Under the pieces are notes generated by a model. The model was not told where the DNA came from. It was given only the letters and a program-made list of their open reading frames with translations, and made no database searches. Shown here one piece after another: positions 1-44,797 of a stretch of DNA of 44,797 bases (positions within the stretch are counted from its first letter, which is position 1; each line of letters starts with the position of its first letter). A program made the position numbers and the translations under genes. Origin of the DNA: a virus; IMG/VR virus record IMGVR_UViG_3300037245_001268, positions 1 to 44,797 of that record. One strand, given 5' to 3'.

Positions 1-127
1 CCGACCCTGCCACGGAAAACGGCGCAGGGGTATTTCAATCCTCCGACGTACAATCCGTTTCTCCCCGTTTGTCTTTTTTTCTGTATAATTTTTTAGGAGG
101 GTAGATGTCGCCATTACTGGCAGGACT
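1..127. repeat. Terminal direct repeat (left copy; right copy 44671-44797)
   Basis: Bases 1-127 are identical to 44671-44797. An exact repeat of 127 bases matches a common large assembler k-mer, so this is most simply the overlap left when a circular or circularly permuted genome is assembled. It includes a CCCTGC/GCAGGG hairpin (5-10 with 24-29) and a TATAAT-like box (84-89). A true short terminal repeat is possible but less likely. The right copy begins directly after a G10-ACC-G7 tract. Confidence 0.95.
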
Positions 128-209
128 GTTAGGGGGCGTTGCAGGGCTCGTAGTGGGCGTTGTGATCATTCTCCTCGCAGAGAGGGCCGCATTTCGATTT
201 CCGTGGTAG
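105..209 (+). CDS. Small single-pass membrane protein (34 aa)
   Basis: This short gene starts at an ATG preceded by TAGGAGGG (94-101) and ends at TAG. The product is almost entirely one hydrophobic glycine/valine/leucine-rich helix, followed by a short charged tail (AERAAFRFPW). It would sit in the inner membrane. No family is recognised. A TATAAT-like sequence lies at 84-89 but has no good -35 partner, so the gene is probably read through from the small-terminase promoter across the circular junction. Its size and single helix are compatible with a small holin-like or regulatory membrane peptide, but nothing proves this. Confidence 0.55.
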   Translation: MSPLLAGLLGGVAGLVVGVVIILLAERAAFRFPW

Positions 210-225
210 TAGGGAGGGCTTACCT

Positions 226-714
226 GTGGACATGAAGTATGGCTATGATATGAGTCCTGCGGAGGCCAGCGGTGCCGTAGAGACGATGAGGCATAAGTGT
301 CGGGTGTCAGAGTTTCTGGGGCTGTTCGTCATGCAGGTATTGTCCCGGGCATCGGAACACGACAATTCCAAAGTCGGGCCGGAAGAGCTCACGGGATTCG
401 GGGAAGCCACGGCGAGACTGAAAGGCCTCACCTATGGGAGTCCTGAATACGAAGCGTCTGCGGAAGACCTGAAGGTGCTCATAAAAGGCCACTACAGCCG
501 TAATAGCCACCATGTAGAGCACCACGAGAACGGCATCAACGATTTTGACCTCTTTGACCTTGTCGAGATGCTTGCGGACTGGAAGGCCGCGACTGAACGA
601 CACGACGATGGAGACTTAGGGACGTCCATCACCAAAAACGCCGCATCCAAGAACATCACTCCTCAACTTAAGGGGATTCTGCGGAACACGGCTGAGTTCA
701 TGGGTTGGCTATGA
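226..714 (+). CDS. DUF5662-like phage protein
   Basis: The 162-aa product has the histidine-rich signature I associate with the DUF5662 family of phage proteins: HDNSK near residues 45-49, then NSHHVEHHENG, then an acidic stretch ending in a LADWKAA motif. The closely spaced His/Asp residues look like a metal site of the HD-phosphohydrolase kind, but no activity is known for this family. The GTG start at 226 is chosen because AGGGAGG (211-217) lies at good spacing; ATG 232 is an in-frame alternative. The stop overlaps the next start (ATGA). It stands first in a run of small unassigned genes upstream of the terminase. Confidence 0.65.
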   Translation: MDMKYGYDMSPAEASGAVETMRHKCRVSEFLGLFVMQVLSRASEHDNSKVGPEELTGFGEATARLKGLTYGSPEYEASAEDLKVLIKGHYSRNSHHVEHHENGINDFDLFDLVEMLADWKAATERHDDGDLGTSITKNAASKNITPQLKGILRNTAEFMGWL

Positions 715-914
715 AACAATCCCCGGAGCTTTCGATAGTAGAGCACGAGAAAGGACAGGGGCTTGAGGTAAGGTGGACGAATGGGAACCTGATCGAGCGG
801 AAATGCGCGGCGTTCGTGGACAAGCGAGATACAGCTTTGCAGGCGGCGAAACACCTGATAGAGCTTGCCAGTCATATAATCGAGGTCGTTTCGGTCGACC
901 ACAAGGAGGAATGA
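711..914 (+). CDS. Hypothetical protein (67 aa)
   Basis: The start is ATG 711, which overlaps the stop of the preceding gene (ATGA), as in most neighbours. A TTG six bases upstream is possible but less attractive. The product appears to have a beta strand-rich first half (LEVRWTNGNLIERKCAAFVD) and a helical second half ending in charged residues. I recognise no family. Tight coupling to the genes on both sides suggests co-expression in the small-gene run after the terminase small subunit. Confidence 0.55.
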   Translation: MKQSPELSIVEHEKGQGLEVRWTNGNLIERKCAAFVDKRDTALQAAKHLIELASHIIEVVSVDHKEE

Positions 915-915
915 A

Positions 916-1113
916 ATGGGATGCTTTGACCTGATGTGCATAGGGGCTACAGGCTCGGTCTTGTCGTTGTCTAAGGCATCCATGACGGGCGAGTTCGGTT
1001 CTATTGAAGGCAACGAAATAAGTTTGACTCAAACCCCATCGAAGCCCCTACTTGGAGAAACCTACGATTACCCTGACGAAAGACCAGTACCACAGGAGGA
1101 TATTGACTCATGA
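916..1113 (+). CDS. Hypothetical protein (65 aa)
   Basis: An ATG preceded by AAGGAGGA (902-909) opens this short gene. The sequence MGCFDLMCIGATGSV begins with Met-Gly-Cys and a hydrophobic patch but lacks a convincing lipobox. The C-terminal third is proline- and acid-rich (PDERPVPQEDIDS) and probably disordered. The stop overlaps the next ATG. No family is recognised. Confidence 0.5.
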   Translation: MGCFDLMCIGATGSVLSLSKASMTGEFGSIEGNEISLTQTPSKPLLGETYDYPDERPVPQEDIDS

Positions 1114-1325
1114 AAACCTTACAGGTCGTGCATACGCATCCTACGGACAAATCAGGGGTTCTCGAAATCACGCTCGAGTTCCAGGACTCTCAGGACGCGC
1201 TCAAGCGTGGTGGAGGAGATGTCACGATCGTCAAGGGGTTCTTTGGGAAGAATGACCCTGAAGGAGCCGTGGCGAGAGAATTGAGGAATATGGCGGACAA
1301 GATTGACCCGCCTGCGGGGGACTGA
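1110..1325 (+). CDS. Hypothetical protein (71 aa)
   Basis: The ATG overlaps the upstream stop (ATGA) and is preceded by CAGGAGG. The predicted fold is mixed alpha/beta: a strand (KTLQVVHTHP), a strand with alternating charges (VLEITLEFQD), and a C-terminal amphipathic helix. No motif is recognised. It is the last clear gene before the structured noncoding stretch 1364-1680. Confidence 0.5.
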   Translation: MKTLQVVHTHPTDKSGVLEITLEFQDSQDALKRGGGDVTIVKGFFGKNDPEGAVARELRNMADKIDPPAGD

Positions 1326-1327
1326 AG

Positions 1328-1363
1328 ATGGCAAAGAAGCGTAAGAAGAAAAAGGGATACTGA
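1328..1363 (+). CDS. Possible 11-residue Lys/Arg micropeptide
   Basis: An ATG directly after the preceding stop opens an 11-codon frame, MAKKRKKKKGY, followed by TGA. Eight of the 11 residues are Lys, Arg or Tyr. The ribosome site is weak (GGGGGACTGAAG). It could be a leader peptide for the structured RNA that starts six bases later, or chance. Translation is unproven. Confidence 0.2.
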   Translation: MAKKRKKKKGY

Positions 1364-1368
1364 GATAT

Positions 1369-1495
1369 GCTAGCGTGGGGTTTTGGTCGGATATCGCCGA
1401 GAGGAATAATTCTGTTTTCCTATACACACTCCACATTGGACGTGCGACGAGTTCCTTGCCAGAGGATGTTGCCGACACTCTACGCTAGCTTTTTT
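1369..1495 (+). ncRNA. Candidate structured RNA with intrinsic-terminator end
   Basis: GCTAGCGTGGGGT (1369-1381) pairs with 1477-1489 as 13 consecutive base pairs, two of them G-U. After a four-base bulge the helix continues with GTCGG (1386-1390) against CCGAC (1472-1476). The closing helix is followed at once by six Ts (1490-1495), as in a Rho-independent terminator. The enclosed ~80 nt contains a possible AGGAA/TTCCT hairpin and no reading frame of note. No known RNA family is recognised. A terminator enclosing such a large domain suggests a functional RNA rather than a simple stop signal. Confidence 0.6.
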
Positions 1496-1505
1496 AACCG
1501 CATCT

Positions 1506-1657
1506 GTGCTACGGCTGATACTGGTGAGTGCGTGGCAAGGTAGTAGAAGCACCGGGAGCTTGCGGGAGGTCATGGCCAGCCCGCAACGTTCCTAGAGGGA
1601 GGTGAGCCTGATCGCGGTATACAGCGTTTCAGGTCGGAGCAGGGTGGGGAATCCTGC
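1506..1657 (+). other. Hairpin-dense noncoding leader before the pre-terminase gene
   Basis: No gene is seen between 1364 and 1686. After the RNA described separately, four further stems follow in tandem: GTGCT/AGCAC (1506-1510 with 1548-1552); TTGCGGG/CCCGCAA (1560-1566 with 1580-1586); CCTGA/TCAGG with inner CGC/GCG (1607-1611 with 1629-1633, and 1613-1615 with 1624-1626); and GCAGG/CCTGC (1639-1643 with 1653-1657). The gene at 1687 begins 29 bases later behind a strong AAGGAGG. The stretch may be a 5' leader or a second structured RNA. No tRNA signature is present. Confidence 0.45.
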
Positions 1658-1686
1658 CAGATGCTTTTTACTAGAAAGGAGGCTTT

Positions 1687-2085
1687 ATGCCGTCGTTTAG
1701 ACCGGAGCCGGGCGAGAGGGCGCAGAGGAGAATCATTGATTGGAACCAGCCGGCGGACGCGATCGTACCGAGTTGTCCGCTGCGGAAACTCGATGAGAAC
1801 CGTACCGCCTTGTCGTGCGAGACGTGCGTGGCGTTTCGAGGGAAACGCGACGACTCAGAGCGCGAGATCGTGGAATACCAGAAGACAGTCGGTCTAGCGC
1901 GTTTCGACCGAGCGCACCTTGTCATCTGCGCTATGGATAAACTGCCTGACGCCCTGAGACCAAAGGCCGGGAAGACAACCCGCCAGAGGAACCAGGAGGC
2001 CAAGGCGTCGCAGGCTTCAAAGAGCCGGGCTACTGCGAGGAAAAAGAAGAGTGGGACTTCAGAAACGGGCGGAAAGACAGATTAA
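1687..2085 (+). CDS. Small Cys-motif, basic-tail protein upstream of TerL
   Basis: The 132-aa product carries cysteines in the arrangement CPL...SCETC...VICA (residues ~30-82), compatible with a small zinc-binding fold. Its C-terminal ~45 residues are rich in Lys, Arg, Ser and Thr and low in complexity, a typical nucleic-acid-binding tail. The ATG follows AAGGAGG. The 3' end overlaps the TerL start by 35 bases, so translation is probably coupled. The position invites a terminase-partner role, but a better small-terminase candidate (HTH protein) lies at 44172. I recognise no family. Confidence 0.55.
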   Translation: MPSFRPEPGERAQRRIIDWNQPADAIVPSCPLRKLDENRTALSCETCVAFRGKRDDSEREIVEYQKTVGLARFDRAHLVICAMDKLPDALRPKAGKTTRQRNQEAKASQASKSRATARKKKSGTSETGGKTD

Positions 2086-3712
2086 GCGGACTGAGGGCGG
2101 TATAGCCGACCCTCAAGGCCGTGAAACGGGGATCATCGACCAGTGGCGCGATGATCCCGAGCTATTCGTTCGTGAAGCCATCGGCGTCAATGAGAAGACG
2201 CGGCGTGGTCTTGTCATCTCGGATCAGCAGAAAGAGGGTTTGCGGGAACTCGGGAAACTCACCCGGGCGAAGTACAAGCTGTGGCTCTCTGAGAATCGTC
2301 CCGAACTCAATGTCGTTCGCACTGAAGAGGAGATTGAGTACGCAAAGAAGGATGGGATTTCGATTATGTCCGGTAAGGGTACCGGCAAGGATGCGTTCGG
2401 CGCGTGGGCGATCATCTGGTTTATGTCCTGTTTCCCCTTTCCGAAACTCCCATGTACCGCTACCAGCGCCAGTCAGCTTGAGTCTGTGCTCTGGTCAGAG
2501 GTATCGAAGTGGCTGCACCTTCAGGACGAGGACGGGAACTATGTCTGCATCGTGCGTGACGACTTCGATCTTCAGGCCAAGCGTATGTACTACAACAAGT
2601 TACCGAAGAAACAGAGGGGTAAGGAGTGGTTCGCTGAGGCCCGCTCGGTCAATAAGCACGACTCTCAGGAAGCTCAGGCTCAGTGTCTCGCAGGGCGGCA
2701 TACCGATTATATGATGTACGTGGTTGATGAGGCGTCCGCCGTGCCGGATCCTGTGTTCACAATCTTTGAAGGTGGTCTTACGCAGAAGTGTAATATCATC
2801 CTCATGATCTTCAACCCCACTCAGCGGAGCGGGTTCGCATACAAATCTCACTTCGGTACCGAAGAGGCGAAAACCCCGTGGATTCGGTTGCACTGGGATT
2901 CTGAGAAGTCCCCCCTTGTCTCCCGGACACAGGTTCAAAAGATGGAGGACAAGTACGGTCGAGAGAGCAACACTTTCCGCGTGCAGGTCCGGGGACTTCC
3001 TCCGACCGTTGATGACGACACCTTGATACCTGATGACTGGGTGTATTCTGCAATCGAGAAGCACGAGGATATGATCCCGTCCAAGAGCGATCCTGTAATC
3101 ATGGGGGTAGACCCGGCTCTTGGCGGTGGGGCTGAAGCTGTGATAACTGTCCGCAAGGGTCCGAAGCAAACCGACCAGTGGATTTATCCCATCATCGCAG
3201 ATCACAAAGAGCTCGGGGCTCATGTGGTTAACAAGGCGAACGATGTCGAAGCCGATGCTATTTTCATTGATACGATTGGCATTGGTTCAAGCGTGTACAC
3301 CTACGTACAGGATTTCTACAGCCGATCGAAAACACACTCGGTAGATGTTCGGCGGTCCTCGAGCGATGAGAGTAAGTACGCTCGGCTCCGTGACGAAATA
3401 TGGTGGAACATGCGTGAACGTTTCCGGGCAGGGACGATTTCTATTCTTGACGATGAGATATTGCGTGGTCAGTTGAATAGCATCAAAATTATGTCGCCTG
3501 ATGCGAAAGGTAGGACACGCATCGAAGACAAAAGAGATTATACGCGGCGTGCCGGCGGAGGAAACCTTGACAGGGCTGACGCACTCATGTTAACTTTCCG
3601 TATGAATGATGAATTCTTGAGGACATCAAAAGAGCAGGACGATGAGGACGCTTACGAGCGAGAGCCGATGGGCGTGGGTGTTCACGATGAATTTGGGTGG
3701 ATGGGATCATGA
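2051..3712 (+). CDS. terL: Terminase large subunit (ATPase-nuclease)
   Basis: This 553-aa protein is the packaging motor that cuts and pumps phage DNA into the prohead through the portal. The Walker A motif SGKGTGKD is at residues 107-114 and the Walker B YVVDEAS near 213-219, with the acidic pair at 216-217. A probable coupling motif, FNPT, is at 244-247. The C-terminal RNase H-like nuclease shows its acidic residues in MGVDPALGGG (D344), AIFIDTIGIG (D397) and NLDRADAL (D497/D500). Length and domain order match podoviral and siphoviral TerL proteins. The GTG start at 2051 overlaps the preceding gene by 35 bases; the stop overlaps the next ATG. The assignment is firm, the exact start less so. 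Confidence 0.95.
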   Translation: MGLQKRAERQIKRTEGGIADPQGRETGIIDQWRDDPELFVREAIGVNEKTRRGLVISDQQKEGLRELGKLTRAKYKLWLSENRPELNVVRTEEEIEYAKKDGISIMSGKGTGKDAFGAWAIIWFMSCFPFPKLPCTATSASQLESVLWSEVSKWLHLQDEDGNYVCIVRDDFDLQAKRMYYNKLPKKQRGKEWFAEARSVNKHDSQEAQAQCLAGRHTDYMMYVVDEASAVPDPVFTIFEGGLTQKCNIILMIFNPTQRSGFAYKSHFGTEEAKTPWIRLHWDSEKSPLVSRTQVQKMEDKYGRESNTFRVQVRGLPPTVDDDTLIPDDWVYSAIEKHEDMIPSKSDPVIMGVDPALGGGAEAVITVRKGPKQTDQWIYPIIADHKELGAHVVNKANDVEADAIFIDTIGIGSSVYTYVQDFYSRSKTHSVDVRRSSSDESKYARLRDEIWWNMRERFRAGTISILDDEILRGQLNSIKIMSPDAKGRTRIEDKRDYTRRAGGGNLDRADALMLTFRMNDEFLRTSKEQDDEDAYEREPMGVGVHDEFGWMGS

Positions 3713-4014
3713 CAGACAAAAGGAGACAGTGGGGTAAGGTCGAGTTGTGGGTTGCTGCCGAGGGCGATGAGATCAGGAAATTCAGCGTGGTCGGCAGGAA
3801 GGAAGTTCACTTTCAGGGCCAGACATTCTTCGAGGAAGAAAATCACGACAGCAGATTTCCTATCAAGGCAGATAGCATCGAGCAGGCCATCAAGGGATTC
3901 GATGCGGCGGCGGAAGTAGCTCACGCTGACCTCAAGAAAAAACTTAAACCGGGTCTCTATATTCCACCGGAAAAACTAATCGTTGGGGGTAACGGAAAGA
4001 GGAGGGATACGTAA
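3709..4014 (+). CDS. Hypothetical protein (101 aa) between TerL and portal
   Basis: ATG 3709 overlaps the TerL stop (ATGA); a Met four codons upstream is less likely. The 101-aa product is charged and soluble. It has an N-terminal strand-rich part (VELWVAAEGDEIRKFSVVG), an AIKGFDAAAEVAHADLKKKL helix, and a C-terminal phrase PGLYIPPEKLIVGG. No family is recognised. Its position between TerL and portal suggests a packaging or virion role, but nothing more specific can be said. Confidence 0.6.
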   Translation: MTDKRRQWGKVELWVAAEGDEIRKFSVVGRKEVHFQGQTFFEEENHDSRFPIKADSIEQAIKGFDAAAEVAHADLKKKLKPGLYIPPEKLIVGGNGKRRDT

Positions 4015-4247
4015 TGGGTAAATCGAAAGTGCCGAAAGAAACAGTCCCGAAGTTCGATCAACACCTGACCTTGAAGGGTAAAAACGTCATGACGGAGGGC
4101 AAGGTAGATGATACCGTTACGCTGACCGTCAAAGGTAAAATCACAGAAGTCAGTCGTAACGAGTGGGATGACAACAAACTCTCTCAGACCATCGGTATCT
4201 CCAGCGTAGAAGTTATCAAAGCCCCGGATCCCGGGAGGATGAGCTAA
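4014..4247 (+). CDS. Hypothetical protein (77 aa)
   Basis: The ATG shares one base with the preceding stop (TAATG). The product is a small beta-rich protein. Its strand pattern VDDTVTLTVKGKITEVSRNEWDD followed by QTIGISSVEVIK resembles a single small beta-barrel, a fold common in phage accessory proteins and in single-strand-binding-like modules, but I cannot name a family. It ends on the portal start codon (one-base overlap). Confidence 0.55.
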   Translation: MGKSKVPKETVPKFDQHLTLKGKNVMTEGKVDDTVTLTVKGKITEVSRNEWDDNKLSQTIGISSVEVIKAPDPGRMS

Positions 4248-6403
4248 TGCCTGACGTTCTCAAGACGAGCAAAGACAACGGCCACTGGCATCTCGTCTAC
4301 CAGACCGAACAAACTGGAACCGGTTATACGTCGATCGACAAAGGGCACGGGCATACGCTTGCACTGCCGATCGTACAGGAAGCCGTACTTGATCCGGGGA
4401 CCGGCGACGTCGTACAGCCCCCGGTGTTTGGTGAGGACTGGGTTATGAACCCCGCCGAGGATGGCCACACGCATCTGACCGAACCCGTAGAGATCGTTAA
4501 ACCAAAAACGGAAGACGAAGAGAAGACACGTAATGCGTTCTTCAAAAACTATACAGAGATCGAGGAAAACGAGCGGGTGTCATACGATCGCGCTATCGAG
4601 GCCGAGGAATTCGTTGCTGGCGAGCAGTGGAAGGACACCACGAAGAAACGTCTTGAGGGACAGGACCGTGCGGCTCTCGTTCTCAATGAGATTCAACCAA
4701 AGATAGATTTGCTGTCAGGGCATCAGCGCAAGAACCGAATGGACATCCGGTATCTGCCCGTCGAGGGTAGCGACAACATGGGTGCAGACATCATGAACCT
4801 CGTAGTCAAGAATATCGCATCGCAGAATACACTCATTGCGGAAGAGAGCGAGATATTCAACGACCAAACGATCGCCGGCAGGGGAAACATCAATGTCGAT
4901 GTCAGTTTCGACGAGAACATCGAGGGCGACATTAAAGTCGAGTGGTTCCCGTGGCAGGACGTTCTTTACGGCCCGCATTACCGTAAGGATTTGCGAGACC
5001 TCGAGGTGCTATACAAACGGCAGTGGTGGGCTTACAGTAAAGCGTCGGAGTGGTGGCCTGACAAGGCCGACGACATCGACCAACAGTTCATCGCAGACCG
5101 AGGAGTCCCGTCGGATGGCGTGACCGTCACGCCTGGAAAACAATACGACACCCCTCAGAAAAATGATGGAGCCGATCTCGGAATCGCCATCGACAAGATC
5201 ATGAACGCTACCAAGAAAACCGTGCTCGTTCTCGAACGGTGGCTGAAGACATACAAGACGCTTGACATTCTGGTGCACGCAGAAGATGGTTTTTTCCTGA
5301 GCGCAGAGGACTGGGAGAAAGAGGCGATCGCCAAGGCGCGTGATCTGGCCGGATTTAAGATCGTCAAGAAACGTGTTACCAGAATGAGAATCACAACGTT
5401 TGCCGGCAAGGTGAAAGTTGGCGATGACAAGCCTGATCTTGCGGTTCAGGATTTCTACATGATTGCCGTGTACTGTAAGTTGCGGAGATCGAAGAACGGC
5501 AAAGGGAATTGGTGGGGCAAGGTCGCCCCGGCAATGGATCCGCAGCGGAATATGAATAAGCGTGAGAGTCAGATGACGGATATTCTCAACAAAGTCGCCG
5601 CATACGGATACTACATTGACCACGAGACTTTCCCGAGCAAACGAGAGGAGCGAAACTTTAGAGCGAACTCCTCGAGGCCCGGGTTCGTACAGAAAGTCAG
5701 GAGTACCGATCGGTTGCCGAAAAAAGAGGAGGGCGTTAACTTCCCGTCTGAGATGGCGAACATGATTGCCATAGATCGCCAGGCGTTGTTTGAGATCATG
5801 AACGTGCCACCGGCAATGCTTGGCCTCGATAGCGGTGCCGAAAGTGGCGTGGCGATCGTGGAGAAAAGACGTCAGGGTCTTACGGGTAATGAGTTCCTGT
5901 TTGATAACATGGCGATCGCAAAACGGAAACTCGGTAAGTTACTCGCAGCCCTCGTTCAGCAGATATACACAGCACAGAGAGTTTTCCGCATTATTCAGAG
6001 TGTGGCGATGCAGGCATCGGCCGATCCGATGAGTCCGACACAGCCGAATATCGGCGGGAAGCCCGCAGCGGACTACACGCTCGAGGAAATACAGGAAGTG
6101 CTCGACAACAACGATCTGACCAAGTACGACATCGAGGTCTCGGCGTCGCCGTGGTCGTCCACGATGAGGCGTGCTACGTTGAGCGAGTGGAGCACATTGG
6201 CGCAACACGGGTTCCCAGTGCCTCCGCAATTCCTACTTGATCTCACTGATCTACCGCAGGCCCAGAAGGAGAAAGTGGGTCAGATGATCGCAGAGCAGAA
6301 AGAGCGTCAAGAGAAACTGGAAAATGCGAAGATCAATTCCGAAGTCGCAAAGAGTCAGATCGCGGCGCAGAGCAAAAAGGAAGGTGGCGGCGGTGGTGGC
6401 TAA
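4247..6403 (+). CDS. P22-type portal protein with H-x-H N-terminal extension
   Basis: The 718-aa product has the hallmarks of P22-like portals: a helical start with an EQW motif (EFVAGEQW), the phrase LNEIQPKIDLLSGHQRKNR, then PWQDVLYGP and a long helical C-terminus. Portals form the dodecameric ring at the unique vertex through which DNA enters and leaves. Before the conserved part lies an unusual ~95-residue extension with three H-x-H motifs (HWH 13-15, HGH 34-36, HTH 74-76), each beginning Gly-His, a likely metal-binding pattern. The C-terminus is low-complexity (KKEGGGGGG). It follows the terminase genes directly, the usual order. Confidence 0.88.
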   Translation: MPDVLKTSKDNGHWHLVYQTEQTGTGYTSIDKGHGHTLALPIVQEAVLDPGTGDVVQPPVFGEDWVMNPAEDGHTHLTEPVEIVKPKTEDEEKTRNAFFKNYTEIEENERVSYDRAIEAEEFVAGEQWKDTTKKRLEGQDRAALVLNEIQPKIDLLSGHQRKNRMDIRYLPVEGSDNMGADIMNLVVKNIASQNTLIAEESEIFNDQTIAGRGNINVDVSFDENIEGDIKVEWFPWQDVLYGPHYRKDLRDLEVLYKRQWWAYSKASEWWPDKADDIDQQFIADRGVPSDGVTVTPGKQYDTPQKNDGADLGIAIDKIMNATKKTVLVLERWLKTYKTLDILVHAEDGFFLSAEDWEKEAIAKARDLAGFKIVKKRVTRMRITTFAGKVKVGDDKPDLAVQDFYMIAVYCKLRRSKNGKGNWWGKVAPAMDPQRNMNKRESQMTDILNKVAAYGYYIDHETFPSKREERNFRANSSRPGFVQKVRSTDRLPKKEEGVNFPSEMANMIAIDRQALFEIMNVPPAMLGLDSGAESGVAIVEKRRQGLTGNEFLFDNMAIAKRKLGKLLAALVQQIYTAQRVFRIIQSVAMQASADPMSPTQPNIGGKPAADYTLEEIQEVLDNNDLTKYDIEVSASPWSSTMRRATLSEWSTLAQHGFPVPPQFLLDLTDLPQAQKEKVGQMIAEQKERQEKLENAKINSEVAKSQIAAQSKKEGGGGGG

Positions 6404-6536
6404 GGACTGGAAAAGACTTTTGGTTGAAGTATTGAAAAAACTTGCTATTATTAAATCTGATTTTACAGGCAAGATAGAATTGCACATGAACGAAGGAGGT
6501 ATAACTTGCGTTAACAAGACAGAGACGTTGCGATAA
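6396..6536 (+). CDS. DUF2292/YezD-like small protein (46 aa)
   Basis: GTG 6396 overlaps the end of the portal gene by eight bases and follows a GGTGG-rich ribosome site. The product has an N-terminal Lys-rich amphipathic helix and then FTGKIELHMNEGGITCVNK. This resembles the DUF2292/YezD pattern (G-x-I-x-L...-D/E-G-x-I...-E-x-x-R) of small bacterial proteins of unknown function. The frame is clearly more A+T-rich than the genes on either side, which may mark a recent insertion. A strong terminator follows. Confidence 0.45.
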   Translation: MAKDWKRLLVEVLKKLAIIKSDFTGKIELHMNEGGITCVNKTETLR

Positions 6537-6575
6537 CGGTTAGTGTTTAACCCGCATTGGGCGGGAACTGAATAA

Positions 6576-6613
6576 CCCGGAGATGGAATAGTCAACCATC
6601 TTCGGGATTTTTT
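6576..6613 (+). terminator. Intrinsic terminator before scaffold gene
   Basis: CCCGGAGATGG (6576-6586) pairs with CCATCTTCGGG (6596-6606), 11 base pairs including one G-U, with a nine-base loop and then A-T6. This is a strong Rho-independent terminator between portal and scaffold. As the capsid genes follow without an obvious promoter, it may be partial, or antiterminated. A smaller CCGC/GCGG hairpin lies just upstream (6551-6565). Confidence 0.8.
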
Positions 6614-6638
6614 GTGACTGAACTTATGGAGGTGTAGC

Positions 6639-7670
6639 GTGCCCGAGCCGAAAGTGATTGAAGCCGAGGCTCCCGCAGAAGGGGTAGAGGACGTCACGCC
6701 TGAGACTTCGGAGGCCATTGCGAAGATGTCTCGAGAAGAGCTTGATGAGAAAGTCGAGCAGTTCGAGGCGGAAGCCAGCGGCGAGAAGATAGAACCGAAG
6801 CCAAAGGAGAAAGAGACGCCTGCGCCGAAAGCGGAAGGTAAGACTTCTAAGGCAGGAGGGGACAAACCTGGTGAGGAGGAGGAGCCGGCGAAAGCTGAAG
6901 ACACTCCTGCGAAACCAAAAGAAGGGGGCGAAGAGGAAGTACCTGCTGAGGGGGCGGACAAGAAAGAAGAGAAGAAAGAGGAGGAAGAGGCCGGCCTTGA
7001 CGACGCAGAAACGCTCAAAGCCCAAATTGCCAAGCAGGATGCCGATAACCGCTCTCTGCAACTGCGGTTAGACCGGCAAGGCAACGAATTGGGACTCTTG
7101 CGTAGACGGAGTCATCTGTCTGGCAAGCGTCGGAAGATGTCTGACGAGGAATTCGATGAGGGTATTCGGGATGACCCGCGTGGGACTTTAGAGCGCGAGA
7201 ATGAAGATCGACGGCTCGAGCAAGAGGAAGCTGATCTTGAGCGAGAAGAAACAATAGCGCAGGGGAGAAGTCACGTTGACTCTCACATACCTGACTTGGC
7301 GGCACTCCAGGCTGATATGGCTAAGGTTGCTGAGATCGAAGGTATCTCCGCTGCTAACGTGGATCTGATAAAGACGGACCCCTACAAGATCGATCCTCAT
7401 GATCTTGTGGATCTCGCTCGTAGAACGAGATCGTCTTTACGCATACAAACTCTGGAGATCGAGAACGAGCTTCACAAACGTTCAAAGACCTCAGTGGGCG
7501 ATGCGATTGACAAAGCTGTGAAGAGCCCGAAACTAATGTCCGGCGGTTCCGGGCAAGCTGCGGGCGGCGGTTCCGGTACAAACATCCTTTCCTCGGAGGA
7601 GATCGCAGGCGCGAGCGTTGAAGACCTGAACACTCGGTTGAAGACGCTCCGCAAAGAAGAGACTGGATAG
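6639..7670 (+). CDS. Scaffolding protein
   Basis: The 343-aa product is highly acidic and Glu/Lys-rich for its first ~140 residues, then predicted helical with coiled-coil character (LKAQIAKQDADNRSLQLRLDR), and ends with a Gly/Ser-rich linker and short charged helix. This composition and the position directly before the major capsid gene are typical of scaffolding proteins, which direct prohead assembly and leave before or during packaging. There is no sequence motif to confirm it. The GTG start follows GGAGGTG. An EF-SxxE-like phrase (MSREELDEKVEQFE) occurs near residue 30. Confidence 0.75.
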   Translation: MPEPKVIEAEAPAEGVEDVTPETSEAIAKMSREELDEKVEQFEAEASGEKIEPKPKEKETPAPKAEGKTSKAGGDKPGEEEEPAKAEDTPAKPKEGGEEEVPAEGADKKEEKKEEEEAGLDDAETLKAQIAKQDADNRSLQLRLDRQGNELGLLRRRSHLSGKRRKMSDEEFDEGIRDDPRGTLERENEDRRLEQEEADLEREETIAQGRSHVDSHIPDLAALQADMAKVAEIEGISAANVDLIKTDPYKIDPHDLVDLARRTRSSLRIQTLEIENELHKRSKTSVGDAIDKAVKSPKLMSGGSGQAAGGGSGTNILSSEEIAGASVEDLNTRLKTLRKEETG

Positions 7671-7690
7671 TGAAAGGTGGTGAGTAAACC

Positions 7691-8716
7691 GTGCCAAAGT
7701 ACAATATAGCTTCGGGCGATAGCGAGGCTAAGCAAGTATGGGATGAAGTGCTCTTTCGTGACGTTATGAAAGAGACGTATTTCATGCCACGGTTTGCGAA
7801 CGACAAAGGTACTACCATAGTCCATACCAAGCGCCAGCTTGAGAAGCAAAAAGGTGAGACGATCAACTTTGCGCTTCGCCTGCGACTTGATAAGGACTTT
7901 ATCGTCGATGGGCAGTCGGAAGGTAACGAGTACAAGATGACAACGAATACGCACAGCATGACGTTGCATAAGTACCGTATGCCTATCCGGGACAACGGCG
8001 AACTGGTACGTATCCGCCCGCCTTGGGACGTTACAGACGAACAGAGGCAGGCGGTTGTCGAATCCGCATCCGAGGCGATGGACAAGCTGATTTTCACGTC
8101 GCTACTCACGTCCCCAACCCGAGTCGTTTACTCGGCGGACGGGGCGACGCCGTTGGTTACAACCACGGCCGCGACCGCGAAGTTAGCTCTTACCACGGCA
8201 AGTCTGCTCTTCCCGAAGCTCATCAGTTTCGCAAGAACTGGCGCGCTCACCGGGTGGAACAGAGTTGACATTCCTCTCCGTCCTGTACGGACAGAGGGGA
8301 GGAACTGGTTGATTCTCCTGGTTCACCCGGACGTATTGTTTGACCTGGAGAACAACGCCGTTTGGACCCAAGCCGCTCGTGAAGCGCGTGAGCGTGGAAA
8401 GACCAACCCCATATTCACAAATTCGAGTTACATCTGGGGGAACGTCGTAGTCCACGAGCACGAGAACATCGAGATCGGTACCGACGCTGGTGCCGCCGCG
8501 AATGTTCCTTGGGCGAAGTGTGTTGTAATGGGAGCTCAGGCAATGCTCTGGGCTTGGGGCAGACGGCCAAAGCTGGTTACTAGGGATTTTGACTATGGCG
8601 ACGAGATCGGAATGGACTGGAGCACCATAGCCTCTGCATCGAAGCCGGTTTTCGATAGCAAGGACTACGGCTCGCTCGGGTTCTACGTGGCCAGAACTCA
8701 AGTTTCCGACGCGTAG
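7691..8716 (+). CDS. Major capsid protein, N4-gp56/DUF4043 family
   Basis: This 341-aa protein matches the pattern of the N4 gp56/DUF4043 major capsid family: an N-terminal segment with TYFMPRF, the diagnostic KQKGETINFALRLRL, then EGNEYKMTT, YRMPIRDNG and the helix EAMDKLIFTSLL. It would form the HK97-fold shell. The GTG start lies behind AAAGGTGGTGAG. It is placed after the scaffold and before a small structural gene, the expected order. Length is typical for the family. Confidence 0.9.
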   Translation: MPKYNIASGDSEAKQVWDEVLFRDVMKETYFMPRFANDKGTTIVHTKRQLEKQKGETINFALRLRLDKDFIVDGQSEGNEYKMTTNTHSMTLHKYRMPIRDNGELVRIRPPWDVTDEQRQAVVESASEAMDKLIFTSLLTSPTRVVYSADGATPLVTTTAATAKLALTTASLLFPKLISFARTGALTGWNRVDIPLRPVRTEGRNWLILLVHPDVLFDLENNAVWTQAAREARERGKTNPIFTNSSYIWGNVVVHEHENIEIGTDAGAAANVPWAKCVVMGAQAMLWAWGRRPKLVTRDFDYGDEIGMDWSTIASASKPVFDSKDYGSLGFYVARTQVSDA

Positions 8717-8733
8717 AAAGGGGGTGACGTTCA

Positions 8734-9162
8734 TTGTCTATCACGCGACTGAACAGACTCGATAATCAGAAGCCTCACATGTTTATCGACGGCGTGCGAG
8801 GCACTGCTGAAAACAGGTTGGATTTCGCTACAACTCCAGCTTGTTCGGGTGACGTCATCCGAGCTCTCACCGCACCGAAGGGAGCTCTTTTTACGAACGT
8901 CCGCACCCGTGTCGTAACGAAGCAAGATGCAGCCTGTACCGCCGACGTTGGGGACGGCGACGACCCCAACGGGTACAACGATGCTGTTGACTTTAACGCC
9001 ACTAACGGGACGATCGAAATGACCCGAGAGGCCGACCCTTACGCTGAGGGGAAACTCTACACGGTGGACGATGAAGTTGACGTCACGTTGGACCACGATG
9101 CTGACGTAGCCGTCATAGATATATGGGGCGACTACGTGATGCTCGAGCGGTACGCGCCGTAG
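8734..9162 (+). CDS. Probable capsid-associated structural protein (142 aa)
   Basis: A TTG start (8734) follows AAAGGGGGTGA, one of the stronger ribosome sites here, 17 bases after the capsid stop. The 142-aa product is rich in Thr, Asp, Val and Ala and appears all-beta (DVIRALTAPKGALFTNVRTR; KLYTVDDEVDVTLDHDADV), like head-decoration or head-stabilisation proteins. No named family is recognised. The transcript carrying capsid and this gene ends at the terminator 9188-9224, consistent with a high-copy structural product. Confidence 0.6.
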   Translation: MSITRLNRLDNQKPHMFIDGVRGTAENRLDFATTPACSGDVIRALTAPKGALFTNVRTRVVTKQDAACTADVGDGDDPNGYNDAVDFNATNGTIEMTREADPYAEGKLYTVDDEVDVTLDHDADVAVIDIWGDYVMLERYAP

Positions 9163-9187
9163 GTCGTAAGCCGTAAGTGTGAATTAT

Positions 9188-9224
9188 CCCGGGGGGAGTG
9201 ATTCAAATCCCCCCCGGGTTTCTT
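9188..9224 (+). terminator. Intrinsic terminator after capsid genes
   Basis: CCCGGGGGGA (9188-9197) pairs with TCCCCCCCGGG (9208-9218) with one bulged C and a ten-base loop, followed by TTTCTT. This very G+C-rich stem is a strong terminator candidate that separates capsid genes from the neck genes. Confidence 0.75.
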
Positions 9225-9238
9225 AGGGAGGAGACAGC

Positions 9239-9472
9239 ATGTTAACAGACCTTGGATGGCTGAAGGAAGCTGGAACAGTCGGGGTATTCGCTGTACTTGT
9301 CTTCATGTTTCTGAGGCACATCAAGGAACTGACGAAAGGTTTTCTCAAGACGATCGAAAACCACATCACCCATAACACGGAAGCAATCGAGAAGAACACT
9401 GAGACCCTAGGAAGTGTTGATAAAACACTGTCTCAGCTTGCTGGATACATGAGGCAAAACGGAGGAGGATAA
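9239..9472 (+). CDS. Small membrane-anchored coiled-coil protein, holin-like
   Basis: The 77-aa product has one membrane segment (residues ~14-27, VGVFAVLVFMFL), followed by a basic patch and a helical tail with heptad-like repeats (HNTEAIEKNTETLGSVDKTL). This layout resembles small BhlA-type or other single-pass phage holins, and also virion-linked membrane proteins. The start follows TAGGGAGGAG. It precedes the neck genes rather than an endolysin, so a lysis role is only a possibility. Confidence 0.5.
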   Translation: MLTDLGWLKEAGTVGVFAVLVFMFLRHIKELTKGFLKTIENHITHNTEAIEKNTETLGSVDKTLSQLAGYMRQNGGG

Positions 9473-10318
9473 ATGGCCACTTCGGGAAGCTATAACTTCA
9501 AAATGCAACGCGACGGGATAATCGCGGCTGCACTCAGAAAACTAGGCGTCTTGGGTAGGGGACAAACCCCAAACGACAATCAGATCACGGAGGGAGCCGT
9601 ATCGCTGAATGTTCTGGTCAAAAAATTGCAGGGCATTGGCGTAGGCCTCTGGGCCTTGGAATGGGTAACAAGAACACTGACGGCCTCCACCGAAAGGACG
9701 GGGACAGACGGGGAGGTCTATACGTGTATCCGTGGTCATGTATCTGCCACGGGCGACAAACCAATCACAGGTGCGGACTTCGCAAAATACTGGTACAAGA
9801 AAGGATCCACTGGAGGCGTATGGTCGGCTGGAGCTACTTACAGATCCATAGGAGATTTCGACCTTGACCTCAACACTCTCTGGGTAGAGAAAGCCTTTAT
9901 CCGTCGTGCGAACTCCGACCATGACGTAGATGTAAGGTCGATGAAAGACTACCTTGCGGAGATCACGAAGTACCCCACCGGCCTCACCTCGAGGATGATG
10001 TTGGATCGGAACTTTGAGGCCATGCACGCCTACCTTCTTCCGCAACCGGATAAAGTCACCGATGTACTGCATTATCAGAAGTACACCATATTGCAGGATA
10101 TGAATAGTGGTCCCGATAACCCAGACTTTCCCCCGATGTGGCTTGACGTTCTGATCTTCGGGCTGGCGCATAGTCTGGCGTTTGAGTATCCGAGCGTACC
10201 AACATCTGTACGTCGTGATCTACGAGATGAGGCACGGATAGCGCTTGATCTGGCAAGGACCGGCGATGAGGAAGTAGAATTCGAGCCGTTCACTCGTTCC
10301 GCATACCCGGAGGAATAA
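9473..10318 (+). CDS. P22 gp4-like head-tail connector with inserted CBM-like module
   Basis: The N-terminal helices (IIAAALRKLGVLGRG, then EGAVSLNVLVKKLQ) and the C-terminal part (FPPMWLDVLIFGLAHSLAFEY...) fit the P22 gp4 tail-accessory family, which binds below the portal and completes the head. At 281 aa it is longer than P22 gp4 (about 166 aa). The extra ~50 residues (76-125) contain YTCIRGHVSATGDKP and FAKYWYKKGSTGGVW, resembling the small chitin/carbohydrate-binding modules inserted in other phage tail proteins. The start follows GGAGGAT, directly after the preceding stop. Confidence 0.75.
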   Translation: MATSGSYNFKMQRDGIIAAALRKLGVLGRGQTPNDNQITEGAVSLNVLVKKLQGIGVGLWALEWVTRTLTASTERTGTDGEVYTCIRGHVSATGDKPITGADFAKYWYKKGSTGGVWSAGATYRSIGDFDLDLNTLWVEKAFIRRANSDHDVDVRSMKDYLAEITKYPTGLTSRMMLDRNFEAMHAYLLPQPDKVTDVLHYQKYTILQDMNSGPDNPDFPPMWLDVLIFGLAHSLAFEYPSVPTSVRRDLRDEARIALDLARTGDEEVEFEPFTRSAYPEE

Positions 10319-10319
10319 C

Positions 10320-11741
10320 ATGGGACAGGATATACCTCTGTCGCTTGGCGATGTGAACCGCAACGTTGACGAGGCAGGTCTCCGCAACAACATGGCGACT
10401 TGCGTAAACTGCTACAAAGACGAGAATGATGCCATTTACCGCAGACCAGGAACCACCCTCTTCAAAGATTTAGGTGAGGGCTCTCAACCCGTCGACGGCA
10501 TGCACTATTGGGACGATCAGGACAAGGTTGTAGTGGTCTGCAATGGCAAGGTCTTCTTGCTCGAGGAGGACGGCTCCCTGACCGATCGCACTGGCGATGC
10601 TCCGGCCGCTGATGTGAGACCAATCTTCGCGGAAACTGCGGATCCTCGAGTAGTGATTGCGACCGGAGGCAGGATAATCACAATGACCTCCGGGGGGAAT
10701 TCCACGTATATCGCTGACGGTGATGCCCCTACCTCCGTGAGTCATGTGGCTTGGATAGACGGATACATACTTGCGCTCAGAGATGGGACCGCAATCTTTC
10801 AGTGGTCAGATGCCAACGACGTTGATACGTGGAACGCACTAAACTTCGCCACAGCGGAAGCATTGCCAGACAAGGTTCTAGCGATGTGGACTCAGTGGAA
10901 AGAGATTACGCTCATGGGCGAGAAGTCAACGGAGGTTTGGTGGGATGACGGCACGACTCCGTTCTCAATCTATGACGGTGGATATACACCTCTGGGGATC
11001 GCGGCTAAATACAGTGTTGGAAAAATGGAGGGTACGTGGTGGTGGCTCGAGCGAAAAGGGAAATTTATTAAGTTGGAGGGCAGAACACCGCTAGTTGTGA
11101 GTACTCCGTTTGACAAGTACATTCAAGCACTCACAACGAAAAGCGATGCTCTCGGGGACTCGCTGGAATTTGATGGTCGGCCGTTCTTCTTACTCACCTT
11201 CCCCACCGATGACGTTACTCTTGCGTTTGACTACGCGATGAACAAGTGGTTTGTCTGGGGCGAGTGGAGCGGAACCGCATACACTCGGATGCGCTGGAAC
11301 TGTTCGGTCTACGCGAAGGGGTGGGACAAGTGGCTCGTTGGCGGTACTGACGGCCAGATATACGAAGTCTCCTCGAGCGCATACGATGATGCCGGTACTG
11401 CTATCCGAGCGCAGATCAGAAGCGGTCATATTGACCACGGAACCGTGCAGGAGAAACGATCGAACAACATTCAGTTGAGAATCATCCGTGGCACTCAGGA
11501 CAGCCTCACCGATGTCAACAACCTGACATTCAGGTGGCGTGACGATCACGGCGCTTGGACGAGCTTTCAGAATTTCGACACGCCTGCTGATGCCGATGCT
11601 CAATACTTTGCTCGAGCAGATCGTCTTGGAGCATACCGTATGCGACAGTGGGAAATTGTCGATGATTGCACTGACGGCCCGTTCGCTATTATTGCGGCCC
11701 AGGAGAATGTCGATGCGCCAAGAGCAGCCAAAAGACAATAG
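10320..11741 (+). CDS. P22 gp10-like packaged-DNA stabilisation (tail-needle hub) protein
   Basis: The 473-aa product begins GDVNRNVDEAG and YRRPGTTLFKDLGEG, a pattern characteristic of the P22 gp10 family. It then continues as a beta-rich protein with regularly repeated Gly/Asp turns and Trp residues, in keeping with a beta-propeller-like body. P22 gp10 plugs the portal-gp4 channel and stabilises packaged DNA. It follows the gp4-like gene, as in P22. The final 29 bases overlap the next gene in another frame. Confidence 0.78.
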   Translation: MGQDIPLSLGDVNRNVDEAGLRNNMATCVNCYKDENDAIYRRPGTTLFKDLGEGSQPVDGMHYWDDQDKVVVVCNGKVFLLEEDGSLTDRTGDAPAADVRPIFAETADPRVVIATGGRIITMTSGGNSTYIADGDAPTSVSHVAWIDGYILALRDGTAIFQWSDANDVDTWNALNFATAEALPDKVLAMWTQWKEITLMGEKSTEVWWDDGTTPFSIYDGGYTPLGIAAKYSVGKMEGTWWWLERKGKFIKLEGRTPLVVSTPFDKYIQALTTKSDALGDSLEFDGRPFFLLTFPTDDVTLAFDYAMNKWFVWGEWSGTAYTRMRWNCSVYAKGWDKWLVGGTDGQIYEVSSSAYDDAGTAIRAQIRSGHIDHGTVQEKRSNNIQLRIIRGTQDSLTDVNNLTFRWRDDHGAWTSFQNFDTPADADAQYFARADRLGAYRMRQWEIVDDCTDGPFAIIAAQENVDAPRAAKRQ

Positions 11742-12315
11742 GGGTAAAGCACTCATAGATACCCTAGAGAAAACTCTGCTTGTCAAGATGTACGTCTCAG
11801 AGAAATTGTCTGTTCGTCAGATCGGTCGCGCAATAGGTGTGCACCATGAAAGCGTGAGACGATACCTCGTTAAGTATGGTATTAAACGTCGATCAATACG
11901 AGAAGCGAGAGTAGGTCGCCCTCACTACATGAGTTTCAGGCCTTCATGCAAAGAAGAGACGAAACGGAAGATAGGGAACGGCAATCGGGGCAAGCGGAGA
12001 TCGCAGGAATATAAAGAGTCCCGACGAGTCCTCTCTCTCGGGGCGGAGAATCCCAACTGGAAAGGTGGTATTGCGCGAGAGAAAAATCCGCGAAACACTG
12101 CGGAGTATAAACTCTGGCGACTGGCGGTAATGGAACGCGATTTATTCACCTGTCAGGAGTGCGGGCAAAAAGGGGGACATCTCCACGCACACCACATTAA
12201 CAAGTTTAAGGATTATCCCGCATTACGCTTTGTCGTATCCAACGGCAGAACTCTGTGTCTGGTATGTCACGGGAGGGAGCACGGTAGAACCTTCCGCGTG
12301 GCGAAAAGCGCATAA
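11713..12315 (+). CDS. HNH homing-type endonuclease with N-terminal HTH
   Basis: The 200-aa product has an N-terminal helix-turn-helix (LSVRQIGRAIGVHHESVRRYL, near 32-52), a GAENPNWKGG phrase (110-119) of the NUMOD3 type, and a C-terminal HNH domain: CQEC (147-150), HAHHIN (158-163), N178, and CLVC (182-185) as the second zinc pair. This is the architecture of free-standing phage homing endonucleases. ATG 11713 is chosen because AGGAG (11701-11705) lies at proper distance; ATG 11707 is too close. It overlaps the end of the gp10-like gene and its stop overlaps the fibre start, so it sits neatly in the virion operon. Confidence 0.82.
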   Translation: MRQEQPKDNRGKALIDTLEKTLLVKMYVSEKLSVRQIGRAIGVHHESVRRYLVKYGIKRRSIREARVGRPHYMSFRPSCKEETKRKIGNGNRGKRRSQEYKESRRVLSLGAENPNWKGGIAREKNPRNTAEYKLWRLAVMERDLFTCQECGQKGGHLHAHHINKFKDYPALRFVVSNGRTLCLVCHGREHGRTFRVAKSA

Positions 12316-15300
12316 TGGCCTACACACCACAACCACGTCCCAGAACAGATGACTGGCGAGAGATAGACGGTTGGCATAAATATCTCTGGCGGATCCTCAG
12401 CACACTGGAGGGGGAGCTTGATTACCTAGAAGCAGCCGGACTTTTGGCAGATGGCCTTGGAAATCTTGACCTGGCCGGAACTCTGACGGTCGATTTGGTC
12501 AGCGAGCATACTCCCGGCGCAGGCGTCTCTTTTGATGTGCCAATACACGTTGACACCATCACTGAAAACATCGCTGATGCAGGCGTAACGATTGAAGGCG
12601 TGAAGATGAAGGACAGCAACATCGAGATAACCGATACCCATTGGATAGGGCGTGGCGGAGTCAAAATCCGCACGGAAGGTATTGGATGGCTTGTTTCGTT
12701 TGGCCTATATATAGGACCGGCCTCCACTGTAACATTCCCGGTCGGCTATAATCCGCTAGCAGACGATCTTATTATCGAGGGTTCGTCTGATGTTGGGATA
12801 ACATTGAGGAGTAGTGCGGATGGGCACTCCGGGAGTATCTATTTTGCAAAGGGCGAGGGGCCTACAACGGAACGTACCGGGCGTATCGTCTATCGTCATG
12901 ATGCAACTTATGAAAACATGCAGTTTTACACTGACAACACAAGGGCGGTTATAATAGACTCGTCGCAAAACTTAACCCTTGGGCCAAATTCATTCATCGT
13001 CACCGGAACAAAGAGCCTTTTAGTTGAGATTGGTACGCCTTTCACAGACTTCGGGGGCGGGACGAACCAGTTTGCTATGTATGCAGCCGACTTTGCCGCC
13101 GGTAACGCCTGCCCATACTTCCGCACGGAAAACGGAACCGTAATAGGCCTGAACCAAGACTACCTTACTACTGCCAGCCCGACGTGGGTAGGCCTCACCC
13201 TAAGCGGAGCAATAGCGACACCAACAGACATAACTCTTTCCGGGACATTGAGCGATGGTACTGCCTCTCTTGCTGGCGGTTCCTTAACAAATGTAAAACT
13301 CGGCTCTCTGACAGATAATGGTTTTGTCAAAACAGGAAGTGGAGATGGAACTTTATCTGTTGATACCAATACATACGTTGAGACTCCGGTTCTTATCGCC
13401 CCAGTCGCAATATACTTCGGAACCGAGGGTTCTCCCGAAAACCAACAGTACGACATAACGGGAAACACTTGGGTTATTTCTACAGATGGTACGCCGAATG
13501 TGGCAGGCCACTTAACCGCCGATTGCTTAACAGCGATGGACACCGCTTACGATGGTACATATTTTAACATAAGAGAGTTTTCGGGTGGTGCATCAGAAGT
13601 AAGACCACTGACCGTACAGTTTAATTTCACTGGTGTTACTACATTCGCTCAAGTGATAGTCAGATGTAAATACGACGGCTCTGTTTCGCACTTTCTGAAT
13701 GTAGAACTATGGAACGGTGCGTCTTGGGATGTGTTGGCTACCATACCGGACGAGGCTGATTTTCAAGTCCATGAGTTCTCTGTATTGAATCCCATAGATT
13801 ACATAGTCGCCGGAGTAGTCAAGCTCAGAATGAGGCACATTCAGAACGGTATATCTTCTCACCACTATGAAGTTGATTATCTGGTGCTGTCTACTGGTGC
13901 TGGTGGAAGCGGCGGTGGAGTTCAGACAGCGATACAAACTCCGTCGTCTGCATCGGGCGATGTTGGCTCGACGAATGTTCAAGGCGCTATTGATGAACTA
14001 GCAGCAGAAAAAGTGGCTACATCTGGAAGTATCCCAATGATAGGCGATTGGGCTTATGGAGCGTTCGACTTAAACATAGGAGAGGGGGGCGGTCTAGGGG
14101 TTGGCGGGGCTGCTCTGCCAGATACTATTCTACTTGAGACTTCAGATGCAGACGACCCTACAATGATTTGGAAGACCACTAATACCGCCCATCAGATAAA
14201 CATAATTCTTGACGAAAGTGCGGCTAATGATCGCCTTTGCATAGAAGGCCAAACGGCTTCGGTAGACATGCATCTTTGCCTGCACGCACAGGATGGCGAG
14301 AATATGAGGGTTCAGCTTTACAGCGGCGCAACCAATCACGGTGATCTAATTATGGGAGCTGGTGATAACCTGAGTCTTCGTAATGCCGTACAAGATAAGA
14401 ACATTGCACTGACGGTTAATGTCGGAGGAGGCGACCAGTCCATTACCTTCGTTGGGGCTACGGGGAAATTTACCCACAGTTCGGGAACTTTCGATCTGGA
14501 CGACGACAATGTGACGACAATCGGAACTATTACGGGAGTCAATGTAACTTCAGGTGCAGACCCCGGACACACGCATACGATTTACGAGGCGGCAGGTGCA
14601 GTAGGTACTCACGCCGCGCTCACTACAGGAACGCATGGGGTTGGAGCGTCAACGATAGCTTCGGTCTTGGACATCGCAACACACACAGCCTTAGCCAATG
14701 CTCACCATGTCGCCTTTGTTCAGGGGGATGCAGACTTACTCTATCATCCTCTAACCACCGTAGGGATTGCCGATAACAACCTTGTGGAGATAGACGGCTC
14801 CCCCAACGATACAGAGTGGACTATATTCAATGCGGCAGGCATAGAAGGACTGACCGATGCTGAGGCGATGGCTAAACTGAGTGGCGGTGCTACAGCGGAA
14901 TTTTTGTTCAACACGCAAAAGGTAGGTGGAGTTGTTGACCCGACCACAGATCAGCAGGTAGCTACGAAGAAATACGTTGACGATAATGCGGGCGGTGCTT
15001 GGGAGTTGATAGCTGAAACAACTGTTGGCGCTGGCGGTGCGCCAAGTATAACTTTCTCAAGCATACCTGCGACATTTACGCATTTAAAAGTTATAGGTCA
15101 TGTGCGGTCCGAACGTGTGGCGGGTGAAGATGATCTTTGGTGTAGACTTAATAATGAAACCGGTGGTACTGATTATGTTCGCATGTCTCTTATTGGTAAT
15201 TTAAGTACAGGTGCGGCGACTACAGGAGATAGAACAACGAGCGTAATGAATGTCGGTGCTATTGAAGCCGACCTTTCTCTTGCAGGTGTTTTTTCTCAAA

Positions 15301-15521
15301 TCACTTTAGAGATAGACGATTATACAAATACTAACTTCTTAAAAAATATGATTGCTCATTGTTGTAGGATTGAAGACAACGATAACGATGGTGATATTGC
15401 GGTGACAATCTCCGCAAGCACGTTGCTAACCGGTACTGATGCTATAAATCAGATTTCAATAACACCACTTAATGATGATTTAGCACAGTACAGCAAGCTA
15501 TCCTTGTATGGGGTGAAATAA
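12315..15521 (+). CDS. Tail fibre / receptor-binding protein (1068 aa)
   Basis: The protein begins with a short conserved-looking head (RTDDWREIDGWHKYLWRIL), probably the virion attachment part. A beta-rich shaft follows, with phrases typical of phage fibres: DTITENIADAGVTIEGVKMKD, NVQGAIDELAAEK, and DPTTDQQVATKKYVDDN near residue 880. A receptor-binding-like C-terminus of ~180 residues starts at GAWELIAETTVGAGG. His-rich phrases (GHTH, ATHTALANAHH) occur near 750-795 and may hold metal ions as in other fibres. The DNA for the C-terminal domain (about 15000-15520) is visibly more A+T-rich than the shaft, suggesting exchange of the tip. The ATG overlaps the upstream stop. Confidence 0.85.
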   Translation: MAYTPQPRPRTDDWREIDGWHKYLWRILSTLEGELDYLEAAGLLADGLGNLDLAGTLTVDLVSEHTPGAGVSFDVPIHVDTITENIADAGVTIEGVKMKDSNIEITDTHWIGRGGVKIRTEGIGWLVSFGLYIGPASTVTFPVGYNPLADDLIIEGSSDVGITLRSSADGHSGSIYFAKGEGPTTERTGRIVYRHDATYENMQFYTDNTRAVIIDSSQNLTLGPNSFIVTGTKSLLVEIGTPFTDFGGGTNQFAMYAADFAAGNACPYFRTENGTVIGLNQDYLTTASPTWVGLTLSGAIATPTDITLSGTLSDGTASLAGGSLTNVKLGSLTDNGFVKTGSGDGTLSVDTNTYVETPVLIAPVAIYFGTEGSPENQQYDITGNTWVISTDGTPNVAGHLTADCLTAMDTAYDGTYFNIREFSGGASEVRPLTVQFNFTGVTTFAQVIVRCKYDGSVSHFLNVELWNGASWDVLATIPDEADFQVHEFSVLNPIDYIVAGVVKLRMRHIQNGISSHHYEVDYLVLSTGAGGSGGGVQTAIQTPSSASGDVGSTNVQGAIDELAAEKVATSGSIPMIGDWAYGAFDLNIGEGGGLGVGGAALPDTILLETSDADDPTMIWKTTNTAHQINIILDESAANDRLCIEGQTASVDMHLCLHAQDGENMRVQLYSGATNHGDLIMGAGDNLSLRNAVQDKNIALTVNVGGGDQSITFVGATGKFTHSSGTFDLDDDNVTTIGTITGVNVTSGADPGHTHTIYEAAGAVGTHAALTTGTHGVGASTIASVLDIATHTALANAHHVAFVQGDADLLYHPLTTVGIADNNLVEIDGSPNDTEWTIFNAAGIEGLTDAEAMAKLSGGATAEFLFNTQKVGGVVDPTTDQQVATKKYVDDNAGGAWELIAETTVGAGGAPSITFSSIPATFTHLKVIGHVRSERVAGEDDLWCRLNNETGGTDYVRMSLIGNLSTGAATTGDRTTSVMNVGAIEADLSLAGVFSQITLEIDDYTNTNFLKNMIAHCCRIEDNDNDGDIAVTISASTLLTGTDAINQISITPLNDDLAQYSKLSLYGVK

Positions 15522-15748
15522 TGAAAGGTGAAAGAATAATTGTTGATTGCAGTACGGGCAAGGAAACTCTTGTTGCTCTCACGGTTGAGGAGTTGGCACA
15601 AAGAGAATTAGACAGAGAGACTCTTGGAGCAGAGAAGATTGCTGAGGATGCTAAGATCGCTCACGATAAGAAGATAAACGATGAGATGCGGAAGATGGCA
15701 GAGGATAGGTTAATTGAACGAGGCGAACTTGAAAGGAGGGACGTATGA
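15521..15748 (+). CDS. Small coiled-coil protein after the fibre (75 aa)
   Basis: The ATG shares one base with the fibre stop. The product has a short beta-like start (GERIIVDCSTGKETLVALT) and then a long charged helix of Glu, Arg, Lys and Asp (EELAQRELDRETLGAEKIA). The first part resembles the strand-turn segment of small tail-fibre assembly or XkdW-like proteins. It shares the A+T-rich composition of the fibre tip, so the two may travel together as a fibre-chaperone pair. This role is an inference from position. Confidence 0.5.
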   Translation: MKGERIIVDCSTGKETLVALTVEELAQRELDRETLGAEKIAEDAKIAHDKKINDEMRKMAEDRLIERGELERRDV

Positions 15749-16131
15749 GACTGTCGATTGCGGACAGGATATGTTTTGAGGCGGTGCTGCCGGACAAGGG
15801 AAATATGGCACAGCAGTTAATGGTTCGAGACATCAGGGGGAGGACGTCGATCTCGCCTGTTGAGAGAAAGCGAATCAAATTGCAGACCGTGGCAGTTCCG
15901 GGTATGGAGCCGGGGCAGGTTCACATGAAGTGGGACGAGAAGAAAGCGAAGCTGATGGACCCGCAGTTTACCGGGGCAGAGCTTGACATGCTTAAACAGC
16001 AGGTCAAGGCGTTGGACGAAGCCGGGGAAGTCAAAGACAACATCCTCGACCTCTGCATGAAAATACGAGATGCAAGGACGGCGGAAACGCCGAAAAAGAA
16101 AAACCGTGACAAAAAGAGAAAGAGAAAATGA
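15745..16131 (+). CDS. Hypothetical protein (128 aa) with Lys-rich tail
   Basis: ATG 15745 overlaps the preceding stop and follows GAAAGGAGG. The first ~60 residues look globular (ADRICFEAVLPDKGNMAQQL; SPVERKRIKLQT). A helical part follows (TGAELDMLKQQVKALDEAGE), then a strongly basic tail (PKKKNRDKKRKRK). No family is recognised. It lies between fibre and ejection-protein genes and may be a minor virion component. Confidence 0.55.
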   Translation: MRLSIADRICFEAVLPDKGNMAQQLMVRDIRGRTSISPVERKRIKLQTVAVPGMEPGQVHMKWDEKKAKLMDPQFTGAELDMLKQQVKALDEAGEVKDNILDLCMKIRDARTAETPKKKNRDKKRKRK

Positions 16132-16607
16132 TTGAACGCCTCACAACGTCTGAAGAGAACGTCCAATATGTCAGGGGTATCTTTGAGCATCCGACGATAG
16201 GCCCGTTCATCAGTACGGACGGTTTTGACCTACGGGACTTCCCGTATGAGGGGATGCTTGGAGATGCCCGACATTATTTCCTCCGTGCGAGCACCAAGAA
16301 CGGTGAGTACGCGGGACTGTTCTATTTCCATGAGTGGAATTCGGCTACTGCGTGGTCACACGCTTTGTTACTATCAGATTATCGTGGGAAGATTGGTTTG
16401 GCATTGGGGAAAGAGGCTGTAAAGTGGATGTTCGAGCACGGCGGTTTCCGTAAACTGGTGGCCGCTGTACCAGAGATGAACCGGCACGCACTGGCGTATG
16501 TATGTGCGGTCGGGTATTCTATAGAGGGTAGGTTAAAGCGGTCCTTCCCGAAGGATGGAGGACTATGTGATGAAACTATTGTAGGTATCAGCAAAGGAGG
16601 TGACTGA
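16128..16607 (+). CDS. GNAT-family acetyltransferase-like protein
   Basis: The 159-aa product has the GNAT layout: an N-terminal strand-helix unit, a central strand with AGLFYFHEWNSATAWSHALL, then a KIGLALGKEAVKWMFEHGGFRKL helix corresponding to the acetyl-CoA-binding region, and the late strand-helix VAAVPEMNRHALAYVCAVGY with EGRLKRSF. GNAT enzymes move an acetyl group from acetyl-CoA to an amine. GNAT-like proteins are recurrent in podovirus virion gene blocks, where the substrate is unknown. It overlaps both neighbours by 1-4 bases. Confidence 0.75.
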   Translation: MIERLTTSEENVQYVRGIFEHPTIGPFISTDGFDLRDFPYEGMLGDARHYFLRASTKNGEYAGLFYFHEWNSATAWSHALLLSDYRGKIGLALGKEAVKWMFEHGGFRKLVAAVPEMNRHALAYVCAVGYSIEGRLKRSFPKDGGLCDETIVGISKGGD

Positions 16608-17326
16608 TGGGTGGAGTAGTAAGTGCAGTAGCGGGGTTTGTGTCAGGAGAGCGTGCGGGCGCACGCGCTAAGAAGGAGGCGAAGCGTACTCGGGCATCGC
16701 AAGAGAAGATTGCAGGCGAGGAGCTTGCGGAGTCTCGAAGACGTACAGAAGTTGTGCGAGAGCGTACCGAGCCGTTCGTGAAACTCGGGACGGAAGCTCA
16801 GGAACGGTTAGGGGAACTTACTCGTGGTCCCCTCGAGGAGAGCGAATCATTCAAGTTCAGACAGAAACTTGAAACAGAGGCGCTTGACAAAGACCTTGCG
16901 AGACGCGGATTGACCGGTTCAGGTGCGGCAGTGCAAGCGCATCAAGACCTTAATGCGCGACTCGTAGCGGAAGAGCAGCAGTTTCAAATAGGTCAGTTAC
17001 AGCAGACCGCACAGTTGGGAGCGGGCCTTACGAGCGCAACGACTCAGGGTGTTTCGTCAGGGCCGTTTCAGCGGTTGTCCTCAGCGGTTCAGAGAGAAGG
17101 TGCGGTTCGCGGTCAGGTCGGTTCTCTTCAAGAACAGGCCCGGCAACGAGCCCTGGAGACCGTTGGTGGTTCCGTCTTTCAGCGGTTAGGCCAGACGAAG
17201 GTTGGCGGAGCGATAAAGCGGTTTGGAAACAGATTGTTTCCGACCGTGAACACGCCGGCCGGTGGTGGCGGCGGTGGCGGAGGTTTTGTTGATGCCGGCA
17301 TAACGCCGTTTATAGGACTGGCGTAA
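16607..17326 (+). CDS. Internal ejection protein (P22 gp7 / T7 gp14-like)
   Basis: The 239-aa product starts with a small glycine/alanine-rich hydrophobic segment (GGVVSAVAGFVSG), followed by a long Ala/Arg/Glu/Gln-rich helical region (KKEAKRTRASQEKIAGEELA; RLVAEEQQFQIGQLQQTAQ). It ends in a poly-glycine linker and a short hydrophobic tail (AGITPFIGLA). The phrase KFRQKLETEALDKDLARRGL with GLTGSGA is typical of DNA-transfer proteins of short-tailed phages, which leave the capsid first and help DNA cross the envelope. Position after the fibre and before two larger internal proteins supports this. Confidence 0.65.
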   Translation: MGGVVSAVAGFVSGERAGARAKKEAKRTRASQEKIAGEELAESRRRTEVVRERTEPFVKLGTEAQERLGELTRGPLEESESFKFRQKLETEALDKDLARRGLTGSGAAVQAHQDLNARLVAEEQQFQIGQLQQTAQLGAGLTSATTQGVSSGPFQRLSSAVQREGAVRGQVGSLQEQARQRALETVGGSVFQRLGQTKVGGAIKRFGNRLFPTVNTPAGGGGGGGGFVDAGITPFIGLA

Positions 17327-17344
17327 GGAAGGAGGTGGTGTGAT

Positions 17345-18136
17345 ATGCCAGATAGAGCGTTAAGAGAGGCGATTTTAGGACCGTTCGAGCGAATCGAACA
17401 GCGCAAGAAGGAAGCTCTTGATCTTGAGAAAGTTGCGGTTGAGGCTAAGCAACGCAAAGTTAAAACCATCTTTGAATTGTTTGATCGTGATGGTCAGTCG
17501 GGAGTTGATGCGTGGAATAAGGATAAGGAGTTGGTCGGGGAGTTCGGCAACTTCGAGTATCATGGCGAGTCTGAAGATAAAAAGACAAAACTCGTTAAGG
17601 GGTTTGACGAGCAAGGTCAAGATCAGTGGCAAATCTATAATAGCGAGACGAAGGAGTTTAGCTCGATCGGGTTCCCGAAGAAAGCGCAGGCAACGGGAGC
17701 GAAAGAGCCGACCGCTGGCGAAAAGACTCAACGGAAGAAGAATGTGTTTGCCATTGAATATCTTGCTCAAGGGACTTTCCCTGACAGGACTACGATGGGA
17801 ACCTTCTTGTCTACGCCGATACAGACGGAGGATGATATACTTAACACTCTGTTTGTTACAGGCGCTAACCCCGAAGACCCCGACGTACAAGCAGCTATCG
17901 TGCAGGCGTCTGAGGCTATTGCACCTCAAGACCCTGTTGAGCGCGAGAATTGGTTAAAGAGTCTTTATGCCAAATATCTGAAGGGCAAACCTGACGATGT
18001 TGACGAGATGGACGTTGAGGCGGAGACTCCTAAAGTTAACTATGCTACCATGTCGGAGGCGCAGTTATTCAGGGCCGCTCAGGGCGGAGATCGTAACGCA
18101 TACGAAGAAGCGAAGAAAAGAGGCTTGGCTAAATAA
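17345..18136 (+). CDS. Probable internal virion protein (263 aa)
   Basis: The product begins with a Lys/Glu-rich helix, has a middle section with repeated Gly/Asp/Lys turns (GFDEQGQDQWQIYNSETKEF), and ends in helical segments with SEAQLFRAAQGGDRNAYEEA. There is no membrane segment. By position between the gp7-like and the 1142-residue proteins it is the second of three ejection-type internal proteins (compare the three-protein sets of P22 and T7), though I recognise no family. The ATG follows AAGGAGGTGGTG. Confidence 0.55.
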   Translation: MPDRALREAILGPFERIEQRKKEALDLEKVAVEAKQRKVKTIFELFDRDGQSGVDAWNKDKELVGEFGNFEYHGESEDKKTKLVKGFDEQGQDQWQIYNSETKEFSSIGFPKKAQATGAKEPTAGEKTQRKKNVFAIEYLAQGTFPDRTTMGTFLSTPIQTEDDILNTLFVTGANPEDPDVQAAIVQASEAIAPQDPVERENWLKSLYAKYLKGKPDDVDEMDVEAETPKVNYATMSEAQLFRAAQGGDRNAYEEAKKRGLAK

Positions 18137-21100
18137 TGCCTGAATGGGATAAACTGAAAGACGAATTTGAACCCTCAGTTGCGAAGCAACCGTGGGGCGA
18201 TCTGAAATCGCAGTTTGAACCAAAGAGCAAGTTGCCGTGGGGGAAGCTCGGAAAACAGTTTGAGGCAACTATTGACCTAGAGCCTATCGAGGTGATCGCT
18301 AGGCCGGAAAAGGAAGACCCACATGCTGTCCTCAGTAAAATCGAAACAATAGCGCCACCCGAGAGTTTCGATTTTATCAGACAGCAGTACCGGCTCGGAA
18401 AGAGAAAGGTTATGGCGGTAGCGGAAGCATTTGAGCGTGGAGCCTTACTCGGGTATACGCCACTGACCGACAGGCTTTTCCCCGAAGGATTTAAGGCTGA
18501 AAGGCCGGGAGAGAAATTTATTCAGTATCCTGCGGAAGTAGCGGGTTTTGCAATACCGTTTGCCGTAGGTGCAGGAGCAGCATCTAAAACGGGTTCAGGG
18601 TTGTTACGCATATTACCGTGGTTGAGTAAAGTTCCTAGATCGGCCCGTTTGATTGCCAAAGGAACTGCCATAGGAACCGTTCTTGGGGCCGCAGAAAAAC
18701 CAGAAGAGGGAGAGACGCGTCTAGCAGGAGCAGCGAGGGGGGGTATTACTTTCGGTGTTCTGAGTGGCCTTGGAGTTGCAGGGCAGAAGTTCATGGCGAA
18801 ACGCGGGGCCAAATACCTCAACAAGATACTGGGGGCTGCTGATGATCTTGAAGGAATCTTACCGAAAACCATACGGCAAGCTGCTCTCCCGCTGACAGAA
18901 CAGAACGCCAAAGCCCTACAGGTTTTGAGCAGGCTTAAACCAAAAGAGAAGAACATCGTTCTCAATATCGTAAAGGGACGTCGCGGATTCCCCGTGAAGC
19001 AGGGGCAGACATGGTGGGAAAAGAATGTGGGCGGTCCTGCTTATATCAAAACAATAGAATGGCTCAACAATCGGAAGTCTGCTCCGGCGGAAGCTATCAA
19101 AAAGAAATTAGTGTTCAGGTATGGACAACCGGAAGAATGGGCTAACGCGGCGGAAAACCGAATACTGCAAATTGCATTGGGTCGGGATAAATCAAAGGCT
19201 GTCGGGCAACTCCTGAGCGATTCTCTAAACCAGCATGAAGCGGAAATGCTCATGCGTGATCTCGGACTTAAAGACCCCGATCTTGTCGGCAAGATCATGC
19301 GGGATACGCCATTAAGCGTAGCAGAGTCAAAACGCATCATGCAGATGATGAAGGGTGGATTAACGACAGGGATAAGGCCCGACTTGCAAGTTAGGGCTGA
19401 GATTGCGCGTAATACCATTGATAAACTGAGTGCTGAGATAACTCAGATGCCTATGCCTGACAAGACAAAACAAGAGATTCTAGACAACATGGGTAGTTAT
19501 GTCAGGAGGTTTTATACAAGCAAAGAAGGCCAGTCGGGGATAAGAAAGTTTTTCGGTTCTAGAGATGTAAAGCTGAAAGGTAAGCAAACATTCTTGAAAC
19601 GCAGGGCTAAATCTATCAAGGAAGCGTTTGTAAATGATATAGCTAAAGAGCAAGCGGTAATCAGGCAACAGATTCAACAGATAAGGCCAAAAGCTATCAA
19701 GGGCATTGGCGGCATCGCCAACGAACGGTTAAAACGTGCCGGGCTTGGCAACATACAAGCGTTATCCAACGCAACGCCTACAGAGGTTTCTCAGCGGCTC
19801 GGCGTTAAGATGCAAAAAGCTGAAGGAATCATAATGCAGGCCAGGGTTGCGGCGAAGAACGAGAGGGCGTTGATAAGCCGAAGTCAATTCTTGGATTTTC
19901 GTTTGAAAAAGGACTTGGCCCGCGCTGATTTTCCGGCAGAGGTCAGAAAGGCTATGGGAGAAATGACAGAGGCCGGATACTCTACCACTCGAACTATAAA
20001 CAGTCTTGTGCATGACGTAGAAACTTCGAGATTGTTTGATTATGCGGCTACAAATCCACGTCTATCGACATCTGACCCGCTGCTAGCAGCAGAAAAAGGC
20101 TGGACAAAACTCTCGGAAAGCACTCTTCTCGGTCGGTTGTCCGGCAAATTCGTGCCTGAATCGGTGGCAGATGATATCCTGTATATCCAGAGAGTGACAA
20201 CCGATGCGGACAGGTTGTATCTCAAGATGCTAGGGGCTTGGAAGTTTGCGAAAGTCCCACTGAATCCGGCTACGCACTTCAGGAACCTTGCGAGCAACAG
20301 CATGTTACTGGACTTTAGCGGTGTTCCTTTATATCAGCAACCGGGCCTTGTCTCTGTAGCATTGGAGGAGATGGGGAGTCGTGGTCGATGGTATCAGATG
20401 GCTAAACAGCACGGGGCGTTTGGTGGCGAGTTCAGTCAAGCAGAGATTCTTGATATGTTTAACAAGTGGAACGGCACTAAGGGAACTATGCTTGAGCGAT
20501 TGGTAGAAATTGCTGGCAAACACACCGGAGCCGCCAAGATTGCTAAAATATATCAGCAAGAGGAGCAAGTTTTTAAACTAGCGAAATTCATACACGAGAT
20601 GGCGTATCGTGGTAATGGACCGGGAGTTGCGGCAAGCGAAGCTCAGAAGTGGTTGTTTAACTACAATGCTATTCCGTCAGCCGTAAAGACGGCGCGACAG
20701 GCGTGGTGGGGTTCTCCGTTCGTTACGTTTCAGTATAAAGCGACTCCGAGAGTCCTAGAAACTATAGTCAAACGACCTCTCACTTTCGCCAAGTACCCCA
20801 TGCTGTTTGAGGCTGTAGAATCTTACTCCATACAAAAGCATGGTATGAGCGAGAAGGACGTTGCCTTAGCAAAGAAGAGACGGCGGGGCGTGATAGCACC
20901 GGGGCTGTTGCCTAATTTCCAGTACATTACGCCATTCAAAGACAAGAACAACAATGTCCGCGTGATAGACATGGCGTTCACGTTCCCGTTTGGAGAGGTA
21001 GGCGAAGTCGGAGCATTTGGTAAACTCATGGGTTTTTTAGGCAACCCCGTCTTGACAACTGTTATTCCAGGAGCACAAGCACTAATAACAGGCGAGATCA

Positions 21101-21564
21101 CAGATCCGGTGACTAATCGAACACTCAAAACTTTTGGAGAGAAATCTAATTTTATGGCTAATCAGCTACTTCCGCCATTGGTTCCGCCAGCGTATGCAGG
21201 CAAGAGGATTGTTTCCGCCGCAGAGGGACGTACCGACTACAATGGCGTTCCTTACGATTATTGGTGGGAGATAATGCGAAATATCTTCGGGGTCAAGACC
21301 ACGGCTTTTGTCCCACAGGTTGAGCGTCGCCGATTGCACAAACGCATCAATGGCATTGAAAGAGAATTTAATGGTCGAATGGTGGGCATCCGAAACGATT
21401 TGTCTCTTACTGTGCAGGAGAGGCAAGATGCAATGAGAGAAGAAGCTAAACGATTCAAACACGAACATCAGAAATTGATGATTGAGTTTAAGTTGCACAG
21501 AGAAACTGAACCATCACCTCCGGTAGAAGCAGAATGGGAATCGTTGCGAGATTCCTTTGATTAG
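18136..21564 (+). CDS. Large internal virion / ejection protein with WxxLxxxF repeats
   Basis: At 1142 aa this is the largest gene. The N-terminus has three copies of a W-x-x-L-x-x-x-F-E motif at residues 4-12, 20-28 and 35-43, and the C-terminus ends with a fourth, WESLRDSFD (1134-1142). Between residues ~130 and 220 lie Gly/Ala-rich hydrophobic helices (FAIPFAVGAGAA; FGVLSGLGVAG) able to enter a membrane. The remainder is long, charged and helical. This matches the largest ejection protein of podoviruses (P22 gp16 or T7 gp16 in role), which builds the DNA conduit. No lysozyme motif is evident. It closes the virion operon. Confidence 0.7.
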   Translation: MPEWDKLKDEFEPSVAKQPWGDLKSQFEPKSKLPWGKLGKQFEATIDLEPIEVIARPEKEDPHAVLSKIETIAPPESFDFIRQQYRLGKRKVMAVAEAFERGALLGYTPLTDRLFPEGFKAERPGEKFIQYPAEVAGFAIPFAVGAGAASKTGSGLLRILPWLSKVPRSARLIAKGTAIGTVLGAAEKPEEGETRLAGAARGGITFGVLSGLGVAGQKFMAKRGAKYLNKILGAADDLEGILPKTIRQAALPLTEQNAKALQVLSRLKPKEKNIVLNIVKGRRGFPVKQGQTWWEKNVGGPAYIKTIEWLNNRKSAPAEAIKKKLVFRYGQPEEWANAAENRILQIALGRDKSKAVGQLLSDSLNQHEAEMLMRDLGLKDPDLVGKIMRDTPLSVAESKRIMQMMKGGLTTGIRPDLQVRAEIARNTIDKLSAEITQMPMPDKTKQEILDNMGSYVRRFYTSKEGQSGIRKFFGSRDVKLKGKQTFLKRRAKSIKEAFVNDIAKEQAVIRQQIQQIRPKAIKGIGGIANERLKRAGLGNIQALSNATPTEVSQRLGVKMQKAEGIIMQARVAAKNERALISRSQFLDFRLKKDLARADFPAEVRKAMGEMTEAGYSTTRTINSLVHDVETSRLFDYAATNPRLSTSDPLLAAEKGWTKLSESTLLGRLSGKFVPESVADDILYIQRVTTDADRLYLKMLGAWKFAKVPLNPATHFRNLASNSMLLDFSGVPLYQQPGLVSVALEEMGSRGRWYQMAKQHGAFGGEFSQAEILDMFNKWNGTKGTMLERLVEIAGKHTGAAKIAKIYQQEEQVFKLAKFIHEMAYRGNGPGVAASEAQKWLFNYNAIPSAVKTARQAWWGSPFVTFQYKATPRVLETIVKRPLTFAKYPMLFEAVESYSIQKHGMSEKDVALAKKRRRGVIAPGLLPNFQYITPFKDKNNNVRVIDMAFTFPFGEVGEVGAFGKLMGFLGNPVLTTVIPGAQALITGEITDPVTNRTLKTFGEKSNFMANQLLPPLVPPAYAGKRIVSAAEGRTDYNGVPYDYWWEIMRNIFGVKTTAFVPQVERRRLHKRINGIEREFNGRMVGIRNDLSLTVQERQDAMREEAKRFKHEHQKLMIEFKLHRETEPSPPVEAEWESLRDSFD

Positions 21565-21572
21565 CTCCGTAA

Positions 21573-21589
21573 GCGAAGTTTTTTTTCGC
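21573..21589 (+). terminator. Weak terminator-like T-run at end of virion operon
   Basis: A GCGAA/TTCGC hairpin (21573-21577 with 21585-21589) surrounds an eight-T run (21579-21586). The run lies in the loop rather than after a stem, so this is not a canonical terminator. It is the only terminator-like signal between the virion operon and the promoter at 21652. Confidence 0.25.
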
Positions 21590-21651
21590 ATCTAAGTATC
21601 GAAATTCCCCTCACTTAAAATTCCCGTGTCTGTTTTTCGGATATTAAGCTC

Positions 21652-21679
21652 TTGACAAATCAAGAACTGCCAGTATGTT
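21652..21679 (+). promoter_or_regulatory. Sigma70-like promoter of the recombination/accessory operon
   Basis: TTGACA (21652-21657) and TATGTT (21674-21679) are separated by 16 bases. The -35 is a perfect match and the -10 shares four of six bases. The gene-free region 21565-21722 separates the long virion operon from the next block, so this is the natural start of rightward block 2. Confidence 0.6.
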
Positions 21680-21722
21680 GTTCACGGAAGTTGAGAGTTT
21701 TGAGTAGAGGAGGAGAGAGGAA

Positions 21723-21854
21723 ATGAGACTGGCTGAAACGCGATCAAGTCAAACCGTAAACATGCCCCCGAAGCCGATGATCCTCTCCGGTGTGATCGCG
21801 CCGGAGCCAGGTAGGTTAGGGGGCTTCAATCATAGAGGAACACATAATGGGTAA
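21723..21854 (+). CDS. Small leader-like ORF (43 aa) overlapping a foldable region
   Basis: An ATG follows GAGGAGAGAGG and opens 43 codons ending eight bases inside the next gene. The product is proline/glycine-rich with no recognised motif. The same DNA contains a nested fold: GCCCCC/GGGGGC (21764-21769 with 21819-21824) around CTCCGG/CCGGAG (21785-21790 with 21801-21806). It may be a real small gene, a translated leader controlling the downstream operon, or a purely RNA element. The ribosome site is good, so I keep it as a possible CDS. Confidence 0.35.
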   Translation: MRLAETRSSQTVNMPPKPMILSGVIAPEPGRLGGFNHRGTHNG

Positions 21855-22068
21855 TCTAACCATGTATGGTCTTATCGTTACGAAGTGGCTGTGGTCTGAG
21901 AGCGCACTGAACCATTGGGCTTCTTGGATGACATTCAAGAAGGAGCGTTGGGCGATTGTTACAAAAACCACGAAACACGGAGCGATGTTCCGTTTGCGAA
22001 TCGCGGAAGGACAGCACGTTCCGATGGATGAGGGGGAAGTCATACTCAAAGTAGGAGGGCCATCATGA
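21847..22068 (+). CDS. Hypothetical protein (73 aa)
   Basis: The product is tryptophan-rich at its start (LIVTKWLWSESALNHWASW). It then reads as a basic strand-rich part (FKKERWAIVTKTTKHGAMFRL) and ends RIAEGQHVPMDEGEVIL. No membrane segment is convincing. It is coupled to the Cas4-like nuclease gene by a four-base overlap, so a role in recombination or replication is possible, but no family is recognised. Confidence 0.5.
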   Translation: MGNLTMYGLIVTKWLWSESALNHWASWMTFKKERWAIVTKTTKHGAMFRLRIAEGQHVPMDEGEVILKVGGPS

Positions 22069-23201
22069 TAACTCTCAGACCGTCTTCGATGCCGTGTCAC
22101 ATGAACTGCGGAGCGTCTGCGTATCTTGATGAGGACGACCAAGTTATATCCATTCACAGCGACGGCCCTCCGGGTGGTCCTGCGGACGTCGGCAGGGCCG
22201 CGCACGACATCATGAAGCATCAGATCAAGCACGAAGAGTATAACTTCGATGAGGTTTGTGGACGTCATGAGGTCAAGCCGAAAGAGGTGGGGTTCCTGAG
22301 TTACGCATCCATGCGCTTCGTCGAGGTACTGGAATCAGAGTTTAACGTTGAGGAGTGGGTTGCAGAAGAACGTCTGGACACGAACGAACCATTCGAGTTT
22401 GGCGGGACTCCTGATATTGTCGGACACATTCTCGCAGAGCATACCGTTATTCTGCCCGACCTGAAGACCGGTCGAGTCACCACGGAGTATCAACATCAGA
22501 TGCGCTCGTATGCTCATCTCATCTTTTCCACGATGCCTGAAGTACAGACGATCGTGGCGCTGATCTTCTGGGCTCGTGATCTCGAGTTACAGAAATGGAC
22601 ATGGACGCGGAAGGATAACGAGAAGTGGCTTGCGGACGTGGACCGAACGATCATGAAGTGGGACGGCAAGAAATTCACCGTTGGGAAACACTGCCTTTAT
22701 TGTCGTAGAAGTATCAACTGTGTTGCTCGCAACAAGGCGATGGCGACGGGCCGTGATCTTATACTCCACAAAGAAACGGCTGATGCGTTGGTGAAGGAAG
22801 AACTGAAAACAGCGTGGACGATGGCGGCTATGATAATTCAGACCGTGGAGAGTTGGCAGAACCGTACCGAAGAGCGGGCGGCTACGGCCGGCGGCTTGGA
22901 CTTCGGAGATGGTACTGAGCTCGTCATGGCAGAGAAGAACACCAAGCCTGTGATTTACACACCACAGACAGCGGCGATTCTCAAAAAGGATTATGCGTTC
23001 AGTGATGAAGATGTGTTGTCGTGTTGCGCGATCGCCAAGGGTCCGATCGGCGATCTGATAGGCGGGAGAGCCCCGAAAGGCAAGATGGGTTCATCGCGGA
23101 AAGAGGCATTTGCGGCCCTGGAAAAAGCGGGCGCGATAGTGCCTAAAACCTGTATGACAGCAAAGATACAGAAAATCAAGAAGGAGGAGAAAAATGTCTG
23201 A
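22065..23201 (+). CDS. DUF2800 / Cas4-AddB-like PD-(D/E)XK nuclease
   Basis: The 378-aa protein shows a RecB-family nuclease core: GRAAH (G43-H47), GGTPDIVG with D117, and ILPDLKTG with D132 and K134, followed by HQMRSYA. Cysteines C11, C210, C213 and C219 are placed as in Cas4/AddB-type nucleases that hold a 4Fe-4S cluster. Such proteins resect DNA ends, here most likely to give single strands to the RecT-like annealase encoded next (eight-base overlap). The pair is a functional equivalent of lambda Exo-Beta. Family naming as DUF2800 is from recognised phrasing; catalytic residues are seen directly. Confidence 0.82.
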   Translation: MITLRPSSMPCHMNCGASAYLDEDDQVISIHSDGPPGGPADVGRAAHDIMKHQIKHEEYNFDEVCGRHEVKPKEVGFLSYASMRFVEVLESEFNVEEWVAEERLDTNEPFEFGGTPDIVGHILAEHTVILPDLKTGRVTTEYQHQMRSYAHLIFSTMPEVQTIVALIFWARDLELQKWTWTRKDNEKWLADVDRTIMKWDGKKFTVGKHCLYCRRSINCVARNKAMATGRDLILHKETADALVKEELKTAWTMAAMIIQTVESWQNRTEERAATAGGLDFGDGTELVMAEKNTKPVIYTPQTAAILKKDYAFSDEDVLSCCAIAKGPIGDLIGGRAPKGKMGSSRKEAFAALEKAGAIVPKTCMTAKIQKIKKEEKNV

Positions 23202-24219
23202 GAACCTGCCGGCGAAAACGGTAGAAGGTGAAGTGCTGACGGCGGCGAATCCGCCAAAGACGATCGAGGAGTTGTTCACATCCAAACATATAGTCGCGGC
23301 CATTCAGAAAGCGGCCCCGAAACATTTGGATGCGGAGCGGTTCTTGCGGATCGCAAACACGGCTATGTCCAGAACCCCGAAGCTCAAGAACTGCACCATC
23401 ATGTCTATCTGGAACTGCATGGTTCAGTTGTCCGGGATGGGCCTTGAGCCTGACGGCCGTAGAGCACACTTAATACCTTACGGTCAAGAGTGCACCCTGA
23501 TAGTTGATTACAAGGGTTTGGTGGATTGTGTTCGTCGCTCTGGCGAGGTCTCAGATGTTCATGCGGATATTGTCTGCGATAACGATGAGTTCGAGGAGAG
23601 CATGGGGAAGGTCACGAAACACAAGATCAACCGCCGGGAACCTCGTGGCGATATGTATGCCGCCTACTCCTATGTGAAGTTCAAGGACGGAACTGAGAGT
23701 TTCGAGATCATGGGTAAGTCTGAGATCGAAGCGACCCGGGACGAGTCGGCCGCGTGGAAAGCATGGCTCAGTAAAAAGAAGAAATGCCCGTGGAATAATC
23801 ACCCTGGCGAGATGTGGAAAAAGACTGTCTTCCGTCGTCACTCGAAATGGTTGCCTTTTTCCTCTGAACTGAGGACTGTTATCGAGACGGATGACCAGTA
23901 TCAGTTCCCGCGCATCGCGCAGGAGTCTATTTCGGGCGATGAAATTAAGGGCATGGCTGACGGTTCTAGGAGGAAGTTAAGCGCTCCTCCGATCGAGGAG
24001 GCCGAAACTGAGGATCCTCCGCCACCGGTAGAGGAAAAGAAACCGATAGTTCCCGTCATCAGCCCCGCGCAGGTAAAGAAGTTCTGGGCCGTGGCTGGTT
24101 CAAACGATTGGCCGAAAGACGATGTTCATGCGATGCTGAAAAAAGATCACGGGATTGAGAGTGTCAACGATATTCCTGCCGCTCTCTTCAATGACATCCT
24201 GGTTGTGTTGGAGAAATGA
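23194..24219 (+). CDS. recT: RecT-family single-strand annealing protein
   Basis: The 341-aa product has the RecT core: FLRIANTAMSRTPKLKNCT, then WNCMVQLSGMGLEPDGRRAHLIPYGQECTLIVDYKG, the most characteristic stretch, and VKFKDGTESFEIMGKSEIE, ending in FRRHSKWLP. RecT proteins coat single-stranded DNA and anneal it to homologous strands. A flexible, proline/glutamate-rich linker (~265-290) leads to a small C-terminal helical domain (SPAQVKKFWAVAGSNDWPKD) of the type seen in phage ssDNA-binding or host-contact modules. It follows the Cas4-like nuclease and precedes a RusA-like resolvase. Confidence 0.88.
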   Translation: MSENLPAKTVEGEVLTAANPPKTIEELFTSKHIVAAIQKAAPKHLDAERFLRIANTAMSRTPKLKNCTIMSIWNCMVQLSGMGLEPDGRRAHLIPYGQECTLIVDYKGLVDCVRRSGEVSDVHADIVCDNDEFEESMGKVTKHKINRREPRGDMYAAYSYVKFKDGTESFEIMGKSEIEATRDESAAWKAWLSKKKKCPWNNHPGEMWKKTVFRRHSKWLPFSSELRTVIETDDQYQFPRIAQESISGDEIKGMADGSRRKLSAPPIEEAETEDPPPPVEEKKPIVPVISPAQVKKFWAVAGSNDWPKDDVHAMLKKDHGIESVNDIPAALFNDILVVLEK

Positions 24220-24419
24220 TCGTGGCTTCTCTTGGCCAAAGGTGGGGTTCAGCATGGCGCACTGCTAACTTGCGTCATAACTGGCCCCATCTTCTTTTCG
24301 GGACGTTTGTTACGTTCATCATTTGGAAGGCTTGCTATATGTTATACGGCCATTGGCTCGAGGGTACGGCGCTGTGTATCGTGCTGTTGGTCTTCATGTC
24401 GGCGGGGACTGAATCATGA
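24216..24419 (+). CDS. Small two-helix membrane protein (67 aa)
   Basis: ATG 24216 overlaps the RecT stop (ATGA). Two hydrophobic helices (HLLFGTFVTFIIWKACYML and GTALCIVLLVFM) are joined by a short loop, with an Arg-rich N-terminus. This is a hairpin-like inner-membrane protein of the size of small holins. It lies among recombination genes, so its role is unclear. The stop overlaps the resolvase start. Confidence 0.5.
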   Translation: MIVASLGQRWGSAWRTANLRHNWPHLLFGTFVTFIIWKACYMLYGHWLEGTALCIVLLVFMSAGTES

Positions 24420-24976
24420 GCGAGATAACCATCAGGGTATTCGGCATCCCCAGACCAGCCGGGAGCAAGTCTGCGTATATCATTCCAAGGGCTGACATTG
24501 AAGCCCCCGAAGAGATGATGACATGTTCGTTGCCCGAAGCGCCGCCAATGGACGTGACTGATGGCGCGGTACAGAACTGCGTACTTGCCGGTAAATGCCT
24601 CGGCTCAAAACATTGCAGGGCAATAGTGACGGACGCATCCAAGCACATTAAGACATGGAAAAGGGCCGTAGCGGAGGCTGGTCGCCTTGCTGCACCAAAA
24701 ACCCTGCTTGATCTACCGCTCAAGGTCTTTTGCTGTTTCATCATGCCACGTCCAAAAAAACACTATCGGACAGGGAAGTTCTCGAACGAGCTCAGGGCTG
24801 ATGCGCCACACGGTCACAGTATAGCACCTGACGCTCTCAAGCTGATGCGTGGAACTGAAGATGCACTGACAGGAATCATCTGGAAAGATGATTGTCTCAT
24901 CTGTGACGAGAGACAAACGAAGGTGTACGGGGATAAGCCCGGAGCAAAGATCACGATTTCTTGGAGGGATGAATAA
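24416..24976 (+). CDS. RusA-like Holliday-junction resolvase
   Basis: The product begins with the RusA-type strand ITIRVFGIPRPAGSKSA and ends with the conserved block around APDALKLMRGTEDALTG and IIWKDDCLICDERQTKVYG, in which D139, D149 and D158/D159 are the expected metal-binding acids. RusA enzymes cut four-way DNA junctions before packaging. At 186 aa it is longer than E. coli RusA (about 120 aa) because of an insertion with four cysteines between residues ~27 and 70 (C37, C55, C61, C67), which may bind zinc. It completes a nuclease-annealase-resolvase set. Confidence 0.82.
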   Translation: MSEITIRVFGIPRPAGSKSAYIIPRADIEAPEEMMTCSLPEAPPMDVTDGAVQNCVLAGKCLGSKHCRAIVTDASKHIKTWKRAVAEAGRLAAPKTLLDLPLKVFCCFIMPRPKKHYRTGKFSNELRADAPHGHSIAPDALKLMRGTEDALTGIIWKDDCLICDERQTKVYGDKPGAKITISWRDE

Positions 24977-25173
24977 TGAGCGATAAAGGAATACCGATAG
25001 CTAAGGAGATGCCCCTCCGTGATTGGTTTGCGGGAAACGCCGACGAGGCGTGGAACATCTATATGTTTCTGTACGCTGATGAGCCGATGGATAGCATGAA
25101 GGGAATTGCCGCGACTATTGCTGAGATACGCTTGGCAATCGCCGACGCCATGTTGGAAGAGAGGGATATATGA
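24976..25173 (+). CDS. Hypothetical protein (65 aa)
   Basis: This small acidic protein is predicted to be mostly helical (DEAWNIYMFLYADEPMDSM; AATIAEIRLAIADAMLEER). The phrase MPLRDWFAG near residue 12 is frequent in short phage proteins of unknown function. Start and stop overlap the flanking genes by one and four bases. No function is proposed. Confidence 0.5.
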   Translation: MSDKGIPIAKEMPLRDWFAGNADEAWNIYMFLYADEPMDSMKGIAATIAEIRLAIADAMLEERDI

Positions 25174-26099
25174 GTAACCTAATAGACGCCTGTATCATCG
25201 CACGGCAAGAGCCGGTCGATACGATACAAAGCTGTAAGCAGTTGTGCGATAACATCAGATGGTTCCGCACTCCTGCGTGTCTCACGGATTACAGCGAAGC
25301 TCGGAACGAGTCTCTTGATATGTCCGATGCGAAGTTTGCACTCTGTATAGATTCTGATGAGCGTTTGGTACTCGATGCCTCCGCGACACGAATCAGGCAG
25401 ATACTCGAGAAGACAGCAGTGGAGGCGTTCCGCATACCGATCTGGAGTTGGTCCGACGATCAGCAAACGGAGTGCTCTGTCTCCTCTCCGCATCGGTTGG
25501 TGTTAAGAGAGAAGACGAAGTTCACGCGCCGTATCGGTGAGGTGCCCGCCGGCTTCGACCCGCACAAGATGGGCGAAATGAGCTTGTTTCACATCGAGCA
25601 CATGGGATACGCGAATAAGGACGTTATGCTCGAGAAGGAAAATGGGCGGGCAGAACTGTATCGCTTGCAGATACAGGAAGAGCCAAACAACATCCACGTC
25701 TGGTACGAGTACGCAAAGAGCCGTGCGTGCTGTGAGCAGTGGGCGGAAGCGATCACGGCCGGTAGGCGCACGCTGAATCTGTGCGCTCAGAAAGGCATCG
25801 AAGTTGAGAAAACTCCATACCTTGAGATGCACTACATCCTCTCGGTGTGCTACATCAAACTCGAGGACTATGACGAAGCTCTGATCTGGGCCTCTGAAGG
25901 AGTGAAGTTGAGGCCTGACTATATGGACCTGCACTCGATACTGAGTAGCGTGTACGCACACAAGGCAGAGAAGGCAGATCGTAAGCACGCCCTCGAATCT
26001 GCGAAATGGCAAGCCGAGCTTGGGTTGAGACCTTACGAGGTCATCACTGCCGGCAAGCCGATTGATCTAACTATGCGGAACGTTGGGTTGAACGAATGA
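25170..26099 (+). CDS. Glycosyltransferase (GT2-like) with C-terminal TPR repeats
   Basis: The 309-aa product opens with a GT-A-like domain: LIDACIIARQEP, the EARNESLD helix, and the metal-binding CIDSDE (DSD at residues 61-63). Residues ~140-300 form helical TPR-like repeats (WYEYAKSRACCEQWAEAI; YILSVCYIKLEDYDEALIWA; HSILSSVYAHKAE). Such GT-TPR proteins resemble SunS-type or SPbeta-like glycosyltransferases that act on proteins or glycans; the TPR part would recognise the acceptor. It opens the accessory cassette and overlaps both neighbours by four bases. Sugar donor and acceptor are unknown. Confidence 0.75.
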   Translation: MSNLIDACIIARQEPVDTIQSCKQLCDNIRWFRTPACLTDYSEARNESLDMSDAKFALCIDSDERLVLDASATRIRQILEKTAVEAFRIPIWSWSDDQQTECSVSSPHRLVLREKTKFTRRIGEVPAGFDPHKMGEMSLFHIEHMGYANKDVMLEKENGRAELYRLQIQEEPNNIHVWYEYAKSRACCEQWAEAITAGRRTLNLCAQKGIEVEKTPYLEMHYILSVCYIKLEDYDEALIWASEGVKLRPDYMDLHSILSSVYAHKAEKADRKHALESAKWQAELGLRPYEVITAGKPIDLTMRNVGLNE

Positions 26100-26611
26100 A
26101 AGACAAACCGACAGTACCGAACAAACCTGCCATTCTTGGAGTAAGCGGGGCCGTGACAACCTTTTTGAGTCCGCAGGGCTACATAGATTTATACAATCAG
26201 CTTGCGAAGAGGCTTGGACCTGTCATTGATTGTCTGACCTACCTGATGGAGAGGAGTCCGAAAACTAAATGGATTAGTTGCGATAAGTGTTCGCGGCTCC
26301 GCTATCCTACGGAAGAGAAGTGTGATTGCGAAACGACCAAGGCTGATCAGTGGACGCCGGAAGAGTTGGGGAACATGAAGGACGCGGAGCCGTTGAAGAT
26401 TAACACCATACCCCACGAAGAGATTAGCGACGCAATACTAGCCCCGTGGATTGCTGCTGCGAAAGACCCGAAGATAGCGCAGAGAATGAAGGAGCTTTTG
26501 GACGAAGAGATGAAAAAATACAGGGAGTGTGAAATCACGGTGAGAAAGTGCAAGTACTGTGGTCATGTACATACGATTCCTTTGAACTGCTGTGGAGAGA
26601 AACTGCTATGA
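26096..26611 (+). CDS. Zinc-finger-type hypothetical protein (171 aa)
   Basis: Two cysteine clusters stand out: CDKCSRLRYPTEEKCDC near residues 60-76, and CKYCGHVHTIPLNCC near 152-166. They suggest two zinc ribbons at either side of a helical middle part (DAILAPWIAAAKDPKIAQRM). The N-terminal region contains a phrase with hydrophobic helix character (YIDLYNQLAKRLGPVIDCL). No family is recognised. It lies between two glycosyltransferase genes with four-base overlaps and may be an accessory or regulatory subunit. Confidence 0.5.
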   Translation: MKDKPTVPNKPAILGVSGAVTTFLSPQGYIDLYNQLAKRLGPVIDCLTYLMERSPKTKWISCDKCSRLRYPTEEKCDCETTKADQWTPEELGNMKDAEPLKINTIPHEEISDAILAPWIAAAKDPKIAQRMKELLDEEMKKYRECEITVRKCKYCGHVHTIPLNCCGEKLL

Positions 26612-27915
26612 AAATCGTTGCGTTGTATAAGACTTTCTCGGGAGCCGAATTCGCCGAGGCCTCCGTGGAAAGCATCTATCCTTTCATGGATAAGATAGTA
26701 ATGGTTCACTCGGACGTAAGCTGGACCGGGCAGACTGGCAACACCGTCAGGCCCGCGATAGAATCTATGCCTGACCCGGACGACAAGATTATTCATATAG
26801 ACGTGTCCGTGCGGAATCAGACGGAGCAGTACGAGGCAGGGATAAGCTATATCGAGAACAACCTCAAATACGATCTCGTGATGCTCGTTGATACCGATGA
26901 GGTCTGGGATCCGTGGGAAATCGAGAAAGCCCTCAAGTTCATCGCAGACCACCCGAGCAGGTCTGCGTACATGTGTGGCATGTATATCTACATCAAGACA
27001 CCGTTTTATCGCATCGTGCCGGCAGAAGGTCGCCCCGTTATTTTCGTGCGCGATGCGAATTTGGCCCTGGAGGGGGCACGGGGCGTTGGCGTAAAGGACA
27101 AGTGCATGATGTATGACGTAAGGATGCACCACTTCACGGCGGTACGCAAGAGCATGGATGCGATCAGAGAGAAGATCATGAGCTCGTTCGTTGGCGATCT
27201 CATTGATGGTGACATACCGGAGCCGGACGTGGAGTGGTGGATAAAAGAGAAATACGACAAGCTCCCCGGAGTCACGGACTTTCACTACTTTGCGCATGTG
27301 GCGCACCTCTGGAAGTCGATCGAGAAGATATGGATTGAGGGGATCCCCGAAGCGCTCGACGGGAAGCCCATCATGGACGACTATCTACCACCGGGACTAT
27401 GCACCACGGAGGAGGAGTACGCTCTCTACACGCTATTGCGTGGGCTCCCGCACGCTGTGGAGCTCGGTACATACCGTGGGCGCATGTCTGTGGTCCTCTC
27501 TCTTGCCGTGGACGAGGTGTTCACGATTGATCTGTACGAGAAGCTGTTGAAAGAGAAAGGTCACGAGGAGGCTGCGGAGTGGTCAGACGGTACGACCGTG
27601 AAGGACGTGGCGAAGGTGTTGAATCGCTACAGCAACATAGGTTTCTTGCAGGGCTACACTCACTTGTTTGCAGGGCAGACGGAACGAACGAACGCCTTGT
27701 TCATTGATGCCGGTCACAACTATGAGAGCGTCAAGAAGGACTTTGACCACTGGTGGCCCGAGGTAGTGCAAGGCGGGTATATCATTTTCCACGATGCAGA
27801 CGGTAAGCATCACGGAGTACGTCAGGTGATTGCAGAGGCGGAGCGGGAACACCCCCTGATGGTCCGCTTGCCGAAAGCAGAAGTTGGTTCATTGGCCATT
27901 TTCGTTAAGTGCTAG
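26608..27915 (+). CDS. Bifunctional glycosyltransferase - SAM methyltransferase fusion
   Basis: The 435-aa product has two domains. Residues 1-~240 form a GT-A glycosyltransferase-like unit: MKIVALYKTFSGAEFAEASV, then VMLVDTDEVWD with the DTD motif at 95-97. Residues ~265-435 are a class I methyltransferase of the Methyltransf_24 type: AVELGTYRGR (motif I, ~284-292), then ALFIDAGHNYESVKKDFDHW and GGYIIFHDA. The methyltransferase half is paralogous to the next two methyltransferases (27926 and 29426). Linking sugar transfer and methylation in one chain suggests transfer of a sugar followed by its capping by methylation. The ATG overlaps the preceding stop. Confidence 0.8.
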   Translation: MKIVALYKTFSGAEFAEASVESIYPFMDKIVMVHSDVSWTGQTGNTVRPAIESMPDPDDKIIHIDVSVRNQTEQYEAGISYIENNLKYDLVMLVDTDEVWDPWEIEKALKFIADHPSRSAYMCGMYIYIKTPFYRIVPAEGRPVIFVRDANLALEGARGVGVKDKCMMYDVRMHHFTAVRKSMDAIREKIMSSFVGDLIDGDIPEPDVEWWIKEKYDKLPGVTDFHYFAHVAHLWKSIEKIWIEGIPEALDGKPIMDDYLPPGLCTTEEEYALYTLLRGLPHAVELGTYRGRMSVVLSLAVDEVFTIDLYEKLLKEKGHEEAAEWSDGTTVKDVAKVLNRYSNIGFLQGYTHLFAGQTERTNALFIDAGHNYESVKKDFDHWWPEVVQGGYIIFHDADGKHHGVRQVIAEAEREHPLMVRLPKAEVGSLAIFVKC

Positions 27916-27925
27916 GAGATATGAT

Positions 27926-28468
27926 ATGACAGAATCATTGGACATTGACAAAGCTGACAATCCGTGGCCTGAGCAGTACCCTGACCTGAAGCTCCCGGCA
28001 GGCTCATTGTCTAGGAAAGATGCCGAGTGCTTGCTGAAGTACAGCGACGACGTTAAACGCGTAATAGAAGCAGGCACATTCAAAGGAAGGTCGGCGGCTA
28101 TTATGTCGCTAGGGGCGGACGACGTGGTGACTCTCGACAAGTGGAATGGCAACTCAGAAGAGGATGCTCGTCGGGAGTTGGCGCGGTTTCCGAATGTCGA
28201 AGTGCTTACTCGAGACGGGCGTGATGGCCTTCATTATCTCCCGAAACCGGAACTTCTCTTCATAGACGTTCAGCACGATTACGAAGACACGATAGACGTA
28301 TTCCACGCATGGTTCAGGGGGCTCGCGGTGGGAGCGCATATCATCTTTCACGATTTCACGCAACTGTACCCGGGCGTGATTCGCGCGTTCAATGAAGTGA
28401 GAGGCCGTCGTGATATTGAGTACGTCACGACTATGGGATGGTGTGGCGTTGTGAGGAAAACGAGATGA
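27926..28468 (+). CDS. Class I SAM methyltransferase (Methyltransf_24-like)
   Basis: The 180-aa protein shows motif I VIEAGTFKGRS (46-56), an acidic post-motif VTLDKW, and the characteristic LLFIDVQHDYEDTIDVFHAW with GAHIIFHDF near residues 110-145. ATG 27926 follows TAGGAGA at proper spacing. It is a free-standing paralogue of the C-terminal domain of the preceding fusion protein. Members of this group methylate sugars and other small groups in antibiotic and glycan pathways. The stop overlaps the radical-SAM gene. Confidence 0.75.
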   Translation: MTESLDIDKADNPWPEQYPDLKLPAGSLSRKDAECLLKYSDDVKRVIEAGTFKGRSAAIMSLGADDVVTLDKWNGNSEEDARRELARFPNVEVLTRDGRDGLHYLPKPELLFIDVQHDYEDTIDVFHAWFRGLAVGAHIIFHDFTQLYPGVIRAFNEVRGRRDIEYVTTMGWCGVVRKTR

Positions 28469-29433
28469 TAGAAACCATAGAACTTCACCTGAGCAACAAG
28501 TGTACGGCTAACTGCGTGGTATGCTCGAAAGCGCACGGCGGGAACAACAGACACTTTGCAGACGTTAAGGTTCTGTGGGAAGTAGTGCGACAAGTCAACA
28601 AGATGGGGAACGAGCCTGTGATTCAGTTTGGCGGTGACGGTGACGCTTTCATGTACCCGCAATTCCTAAGCACGCTCCGCATGTTCAAAGAGGAATCGCC
28701 GGGCTGTCACCGCTGTCTTTACACGAACGGATATATGCTAGAAGGTAGTATTGCCGAACGCATCCTTTTTGAGCGTCTGCTAGATCAGATCGAGATACGC
28801 ATAGACTCTCTCGACCCGGAAATATACGAGAAAGCTACAGGCTTAGAGTTATCTCATGTGTTGGCGAACATAGACTATTTCGAGAGGTTCAACGATCACG
28901 CTGCCGTGTGCGTTCTCCACCTTCCGCTGTATCGCTACCGTGACCTATGTAAGAAGGTGCTAGGGAAAGAGCCGACGTACTGGGGCAGGTTGCAAGATGT
29001 TGAACTCAAGGATGAATGGGAAGACATACAGAGGCGCTTCGGAGGTATGGATGGTCCTCTCGGTGTCCGCACACGGCAGACAGGAATCTCGCTGTGGGCT
29101 GAGAGGATAGACTGTGAGTTCTCGCATTACCCGTGTCCGCGTCTCCCTGAGAACTGGCCCGGCGATATGTCGAGACAGATATACGTCTACCCCAATGGGG
29201 ACATCGGGTTTTGCGGATACGATGATGCTCAGTGCAGGTTCATCCTGGGGAACGTCCTCGAGGATAAGATGGTTGATGTGTGGAAATCTCAGAAGGCTAC
29301 GGGGTTTATGATGGACGTGCGGAACCGCAGTAATGGTACCCATCCGTACTGCTGCGTAAACCCCAAGGCCTGTGTGATGTGGGAATTTGACAACAACGGA
29401 GAGCCGGTAGACCCGGCTGATTTACATGGGTAA
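28465..29433 (+). CDS. Radical SAM protein with SPASM-like C-terminus (copy 1)
   Basis: The cluster motif CTANCVVC (C13, C17, C20) gives the CxxxCxxC of radical SAM enzymes, which use a 4Fe-4S cluster and S-adenosylmethionine to create a 5'-deoxyadenosyl radical. QFGGDGDAF (about residues 53-61) stands where the SAM-binding GGE motif is expected. The C-terminal third carries further cysteines: PNGDIGFCGYDDAQC, then HPYCCVNPKAC, typical of a SPASM/twitch domain with auxiliary clusters. It is a clear paralogue of the protein at 34921. SPASM enzymes often modify peptides or aminoglycoside-like sugars. The 322-aa start at 28465 overlaps the preceding stop. Confidence 0.82.
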   Translation: MIETIELHLSNKCTANCVVCSKAHGGNNRHFADVKVLWEVVRQVNKMGNEPVIQFGGDGDAFMYPQFLSTLRMFKEESPGCHRCLYTNGYMLEGSIAERILFERLLDQIEIRIDSLDPEIYEKATGLELSHVLANIDYFERFNDHAAVCVLHLPLYRYRDLCKKVLGKEPTYWGRLQDVELKDEWEDIQRRFGGMDGPLGVRTRQTGISLWAERIDCEFSHYPCPRLPENWPGDMSRQIYVYPNGDIGFCGYDDAQCRFILGNVLEDKMVDVWKSQKATGFMMDVRNRSNGTHPYCCVNPKACVMWEFDNNGEPVDPADLHG

Positions 29434-30022
29434 AGAATACATTGCATCGGATTCGTTCCACAAGCTCATGACTCCAATGCGTTCATGGGGTCGTACATGG
29501 ACTAACATAACAGAGCTTGAGGTTTTGTATAAAATGTCACAAGGAAAAAGGCTTTGCGTTGACTTGGGAACTGCTTGGGGATATAGCGCGTTTGCGATGT
29601 CTCTAGGTGCGGAGAGGGTTGTTACCATAGACTTGTTTGCACATGGAAACAAAACGATAAACGGAATTGTAGCAAACTGCAATGCTTCCGCAACGTATGA
29701 TGAAGTAAAGGAAAAGCTGAGTCCGTACACAAACATAGAGATGGTGCAAGGGCTAACTTACGAACTGCCGGAATCATGTCAGGACGTGGATTTGATTTTT
29801 ATTGATGGAAGCCATACTTATCCAGCGGTGAGGGCGGATTTTAACGCTTGGTGGCCGAGAGTGAAACAGGGCGGGTGGTTTGTTTTTCATGATAACAATA
29901 AGGTTCACCCCGGAACCCAAAGGCTTGTAAACGACTTAGCTCAGAACATAGGCGTGGTTCGGCATAAGGATAAAGAGGTATGGTCGCTGGCGGTCTTTGA
30001 AAAGGTGGACGGCAATGGGTAA
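29426..30022 (+). CDS. Class I SAM methyltransferase (Methyltransf_24-like), second stand-alone copy
   Basis: The 198-aa product shows VDLGTAWGYS (motif I, 45-54), VVTIDLF, LIFIDGSHTYPAVRADFNAW (122-141) and GGWFVFHDN, the same block order as the two methyltransferases just upstream. The DNA of this gene and the next is visibly richer in A+T than the adjacent radical-SAM gene, suggesting a separate origin. It overlaps the radical-SAM gene by eight bases and the sulfotransferase-like gene by eight. Confidence 0.75.
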   Translation: MGKEYIASDSFHKLMTPMRSWGRTWTNITELEVLYKMSQGKRLCVDLGTAWGYSAFAMSLGAERVVTIDLFAHGNKTINGIVANCNASATYDEVKEKLSPYTNIEMVQGLTYELPESCQDVDLIFIDGSHTYPAVRADFNAWWPRVKQGGWFVFHDNNKVHPGTQRLVNDLAQNIGVVRHKDKEVWSLAVFEKVDGNG

Positions 30023-31262
30023 GAAGAAACCAACAATACTTGTCCCCGTTATTTCGTGCGGTAGATCAGGTAGCCGATGGCTGATTCAGGCTATTGCCGG
30101 TCATCCTCGTTGCGTAAACGGCAGGGATGTACTTTCTCCCCCGCATTACAGAGATTTCCCTGAAGAGGATAGGCTGTCAAAGAAGATAAACGCGCTGGAA
30201 CAAATGACAACATCCGACAAAGATTCTTCCGGGGATGTCTATGTCTTCACCTATCACTTTCAGCATTGGGATAAAGGGGTGAATGATTACTTGCTCACGC
30301 AGAATACGAAAGCGATACTTCTTACGAGGAATCCCGTTGACATTACAATTTCCGTCGGGCTTGTGGAGCAGGCGGAGAAGGGCGGCGTTCCGGGGCAGGA
30401 AGCCCGTGACTTGCCGTACAGACATGACACCCTTGAGCTTGACCCTGAGAAGCTAGGGCTTTTAATTGAAGAATATGAGAGATGGTGTAAAGGGACAAGG
30501 TATCAGTTTCCGGTACTTCACGAAACATCTTACGAAGAAATGTTGCAGGAACATGATTGTATCTGGTCTGAGATTCTTGACTTCATCGGCCTTGAACACT
30601 GCGAGTTAAATTCTCCACAGAAAAGGCAGAGAACGAAATCTCGCAGAAACACCGTCACTAACTATGATGCCGTTTTGAAGTGTTTTCAGGATTCCCAATA
30701 CTCGCATTACTTTAAGGACAAAACAGACCTCGGCGAATACGACCCCGGCCCGCACTTACGGGAAGTGAGAAAGGAACACGATGTTAGCTTTTCCGAGATG
30801 CCGCTGAGGGAACTCTTGAAGAAGGCCCTGTTCGTGGATGGTCAGTGTATCCGGCGCGATGTTATTGTGCGATTCATGGCAGTTGAGCATTGGAAGGATA
30901 CAGGAAAGATTCTACCTTTGTACGAAAAGCTACAACTCTGTCGCATGGCTACGCTCGCAAAGGGGCGAGATGTTCGATATGACCCGATGCGGCTTCCTCG
31001 CCTAATTGCCAGTTTTGCAGGAATAGGATTCAATAGGGGAACTCCTATCATCCTCGGTAGGAACGAGCAGATCATAGAGGGCGCTCATCGGCTGGCGTGC
31101 TGTATGTCTTTCGGCATAGAGATAGTACCGATAGAGAATTGGTCAGACAGGAACGGTAGCAAGCACTCGACCACATGGTTCAGGGAAAACTTTACAAAGG
31201 AGGAGAATGATGTCATCACCAGACAAGAAGAAAAAATCCGCGCAGCTTTTTGCGGCAGTTAA
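30015..31262 (+). CDS. Sulfotransferase-like protein fused to a ParB-like domain
   Basis: The 415-aa product has an N-terminal sulfotransferase pattern: ISCGRSGSRWL (13-23), the P-loop-like PAPS-binding segment, and AILLTRNPVDITIS (100-113), the 3'-phosphate-binding motif. The last ~100 residues contain GTPIILGRNEQIIEGAHRLAC and FGIEIVPIE, which match the ParB/sulfiredoxin-like fold signature (EGAHR at 355-359). Such domains bind or hydrolyse nucleotides and often sit in modification systems. The combination suggests transfer of a sulfo group to a sugar or peptide with a nucleotide-binding second module, but the reaction is unproven. ATG 30015 overlaps the preceding stop region. Confidence 0.65.
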   Translation: MGKKKPTILVPVISCGRSGSRWLIQAIAGHPRCVNGRDVLSPPHYRDFPEEDRLSKKINALEQMTTSDKDSSGDVYVFTYHFQHWDKGVNDYLLTQNTKAILLTRNPVDITISVGLVEQAEKGGVPGQEARDLPYRHDTLELDPEKLGLLIEEYERWCKGTRYQFPVLHETSYEEMLQEHDCIWSEILDFIGLEHCELNSPQKRQRTKSRRNTVTNYDAVLKCFQDSQYSHYFKDKTDLGEYDPGPHLREVRKEHDVSFSEMPLRELLKKALFVDGQCIRRDVIVRFMAVEHWKDTGKILPLYEKLQLCRMATLAKGRDVRYDPMRLPRLIASFAGIGFNRGTPIILGRNEQIIEGAHRLACCMSFGIEIVPIENWSDRNGSKHSTTWFRENFTKEENDVITRQEEKIRAAFCGS

Positions 31263-31908
31263 GAAGGACATAGCGGACCTCGCCTACCCGCCGAACTACG
31301 ACTTTGACCCTGAGACCCTGAAACCTACTGGCGATCTCAAGAGACGCGTAGAGTGCCTGAACGAGACAGCCCCCGAGATGATGCAGGGATCCGGTGAGTT
31401 CCTAGACGTGGGGAGCAACAAAGGTTTTCTGCCTCTGCATCTCAGGCGGCAGTACAAGAACCTCACGGGTATCGAACCTATCAAGAAGTACGTGGACTTC
31501 TCGAAGAAACTGGTCGAGGCCCACGAGTCCAAGAACATAGATTTTCTGTGTGTGGATTGGAAGTGGTTAGAAGGCTCCGAACCGTATGATGTGGTGTACT
31601 GTGGTGGCGTGCATCATCATGGCTTCAACGATTGCGTGAAGGCCAACACCAATCCGTTCGATTTCCTATATACGGTAGCTGAGGTGGCACGCCTGATCCT
31701 CGTGATAGACGGCCCGTGGCATCTGAACAATCCTAAACACAATACGGCCGGGGCTCTGGCTGAACAGAATAAGTGGTCAGCCCATGTCAGGACTCTGTAT
31801 ACGATCGAGGAACACGCACGTTTCCTCATTAACGACTTTGAGCTTGTCCGCACAGGACCGAGCGGTACGGGTGATAGGCAGATCGTGGTGTTTCGGAGGC
31901 GGCGATGA
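31207..31908 (+). CDS. Class I SAM methyltransferase (233 aa)
   Basis: The start overlaps the sulfotransferase-like gene by 56 bases and follows AAAGGAGGAG. The product has a motif I GEFLDVGSNKGFLPL (63-77), a GIEPI acidic loop, and FLCVDWKWLEG followed by DVVYCGGVHHHG, a methyltransferase layout different from the Methyltransf_24 paralogues. Small-molecule, sugar or RNA targets are possible. The His-rich GGVHHHG may lie in the active site. The stop overlaps the next gene. Confidence 0.7.
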   Translation: MMSSPDKKKKSAQLFAAVKKDIADLAYPPNYDFDPETLKPTGDLKRRVECLNETAPEMMQGSGEFLDVGSNKGFLPLHLRRQYKNLTGIEPIKKYVDFSKKLVEAHESKNIDFLCVDWKWLEGSEPYDVVYCGGVHHHGFNDCVKANTNPFDFLYTVAEVARLILVIDGPWHLNNPKHNTAGALAEQNKWSAHVRTLYTIEEHARFLINDFELVRTGPSGTGDRQIVVFRRRR

Positions 31909-32282
31909 TGCGGGCAATAGCGCTAATCGTTAGTCACTTTCTTGGCGATTGGATATTTCAGTCAAGACGAGTAGCGGTAAATAAATCGAAGAGGTTGCCG
32001 GAAATGATTGAACACTGTCTCATAGTATTCTTCTTTGCCTATGTTGCGTTTCATGTGCCGCTTCGGTCGGCTCGGTGTGGCAGTTTCGAGTGCTACCTGT
32101 GGCCCTTGCTGTACACCTTAACCCATGCCGTTATTGACCTGACGATATGGAGGGTGTTCGGCAAGTTAATGTACGATGGTAAAATATGTAGGTCTTACGA
32201 TAACTATTGGTTTTGGTTCACGGTCGGGATAGATCAGATGTTACACATGGTCATTCTGTTTTTATTGTTGGGGGCCGAATGA
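31905..32282 (+). CDS. DUF3307-like membrane protein
   Basis: The 125-aa product begins IALIVSHFLGDWIFQSRRVAVNK, the characteristic opening of DUF3307-type membrane proteins (HFxGDW/F-xxQ followed by Asn/Lys). Three to four hydrophobic helices follow (LIVFFFAYVAFHV; LLYTLTHAVIDLTIW; FTVGIDQMLHMVILFLLL). It is an inner-membrane protein of unknown function. In a glycan cassette it might anchor enzymes or carry a lipid-linked intermediate, but this is guesswork. Confidence 0.65.
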   Translation: MMRAIALIVSHFLGDWIFQSRRVAVNKSKRLPEMIEHCLIVFFFAYVAFHVPLRSARCGSFECYLWPLLYTLTHAVIDLTIWRVFGKLMYDGKICRSYDNYWFWFTVGIDQMLHMVILFLLLGAE

Positions 32283-32545
32283 ACGCAACTGTCAATGCCT
32301 GGCGTGAGCGTGTATTCAAACGTCTTGAGTTGGAGGCGGAGGTACGGAAGCCACGACCAGGAGAGACAGACGAAGAGGCACAGTTGCGCTTCTGGGCGAT
32401 ATGTAGGACGGGACCAGGCATGGCCTCAATCGGATTCAGCACAATCATCGACAACCAAGAAGGGACAATCCGCTTCGAGCGACCCGTCACGGGCGATCCG
32501 CAGTTGATAATAATACCAAAGGATAAAGAACATGACAAAACCTAA
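32279..32545 (+). CDS. Hypothetical protein (88 aa)
   Basis: ATG 32279 overlaps the membrane-protein stop (ATGA). The product has an N-terminal charged helix (WRERVFKRLELEAEVRK) and a strand-rich C-terminus (GFSTIIDNQEGTIRFERPV; PQLIIIPKD). No family is recognised. The gene ends inside the next gene (14-base overlap). Confidence 0.5.
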   Translation: MNATVNAWRERVFKRLELEAEVRKPRPGETDEEAQLRFWAICRTGPGMASIGFSTIIDNQEGTIRFERPVTGDPQLIIIPKDKEHDKT

Positions 32546-32765
32546 AATGTTCATCTTCTCAGGCTCCAACGGTCAGGCATCGAAGTACCGTATGGAACAC
32601 GGTATGAACACTGAAGAATATCCGTTTATCGTGAGTGCCCTTACTGTTAGCGGACACAAAGGCGTAGAGCATGTGCGGATAGGTGACTGGTTTGACCGTT
32701 CAGATGTTGAGCAGATCGTTGGTGCGCTGGATTACATCAGAAGCGAGGAGGTCACGGCGGTATGA
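32532..32765 (+). CDS. Hypothetical protein (77 aa)
   Basis: The small product reads MTKPKMFIFSGSNGQASKYR, then a central VSALTVSGHKGVEHVRIGDW and a C-terminal helix (DVEQIVGALDYIRSEE). The SGSNGQ phrase is Gly/Ser-rich but not a P-loop. It is coupled to both neighbours. No function is proposed. Confidence 0.45.
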   Translation: MTKPKMFIFSGSNGQASKYRMEHGMNTEEYPFIVSALTVSGHKGVEHVRIGDWFDRSDVEQIVGALDYIRSEEVTAV

Positions 32766-33505
32766 ACAGTCAGTACACCAAAGAGGAATTAAACAAGCTG
32801 AAGGCTCAAGATAAGGAGCCTCTTGAGTTGAACATAATAGACGAGGTATCCTACTTTTCCCCAGAGACGTACAGGGCTATGGAGGCAAAGATACTCACGA
32901 TCGACATAATCATCCCCACATGCAAGCCCCTAGCAGATGTACGCCCCCTCATTGACGCCCTCGAGGACGTCACCAGTGAGCCTCACAGGATCATCGCCAC
33001 CTGTCAGCAGGTCTCGGCTGCTAAGAACCGGAACTACGGCTTAGAGATCGCAAATTCGCCTATTATCGTGATGATCGACGATGACATGCAGGGCTTCTTT
33101 AAGGGTTGGCTGAGTAGGCTTGTGGAGCCGATACAGGAAGATCATAAGGTCTGCATGGTACTGGCAAGGCTCAAGAACCCTGACGGCACTCTGGCCCCTA
33201 ACAGTGGCGACAACTACGATACGAAAGAGAAGTGGGCCTACGTCGAGAGGAAGGTACTGCCGTCTTCCGCGATCGCCATGCGCGACATAGGGCTGAGGTT
33301 TGATCCTCTGTATATCGGCTCGGGGTTCGAGGATACGGATATGTGTTTTCAGTACCATCAGAGGAGCCACAAATACGAGTTCGTCATCAATAACGAGTGC
33401 CCGCTGATACACACAAACGAGATGAAGAATCAGAAGGGCGATATTTGGGAGCATAACGAGGCTGTGTTTTTAGAGAAGTGGAATGGGAGGATGTCACCGG
33501 TATGA
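32762..33505 (+). CDS. GT2-family glycosyltransferase
   Basis: After ~45 N-terminal residues the GT-A fold begins with LTIDIIIPTCKPLADV (46-60). The nucleotide-sugar site follows: CQQVSAAKNRNYGLEIANSP, then IIVMIDDDMQG with the metal-binding DDD at 106-108. GSGFEDTDMCFQYHQ (187-200) is the acceptor-side acidic loop typical of GT2 enzymes. The 247-aa size is normal. It overlaps its neighbours by four bases. Donor and acceptor cannot be told from sequence. Confidence 0.85.
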   Translation: MNSQYTKEELNKLKAQDKEPLELNIIDEVSYFSPETYRAMEAKILTIDIIIPTCKPLADVRPLIDALEDVTSEPHRIIATCQQVSAAKNRNYGLEIANSPIIVMIDDDMQGFFKGWLSRLVEPIQEDHKVCMVLARLKNPDGTLAPNSGDNYDTKEKWAYVERKVLPSSAIAMRDIGLRFDPLYIGSGFEDTDMCFQYHQRSHKYEFVINNECPLIHTNEMKNQKGDIWEHNEAVFLEKWNGRMSPV

Positions 33506-33732
33506 GTTCAGGGATCCGCTGTAAGTGCCCAAAGGACAAACGCGATTGGGCCGTAATCGACCGTTGCTGTAACTACTCAGCGTTTAACGGGTACCGCTGC
33601 ACTTCTAGCGACTATTCCGCCGTGTTCTGTCGCACTTGCCGTTCCGTGTGGAGAACGAAAGCCGATTACGTGTTTGAGTTGCCCGACATCAGCCGGGCTG
33701 AGTTTGCAGCGGGCGGCGGGAGGATAAGGTAG
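33502..33732 (+). CDS. Cys-rich small protein (76 aa)
   Basis: ATG 33502 overlaps the preceding stop (ATGA). The product contains seven cysteines in its first ~45 residues (CKCPKDKR, DRCCNYSAFNGYRC, FCRTCRSVW). Paired CxC and CxxC sites suggest a zinc ribbon. As it lies inside a cassette with three radical-SAM enzymes, a modified-peptide precursor is an alternative, but the aromatic core and the CxxC pairing favour a metal-binding fold. The C-terminus ends AEFAAGGGRIR. Confidence 0.5.
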   Translation: MSSGIRCKCPKDKRDWAVIDRCCNYSAFNGYRCTSSDYSAVFCRTCRSVWRTKADYVFELPDISRAEFAAGGGRIR

Positions 33733-33734
33733 GT

Positions 33735-34505
33735 ATGAGAACAGATAAGGGACTCGCTCAGAGGATAGAGAACCACGACCTTGCGCTTGATGCCGGAGGC
33801 CATCACCACCCCCGCGTAACCTACACAATGACAATGGGGCGGCGGCTCGGGTTCTTCATGCGTACCATGCACACGTTCGTTGATTGCTGTCTCGATCAGG
33901 ACTTGATTAAGGAATGGATCGTCAATGACGATCGCTCGAGCCCTGAAGACCTGGCGTACATCAAAGAGCAGTTCCCCTTCCTGAAGATCGTCTCGGCAAC
34001 GAACCCGGGGCAGGCCGCGTCACTGAACAACCTCTTCGATCATGTGAATACCGAGTGGGCGTTTCATAACGAGGATGATTGGTACTATTGTCGCAAGGGT
34101 CACTTCATCCGTGAAGCTCTCGACATCGCGCACGACAATGAGCAGGTAAAGAACGTGGTACTGAGACACTGGAAGGAAGCCCCGTTTGTGAAGTCGGGCG
34201 ATCTCGAGTATCACATGCACGTCTTCGATACTCACATGGGTATGACTGAAAACGATCGTGAGCAGGCCATGAGAGCAGACCGGAGATGGTTCGGGTATTC
34301 CCTGAACCCGGGGCTTCAGCATATCCCTACAATCCGGTGGATGGGTAAGTATGACGAGAGCGCAATGACGCGTAAGTTCGATCGTGCGCTTGCGAGGAAG
34401 TATTGGCAGGGCGGGTACAGGCGTGCGAACCTGTCCGAGAAATATATGTTTCATATAGGGTGGGATCAACCCGTCAACTGGCCAGGGTCCAACGAGAGGG
34501 TGTGA
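33735..34505 (+). CDS. Glycosyltransferase (GT2/GT-A-like)
   Basis: The 256-aa protein has a GT-A pattern: RVTYTMTMGRRLGFFMRTM, then IKEWIVNDDRSSPEDLAYI with the acidic pair at 65-66, NPGQAASLNNLF, and EWAFHNEDDWYYCRKGHF with the metal-binding EDD at 113-115. A long C-terminal part with aromatic residues follows (RWFGYSLNPGLQHIPTI). GT families with NExD-type motifs include capsule and O-antigen enzymes. The stop overlaps the Dam-like gene by one base. Confidence 0.75.
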   Translation: MRTDKGLAQRIENHDLALDAGGHHHPRVTYTMTMGRRLGFFMRTMHTFVDCCLDQDLIKEWIVNDDRSSPEDLAYIKEQFPFLKIVSATNPGQAASLNNLFDHVNTEWAFHNEDDWYYCRKGHFIREALDIAHDNEQVKNVVLRHWKEAPFVKSGDLEYHMHVFDTHMGMTENDREQAMRADRRWFGYSLNPGLQHIPTIRWMGKYDESAMTRKFDRALARKYWQGGYRRANLSEKYMFHIGWDQPVNWPGSNERV

Positions 34506-34924
34506 TGAAAGATAAACCACGGTATTGGCTAACGCCACCTGATTTCTACAAGTCTTTAGATGCTGAGTTTTGCTTTGACTTTGACCCGTGCCCTTGCCCA
34601 CGGCCGGAGGGATACAACAGTCTTGATATCCCGTGGGGCCACACGAATTATGTCAATCCCCCATTTCTCAAATCCGACGCACCGCACGGAGGACCGGCCG
34701 CTTTTGCAAGGAAAGCAATCGCAGAGAGGGATAAGGGGAATACGAGCGTACTGGTACTGCCTGTGCCGTGGAGTATCCATCTGCTAATGCAAGCTAAGGC
34801 AGAAATACGATATGGAGGACAGGTACGTTGGCTGGAGGTAGACACAGGAGAACCGTGCAAGCGTAACGCCCCACAGGTGATTGCGGTCCTCCGTCCACCG
34901 AACGTCCCACAGGAGGATTCATGA
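34505..34924 (+). CDS. Phage Dam-type DNA N6-adenine methyltransferase
   Basis: The 139-aa product begins WLTPPDFYKSLDAEFCFDFD (8-27) followed by DPCPCP and then YVNPPF (49-54), the catalytic D/NPPF/Y motif of N6-adenine methyltransferases. This is the compact phage Dam family (PF05869-like), usually around 150-180 aa. It would methylate adenines in phage DNA and so guard against restriction. It is the only clear DNA-modifying enzyme in the cassette. ATG 34505 overlaps the preceding stop; the stop overlaps the next radical-SAM gene. Confidence 0.8.
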   Translation: MKDKPRYWLTPPDFYKSLDAEFCFDFDPCPCPRPEGYNSLDIPWGHTNYVNPPFLKSDAPHGGPAAFARKAIAERDKGNTSVLVLPVPWSIHLLMQAKAEIRYGGQVRWLEVDTGEPCKRNAPQVIAVLRPPNVPQEDS

Positions 34925-35862
34925 ATAACAAAATAAAAGAGATCGAGCTAAACTTCGCCAACAAGTGCGGAGCGAACTGCATGATCTGTAGCAAGGTCCG
35001 GGGCTCCCTGAACATCCCCTTGATGACAGAGGACGTATTCTTTTGTGCGCTCACACAACTGCATCATGTGGATTTCGAGACCATACAGACCTCCGGCAAT
35101 GGCGATGCGTTCATGAACCCGAACTTTCTCCCGTGGGTGCGTCGACTCCGTGGCGACTTCCCGAACAAAAAGATATGTTTCTACTCGAGCTTTGCGCCGA
35201 TGACGAAAGAAAGGGTAGATAGAATCGTGCGGGAGCAACTGTTCGATGAGGTCTACACCCGCTTGGATTCTCTGGACCCCGGAATCATCAGCGCAATCTC
35301 ACAGGTAGACGGGGTAGACGTCCTCAGCAACATGAGCTACTTCGCGGAGGCCGATCGCCGTAGCTGTAAATTCGTCATCGGATACTCGAGTTTGCCTGAC
35401 TATTACTCTTTATGTCGCAAGGTCTTACACAAAGAGCCTTTACATTCAGTGTTTCAGCCCTGGGAGATCGAACTTATTAAGCGGGATGAATACCCGGATA
35501 TACTTGAATACTTCCAGGGCTTGACGCTGCGTGGACCGCTACAAGTGTACCGAATCAATCAGAGTTTGTGGGCCGAGCGCATGGATCCCGACACGCCTGA
35601 CAATCCTCTATACCCATGTCCGAAGATGGAGAGTAACCTGCTCAACAACATCATCTGGATATGTCCGAACGGTGACGTCGATGCGTGCGGGTATGATGAC
35701 ACGCAGAAGAACCTTGTCTACGGGAACATCCTTCAGAATCACATGCTTGATCTCTGGAACGGTGACGATCGCAAGGACATGCTTCAGCGGATACATCACA
35801 GGAAGATTACGGGGTATCCTTGCGCGAATCCTGAGTGCTGCGTTATGAAAGGAGTGGATTGA
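34921..35862 (+). CDS. Radical SAM protein with SPASM-like C-terminus (copy 2)
   Basis: CGANCMIC (C16, C20, C23) is the radical-SAM cluster site. The protein aligns by eye with copy 1 (28465): IELNFANKC with IELHLSNKC; SGNGDAF with GGDGDAF; RLDSLDP with RIDSLDP; LCRKVLHKEP with LCKKVLGKEP; SLWAERMD with SLWAERID; CPNGDVDACGYDDTQ with PNGDIGFCGYDDAQC; and a Cys-rich end with CANPECCVM. The auxiliary-cluster region is therefore conserved. The two copies lie 5.5 kb apart in one operon, suggesting duplication and separate substrates or steps. Confidence 0.82.
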   Translation: MNNKIKEIELNFANKCGANCMICSKVRGSLNIPLMTEDVFFCALTQLHHVDFETIQTSGNGDAFMNPNFLPWVRRLRGDFPNKKICFYSSFAPMTKERVDRIVREQLFDEVYTRLDSLDPGIISAISQVDGVDVLSNMSYFAEADRRSCKFVIGYSSLPDYYSLCRKVLHKEPLHSVFQPWEIELIKRDEYPDILEYFQGLTLRGPLQVYRINQSLWAERMDPDTPDNPLYPCPKMESNLLNNIIWICPNGDVDACGYDDTQKNLVYGNILQNHMLDLWNGDDRKDMLQRIHHRKITGYPCANPECCVMKGVD

Positions 35863-36107
35863 TGGAAGACAGGAAACTAGAAGCTGAACTATTGAGACGG
35901 TTTGAGGTGGCATTTCCGGGGAGCAACCCTGTCATGCTTGCCTATGACTACGGAGACCAATGTGCAATCGGCCTCTATCCGTATAAACGAAAAGATCGGA
36001 AGAGTGGCAGAGACTTGACTTTCCAGACGTTGCAATTTTCCATCGAACCGGATCAGATGGCCAGTGAGAAAGATCGCGTCCATTCTGCTCTAGGGTTAAA
36101 ACAATGA
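35862..36107 (+). CDS. Hypothetical protein (81 aa) between two radical-SAM genes
   Basis: ATG 35862 shares a base with the preceding stop. The product has an N-terminal helix (EDRKLEAELLRRFEVAFPGS), a strand part (PVMLAYDYGDQCAIGLY) and a Lys/Arg-rich loop. Its place between two radical-SAM genes resembles that of a peptide substrate or partner, but it looks like a globular protein with a single Cys and no leader/core boundary. No family is recognised. Confidence 0.45.
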   Translation: MEDRKLEAELLRRFEVAFPGSNPVMLAYDYGDQCAIGLYPYKRKDRKSGRDLTFQTLQFSIEPDQMASEKDRVHSALGLKQ

Positions 36108-37120
36108 TAACCCCAACCCCTACCGACCGCGCCGTCTGTGATCCCTCGAGGAAATGCAACATCCGGTGCAAGTTCTGTTATTACAAACTCAAGGACTTGG
36201 AATCTGTGGAACCGTGGGAGGTCGCCAAAGATCAGATCGACGGTGCCAAGGCACGCGGTAACAAGCACATCACCGTAACCGGCGGCGAGCCGACCATGTA
36301 TCCTGAGATCGTGCGCCTGGTGAAGTACGTCCGCAAGCAGGGGATGTCCTGCGAGATCATCACCAACGGAGTCGCCAGCATCAAGAAAATCGAACAACTC
36401 GTGGATGCCGGCGTGACGGATTGGCTTATGTCCATGCACGGAACTGCTAGCATACACGATAAACTTGTCGAACTCCCCGGTGCTAGGAAATTACAGGCGC
36501 GAACTATCTTGACCATTGGAGACTCTGCGAACATACGAGCTAATTGCGTTGTGAACCGTCTGAATCAAGAAGACCTAATTGATTACGCAGATATGATTCT
36601 GAGTTGGCGCGAGTATATTACCGCAGTAAACTTTATCAACTTCAACCCACACCTAGGCTTCGGGTGGGACGAGAACAAAGCAGAATCCATGAGCGTGATT
36701 GCAAACCTACGGTTCGTTGAGCGGATCCTGCCGGATGCGATTGGATTGCTCGAGGAGTACGGCATCGGCGTGAACCTGAGATGCTTCCCTATGTGCATGG
36801 TTGCCGAGCAGTACCGGCGTTGTGTTTGTAACTGCCTTCATGTTTTGTTCGATCCGTGGGAGTGGGATTATTGCATCGAGAAAGACCTCACCACCTCGAT
36901 TGAGTGGTGTCAACTGAACTCACAGAAAACAGAGTGCAAGGAAAACCCCTGCGACAAGTGCGACCTGCTCTTGATCTGCGGTGGTATCAATCGAGTGTTC
37001 AATCAATTCACTGATGGGAAGATGATAGATGCGGTGACGGACTTCGAGGGAGACAAGGCGGACTTTTACTGGTACCGGGGACACAACGAAATGACGTTGG
37101 CCCCACAGAAAGGGAGGTGA
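36104..37120 (+). CDS. Radical SAM protein (third, divergent)
   Basis: CNIRCKFC (C18, C22, C25) and TGGEPT (59-64) are textbook radical-SAM cluster and SAM-binding motifs. The middle has SMHGTASIHDKL and a fold like MoaA/PqqE-type enzymes. The C-terminus has many cysteines (CVCNCLHV, CIEKDLTTS, TECKENPCDKCDLLLICGG), in keeping with a SPASM-type auxiliary-cluster domain. Unlike copies 1 and 2 it retains the canonical GGE motif, so it is a different subfamily. It ends the enzyme cassette. Likely reactions are oxidation, epimerisation or carbon-carbon bond formation, but the substrate is unknown. Confidence 0.85.
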   Translation: MITPTPTDRAVCDPSRKCNIRCKFCYYKLKDLESVEPWEVAKDQIDGAKARGNKHITVTGGEPTMYPEIVRLVKYVRKQGMSCEIITNGVASIKKIEQLVDAGVTDWLMSMHGTASIHDKLVELPGARKLQARTILTIGDSANIRANCVVNRLNQEDLIDYADMILSWREYITAVNFINFNPHLGFGWDENKAESMSVIANLRFVERILPDAIGLLEEYGIGVNLRCFPMCMVAEQYRRCVCNCLHVLFDPWEWDYCIEKDLTTSIEWCQLNSQKTECKENPCDKCDLLLICGGINRVFNQFTDGKMIDAVTDFEGDKADFYWYRGHNEMTLAPQKGR

Positions 37121-37123
37121 CGT

Positions 37124-37603
37124 ATGAAGTATCTGAGGTTGTTGTTTGTGGTGGCGTTGCTGTGTGTAGGGGCGGTGGCCCTGGCGCAAGGCGTTGTCGC
37201 GCCTGACGCTGAGGTACAGACGTACCCGTTGTGGGTTGTGATCTTGGTAGCGATCATCCCCGTGATTACCACGATCTTAGAACGCTCCGGGAAGAAAGAC
37301 CTGATGAAAAAGCTGAAAGGCGCTATGGAGGTCGGGCGAACCGTGTTCGCTGCGATTGAGGAGTCCGAGTCAGTCGCGCCAAAGGTGTTGGTTAAAGAAG
37401 CGATGGAGGCGGCGTCTACGTCCAACGAGGCAAAGGAGATAAACGAAATCCTCCACACCATCACCGATCCAAAGAGAAGGATGGCGGCAGATGTGCCACC
37501 CATCAAACGTTTTTGGCGACGGATGCTGAGAGGTCAGAACCTTGCCGGCGTCGCGCTCCGCATCGGTGGACAATCAGCAATCGAAGGCCTGCTGAAAGAC
37601 TAA
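37124..37603 (+). CDS. Exported/membrane protein with signal-like N-terminus (159 aa)
   Basis: The product starts with a signal-peptide-like segment (MKYLRLLFVVALLCVGAVALAQG), followed ~12 residues later by a second hydrophobic helix (WVVILVAIIPVITTIL) and then a soluble Lys/Glu/Ala-rich domain of ~110 residues. It is a membrane-anchored protein of holin- or spanin-like size. Such layouts are known from phage lysis and superinfection proteins, but I recognise no family. AGGGAGGTGACG gives a strong ribosome site. Confidence 0.55.
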   Translation: MKYLRLLFVVALLCVGAVALAQGVVAPDAEVQTYPLWVVILVAIIPVITTILERSGKKDLMKKLKGAMEVGRTVFAAIEESESVAPKVLVKEAMEAASTSNEAKEINEILHTITDPKRRMAADVPPIKRFWRRMLRGQNLAGVALRIGGQSAIEGLLKD

Positions 37604-37607
37604 TACA

Positions 37608-37895
37608 GTGAAGCAAGAAGACTTCGGTTTCGAGACAAAGGGGGTGGTCGCTGCTGATTATCATATCAGTAAAGACGAGCGCCCCCGCTTGTCTGGACAG
37701 TGCGAGCGGATACTTGCGCTCCTCGAGCGCGGTCCCGTAACGAACCGGAGACTGGCAGAAATCGCACTGAAGTACACGAGCCGTATCAGTGACATCCGAG
37801 CGTATTTCAAAGAGATCGGGCGTACTGATAAAATCGACATCATCAATAAATGCCATAAGACAGGACTGAGGATATATGAACTTCACCAAGTGTAA
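37608..37895 (+). CDS. Winged-helix/HTH DNA-binding protein (95 aa)
   Basis: The middle of the protein reads LSGQCERILALLERGPVTNRRLAEIALKYTSRISDIRAYFKE, a typical winged-helix pattern in which the second and third helices are joined by a short turn, as in phage DprA-winged-helix or small DNA-binding proteins. The C-terminus (CHKTGLRIYELHQV) forms the wing. It probably binds DNA as a regulator. GTG 37608 is used. The stop region overlaps the next gene by 20 bases. Confidence 0.65.
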   Translation: MKQEDFGFETKGVVAADYHISKDERPRLSGQCERILALLERGPVTNRRLAEIALKYTSRISDIRAYFKEIGRTDKIDIINKCHKTGLRIYELHQV

Positions 37896-38079
37896 GGGTT
37901 GCAAGAAAGAGGTGGCGTGGATCCGCAATACCGAGGGTAAGAATATCCTCGTGGATGCAGAGCCGGAAAACCGCTATGTCATGACCCTGAATGGTGAATG
38001 GAAGATGGTACAGTGTTTTCGAGTACATTGGGACACATGCCCTTCTGAGGCATTGTTCCGTGAAAAACCAGGAGGATAA
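37876..38079 (+). CDS. Small zinc-finger-like protein (67 aa)
   Basis: The product has CKGCKKEVAWI at the start and HWDTCPSEALF at the end; the CxxC pair and the later Cys/His suggest a single zinc-binding site around a beta core with ILVDAEPENRYVMTL. Such zinc-ribbon proteins are common in phages and of unknown function. ATG 37876 lies within the preceding gene. Confidence 0.55.
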   Translation: MNFTKCKGCKKEVAWIRNTEGKNILVDAEPENRYVMTLNGEWKMVQCFRVHWDTCPSEALFREKPGG

Positions 38080-38384
38080 TGATGGGTAAGGAGAAAGATA
38101 CCAAGTCAACCGCAGCAACGTTTACGTTGGAGATCGTCTGTCCGCATGAGAAATGCGGTAAGGGGATTATCGTCAAGCATTTCAGGGAAGTGGTGATAAA
38201 GCCCGTTCCCGGGGAGTACAAAGAATACGACAAGGTCACGAAGGATCCTCAGAAGGGTCTCGGGTTCGAGGGGACAGCGGACGGTAAGACTCAGGCCACC
38301 AAAAAGAAGCCCAAGTCTACCCGGAAGGTCGGCGGGAACGCCAAGAGCGGCGGTAAGAAACCACACGAAGCTGTCAGAGGATAG
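38079..38384 (+). CDS. Hypothetical protein (101 aa) with Lys-rich tail
   Basis: Two in-frame ATGs (38079 and 38082) follow GGAGGATA. The product has a strand-rich front (FTLEIVCPHEKCGKGIIVKH, with one CPHEKC site) and a long Lys/Gly/Ser-rich, unstructured C-terminal tail (KKKPKSTRKVGGNAKSGGKK). The composition suggests nucleic-acid contact. No family is recognised. It directly precedes a tRNA-like element. Confidence 0.45.
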   Translation: MMGKEKDTKSTAATFTLEIVCPHEKCGKGIIVKHFREVVIKPVPGEYKEYDKVTKDPQKGLGFEGTADGKTQATKKKPKSTRKVGGNAKSGGKKPHEAVRG

Positions 38385-38399
38385 GACGTCGAAGAGTAA

Positions 38400-38452
38400 G
38401 GCGCGGGGACGGTTCCTGGTGGTACCATCGCAGGTTCGACTCCTGCCGCGCC
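38400..38452 (+). ncRNA. tRNA-like element lacking an anticodon arm
   Basis: A canonical T-arm, GCAGG-TTCGACT-CCTGC (38430-38446), is followed immediately by CGCGCC (38447-38452), which pairs with GGCGCG (38400-38405) as the acceptor stem. Only 24 bases lie between acceptor and T-arm; these contain a GGT/ACC D-stem-like pair (38411-38413 with 38424-38426) around a loop with the sequence TCCTGGTGGT. There is no room for an anticodon arm, and CCA is not encoded. It resembles the acceptor-D-T half of tRNA or the tRNA domain of tmRNA. It may be a decayed tRNA, a decoy, or an RNase-P signal. Confidence 0.55.
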
Positions 38453-38476
38453 CCTCAGAACTAACCGAGGAGGGAG

Positions 38477-38716
38477 ATGAGTATGGGTAAGGGTAAGGGG
38501 GAAGGCGTGTATTATATGCACACGATAGCGGGGATGCCCGCATCGTTCTGTAAGGATCAGATTTGTTATGCGGTTTTTTTTGGGCCACCCAACAAGCTAT
38601 GCCGGAACCTTGCACAAATCCGCAGGGAACGACGACAGACTATTAAGTGGCGAAAAGAACAGGGGCTCGACAATGACGTTGGCGAGTACGGTCATTGCCG
38701 GTTTGTGTTGCCATAG
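38477..38716 (+). CDS. Hypothetical protein (79 aa)
   Basis: ATG 38477 (or 38483) follows GAGGAGGGAG. The product contains a Gly/Lys-rich start (MSMGKGKGEG), a CYAVFFGPPNKLCRN middle part, and a strongly basic helix (IRRERRQTIKWRKEQG). An RNA- or DNA-binding role would fit. No family is recognised. Confidence 0.45.
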   Translation: MSMGKGKGEGVYYMHTIAGMPASFCKDQICYAVFFGPPNKLCRNLAQIRRERRQTIKWRKEQGLDNDVGEYGHCRFVLP

Positions 38717-38736
38717 CCACAAAGGAGGAAGAAACC

Positions 38737-39117
38737 ATGAGTGAGCATATCTGCAAACAGCCAACAGTGGAAGACCCGAGCCAGTGCGTTCATTGTTCGA
38801 GGTGTGGCAAATATATTTATACCGGCACCCTTGCCGATGGATGCGTTGCTGAATTTACGCTATGTGTCGAGTGTTCCCGCACCCCATCACCCGAAAGCGG
38901 GGAAGGGGAGAGATGTTCATTGTGCGGAAACCTGAAAGCTGACCATCTAACAGGCACAGGTTATGATTGCCCTAAACCCACCGCCGATGTAGGGGAGGAG
39001 AAACACGTACCGTGTCCCAAATGCTCCTCCACTCAGACACACGTAATTCACTATTACGGAGGCACGTGGACGCGATTCGCTTGTCACGAGTGTAAGAATG
39101 AATGGTCGGTAGAGTAA
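38737..39117 (+). CDS. Multi-zinc-ribbon protein (126 aa)
   Basis: ATG 38737 follows AAAGGAGGAAG. The 126-aa product contains at least three Cys clusters: CVHCSRCGKYIYTG, CVECSRTP, then CSLCGNLKADHL (28-66), and a classical C-terminal zinc ribbon, CPKCSSTQTHVIHYYGG...CHECKNEW. The last segment resembles zinc ribbons of transcription factors and transposase-like proteins. Between them lies a linker with PSPESGEGE. The number of zinc sites suggests nucleic-acid or protein binding; the function is unknown. Confidence 0.55.
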   Translation: MSEHICKQPTVEDPSQCVHCSRCGKYIYTGTLADGCVAEFTLCVECSRTPSPESGEGERCSLCGNLKADHLTGTGYDCPKPTADVGEEKHVPCPKCSSTQTHVIHYYGGTWTRFACHECKNEWSVE

Positions 39118-39515
39118 TGAAGTGCATCACGCTCTGGCAACCGTGGGCGACGTGGATTGCGTTGGGTTGGAAGAGGATCGAGACACGGACGCACTCACGC
39201 TTTGCCTGTTTGAAGGGACAACGGATTGCCATTCACGCAGGGCGTAAGTGGGACAAGTGGGCCTTCCATTCAGCCGGGAGATGGCTGACTGATGAGCAGA
39301 TGAAAGCGACAACAGATGTACCGTCCGGGGTAGTTGTCTGCACCGCTTACGTTTACAATCACATTGAATTATCTCCGGTGCATAGTCAATCTGCGTTGAT
39401 TGAGTGTAAGTATACAAAGAGATACGGGTTGATGCTCTCTGACGTCGAACCATTGACACAACCTGTCCCGGCCCGAGGCAGACAAGGCATCTGGAACGTG
39501 GAGCTCCCGGAATGA
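39117..39515 (+). CDS. ASCH-domain protein
   Basis: ATG 39117 overlaps the preceding stop. The product opens MKCITLWQPWATWIALGWKRIETRT, the typical start of ASCH-domain proteins (LxQPWAxLIxxGxKxxExR), followed by RIAIHAGRKWD and a VVCTAYVYNHIEL strand. It ends with QPVPARGRQGIWNVEL, the PVxGxQGLWxL signature. ASCH domains belong to the PUA-like RNA-binding fold; some act as N4-acetylcytidine amidohydrolases (YqfB), others are of unknown role in phages. The 132-aa length is normal. Confidence 0.82.
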   Translation: MKCITLWQPWATWIALGWKRIETRTHSRFACLKGQRIAIHAGRKWDKWAFHSAGRWLTDEQMKATTDVPSGVVVCTAYVYNHIELSPVHSQSALIECKYTKRYGLMLSDVEPLTQPVPARGRQGIWNVELPE

Positions 39516-39628
39516 AACGCCCCCCGATAGAATGGCTCCTCTTCATCCTCTGTCTGGAGCTCGCATACATCTGTGGCTGGATCAGTGGGGCAGGCCTACT
39601 CACCGTGATAGGAAGGATACTTGAATGA
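39512..39628 (+). CDS. Single-pass membrane peptide (38 aa)
   Basis: This small frame starts at ATG 39512 (ATGA overlap with the ASCH gene) and ends with TGA overlapping the next gene, the same coupling as its neighbours, which argues that it is real. The product has one membrane helix (WLLFILCLELAYICGWISG) and a short C-terminal tail. No family is recognised. Confidence 0.5.
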   Translation: MKRPPIEWLLFILCLELAYICGWISGAGLLTVIGRILE

Positions 39629-40743
39629 AGAAGCATCCGTGGTATAAATTCTGGGCGACGATATGGCTATCTGATCCTCACGTCAAACAGTGCAAGTGGG
39701 AGCATAAAGGGTTGCTTACAGACCTCATGGCGATCGCTCATGATGGCACCCCCAGAGGCACCGTTACCAACGGCGGATTGCCTCTTTCGGTCAAGGAAAT
39801 CGCAAAAACCTTTGGTGAACGTGTGACAAAAGCGGAGAAACTTGTCAAAAGGTTGCAAGAATTGAACAGAATTGGCATAAAATCGGATGAAAGTGGGGAA
39901 ACAATTTACATACCGAGTATGGTGCTCGAAACCGAGCAAGTTGATAGAGCCCAACAAGATGGGCTGAAAGGAGGGAACCCGAACTTGAAGAAAACCGATA
40001 AGGGTAAGGTTAAGGGCACGGTTAACCTAGATGTAGAAGAGAAGAGAAGAGATGTAGAAGAGAAGAAAGGGGGGATAACCCCCCCGAAGAAAGAGAAGAC
40101 GGCTGCGCCGTCGTCGAGTGGCGTAAAGCCACACTCCGACTTGCCGCCAACGGATGCACGACTGAAACGGCCCTGTCCGTCGTGTATCAACAAGCCCGGG
40201 CCTGAATCACAGCACTGCCCACTCTGTAAGGGGTCTGGGAGCCTATTCATTGGGGATGACGACTATCAGAGCATACTCCAAGCGGTTTTGACGCTCTCAG
40301 AGGAGCGTGGAGACGATGAAGCACATGATACCTCTCCACCCCCGGCCAATGTAGCTGAGGCAAGCAGTGAGACACCGCCACCGGCAAATGAGAACGAAGA
40401 GGCAACCCCCGAAAACACGGATTCGGAGGAAGAGTACGCACCGGACCATGAACCCGAGCCCGCAGAACCCGTGGAGCCCGAGGGACCGCCGCCAATCCCC
40501 GCAGACTTCAAACAGTGTCGCAGGATGCCCCGAAAGGGGGAGCGAGTACAATTCCTGCACTGTGACGAGAAGTGGGAGTGCATAGACGGCGCAAAGAACC
40601 TATGCTTCAAGGGGCTTCAGACCACGATGTTTGAGGCTATGAGCCGGTGGGGGTTCGTCTTTCAGGTGCTACGGCCTCTGACAAAAGAGGAGAAAGCACA
40701 GCGCAGCGATATGTCATTCTACCCGGACACCCGGGCGGACTGA
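39625..40743 (+). CDS. Replication-organiser-like protein with winged-helix start and zinc finger
   Basis: The 372-aa protein starts WYKFWATIWLSDPHVKQCKW, followed by a helical segment with LSVKEIAKTFGERVTKAEKLVKRLQELNRI, resembling the N-terminal winged-helix part of phage replisome organisers (DnaD/RepO-like). After a Lys-rich linker there is a zinc finger, CPSCINKPGPESQHCPLC (about 184-201). A long acidic, proline/glutamate-rich disordered region (~235-295) follows, and a C-terminal domain with QFLHCDEKWECIDGAKN and WGFVFQVLRP. It is the only replication-type gene I recognise. It would load host replication proteins at the phage origin. It ends block 2 at the convergent terminator. Confidence 0.6.
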   Translation: MKKHPWYKFWATIWLSDPHVKQCKWEHKGLLTDLMAIAHDGTPRGTVTNGGLPLSVKEIAKTFGERVTKAEKLVKRLQELNRIGIKSDESGETIYIPSMVLETEQVDRAQQDGLKGGNPNLKKTDKGKVKGTVNLDVEEKRRDVEEKKGGITPPKKEKTAAPSSSGVKPHSDLPPTDARLKRPCPSCINKPGPESQHCPLCKGSGSLFIGDDDYQSILQAVLTLSEERGDDEAHDTSPPPANVAEASSETPPPANENEEATPENTDSEEEYAPDHEPEPAEPVEPEGPPPIPADFKQCRRMPRKGERVQFLHCDEKWECIDGAKNLCFKGLQTTMFEAMSRWGFVFQVLRPLTKEEKAQRSDMSFYPDTRAD

Positions 40744-40757
40744 CAGACAAAAAGAGA

Positions 40758-40782
40758 GCCCGGACTGGTTCAACGTCCGGGC
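40758..40782. terminator. Convergent terminator hairpin
   Basis: GCCCGGAC (40758-40765) pairs perfectly with GTCCGGGC (40775-40782), loop of nine bases. On the minus strand the stem is followed by CTCTCTTTTTG, a good U-rich end for the leftward operon. On the plus strand the tract is weaker, but an AGAGT/ACTCT hairpin (40792-40796 with 40803-40807) follows. It lies between the rightward block 2 and the leftward block 3. Confidence 0.7.
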
Positions 40783-40811
40783 ATCTCCTCAAGAGTGGGG
40801 GAACTCTTTAA

Positions 40812-41243
40812 TTATGCTATCTTTTGCAACCTGTCGATTTCAGCAGCAATCAAGGCTCCGGCTTTTGCGAGTTGACGCACCGGATCACTTGGCGTTGGAT
40901 TCCACCATTTCGGATCCCACGGCCAACACTGATCGCTAGCCTCTGCGCAATGCGACTGAAAAGAACTAGCCACCTCATCATCCGGCCCTATTGCAAGGTC
41001 CAGCGCATAGCACGCGCCGGCCACCCCCAACTCTCCTTCAGAGTGGCCTTGGTCATGCTCCGGCGTGTAACCCTCCTCCTCGACTTGCCTCTTTCTTTCA
41101 TCTGCTATCAATGTCGCTCCGTCTTTTATTTCCACATCAAGAAAGTTATCGCTACCGCAGGACGGACAACAACCGACAGACCCCAAGTGTTCCGTCAAGT
41201 CGTCCTCTTCGCCTTCCCATCCGCACGTCTGACAATCAATCAT
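40812..41243 (-). CDS. Zinc-ribbon plus DUF550/Eae-like phage protein
   Basis: The 143-aa product joins two parts. The first ~40 residues have CQTCGWEGEEDDLTEH and CCPSCGS, a zinc ribbon. The rest reads ADERKRQVEEEGYTPEHDQ, GELGVAGACYALDL, CWPWDPKWWNPTP and LAKAGALIAAEIDRL, a pattern shared with DUF550/Eae-type proteins of enteric phages (ERxRQ...EGYTPEHD...WPW...LVKAGALIxAEIxRL). The helical layout with conserved Glu/Asp resembles MazG-like nucleotide pyrophosphatases, but activity is unproven. It is the last gene of the leftward operon. Confidence 0.7.
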   Translation of the reverse strand: MIDCQTCGWEGEEDDLTEHLGSVGCCPSCGSDNFLDVEIKDGATLIADERKRQVEEEGYTPEHDQGHSEGELGVAGACYALDLAIGPDDEVASSFQSHCAEASDQCWPWDPKWWNPTPSDPVRQLAKAGALIAAEIDRLQKIA

Positions 41244-41452
41244 ATCCTCTCCTCTCCGCTCGAGTGAGCTAAATCCGCCATCTGGTCCTCGTAATCCTCC
41301 CGCGTGAAATCGTCGTGCGCCCGGACCTCCTCGTCGAGACGGTCATACTCCGCCATGAGCGCGGCTATGGCCAAGCCGTCCGTGGCCTCGTCCATAAGGC
41401 TTTCAATCTCCTCCATGCGGTCAAGCGCCTTCTCGTAGTCTATCTGTGTCAT
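41240..41452 (-). CDS. Small acidic helical protein (70 aa)
   Basis: The product is almost entirely helical and acidic (YEKALDRMEEIESLMDEATD; EYDRLDEEVRAHDDFTREDY), a layout like an addiction-module antitoxin or an anti-restriction decoy. No specific family is identified. It overlaps both neighbours by four bases in the leftward operon. Confidence 0.5.
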   Translation of the reverse strand: MTQIDYEKALDRMEEIESLMDEATDGLAIAALMAEYDRLDEEVRAHDDFTREDYEDQMADLAHSSGEERI

Positions 41453-41787
41453 GCCGGCCCCTTCACCTTGTCGATGGCTTTCCTAAGCGTGCCCCGCACA
41501 CCATCTGCATGTTTCTTGTCCAAGTCGCAGAGGTGAAGGGATAAGAGTGCATCATGCGCCACGATACACACCTCAAGTAAGCTGTCCCGCTCGTCCATAA
41601 GCTCGCTGATGGTCCGCTGCTGTAGCGTGCTCGCTTTCTCCCTCCGTTTTATCAGCCTTACGGCATGATCCTCGGCTCGCACCACGGCCTTTTCCGCATC
41701 AGGGAATAGACAATACATTCCCTCCGCACAGCCCCGCAACCCTTTCCCCTCTAGCTTAAACCTCCGGATCTGCAATACCGAATCCAT
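41449..41787 (-). CDS. Hypothetical protein (112 aa)
   Basis: ATG 41787 is chosen because AAGGAGGAGGA (41790-41800 on this strand) lies just upstream; the frame remains open for another ~56 codons upstream, but that part overlaps a hairpin-rich noncoding gap. The product has a basic start (LQIRRFKLEGKGLRGCAEG), then a long helix (AEKAVVRAEDHAVRLIKRRE) and ELMDERDSLLEVCIVAHDAL. A coiled-coil protein is likely. No family is recognised. Confidence 0.5.
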   Translation of the reverse strand: MDSVLQIRRFKLEGKGLRGCAEGMYCLFPDAEKAVVRAEDHAVRLIKRREKASTLQQRTISELMDERDSLLEVCIVAHDALLSLHLCDLDKKHADGVRGTLRKAIDKVKGPA

Positions 41788-41900
41788 ATTCCTCCTCCTT
41801 TCAATTTCAGCCCGGACCAAGTTGCCCGGACCCCTGAGCGCTTGCGGTCCCTGTATTTCTGGTCTATGTTGCTGAACCTCAGCGCCCCGGACCCTTGTTA

Positions 41901-42230
41901 TTAACCCCTCTTTACTTCGGCTATAGCGTTCCTGAAAGCGATCCAAGACGCACACAGTTCGGTCGGTATTTGTGGTAATAGCCTAAGCATATTAGCTTCC
42001 AGTGTTTCGGCCCTCTCGAACACCGCCAACAAGTTATCGTAGTCGGCGATCTTTTTCGCATCCCGCTCCCGCTTTGTCAGTAGGCCGTGGGTATTTCGAT
42101 AAGCGTCAATGATGTCTTTTGCTGTTTTCAGATCAAGATCAAGGCGACCACGAATCCGCTTGATTGCTTGAATGCACTGCCCCATCTTGACGAACCCCGC
42201 CTCTGTGCCGTCAATCTCTAACGTCTCCAT
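41901..42230 (-). CDS. Protein with L7/L12 C-terminal-like motif (109 aa)
   Basis: ATG 42230 follows GGAAGGAGGAAG. The segment CIQAIKRIRGRLDLDLKTAKDIIDAYRNTHG (about residues 18-48) mirrors the conserved pattern of the ribosomal protein L7/L12 C-terminal domain (K-x-x-I-K-x-I-R-x-x-x-x-L-x-L-x-x-A-K). The rest is helical (DYDNLLAVFERAETLEANML). Phages encode such L7/L12-like small proteins; whether they touch ribosomes or translation GTPases is not known. It could be a fold coincidence. Confidence 0.5.
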   Translation of the reverse strand: METLEIDGTEAGFVKMGQCIQAIKRIRGRLDLDLKTAKDIIDAYRNTHGLLTKRERDAKKIADYDNLLAVFERAETLEANMLRLLPQIPTELCASWIAFRNAIAEVKRG

Positions 42231-42293
42231 GCTTCCTCCTTCCGTTGGCACCATTGCCACACGGAAGCCCCGCAGGGCTCCCGAGTTACAACG

Positions 42294-42479
42294 CTACTCG
42301 CTAGAAGCCAGGCACCGGAGCAATTCCAGCACCTCGTCAACCTCTTCCCTTGCCTTGTCCAGCAAGTCCTTCATCTGAATCGTAGCATCGGCACCGAGCC
42401 TGATCTCGTATAATTTCAGGCTGGCCTCTTCGAGTTTCTTCCTTGCCACCTCTGCCATATCTTTCTCGTCTTTGTCCAT
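42294..42479 (-). CDS. Small charged helical protein (61 aa)
   Basis: The product is a charged, helical protein (DEKDMAEVARKKLEEASLKLYE; LLDKAREEVDEVLELLRCL) with coiled-coil potential. The ATG is preceded by GGGAGGTGG at a somewhat long spacing. Hairpins of the type AGCCC/GGGCT lie at both ends of the gene (42266-42279 and 42515-42529). No family is recognised. Confidence 0.5.
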   Translation of the reverse strand: MDKDEKDMAEVARKKLEEASLKLYEIRLGADATIQMKDLLDKAREEVDEVLELLRCLASSE

Positions 42480-42527
42480 AAGCTATCCACCTCCCTTCTA
42501 GTTTAGAGTTACAAAGCCCCTCGAGGG

Positions 42528-42887
42528 CTATAAGACTCTTGACGGCACTCGGCCGGCCGCTTTGAACTCTTGACGGAGATCCTTGACGAGCTCTTTCACT
42601 TCCAGGCGGGTCCATGAGTGGCTTATATCGTCGCCATAACGGACAGACTCCGTATCGGCTGGCTTGCCGTCCTTCGGCGGTACAAACTCCGCGAAACTCG
42701 ACAGACCAGGAGAGTCCCAACCCCGCGAGGCGGAGGCGAACATAAATATACGATCTCCGCCGGTATAGACTCGAAAGTCACTACGACGCTGCCCGAAGAA
42801 CCGCAACGTTTCCCGGTCGAAGTAGTGATTACCAGCCGACATCAATTCCTGCGCGATTGCTGCTATTGTCCAGTCTTTTGCGGTCAT
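42528..42887 (-). CDS. Hypothetical protein (119 aa)
   Basis: The product contains SAGNHYFDRETLRFFGQRRS, then FRVYTGGDRIFMFASA and a charged C-terminal helix (RLEVKELVKDLRQEFKAAG). The F-F/Y-D-R-E-T-L-R-F-F-G phrase is one I have seen in small phage proteins of unknown function that precede a short beta-sheet, but I cannot name a family with certainty. The ATG overlaps the upstream stop by four bases. Confidence 0.5.
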   Translation of the reverse strand: MTAKDWTIAAIAQELMSAGNHYFDRETLRFFGQRRSDFRVYTGGDRIFMFASASRGWDSPGLSSFAEFVPPKDGKPADTESVRYGDDISHSWTRLEVKELVKDLRQEFKAAGRVPSRVL

Positions 42888-43123
42888 GTCAGCACCTCCT
42901 CGCTGTCGTTGCGGATCGTGGCAATTCTAACCTCAGAGCCATTCCCCCCGCTTCCCGTGGTCCGGTACACCTTGAACACGTCCACGCCGTCAACAGTCCG
43001 GGCAATCACGCGAACCCCACAGCCCCATCCCTTGCAATGAGTACGCATCCCCGACTCTTTACCCCCGAGACGATGAACCGCTCCCCGGCTTCCCTGTACC
43101 TCTCCCATAAACTGCGCCATCAT
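42884..43123 (-). CDS. Hypothetical protein (about 79 aa, start uncertain)
   Basis: The frame is open further upstream, but two adjacent ATGs (43123, 43120) behind AAGGGGGA are the best start. Another ATG (43048) would leave a 54-aa core. That core, CKGWGCGVRVIARTVDGVDVFKVYRTTGSGG, appears as a compact beta-sheet. No family is recognised. The gene overlaps the next one by four bases. Confidence 0.4.
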   Translation of the reverse strand: MMAQFMGEVQGSRGAVHRLGGKESGMRTHCKGWGCGVRVIARTVDGVDVFKVYRTTGSGGNGSEVRIATIRNDSEEVLT

Positions 43124-43154
43124 TCCCCCTTGTGCCCTTGCGGGCTTCTCTTGG

Positions 43155-43355
43155 TTATCCTGCGATATACGCCAATGCGTCCGACTTACGCCAGAAGAGC
43201 TCAAACCATTGATGATCTCTCAAGACGTTCTCCGGGTAGATAATGTCCCCTATCACTCGAACACTCCAACGGCCGTCAGAACTCGTACTCTTAAACGGCC
43301 CTTCTTTACGCTTGATGACGCGCATATAGTCTCGCTTCTGTAGTGCTGATCTCAT
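43155..43355 (-). CDS. Hypothetical basic protein (66 aa)
   Basis: The ATG is preceded by GGGGAG at good spacing. The product is basic (ALQKRDYMRVIKRKEGPFKS), with strands (GRWSVRVIGDIIYPENVL) and a C-terminal helix (WFELFWRKSDALAYIAG). No family is recognised. It is the second gene of the leftward operon. Confidence 0.45.
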   Translation of the reverse strand: MRSALQKRDYMRVIKRKEGPFKSTSSDGRWSVRVIGDIIYPENVLRDHQWFELFWRKSDALAYIAG

Positions 43356-43365
43356 AAGCTCCCCG

Positions 43366-43533
43366 CTATCCTATCGCCTTGACAAATGCGGCACTATCCC
43401 GGGCGTTCTTTTTGTGCCAATAGGCACAGGCAGGGCAAAGCGTCGCCTTCTTTGGCGTTTCCCCTATAATCTTGCGTTCAATCTCAAGGGCGATGCCCTT
43501 GAATCGTCGCCCACACTCGCAGATATTAGTCAT
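43366..43533 (-). CDS. Zinc-finger protein, first gene of leftward operon (55 aa)
   Basis: The product begins MTNICECGRRFKGIALEIER and ends CPACAYWHKKNARDS plus a short helix; the CxC and CxxC pairs (C5, C7; C33, C36) make a zinc ribbon. The Shine-Dalgarno GGGGGAAA lies just before the ATG and is paired in a hairpin (43537-43555). As the first translated gene after the early promoter it is under the control of the structured leader described separately. Confidence 0.55.
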   Translation of the reverse strand: MTNICECGRRFKGIALEIERKIIGETPKKATLCPACAYWHKKNARDSAAFVKAIG

Positions 43534-43536
43534 TGA

Positions 43537-43634
43537 TTTCCCCCTTCAGGAGAAAGGAGACCGGCGTGGCTGTGCAGCAGCGGGCGAAGTACCCGACCAC
43601 CCCGGGCAGGGGTGGACACAGTTTCCGCCGGTCT
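43537..43634 (-). ncRNA. Structured leader: three-way-junction RNA plus SD-sequestering hairpin
   Basis: The outer helix P1 pairs 43558-43566 with 43626-43634 (9 bp, AGACCGGCG/CGCCGGTCT). P2 pairs CTGTG/CACAG (43570-43574 with 43617-43621). Inside P2 lie P3 (CGGG 43581-43584 with CCCG 43592-43595) and P4 (CCACCCC 43597-43603 with GGGGTGG 43609-43615). Downstream on the minus strand, TTTCTCC and GGGGAAA (43549-43555 with 43537-43543) pair across the Shine-Dalgarno; one of these seven pairs is G-U only on the minus strand and C-A on the plus strand. The promoter 43752-43725 would transcribe it. The layout is that of a riboswitch, thermosensor or protein-binding leader. Confidence 0.6.
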
Positions 43635-43724
43635 TTGTTTAGGAAGGTTCTCTTGACATGCCCTCCGTTTCCTGCTTTCCGTCATTGCATCGCCCTCCGT
43701 CTTTGCCTCGTTTCTACTGCCCTA

Positions 43725-43752
43725 AGTATACCACTCTTCATCGGTTAGTCAA
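43725..43752 (-). promoter_or_regulatory. Sigma70-like promoter of the leftward operon
   Basis: On the minus strand, TTGACT (43752-43747) and TATACT (43730-43725) are 16 bases apart, both within one base of consensus. Expected start of transcription is near 43718, giving a leader of ~185 nt before the first gene. The position, divergent from the late promoter, is typical of an early phage promoter. Confidence 0.72.
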
Positions 43753-43760
43753 TCACATTT

Positions 43761-44117
43761 CTTTAGCCAGAAAGGCGGTTAAATCCCCGCAAGTGCATAA
43801 TATAGCGTCTCTCAGCCCTCAACCTGGCACGGTATTTGAGCGAGCCACGGAGTTGAGCACGCACCGCCGCACCGCCGCACCGCCGCACCACTGCCGGCGA
43901 GAGCTCCGCGCCGATGATCCCCGCCGCCCTCGATCCGAGAGAATCAGGCAGAATCAGAGGACCGCCACAAAATCGGCCTCACCACGGCCACGCACAGAAG
44001 AGTTGACCACCCCCCGCGACCCATTGCACCCCTCGAATTCCTCAAATGCCCCGCCGTTGTCGTTGCCTCTCCGTTGCCGTTTCCGTGCCGTCCATGAATC
44101 TAATCCTTGCCGAGCCC
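43761..44117. other. Gene-free, repeat-rich region between divergent promoters
   Basis: I see no convincing gene here. It contains three exact tandem copies of the octamer GCACCGCC (43861-43884) and a degenerate fourth, two AGAATCAG copies about one helical turn apart (43939-43958), and a CGTTGCC-type pair near 44062-44080. Repeats between divergent promoters, beside the terminase small-subunit gene, suit a replication origin with iterons or a packaging/terminase-binding site. Which, if either, cannot be told. Confidence 0.45.
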
Positions 44118-44145
44118 TTGACAGATTCTCTTTCAAGTGTATTAT
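44118..44145 (+). promoter_or_regulatory. Sigma70-like promoter of the late/terminase operon
   Basis: TTGACA (44118-44123) and TATTAT (44140-44145) are separated by 16 bases. The -35 is perfect and the -10 differs by one base. It lies 26 bases before the small-terminase candidate and drives transcription across the circular junction into block 1. Confidence 0.75.
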
Positions 44146-44171
44146 CCTGAAAAGAGTACGGGGATAAAAGA

Positions 44172-44636
44172 GTGGAGAGCGTACAAGACCTAAAGACAAC
44201 AGACATTCAAGGCGTACCACCGGCCAGCAACATACAGACCCGTCAACAGATCCACGATGAAGCACGCGAGATGATAGCCTCCGGCGACTACACGCAGAAG
44301 GACGTGCTCCTCAAGTCTGGCATTACCCTGTCCCTATACCGGACCATCAAGAAGGAGTTAGTCATCTCGGGGAGGGAGCTCAGCCTCACGCACGAGCAGT
44401 TTGCCGGCGAGGTAGAGGTGGGACTCGCTAAGGGCATCAGACGAGGGCTGGTCATGATAAAGAGGGGCGGGAAGCTAGCCTTGAGCCCAAGCGACTGGCG
44501 GAGCGTGTGCACAGGCCTGGGTGCACTCATAGACAGAGCGCGACTGTTAGCAGACCAGTCAACGAGCAACGTCAAGACAGCCCTCCATGCCCTGGTGCAG
44601 CGTGTAGACCGAGAGAAGGAGAGGCAAGCATCATGA
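44172..44636 (+). CDS. Putative terminase small subunit (HTH DNA-binding)
   Basis: The 154-aa product has an N-terminal helical part with TRQQIHDEAREMIASGDYTQ, followed by KDVLLKSGITLSLYRTIKKEL, a helix-turn-helix pattern of the kind in TerS proteins. A central helix follows (EVEVGLAKGIRRGLVMIKRGGK) and a C-terminal helix ending in basic residues (LVQRVDREKERQAS). TerS binds the packaging site and guides TerL. Its place, first gene after the late promoter and five small genes before TerL across the circle, supports the role. A regulatory HTH protein is the alternative. GTG 44172 follows GGGGA (44160-44164). Confidence 0.6.
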   Translation: MESVQDLKTTDIQGVPPASNIQTRQQIHDEAREMIASGDYTQKDVLLKSGITLSLYRTIKKELVISGRELSLTHEQFAGEVEVGLAKGIRRGLVMIKRGGKLALSPSDWRSVCTGLGALIDRARLLADQSTSNVKTALHALVQRVDREKERQAS

Positions 44637-44758
44637 ATACATCCAGACCCGGGGGGGGGGACCGGGGGGGCCGACCCTGCCACGGAAAACGGCGCAGGGG
44701 TATTTCAATCCTCCGACGTACAATCCGTTTCTCCCCGTTTGTCTTTTTTTCTGTATAA
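44633..44758 (+). CDS. Possible small Arg-rich protein (41 aa) crossing the contig junction
   Basis: ATG 44633 overlaps the TerS stop (ATGA), as elsewhere in this genome, and 41 codons follow. They run through the G10-ACC-G7 tract (GGGDRGG in the protein) and the terminal repeat to TAA at 44756-44758, equal to 86-88 at the left end. The C-terminal half is basic and hydrophobic (KRRRGISILRRTIRFSPF). The homopolymer may contain assembly errors, so the frame is uncertain. It could be chance. Confidence 0.25.
   Translation: MNTSRPGGGDRGGRPCHGKRRRGISILRRTIRFSPFVFFSV
44651..44670 (+). other. G10-ACC-G7 tract beside the contig end
   Basis: Ten Gs, ACC and seven Gs lie directly before the right copy of the terminal repeat. 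Such a tract can form a G-quadruplex, stall polymerases and lower sequencing coverage, which would explain why the assembly breaks here. It could also lie at a genuine packaging cut. The exact G counts are doubtful. Confidence 0.6.
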
Positions 44759-44797
44759 TTTTTTAGGAGGGTAGATGTCGCCATTACTGGCAGGACT
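44671..44797. repeat. Terminal direct repeat (right copy)
   Basis: Identical to bases 1-127. See the left copy for interpretation as an assembly overlap of a circular molecule. If it is removed, the gene order becomes late promoter, terminase small subunit, small membrane peptide (105), DUF5662-like gene (226) and on to TerL. Confidence 0.95.

Follow-up and report, generated by a model that had tools for sequence, protein, structure and literature searches.

Organization of the cassette

The DNA analysed (the window) was the whole of the 44,797-base viral record IMGVR_UViG_3300037245_001268, in which 18 genes lie in a row on the + strand between positions 25170 and 37120. This cassette spans about 12 kb (11,951 of 44,797 bases, 26.7%). 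With the better start codons used, 13 of the 17 junctions are overlaps of 1–8 bases; of the other four, two are gaps (2 and 10 bases) and two are longer overlaps (14 and 53 bases). A sequence-only reading had described an operon of about 17 genes taking up over a quarter of a podovirus genome, and this was borne out. The phage is P22-like (P22_portal, E = 2.6e-81; Phage_capsid_3, E = 1.4e-21) and also encodes an Hc3 head-closure protein and a DNA-ejection protein. A 127-bp direct repeat is present at the contig ends, as an assembly that is circular or complete should have. The cassette shares a recombination/replication operon with PD-(D/E)XK nuclease, RecT, RusA and DnaD-like genes; it is flanked by RusA on one side and by a two-helix holin-like protein on the other, and is thus not placed with tail-fibre or host-recognition genes. 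It adjoins neither capsid nor fibre genes and lies 16 kb from the capsid gene. Promoter-like sites were about as frequent in the window as expected by chance and only the operon outline was therefore used.

Glycosyltransferase (GT) domains of the GT2 type were identified by PF00535 in the protein at 26608–27915 (E = 1.9e-5), where the domain is fused to a C-terminal Methyltransf_24 (MT24) half (PF13578, E = 2.6e-15), and in GT3 at 32762–33505 (E = 7.5e-9). The fusion (GT-MT24) carries a DTDE motif in its GT half and FIDAGH and FHD motifs in its methyltransferase half, and its ATG at 26608 agrees with the start of a homologue (64% identical) in the record L013 described below. GT4 (33735–34505) is a probable GT-A glycosyltransferase with an EDD motif; its PF00535 match (E = 6.4e-4, or 8.3e-6 in a single-genome search) is below the Pfam cut-off in both cases. 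GT1 (25170–26099) is a TPR protein (TPR_2, E = 2.6e-6) with an abbreviated GT2-like N-terminus. It matches PHROG 13126 (beta-1,4-glycosyltransferase, E = 7.5e-10) mainly through its C-terminal, TPR-side part, the N-terminal nucleotide-binding half appears to be missing on alignment with phage GT-TPR proteins, and phmmer gave no significant match to these proteins; judged from its sequence, its catalytic competence is doubtful.

Two further MT24 methyltransferases, MT_B (27926–28468; PF13578, E = 7.4e-12) and MT_C (29426–30022; PF13578, E = 1.5e-16), and a class I SAM methyltransferase, MT_D (31210–31908; Methyltransf_25, E = 5.9e-7), are encoded. The MT24 family matches overlap those of TylF and rhamnosyl/CmcI sugar O-methyltransferases. 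A probable phage-type Dam DNA N6-adenine methyltransferase (34505–34924; PF05869, E = 1.1e-5, under the Pfam cut-off) likely stands outside any glycan pathway.

Radical SAM/SPASM protein 1 (28465–29433; PF04055, E = 2.1e-10; PF13186, E = 1.9e-6) contains a CX3CX2C motif. Protein 2 (34921–35862) is its paralogue (39% identity; SPASM, E = 1.5e-5), keeps CX3CX2C and the SPASM domain, and shares the auxiliary-cluster cysteines with protein 1 on alignment. Radical SAM protein 3 (36104–37120; PF04055, E = 2.3e-18) has a C-terminal Cys cluster and homologues in Campylobacter phage CP220, HTVC008M and SynMITS9220M01, in the last two within sugar cassettes. NCBIfam peptide-maturase models gave no match over the cut-off for any of the three proteins, all matches being far below it; the best model for protein 3 was HxsC (E = 1.5e-19). 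The predicted structure of protein 1 (pLDDT 55.6) has a radical-SAM fold and its nearest solved structures are a mix of SuiB, DesII, EpeE, viperin and BtrN, so that the substrate class could not be read from the model.

The sulfotransferase at 30015–31262 (PF00685, E = 3.4e-8) contains the PAPS-site-like motifs GRSGSRW and RNPVDITIS and possibly a C-terminal ParB-like domain (PHROG, E = 0.015–0.05, weak); its predicted structure was unusable. The DUF3307 membrane protein (31905–32282; PF11750, E = 1.2e-10) was the only cassette protein with hydrophobic helices in hydropathy analysis. Five small ORFs were without a family. These are a 171-residue protein with CX2C pairs that look zinc-ribbon-like by eye (26096–26611; no Pfam or PHROG match), a protein at 32279–32545 with no significant Pfam match, and, without a Pfam match, a 77-residue protein (32532–32765), a Cys-rich protein (33502–33732) and a protein at 35862–36107. 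Alternative ATG codons were used at 32279, 33502 and 35862.

The sequence-only reading had listed four GT-A-type domains, four class I methyltransferase domains (one of them fused to a GT), three radical-SAM proteins, a sulfotransferase/ParB-like fusion, a membrane protein and a Dam-type methyltransferase. The class I methyltransferases, the radical-SAM proteins and the membrane protein were all recovered. Three of the GT-A domains were retained, with GT4 below the cut-off, and the fourth (GT1) was reduced to a TPR-side match; the sulfotransferase stood, with a weak ParB-like part, and the Dam assignment was kept as a weak one. The structure predictions that it had proposed gave a radical-SAM fold for radical SAM protein 1, in a poor model, and were uninformative for the sulfotransferase.

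Relatives and gene neighbourhoods

Homologues of GT-MT24 (62% identity), MT_B (60%) and radical SAM protein 1 (63%) were found in the same order as in the window in IMGVR_UViG_3300033145_000260 (L013), a fragment that stops within its radical-SAM gene. There the three-gene module and two more GT genes come immediately after a capsid gene of the HK97 type. The portal of the window phage, by contrast, is P22-like and its capsid protein matches Phage_capsid_3; the module has therefore been kept together across unrelated phages. MT24 genes are located 0.9–4.0 kb downstream of the capsid gene in all eight other records with a recognisable capsid, which belong to three capsid families. Two of these neighbourhoods (L048 and L065) have the order capsid, one small gene, TPR protein, MT24, two GT8-like genes and head-completion genes, the GT8-like calls and the GT-like C-terminus of the TPR protein having been assigned by eye. 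A 13-kb set in a further record (G015), comprising several GTs, two MT24 genes, an epimerase and a radical-SAM gene, is placed between two structural-looking genes and close to a Ser-Pro-Ser repeat protein of more than 1000 residues, a plausible O-glycan acceptor. GT-MT24 fusions adjoin fibre-like genes in L050, L056 and Synechococcus phage S-SRM01, accompanied by a radical-SAM gene in L050 and by a sulfotransferase in the other two.

More distant GT/MT24 cassettes recur in many viruses, some with radical-SAM or sulfotransferase genes. Radical-SAM genes were found within 3 kb of MT24 in four of six other records (1.7 expected, P about 0.03). Among 114 genes adjoining viral MT24 genes GT2 was the commonest family and several encoded head proteins, with few genes per family. 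Single-protein scans of viral contigs with the sulfotransferase and radical SAM protein 3, and those with radical SAM proteins 1 and 2 and GT-MT24, which used small alignments, returned nothing or L013 only. Two scans of genome contigs with cassette proteins gave no bacterial relative, and tblastn against isolated phages gave no match for GT4, GT1, the sulfotransferase or radical SAM protein 1. Two TerL relatives with radical-SAM genes near TerL (G001 and G002) carry a different, Clostridium-like set without GT2-MT24 and were for this reason not counted as support. The cassette genes thus occur together elsewhere, in L013 and in recurrent combinations, and not as the random collection that the sequence-only reading had set against a pathway.

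Comparison with known systems

Virion glycosylation has been published for mycobacteriophages such as Che8 and Rita (Freeman et al., 2023, as cited in PMC11256854, PMC13313380 and PMC12619734), the glycans being located on the major capsid and tail-tube proteins. A methyltransferase is present in some phages thought to glycosylate their virions likewise (PMC13313380). The window resembles this type in its phage-encoded GTs and, for some of these phages, in the methyltransferase. It differs in having radical-SAM and sulfotransferase genes, neither of which is involved in the mycobacteriophages as far as the citing accounts go. The Che8/Rita phages are long-tailed and their GT genes are unrelated to those of the window as far as tested. 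Placement of GT or methyltransferase genes beside virion genes, a supportive rather than defining trait of the Che8 type, is seen in all eight capsid-bearing relatives but not in the window.

Pelagimyophages carry glycosyltransferases together with radical-SAM cassettes (PMC7029224), and in the window, too, several GTs share a single run of genes with radical-SAM proteins and methyltransferases. In HTVC008M (gp156–gp164) and SynMITS9220M01 (203–212) these genes lie side by side as in the window, and the radical-SAM proteins there are homologues of radical SAM protein 3. Unlike the window phage, these are large myoviruses with their own sugar-precursor genes (UDP-glucose dehydrogenase or heptose-pathway genes near the radical-SAM homologue), and no MT24 or sulfotransferase was noted in either stretch. 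The S-SRM01 cluster (NC_070963, 226–240 kb) shares a GT2-MT24 fusion and a sulfotransferase with the window and is a run of overlapping genes, the last of which encodes a probable virion adhesin; its GT half is of another subtype, no radical SAM was recognised in the stretch, and 2OG-Fe(II) oxygenase and RCC1 genes are present. The suggestion that the locus is an undescribed system was therefore too strong, given the published mycobacteriophage and pelagimyophage examples. Phage cassettes of the glycan-decorating kind have been described before; the combination of three radical-SAM enzymes with a sulfotransferase in such a small genome is a new form of them.

A candidate virion-glycan pathway

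We regard it as an even call that the cassette is a soluble cytoplasmic pathway by which a glycan is built or finished on an acceptor of the phage's own making, virion proteins being the likeliest candidates. In its favour are the synteny with L013, the place of MT24 shortly after the capsid gene in relatives, the fibre-like neighbours of the GT-MT24 fusions, the clustering of radical-SAM genes with MT24 and the homologues of radical SAM protein 3 in sugar cassettes. The chemical steps, which we infer from the protein families, and the putative acceptor would be as follows. The GT2-type transferases would attach sugars drawn from the host nucleotide-sugar pool to a capsid, decoration or tail-fibre protein. 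The three MT24 enzymes and the fourth methyltransferase would methylate hydroxyls, and host PAPS would supply the sulfate added by the sulfotransferase. The two radical SAM/SPASM proteins and radical SAM protein 3 may epimerise, deoxygenate or oxidise a sugar carbon, or pre-modify an acceptor residue. A glycan coat bearing methyl and sulfate groups would result and would change recognition of the particle. Several observations count against this reading: the cassette of the window phage stands apart from its capsid and fibre genes; GT1, the best candidate for a protein GT, looks truncated; none of seven window proteins checked was a strongly Ser/Thr-rich repeat acceptor; and the family matches of the radical-SAM proteins, like the fold matches from poor models, mix peptide, sugar and nucleotide enzymes.

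Early expression, which fits a gene set within a recombination/replication operon better than co-expression with the virion, would suit remodelling of the host surface, in which O-antigen, capsule or exopolysaccharide precursors are altered during infection, the receptor is changed and superinfection by rivals is blocked. This is how the GT clusters of pelagimyophages that come with radical-SAM cassettes have been interpreted (PMC7029224), and genes typical of LPS, for the heptose pathway and UDP-glucose dehydrogenase, are present in the cultivated analogues. We consider this possible, though not probable: by family and hydropathy no flippase, polymerase, ligase or membrane-anchored GT was recognised in the cassette, which favours a virion acceptor and sets the cassette apart from Gtr seroconversion (gtrABC) with its membrane flippase GtrA and membrane-anchored GtrB, and the position of MT24/GT genes behind the capsid gene in relatives would not be expected of a surface change made early. 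A loose assemblage of metabolic genes, picked up by the phage and without a joint product, is unlikely. Most cassette genes are without a close relative in the collections searched and third-position G+C ranges from 0.48 to 0.69 among them, yet the genes overlap tightly, the combination recurs in many viruses and the three-gene synteny is kept at 60–63% identity in L013.

Of the products proposed by the sequence-only reading, the favoured one is a glycan on the virion or the host surface; a modified peptide is less likely and a modified nucleobase is disfavoured. Maturation of a RiPP-like peptide by the radical-SAM/SPASM enzymes, with tailoring by the GTs, methyltransferases and sulfotransferase, would accord with the frequency of SPASM domains in peptide maturases, with the far-below-cut-off HxsC match and with the small uncharacterised ORFs. 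We judge it quite unlikely, as no peptide-maturase model reached its cut-off, neither a repeat resembling a precursor nor a protease or exporter was recognised, and radical SAM accompanies GT and sugar-pathway genes in related cassettes. Decoration of phage bases against restriction is very improbable. The probable Dam in the operon, the CP220 relatives of radical SAM protein 3 and the DNA-glycosylating phage GTs cited in PMC12619734 are consistent with it, but a PF00303 (thymidylate-synthase/hydroxymethylase) search of the genome gave no match even at E = 1, so that there is no apparent hydroxylated base to glycosylate. No TET/JBP oxygenase was present among the Pfam matches of the scanned proteins, the cassette methyltransferases resemble sugar O-methyltransferases, and the relatives adjoin capsid, fibre and sugar genes rather than nucleotide metabolism.

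Smaller versions of the cassette exist in unrelated phages, often beside capsid or tail-fibre genes. The fuller proposal, a sulfated and O-methylated glycan with radical-SAM-altered sugars or acceptor on the phage's own capsid or fibres, made by a widespread class of mobile capsid-linked cassettes, is put forward tentatively and is rather doubtful as a whole. Virion glycosylation has been proven in few phages only. A transferable GT/methyltransferase/radical-SAM/sulfotransferase cassette, whose relatives in P22-like and HK97-like phages repeatedly come just after the capsid gene, suggests that glycan coats of elaborate chemistry may be common among environmental phages, and cultivated marine phages with analogous cassettes make direct testing possible. 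If true, adsorption, immune recognition and stability of the particle would be affected, and radical-SAM/SPASM enzymes would have a new kind of substrate.

Composition and genomic setting of the cassette

The two ends of the 44,797-base window share an identical 127 bases, as expected for a complete or circular assembly. Judged from its P22-type portal, Phage_capsid_3 head protein, Hc3 head-closure and DNA-ejection genes (4.2–17.3 kb), the phage is assigned to the P22-like podoviruses. An HNH endonuclease gene with a helix-turn-helix (11,539–12,315), likely a homing endonuclease insertion, overlaps the 3' part of the Hc3-like gene by ~200 bases. The cassette (25,170–37,120) lies within a run of + strand genes (21.8–40.7 kb), preceded by PD-(D/E)XK nuclease, RecT and RusA genes (22–25 kb) and followed by a DnaD-like gene (39.6–40.7 kb). 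The run is bounded by a promoter-like site at 21,652 and a terminator-like site at 40,784, with match frequencies near chance. Eighteen cassette genes were counted; when better start codons are used, neighbouring genes share 1–8 bases at 13 of the 17 junctions. Immediately downstream lies a two-helix membrane protein (37,124–37,603) that may be a holin; the proteins scanned included no recognisable lysin.

Clear domain matches were obtained for a GT2 glycosyltransferase (GT)–Methyltransf_24 (MT24) fusion (26,608–27,915), two further MT24 proteins (MT_B, 27,926–28,468; MT_C, 29,426–30,022), an additional class I methyltransferase, a sulfotransferase (30,015–31,262), DUF3307 (31,905–32,282), GT3 (32,762–33,505), radical SAM/SPASM protein 1 (28,465–29,433) and its paralogue 2 (34,921–35,862; 39% identical), and radical SAM 3 (36,104–37,120). 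Weaker matches, under the Pfam cut-off, were given by GT4 (33,735–34,505) and by the Dam-type methyltransferase of the sequence-only reading. The sulfotransferase of the proposed sulfotransferase/ParB-like fusion was confirmed, but its ParB-like end matched weakly (E of 0.015–0.05). The glycosyltransferase placed at 25,170 is doubtful: this protein scores in its TPR half only, and when it is aligned with phage GT-TPR proteins its nucleotide-binding half seems to be absent. Third-position G+C is low in MT_C (0.48) and the sulfotransferase (0.53), and also in fibre-like and ejection-like genes (12,315–15,521 and 18,136–21,564; 0.44 and 0.49), compared with 0.6–0.69 in most of the genome.

Related cassettes in other viruses

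A search profile was built from the three MT24 domains; hundreds of viral relatives matched and 80 loci were kept. The best match, L013 (IMGVR_UViG_3300033145_000260), shares with the window the order GT-MT24 fusion, MT_B, radical SAM 1, with identities of 62, 60 and 63%, respectively. In L013 these genes are immediately preceded by an HK97-type capsid gene and two more GT genes. As the window phage has a Phage_capsid_3 capsid instead, this three-gene module was transferred as a unit across unrelated phages. One L013 protein (3174–4268) is GT-like with no Pfam match; two copies of a ~50-residue repeat at its N-terminus might serve to anchor it on the capsid.

MT24 was frequently fused to GT in other loci (proteins of 391–981 residues), GT2 genes were present in 26 of 45 records, and a sulfotransferase lay 1–2.3 kb from MT24 in four. 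Of the six other records having both, four place radical SAM no more than 3 kb from MT24 (expected 1.7, P ~0.03; P = 0.037 without L013, the top search match and one of the four). Given these recurrent associations and the L013 synteny, the cassette is not a random collection of genes.

Glycan cassettes of phages are already in the literature, as are phage GT genes paired with radical-SAM genes. In the open-access literature searched, no description was found of a 45-kb podovirus that combines a sulfotransferase with three radical-SAM proteins and three MT24 domains in one compact set, or of MT24/GT cassettes that regularly come straight after capsid genes from several families.

Position relative to capsid and repeat-protein genes

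Three families of capsid gene were searched for in the records. Eight records besides the window gave a match, and in each of them MT24 lay on the strand of the capsid gene, 0.9–4.0 kb downstream of it; these records are partly non-independent (G008, G027 and G033 are alike, probably also G009, G028 and G045), and some of them are short. When a single long record is kept for each P22-like group, together with L013, the chance product for this placement is still near 0.005, a value to be read as a rough guide and not as formal statistics. Downstream of the capsid gene, L048 and L065 carry a single small gene, then the gene of a TPR protein, MT24, a pair of GT8-like genes (by eye) and finally head-completion genes. 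These two loci and L019 belong to P22-like phages with a portal/capsid related to that of the window, and in all three the set of TPR, MT24 and two GT8-like genes occupies an identical site between capsid and head-completion genes, at about 7.7–12 kb. MT24 also follows the coat gene in L020, L032 and L049, GT-fused in the last.

Other cassettes lie near repeat or fibre-like proteins. In record G015 a 13-kb insert separates two virion-like genes, neither matched to a named family; it holds several GTs together with two MT24, an epimerase, a radical-SAM gene and a gene resembling asparagine synthase. A few kilobases upstream of this insert is encoded a protein of >1000 residues of Ser-Pro-Ser-x repeats (L030 320–3427; L122 1–about 2050; 54% Ser+Thr over 80 residues), a candidate mucin-like acceptor. 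In L050, GT-TPR, radical-SAM and GT-TPR-MT24-GT genes directly precede a collagen-like Gly-x-Thr repeat protein (12,760–15,462; Gly-Tyr-Thr/Gly-Ala-Thr). In both L056 and the cultivated Synechococcus phage S-SRM01, GT-MT24 is accompanied by a sulfotransferase as well as a long fibre-like gene.

Proposed pathway and acceptor

No sugar-nucleotide synthesis, flippase, polymerase or ligase gene was recognised in the cassette, and its only hydrophobic helices are in DUF3307; a soluble pathway drawing on host donors is the simplest reading. GT2-type transferases would be supplied by host nucleotide-sugars, methyltransferases would cap hydroxyls, the sulfotransferase would add sulfate from PAPS, and the radical-SAM enzymes would edit a sugar carbon or ready the acceptor.

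Peptide maturation is disfavoured, since the radical-SAM proteins gave no curated maturase match and their relatives keep company with sugar genes. Among cultivated phages, homologues of radical SAM 3 were found by tblastn in the marine phages HTVC008M and SynMITS9220M01 and in Campylobacter phage CP220. The two marine homologues, annotated as hypothetical yet radical-SAM proteins by Pfam, lie amid methyltransferase and GT genes, close to genes for UDP-glucose dehydrogenase or the heptose pathway; this setting links the radical-SAM part with sugar cassettes and not with peptides or bases. The CP220 setting is neutral: the homologue (25% identity over 85% of the length) adjoins a gene resembling thymidine kinase, and epimerase and deacetylase genes are found some kilobases from it. 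DNA glycosylation is likewise disfavoured, as no thymidylate-synthase-type enzyme was found in the window genome. Separately, a radical SAM/SPASM gene in a Clostridium-like phage (L108 13,631–15,593; record G001) adjoins a GT-like gene resembling, by eye, TET-associated glycosyltransferases; the two are possibly a DNA-modification pair.

Remodelling of the host surface, argued likewise for pelagimyophages (PMC7029224), fits the location of the window cassette in a recombination operon, the main counter-evidence to a virion acceptor, and is judged rather unlikely. Virion proteins, proven glycan acceptors in mycobacteriophages (Freeman et al., 2023, as cited in PMC11256854 and PMC12619734), are given an even chance of being the acceptor of the cassette glycan, because the related cassettes follow capsid genes and lie next to repeat proteins rich in Ser or Thr.
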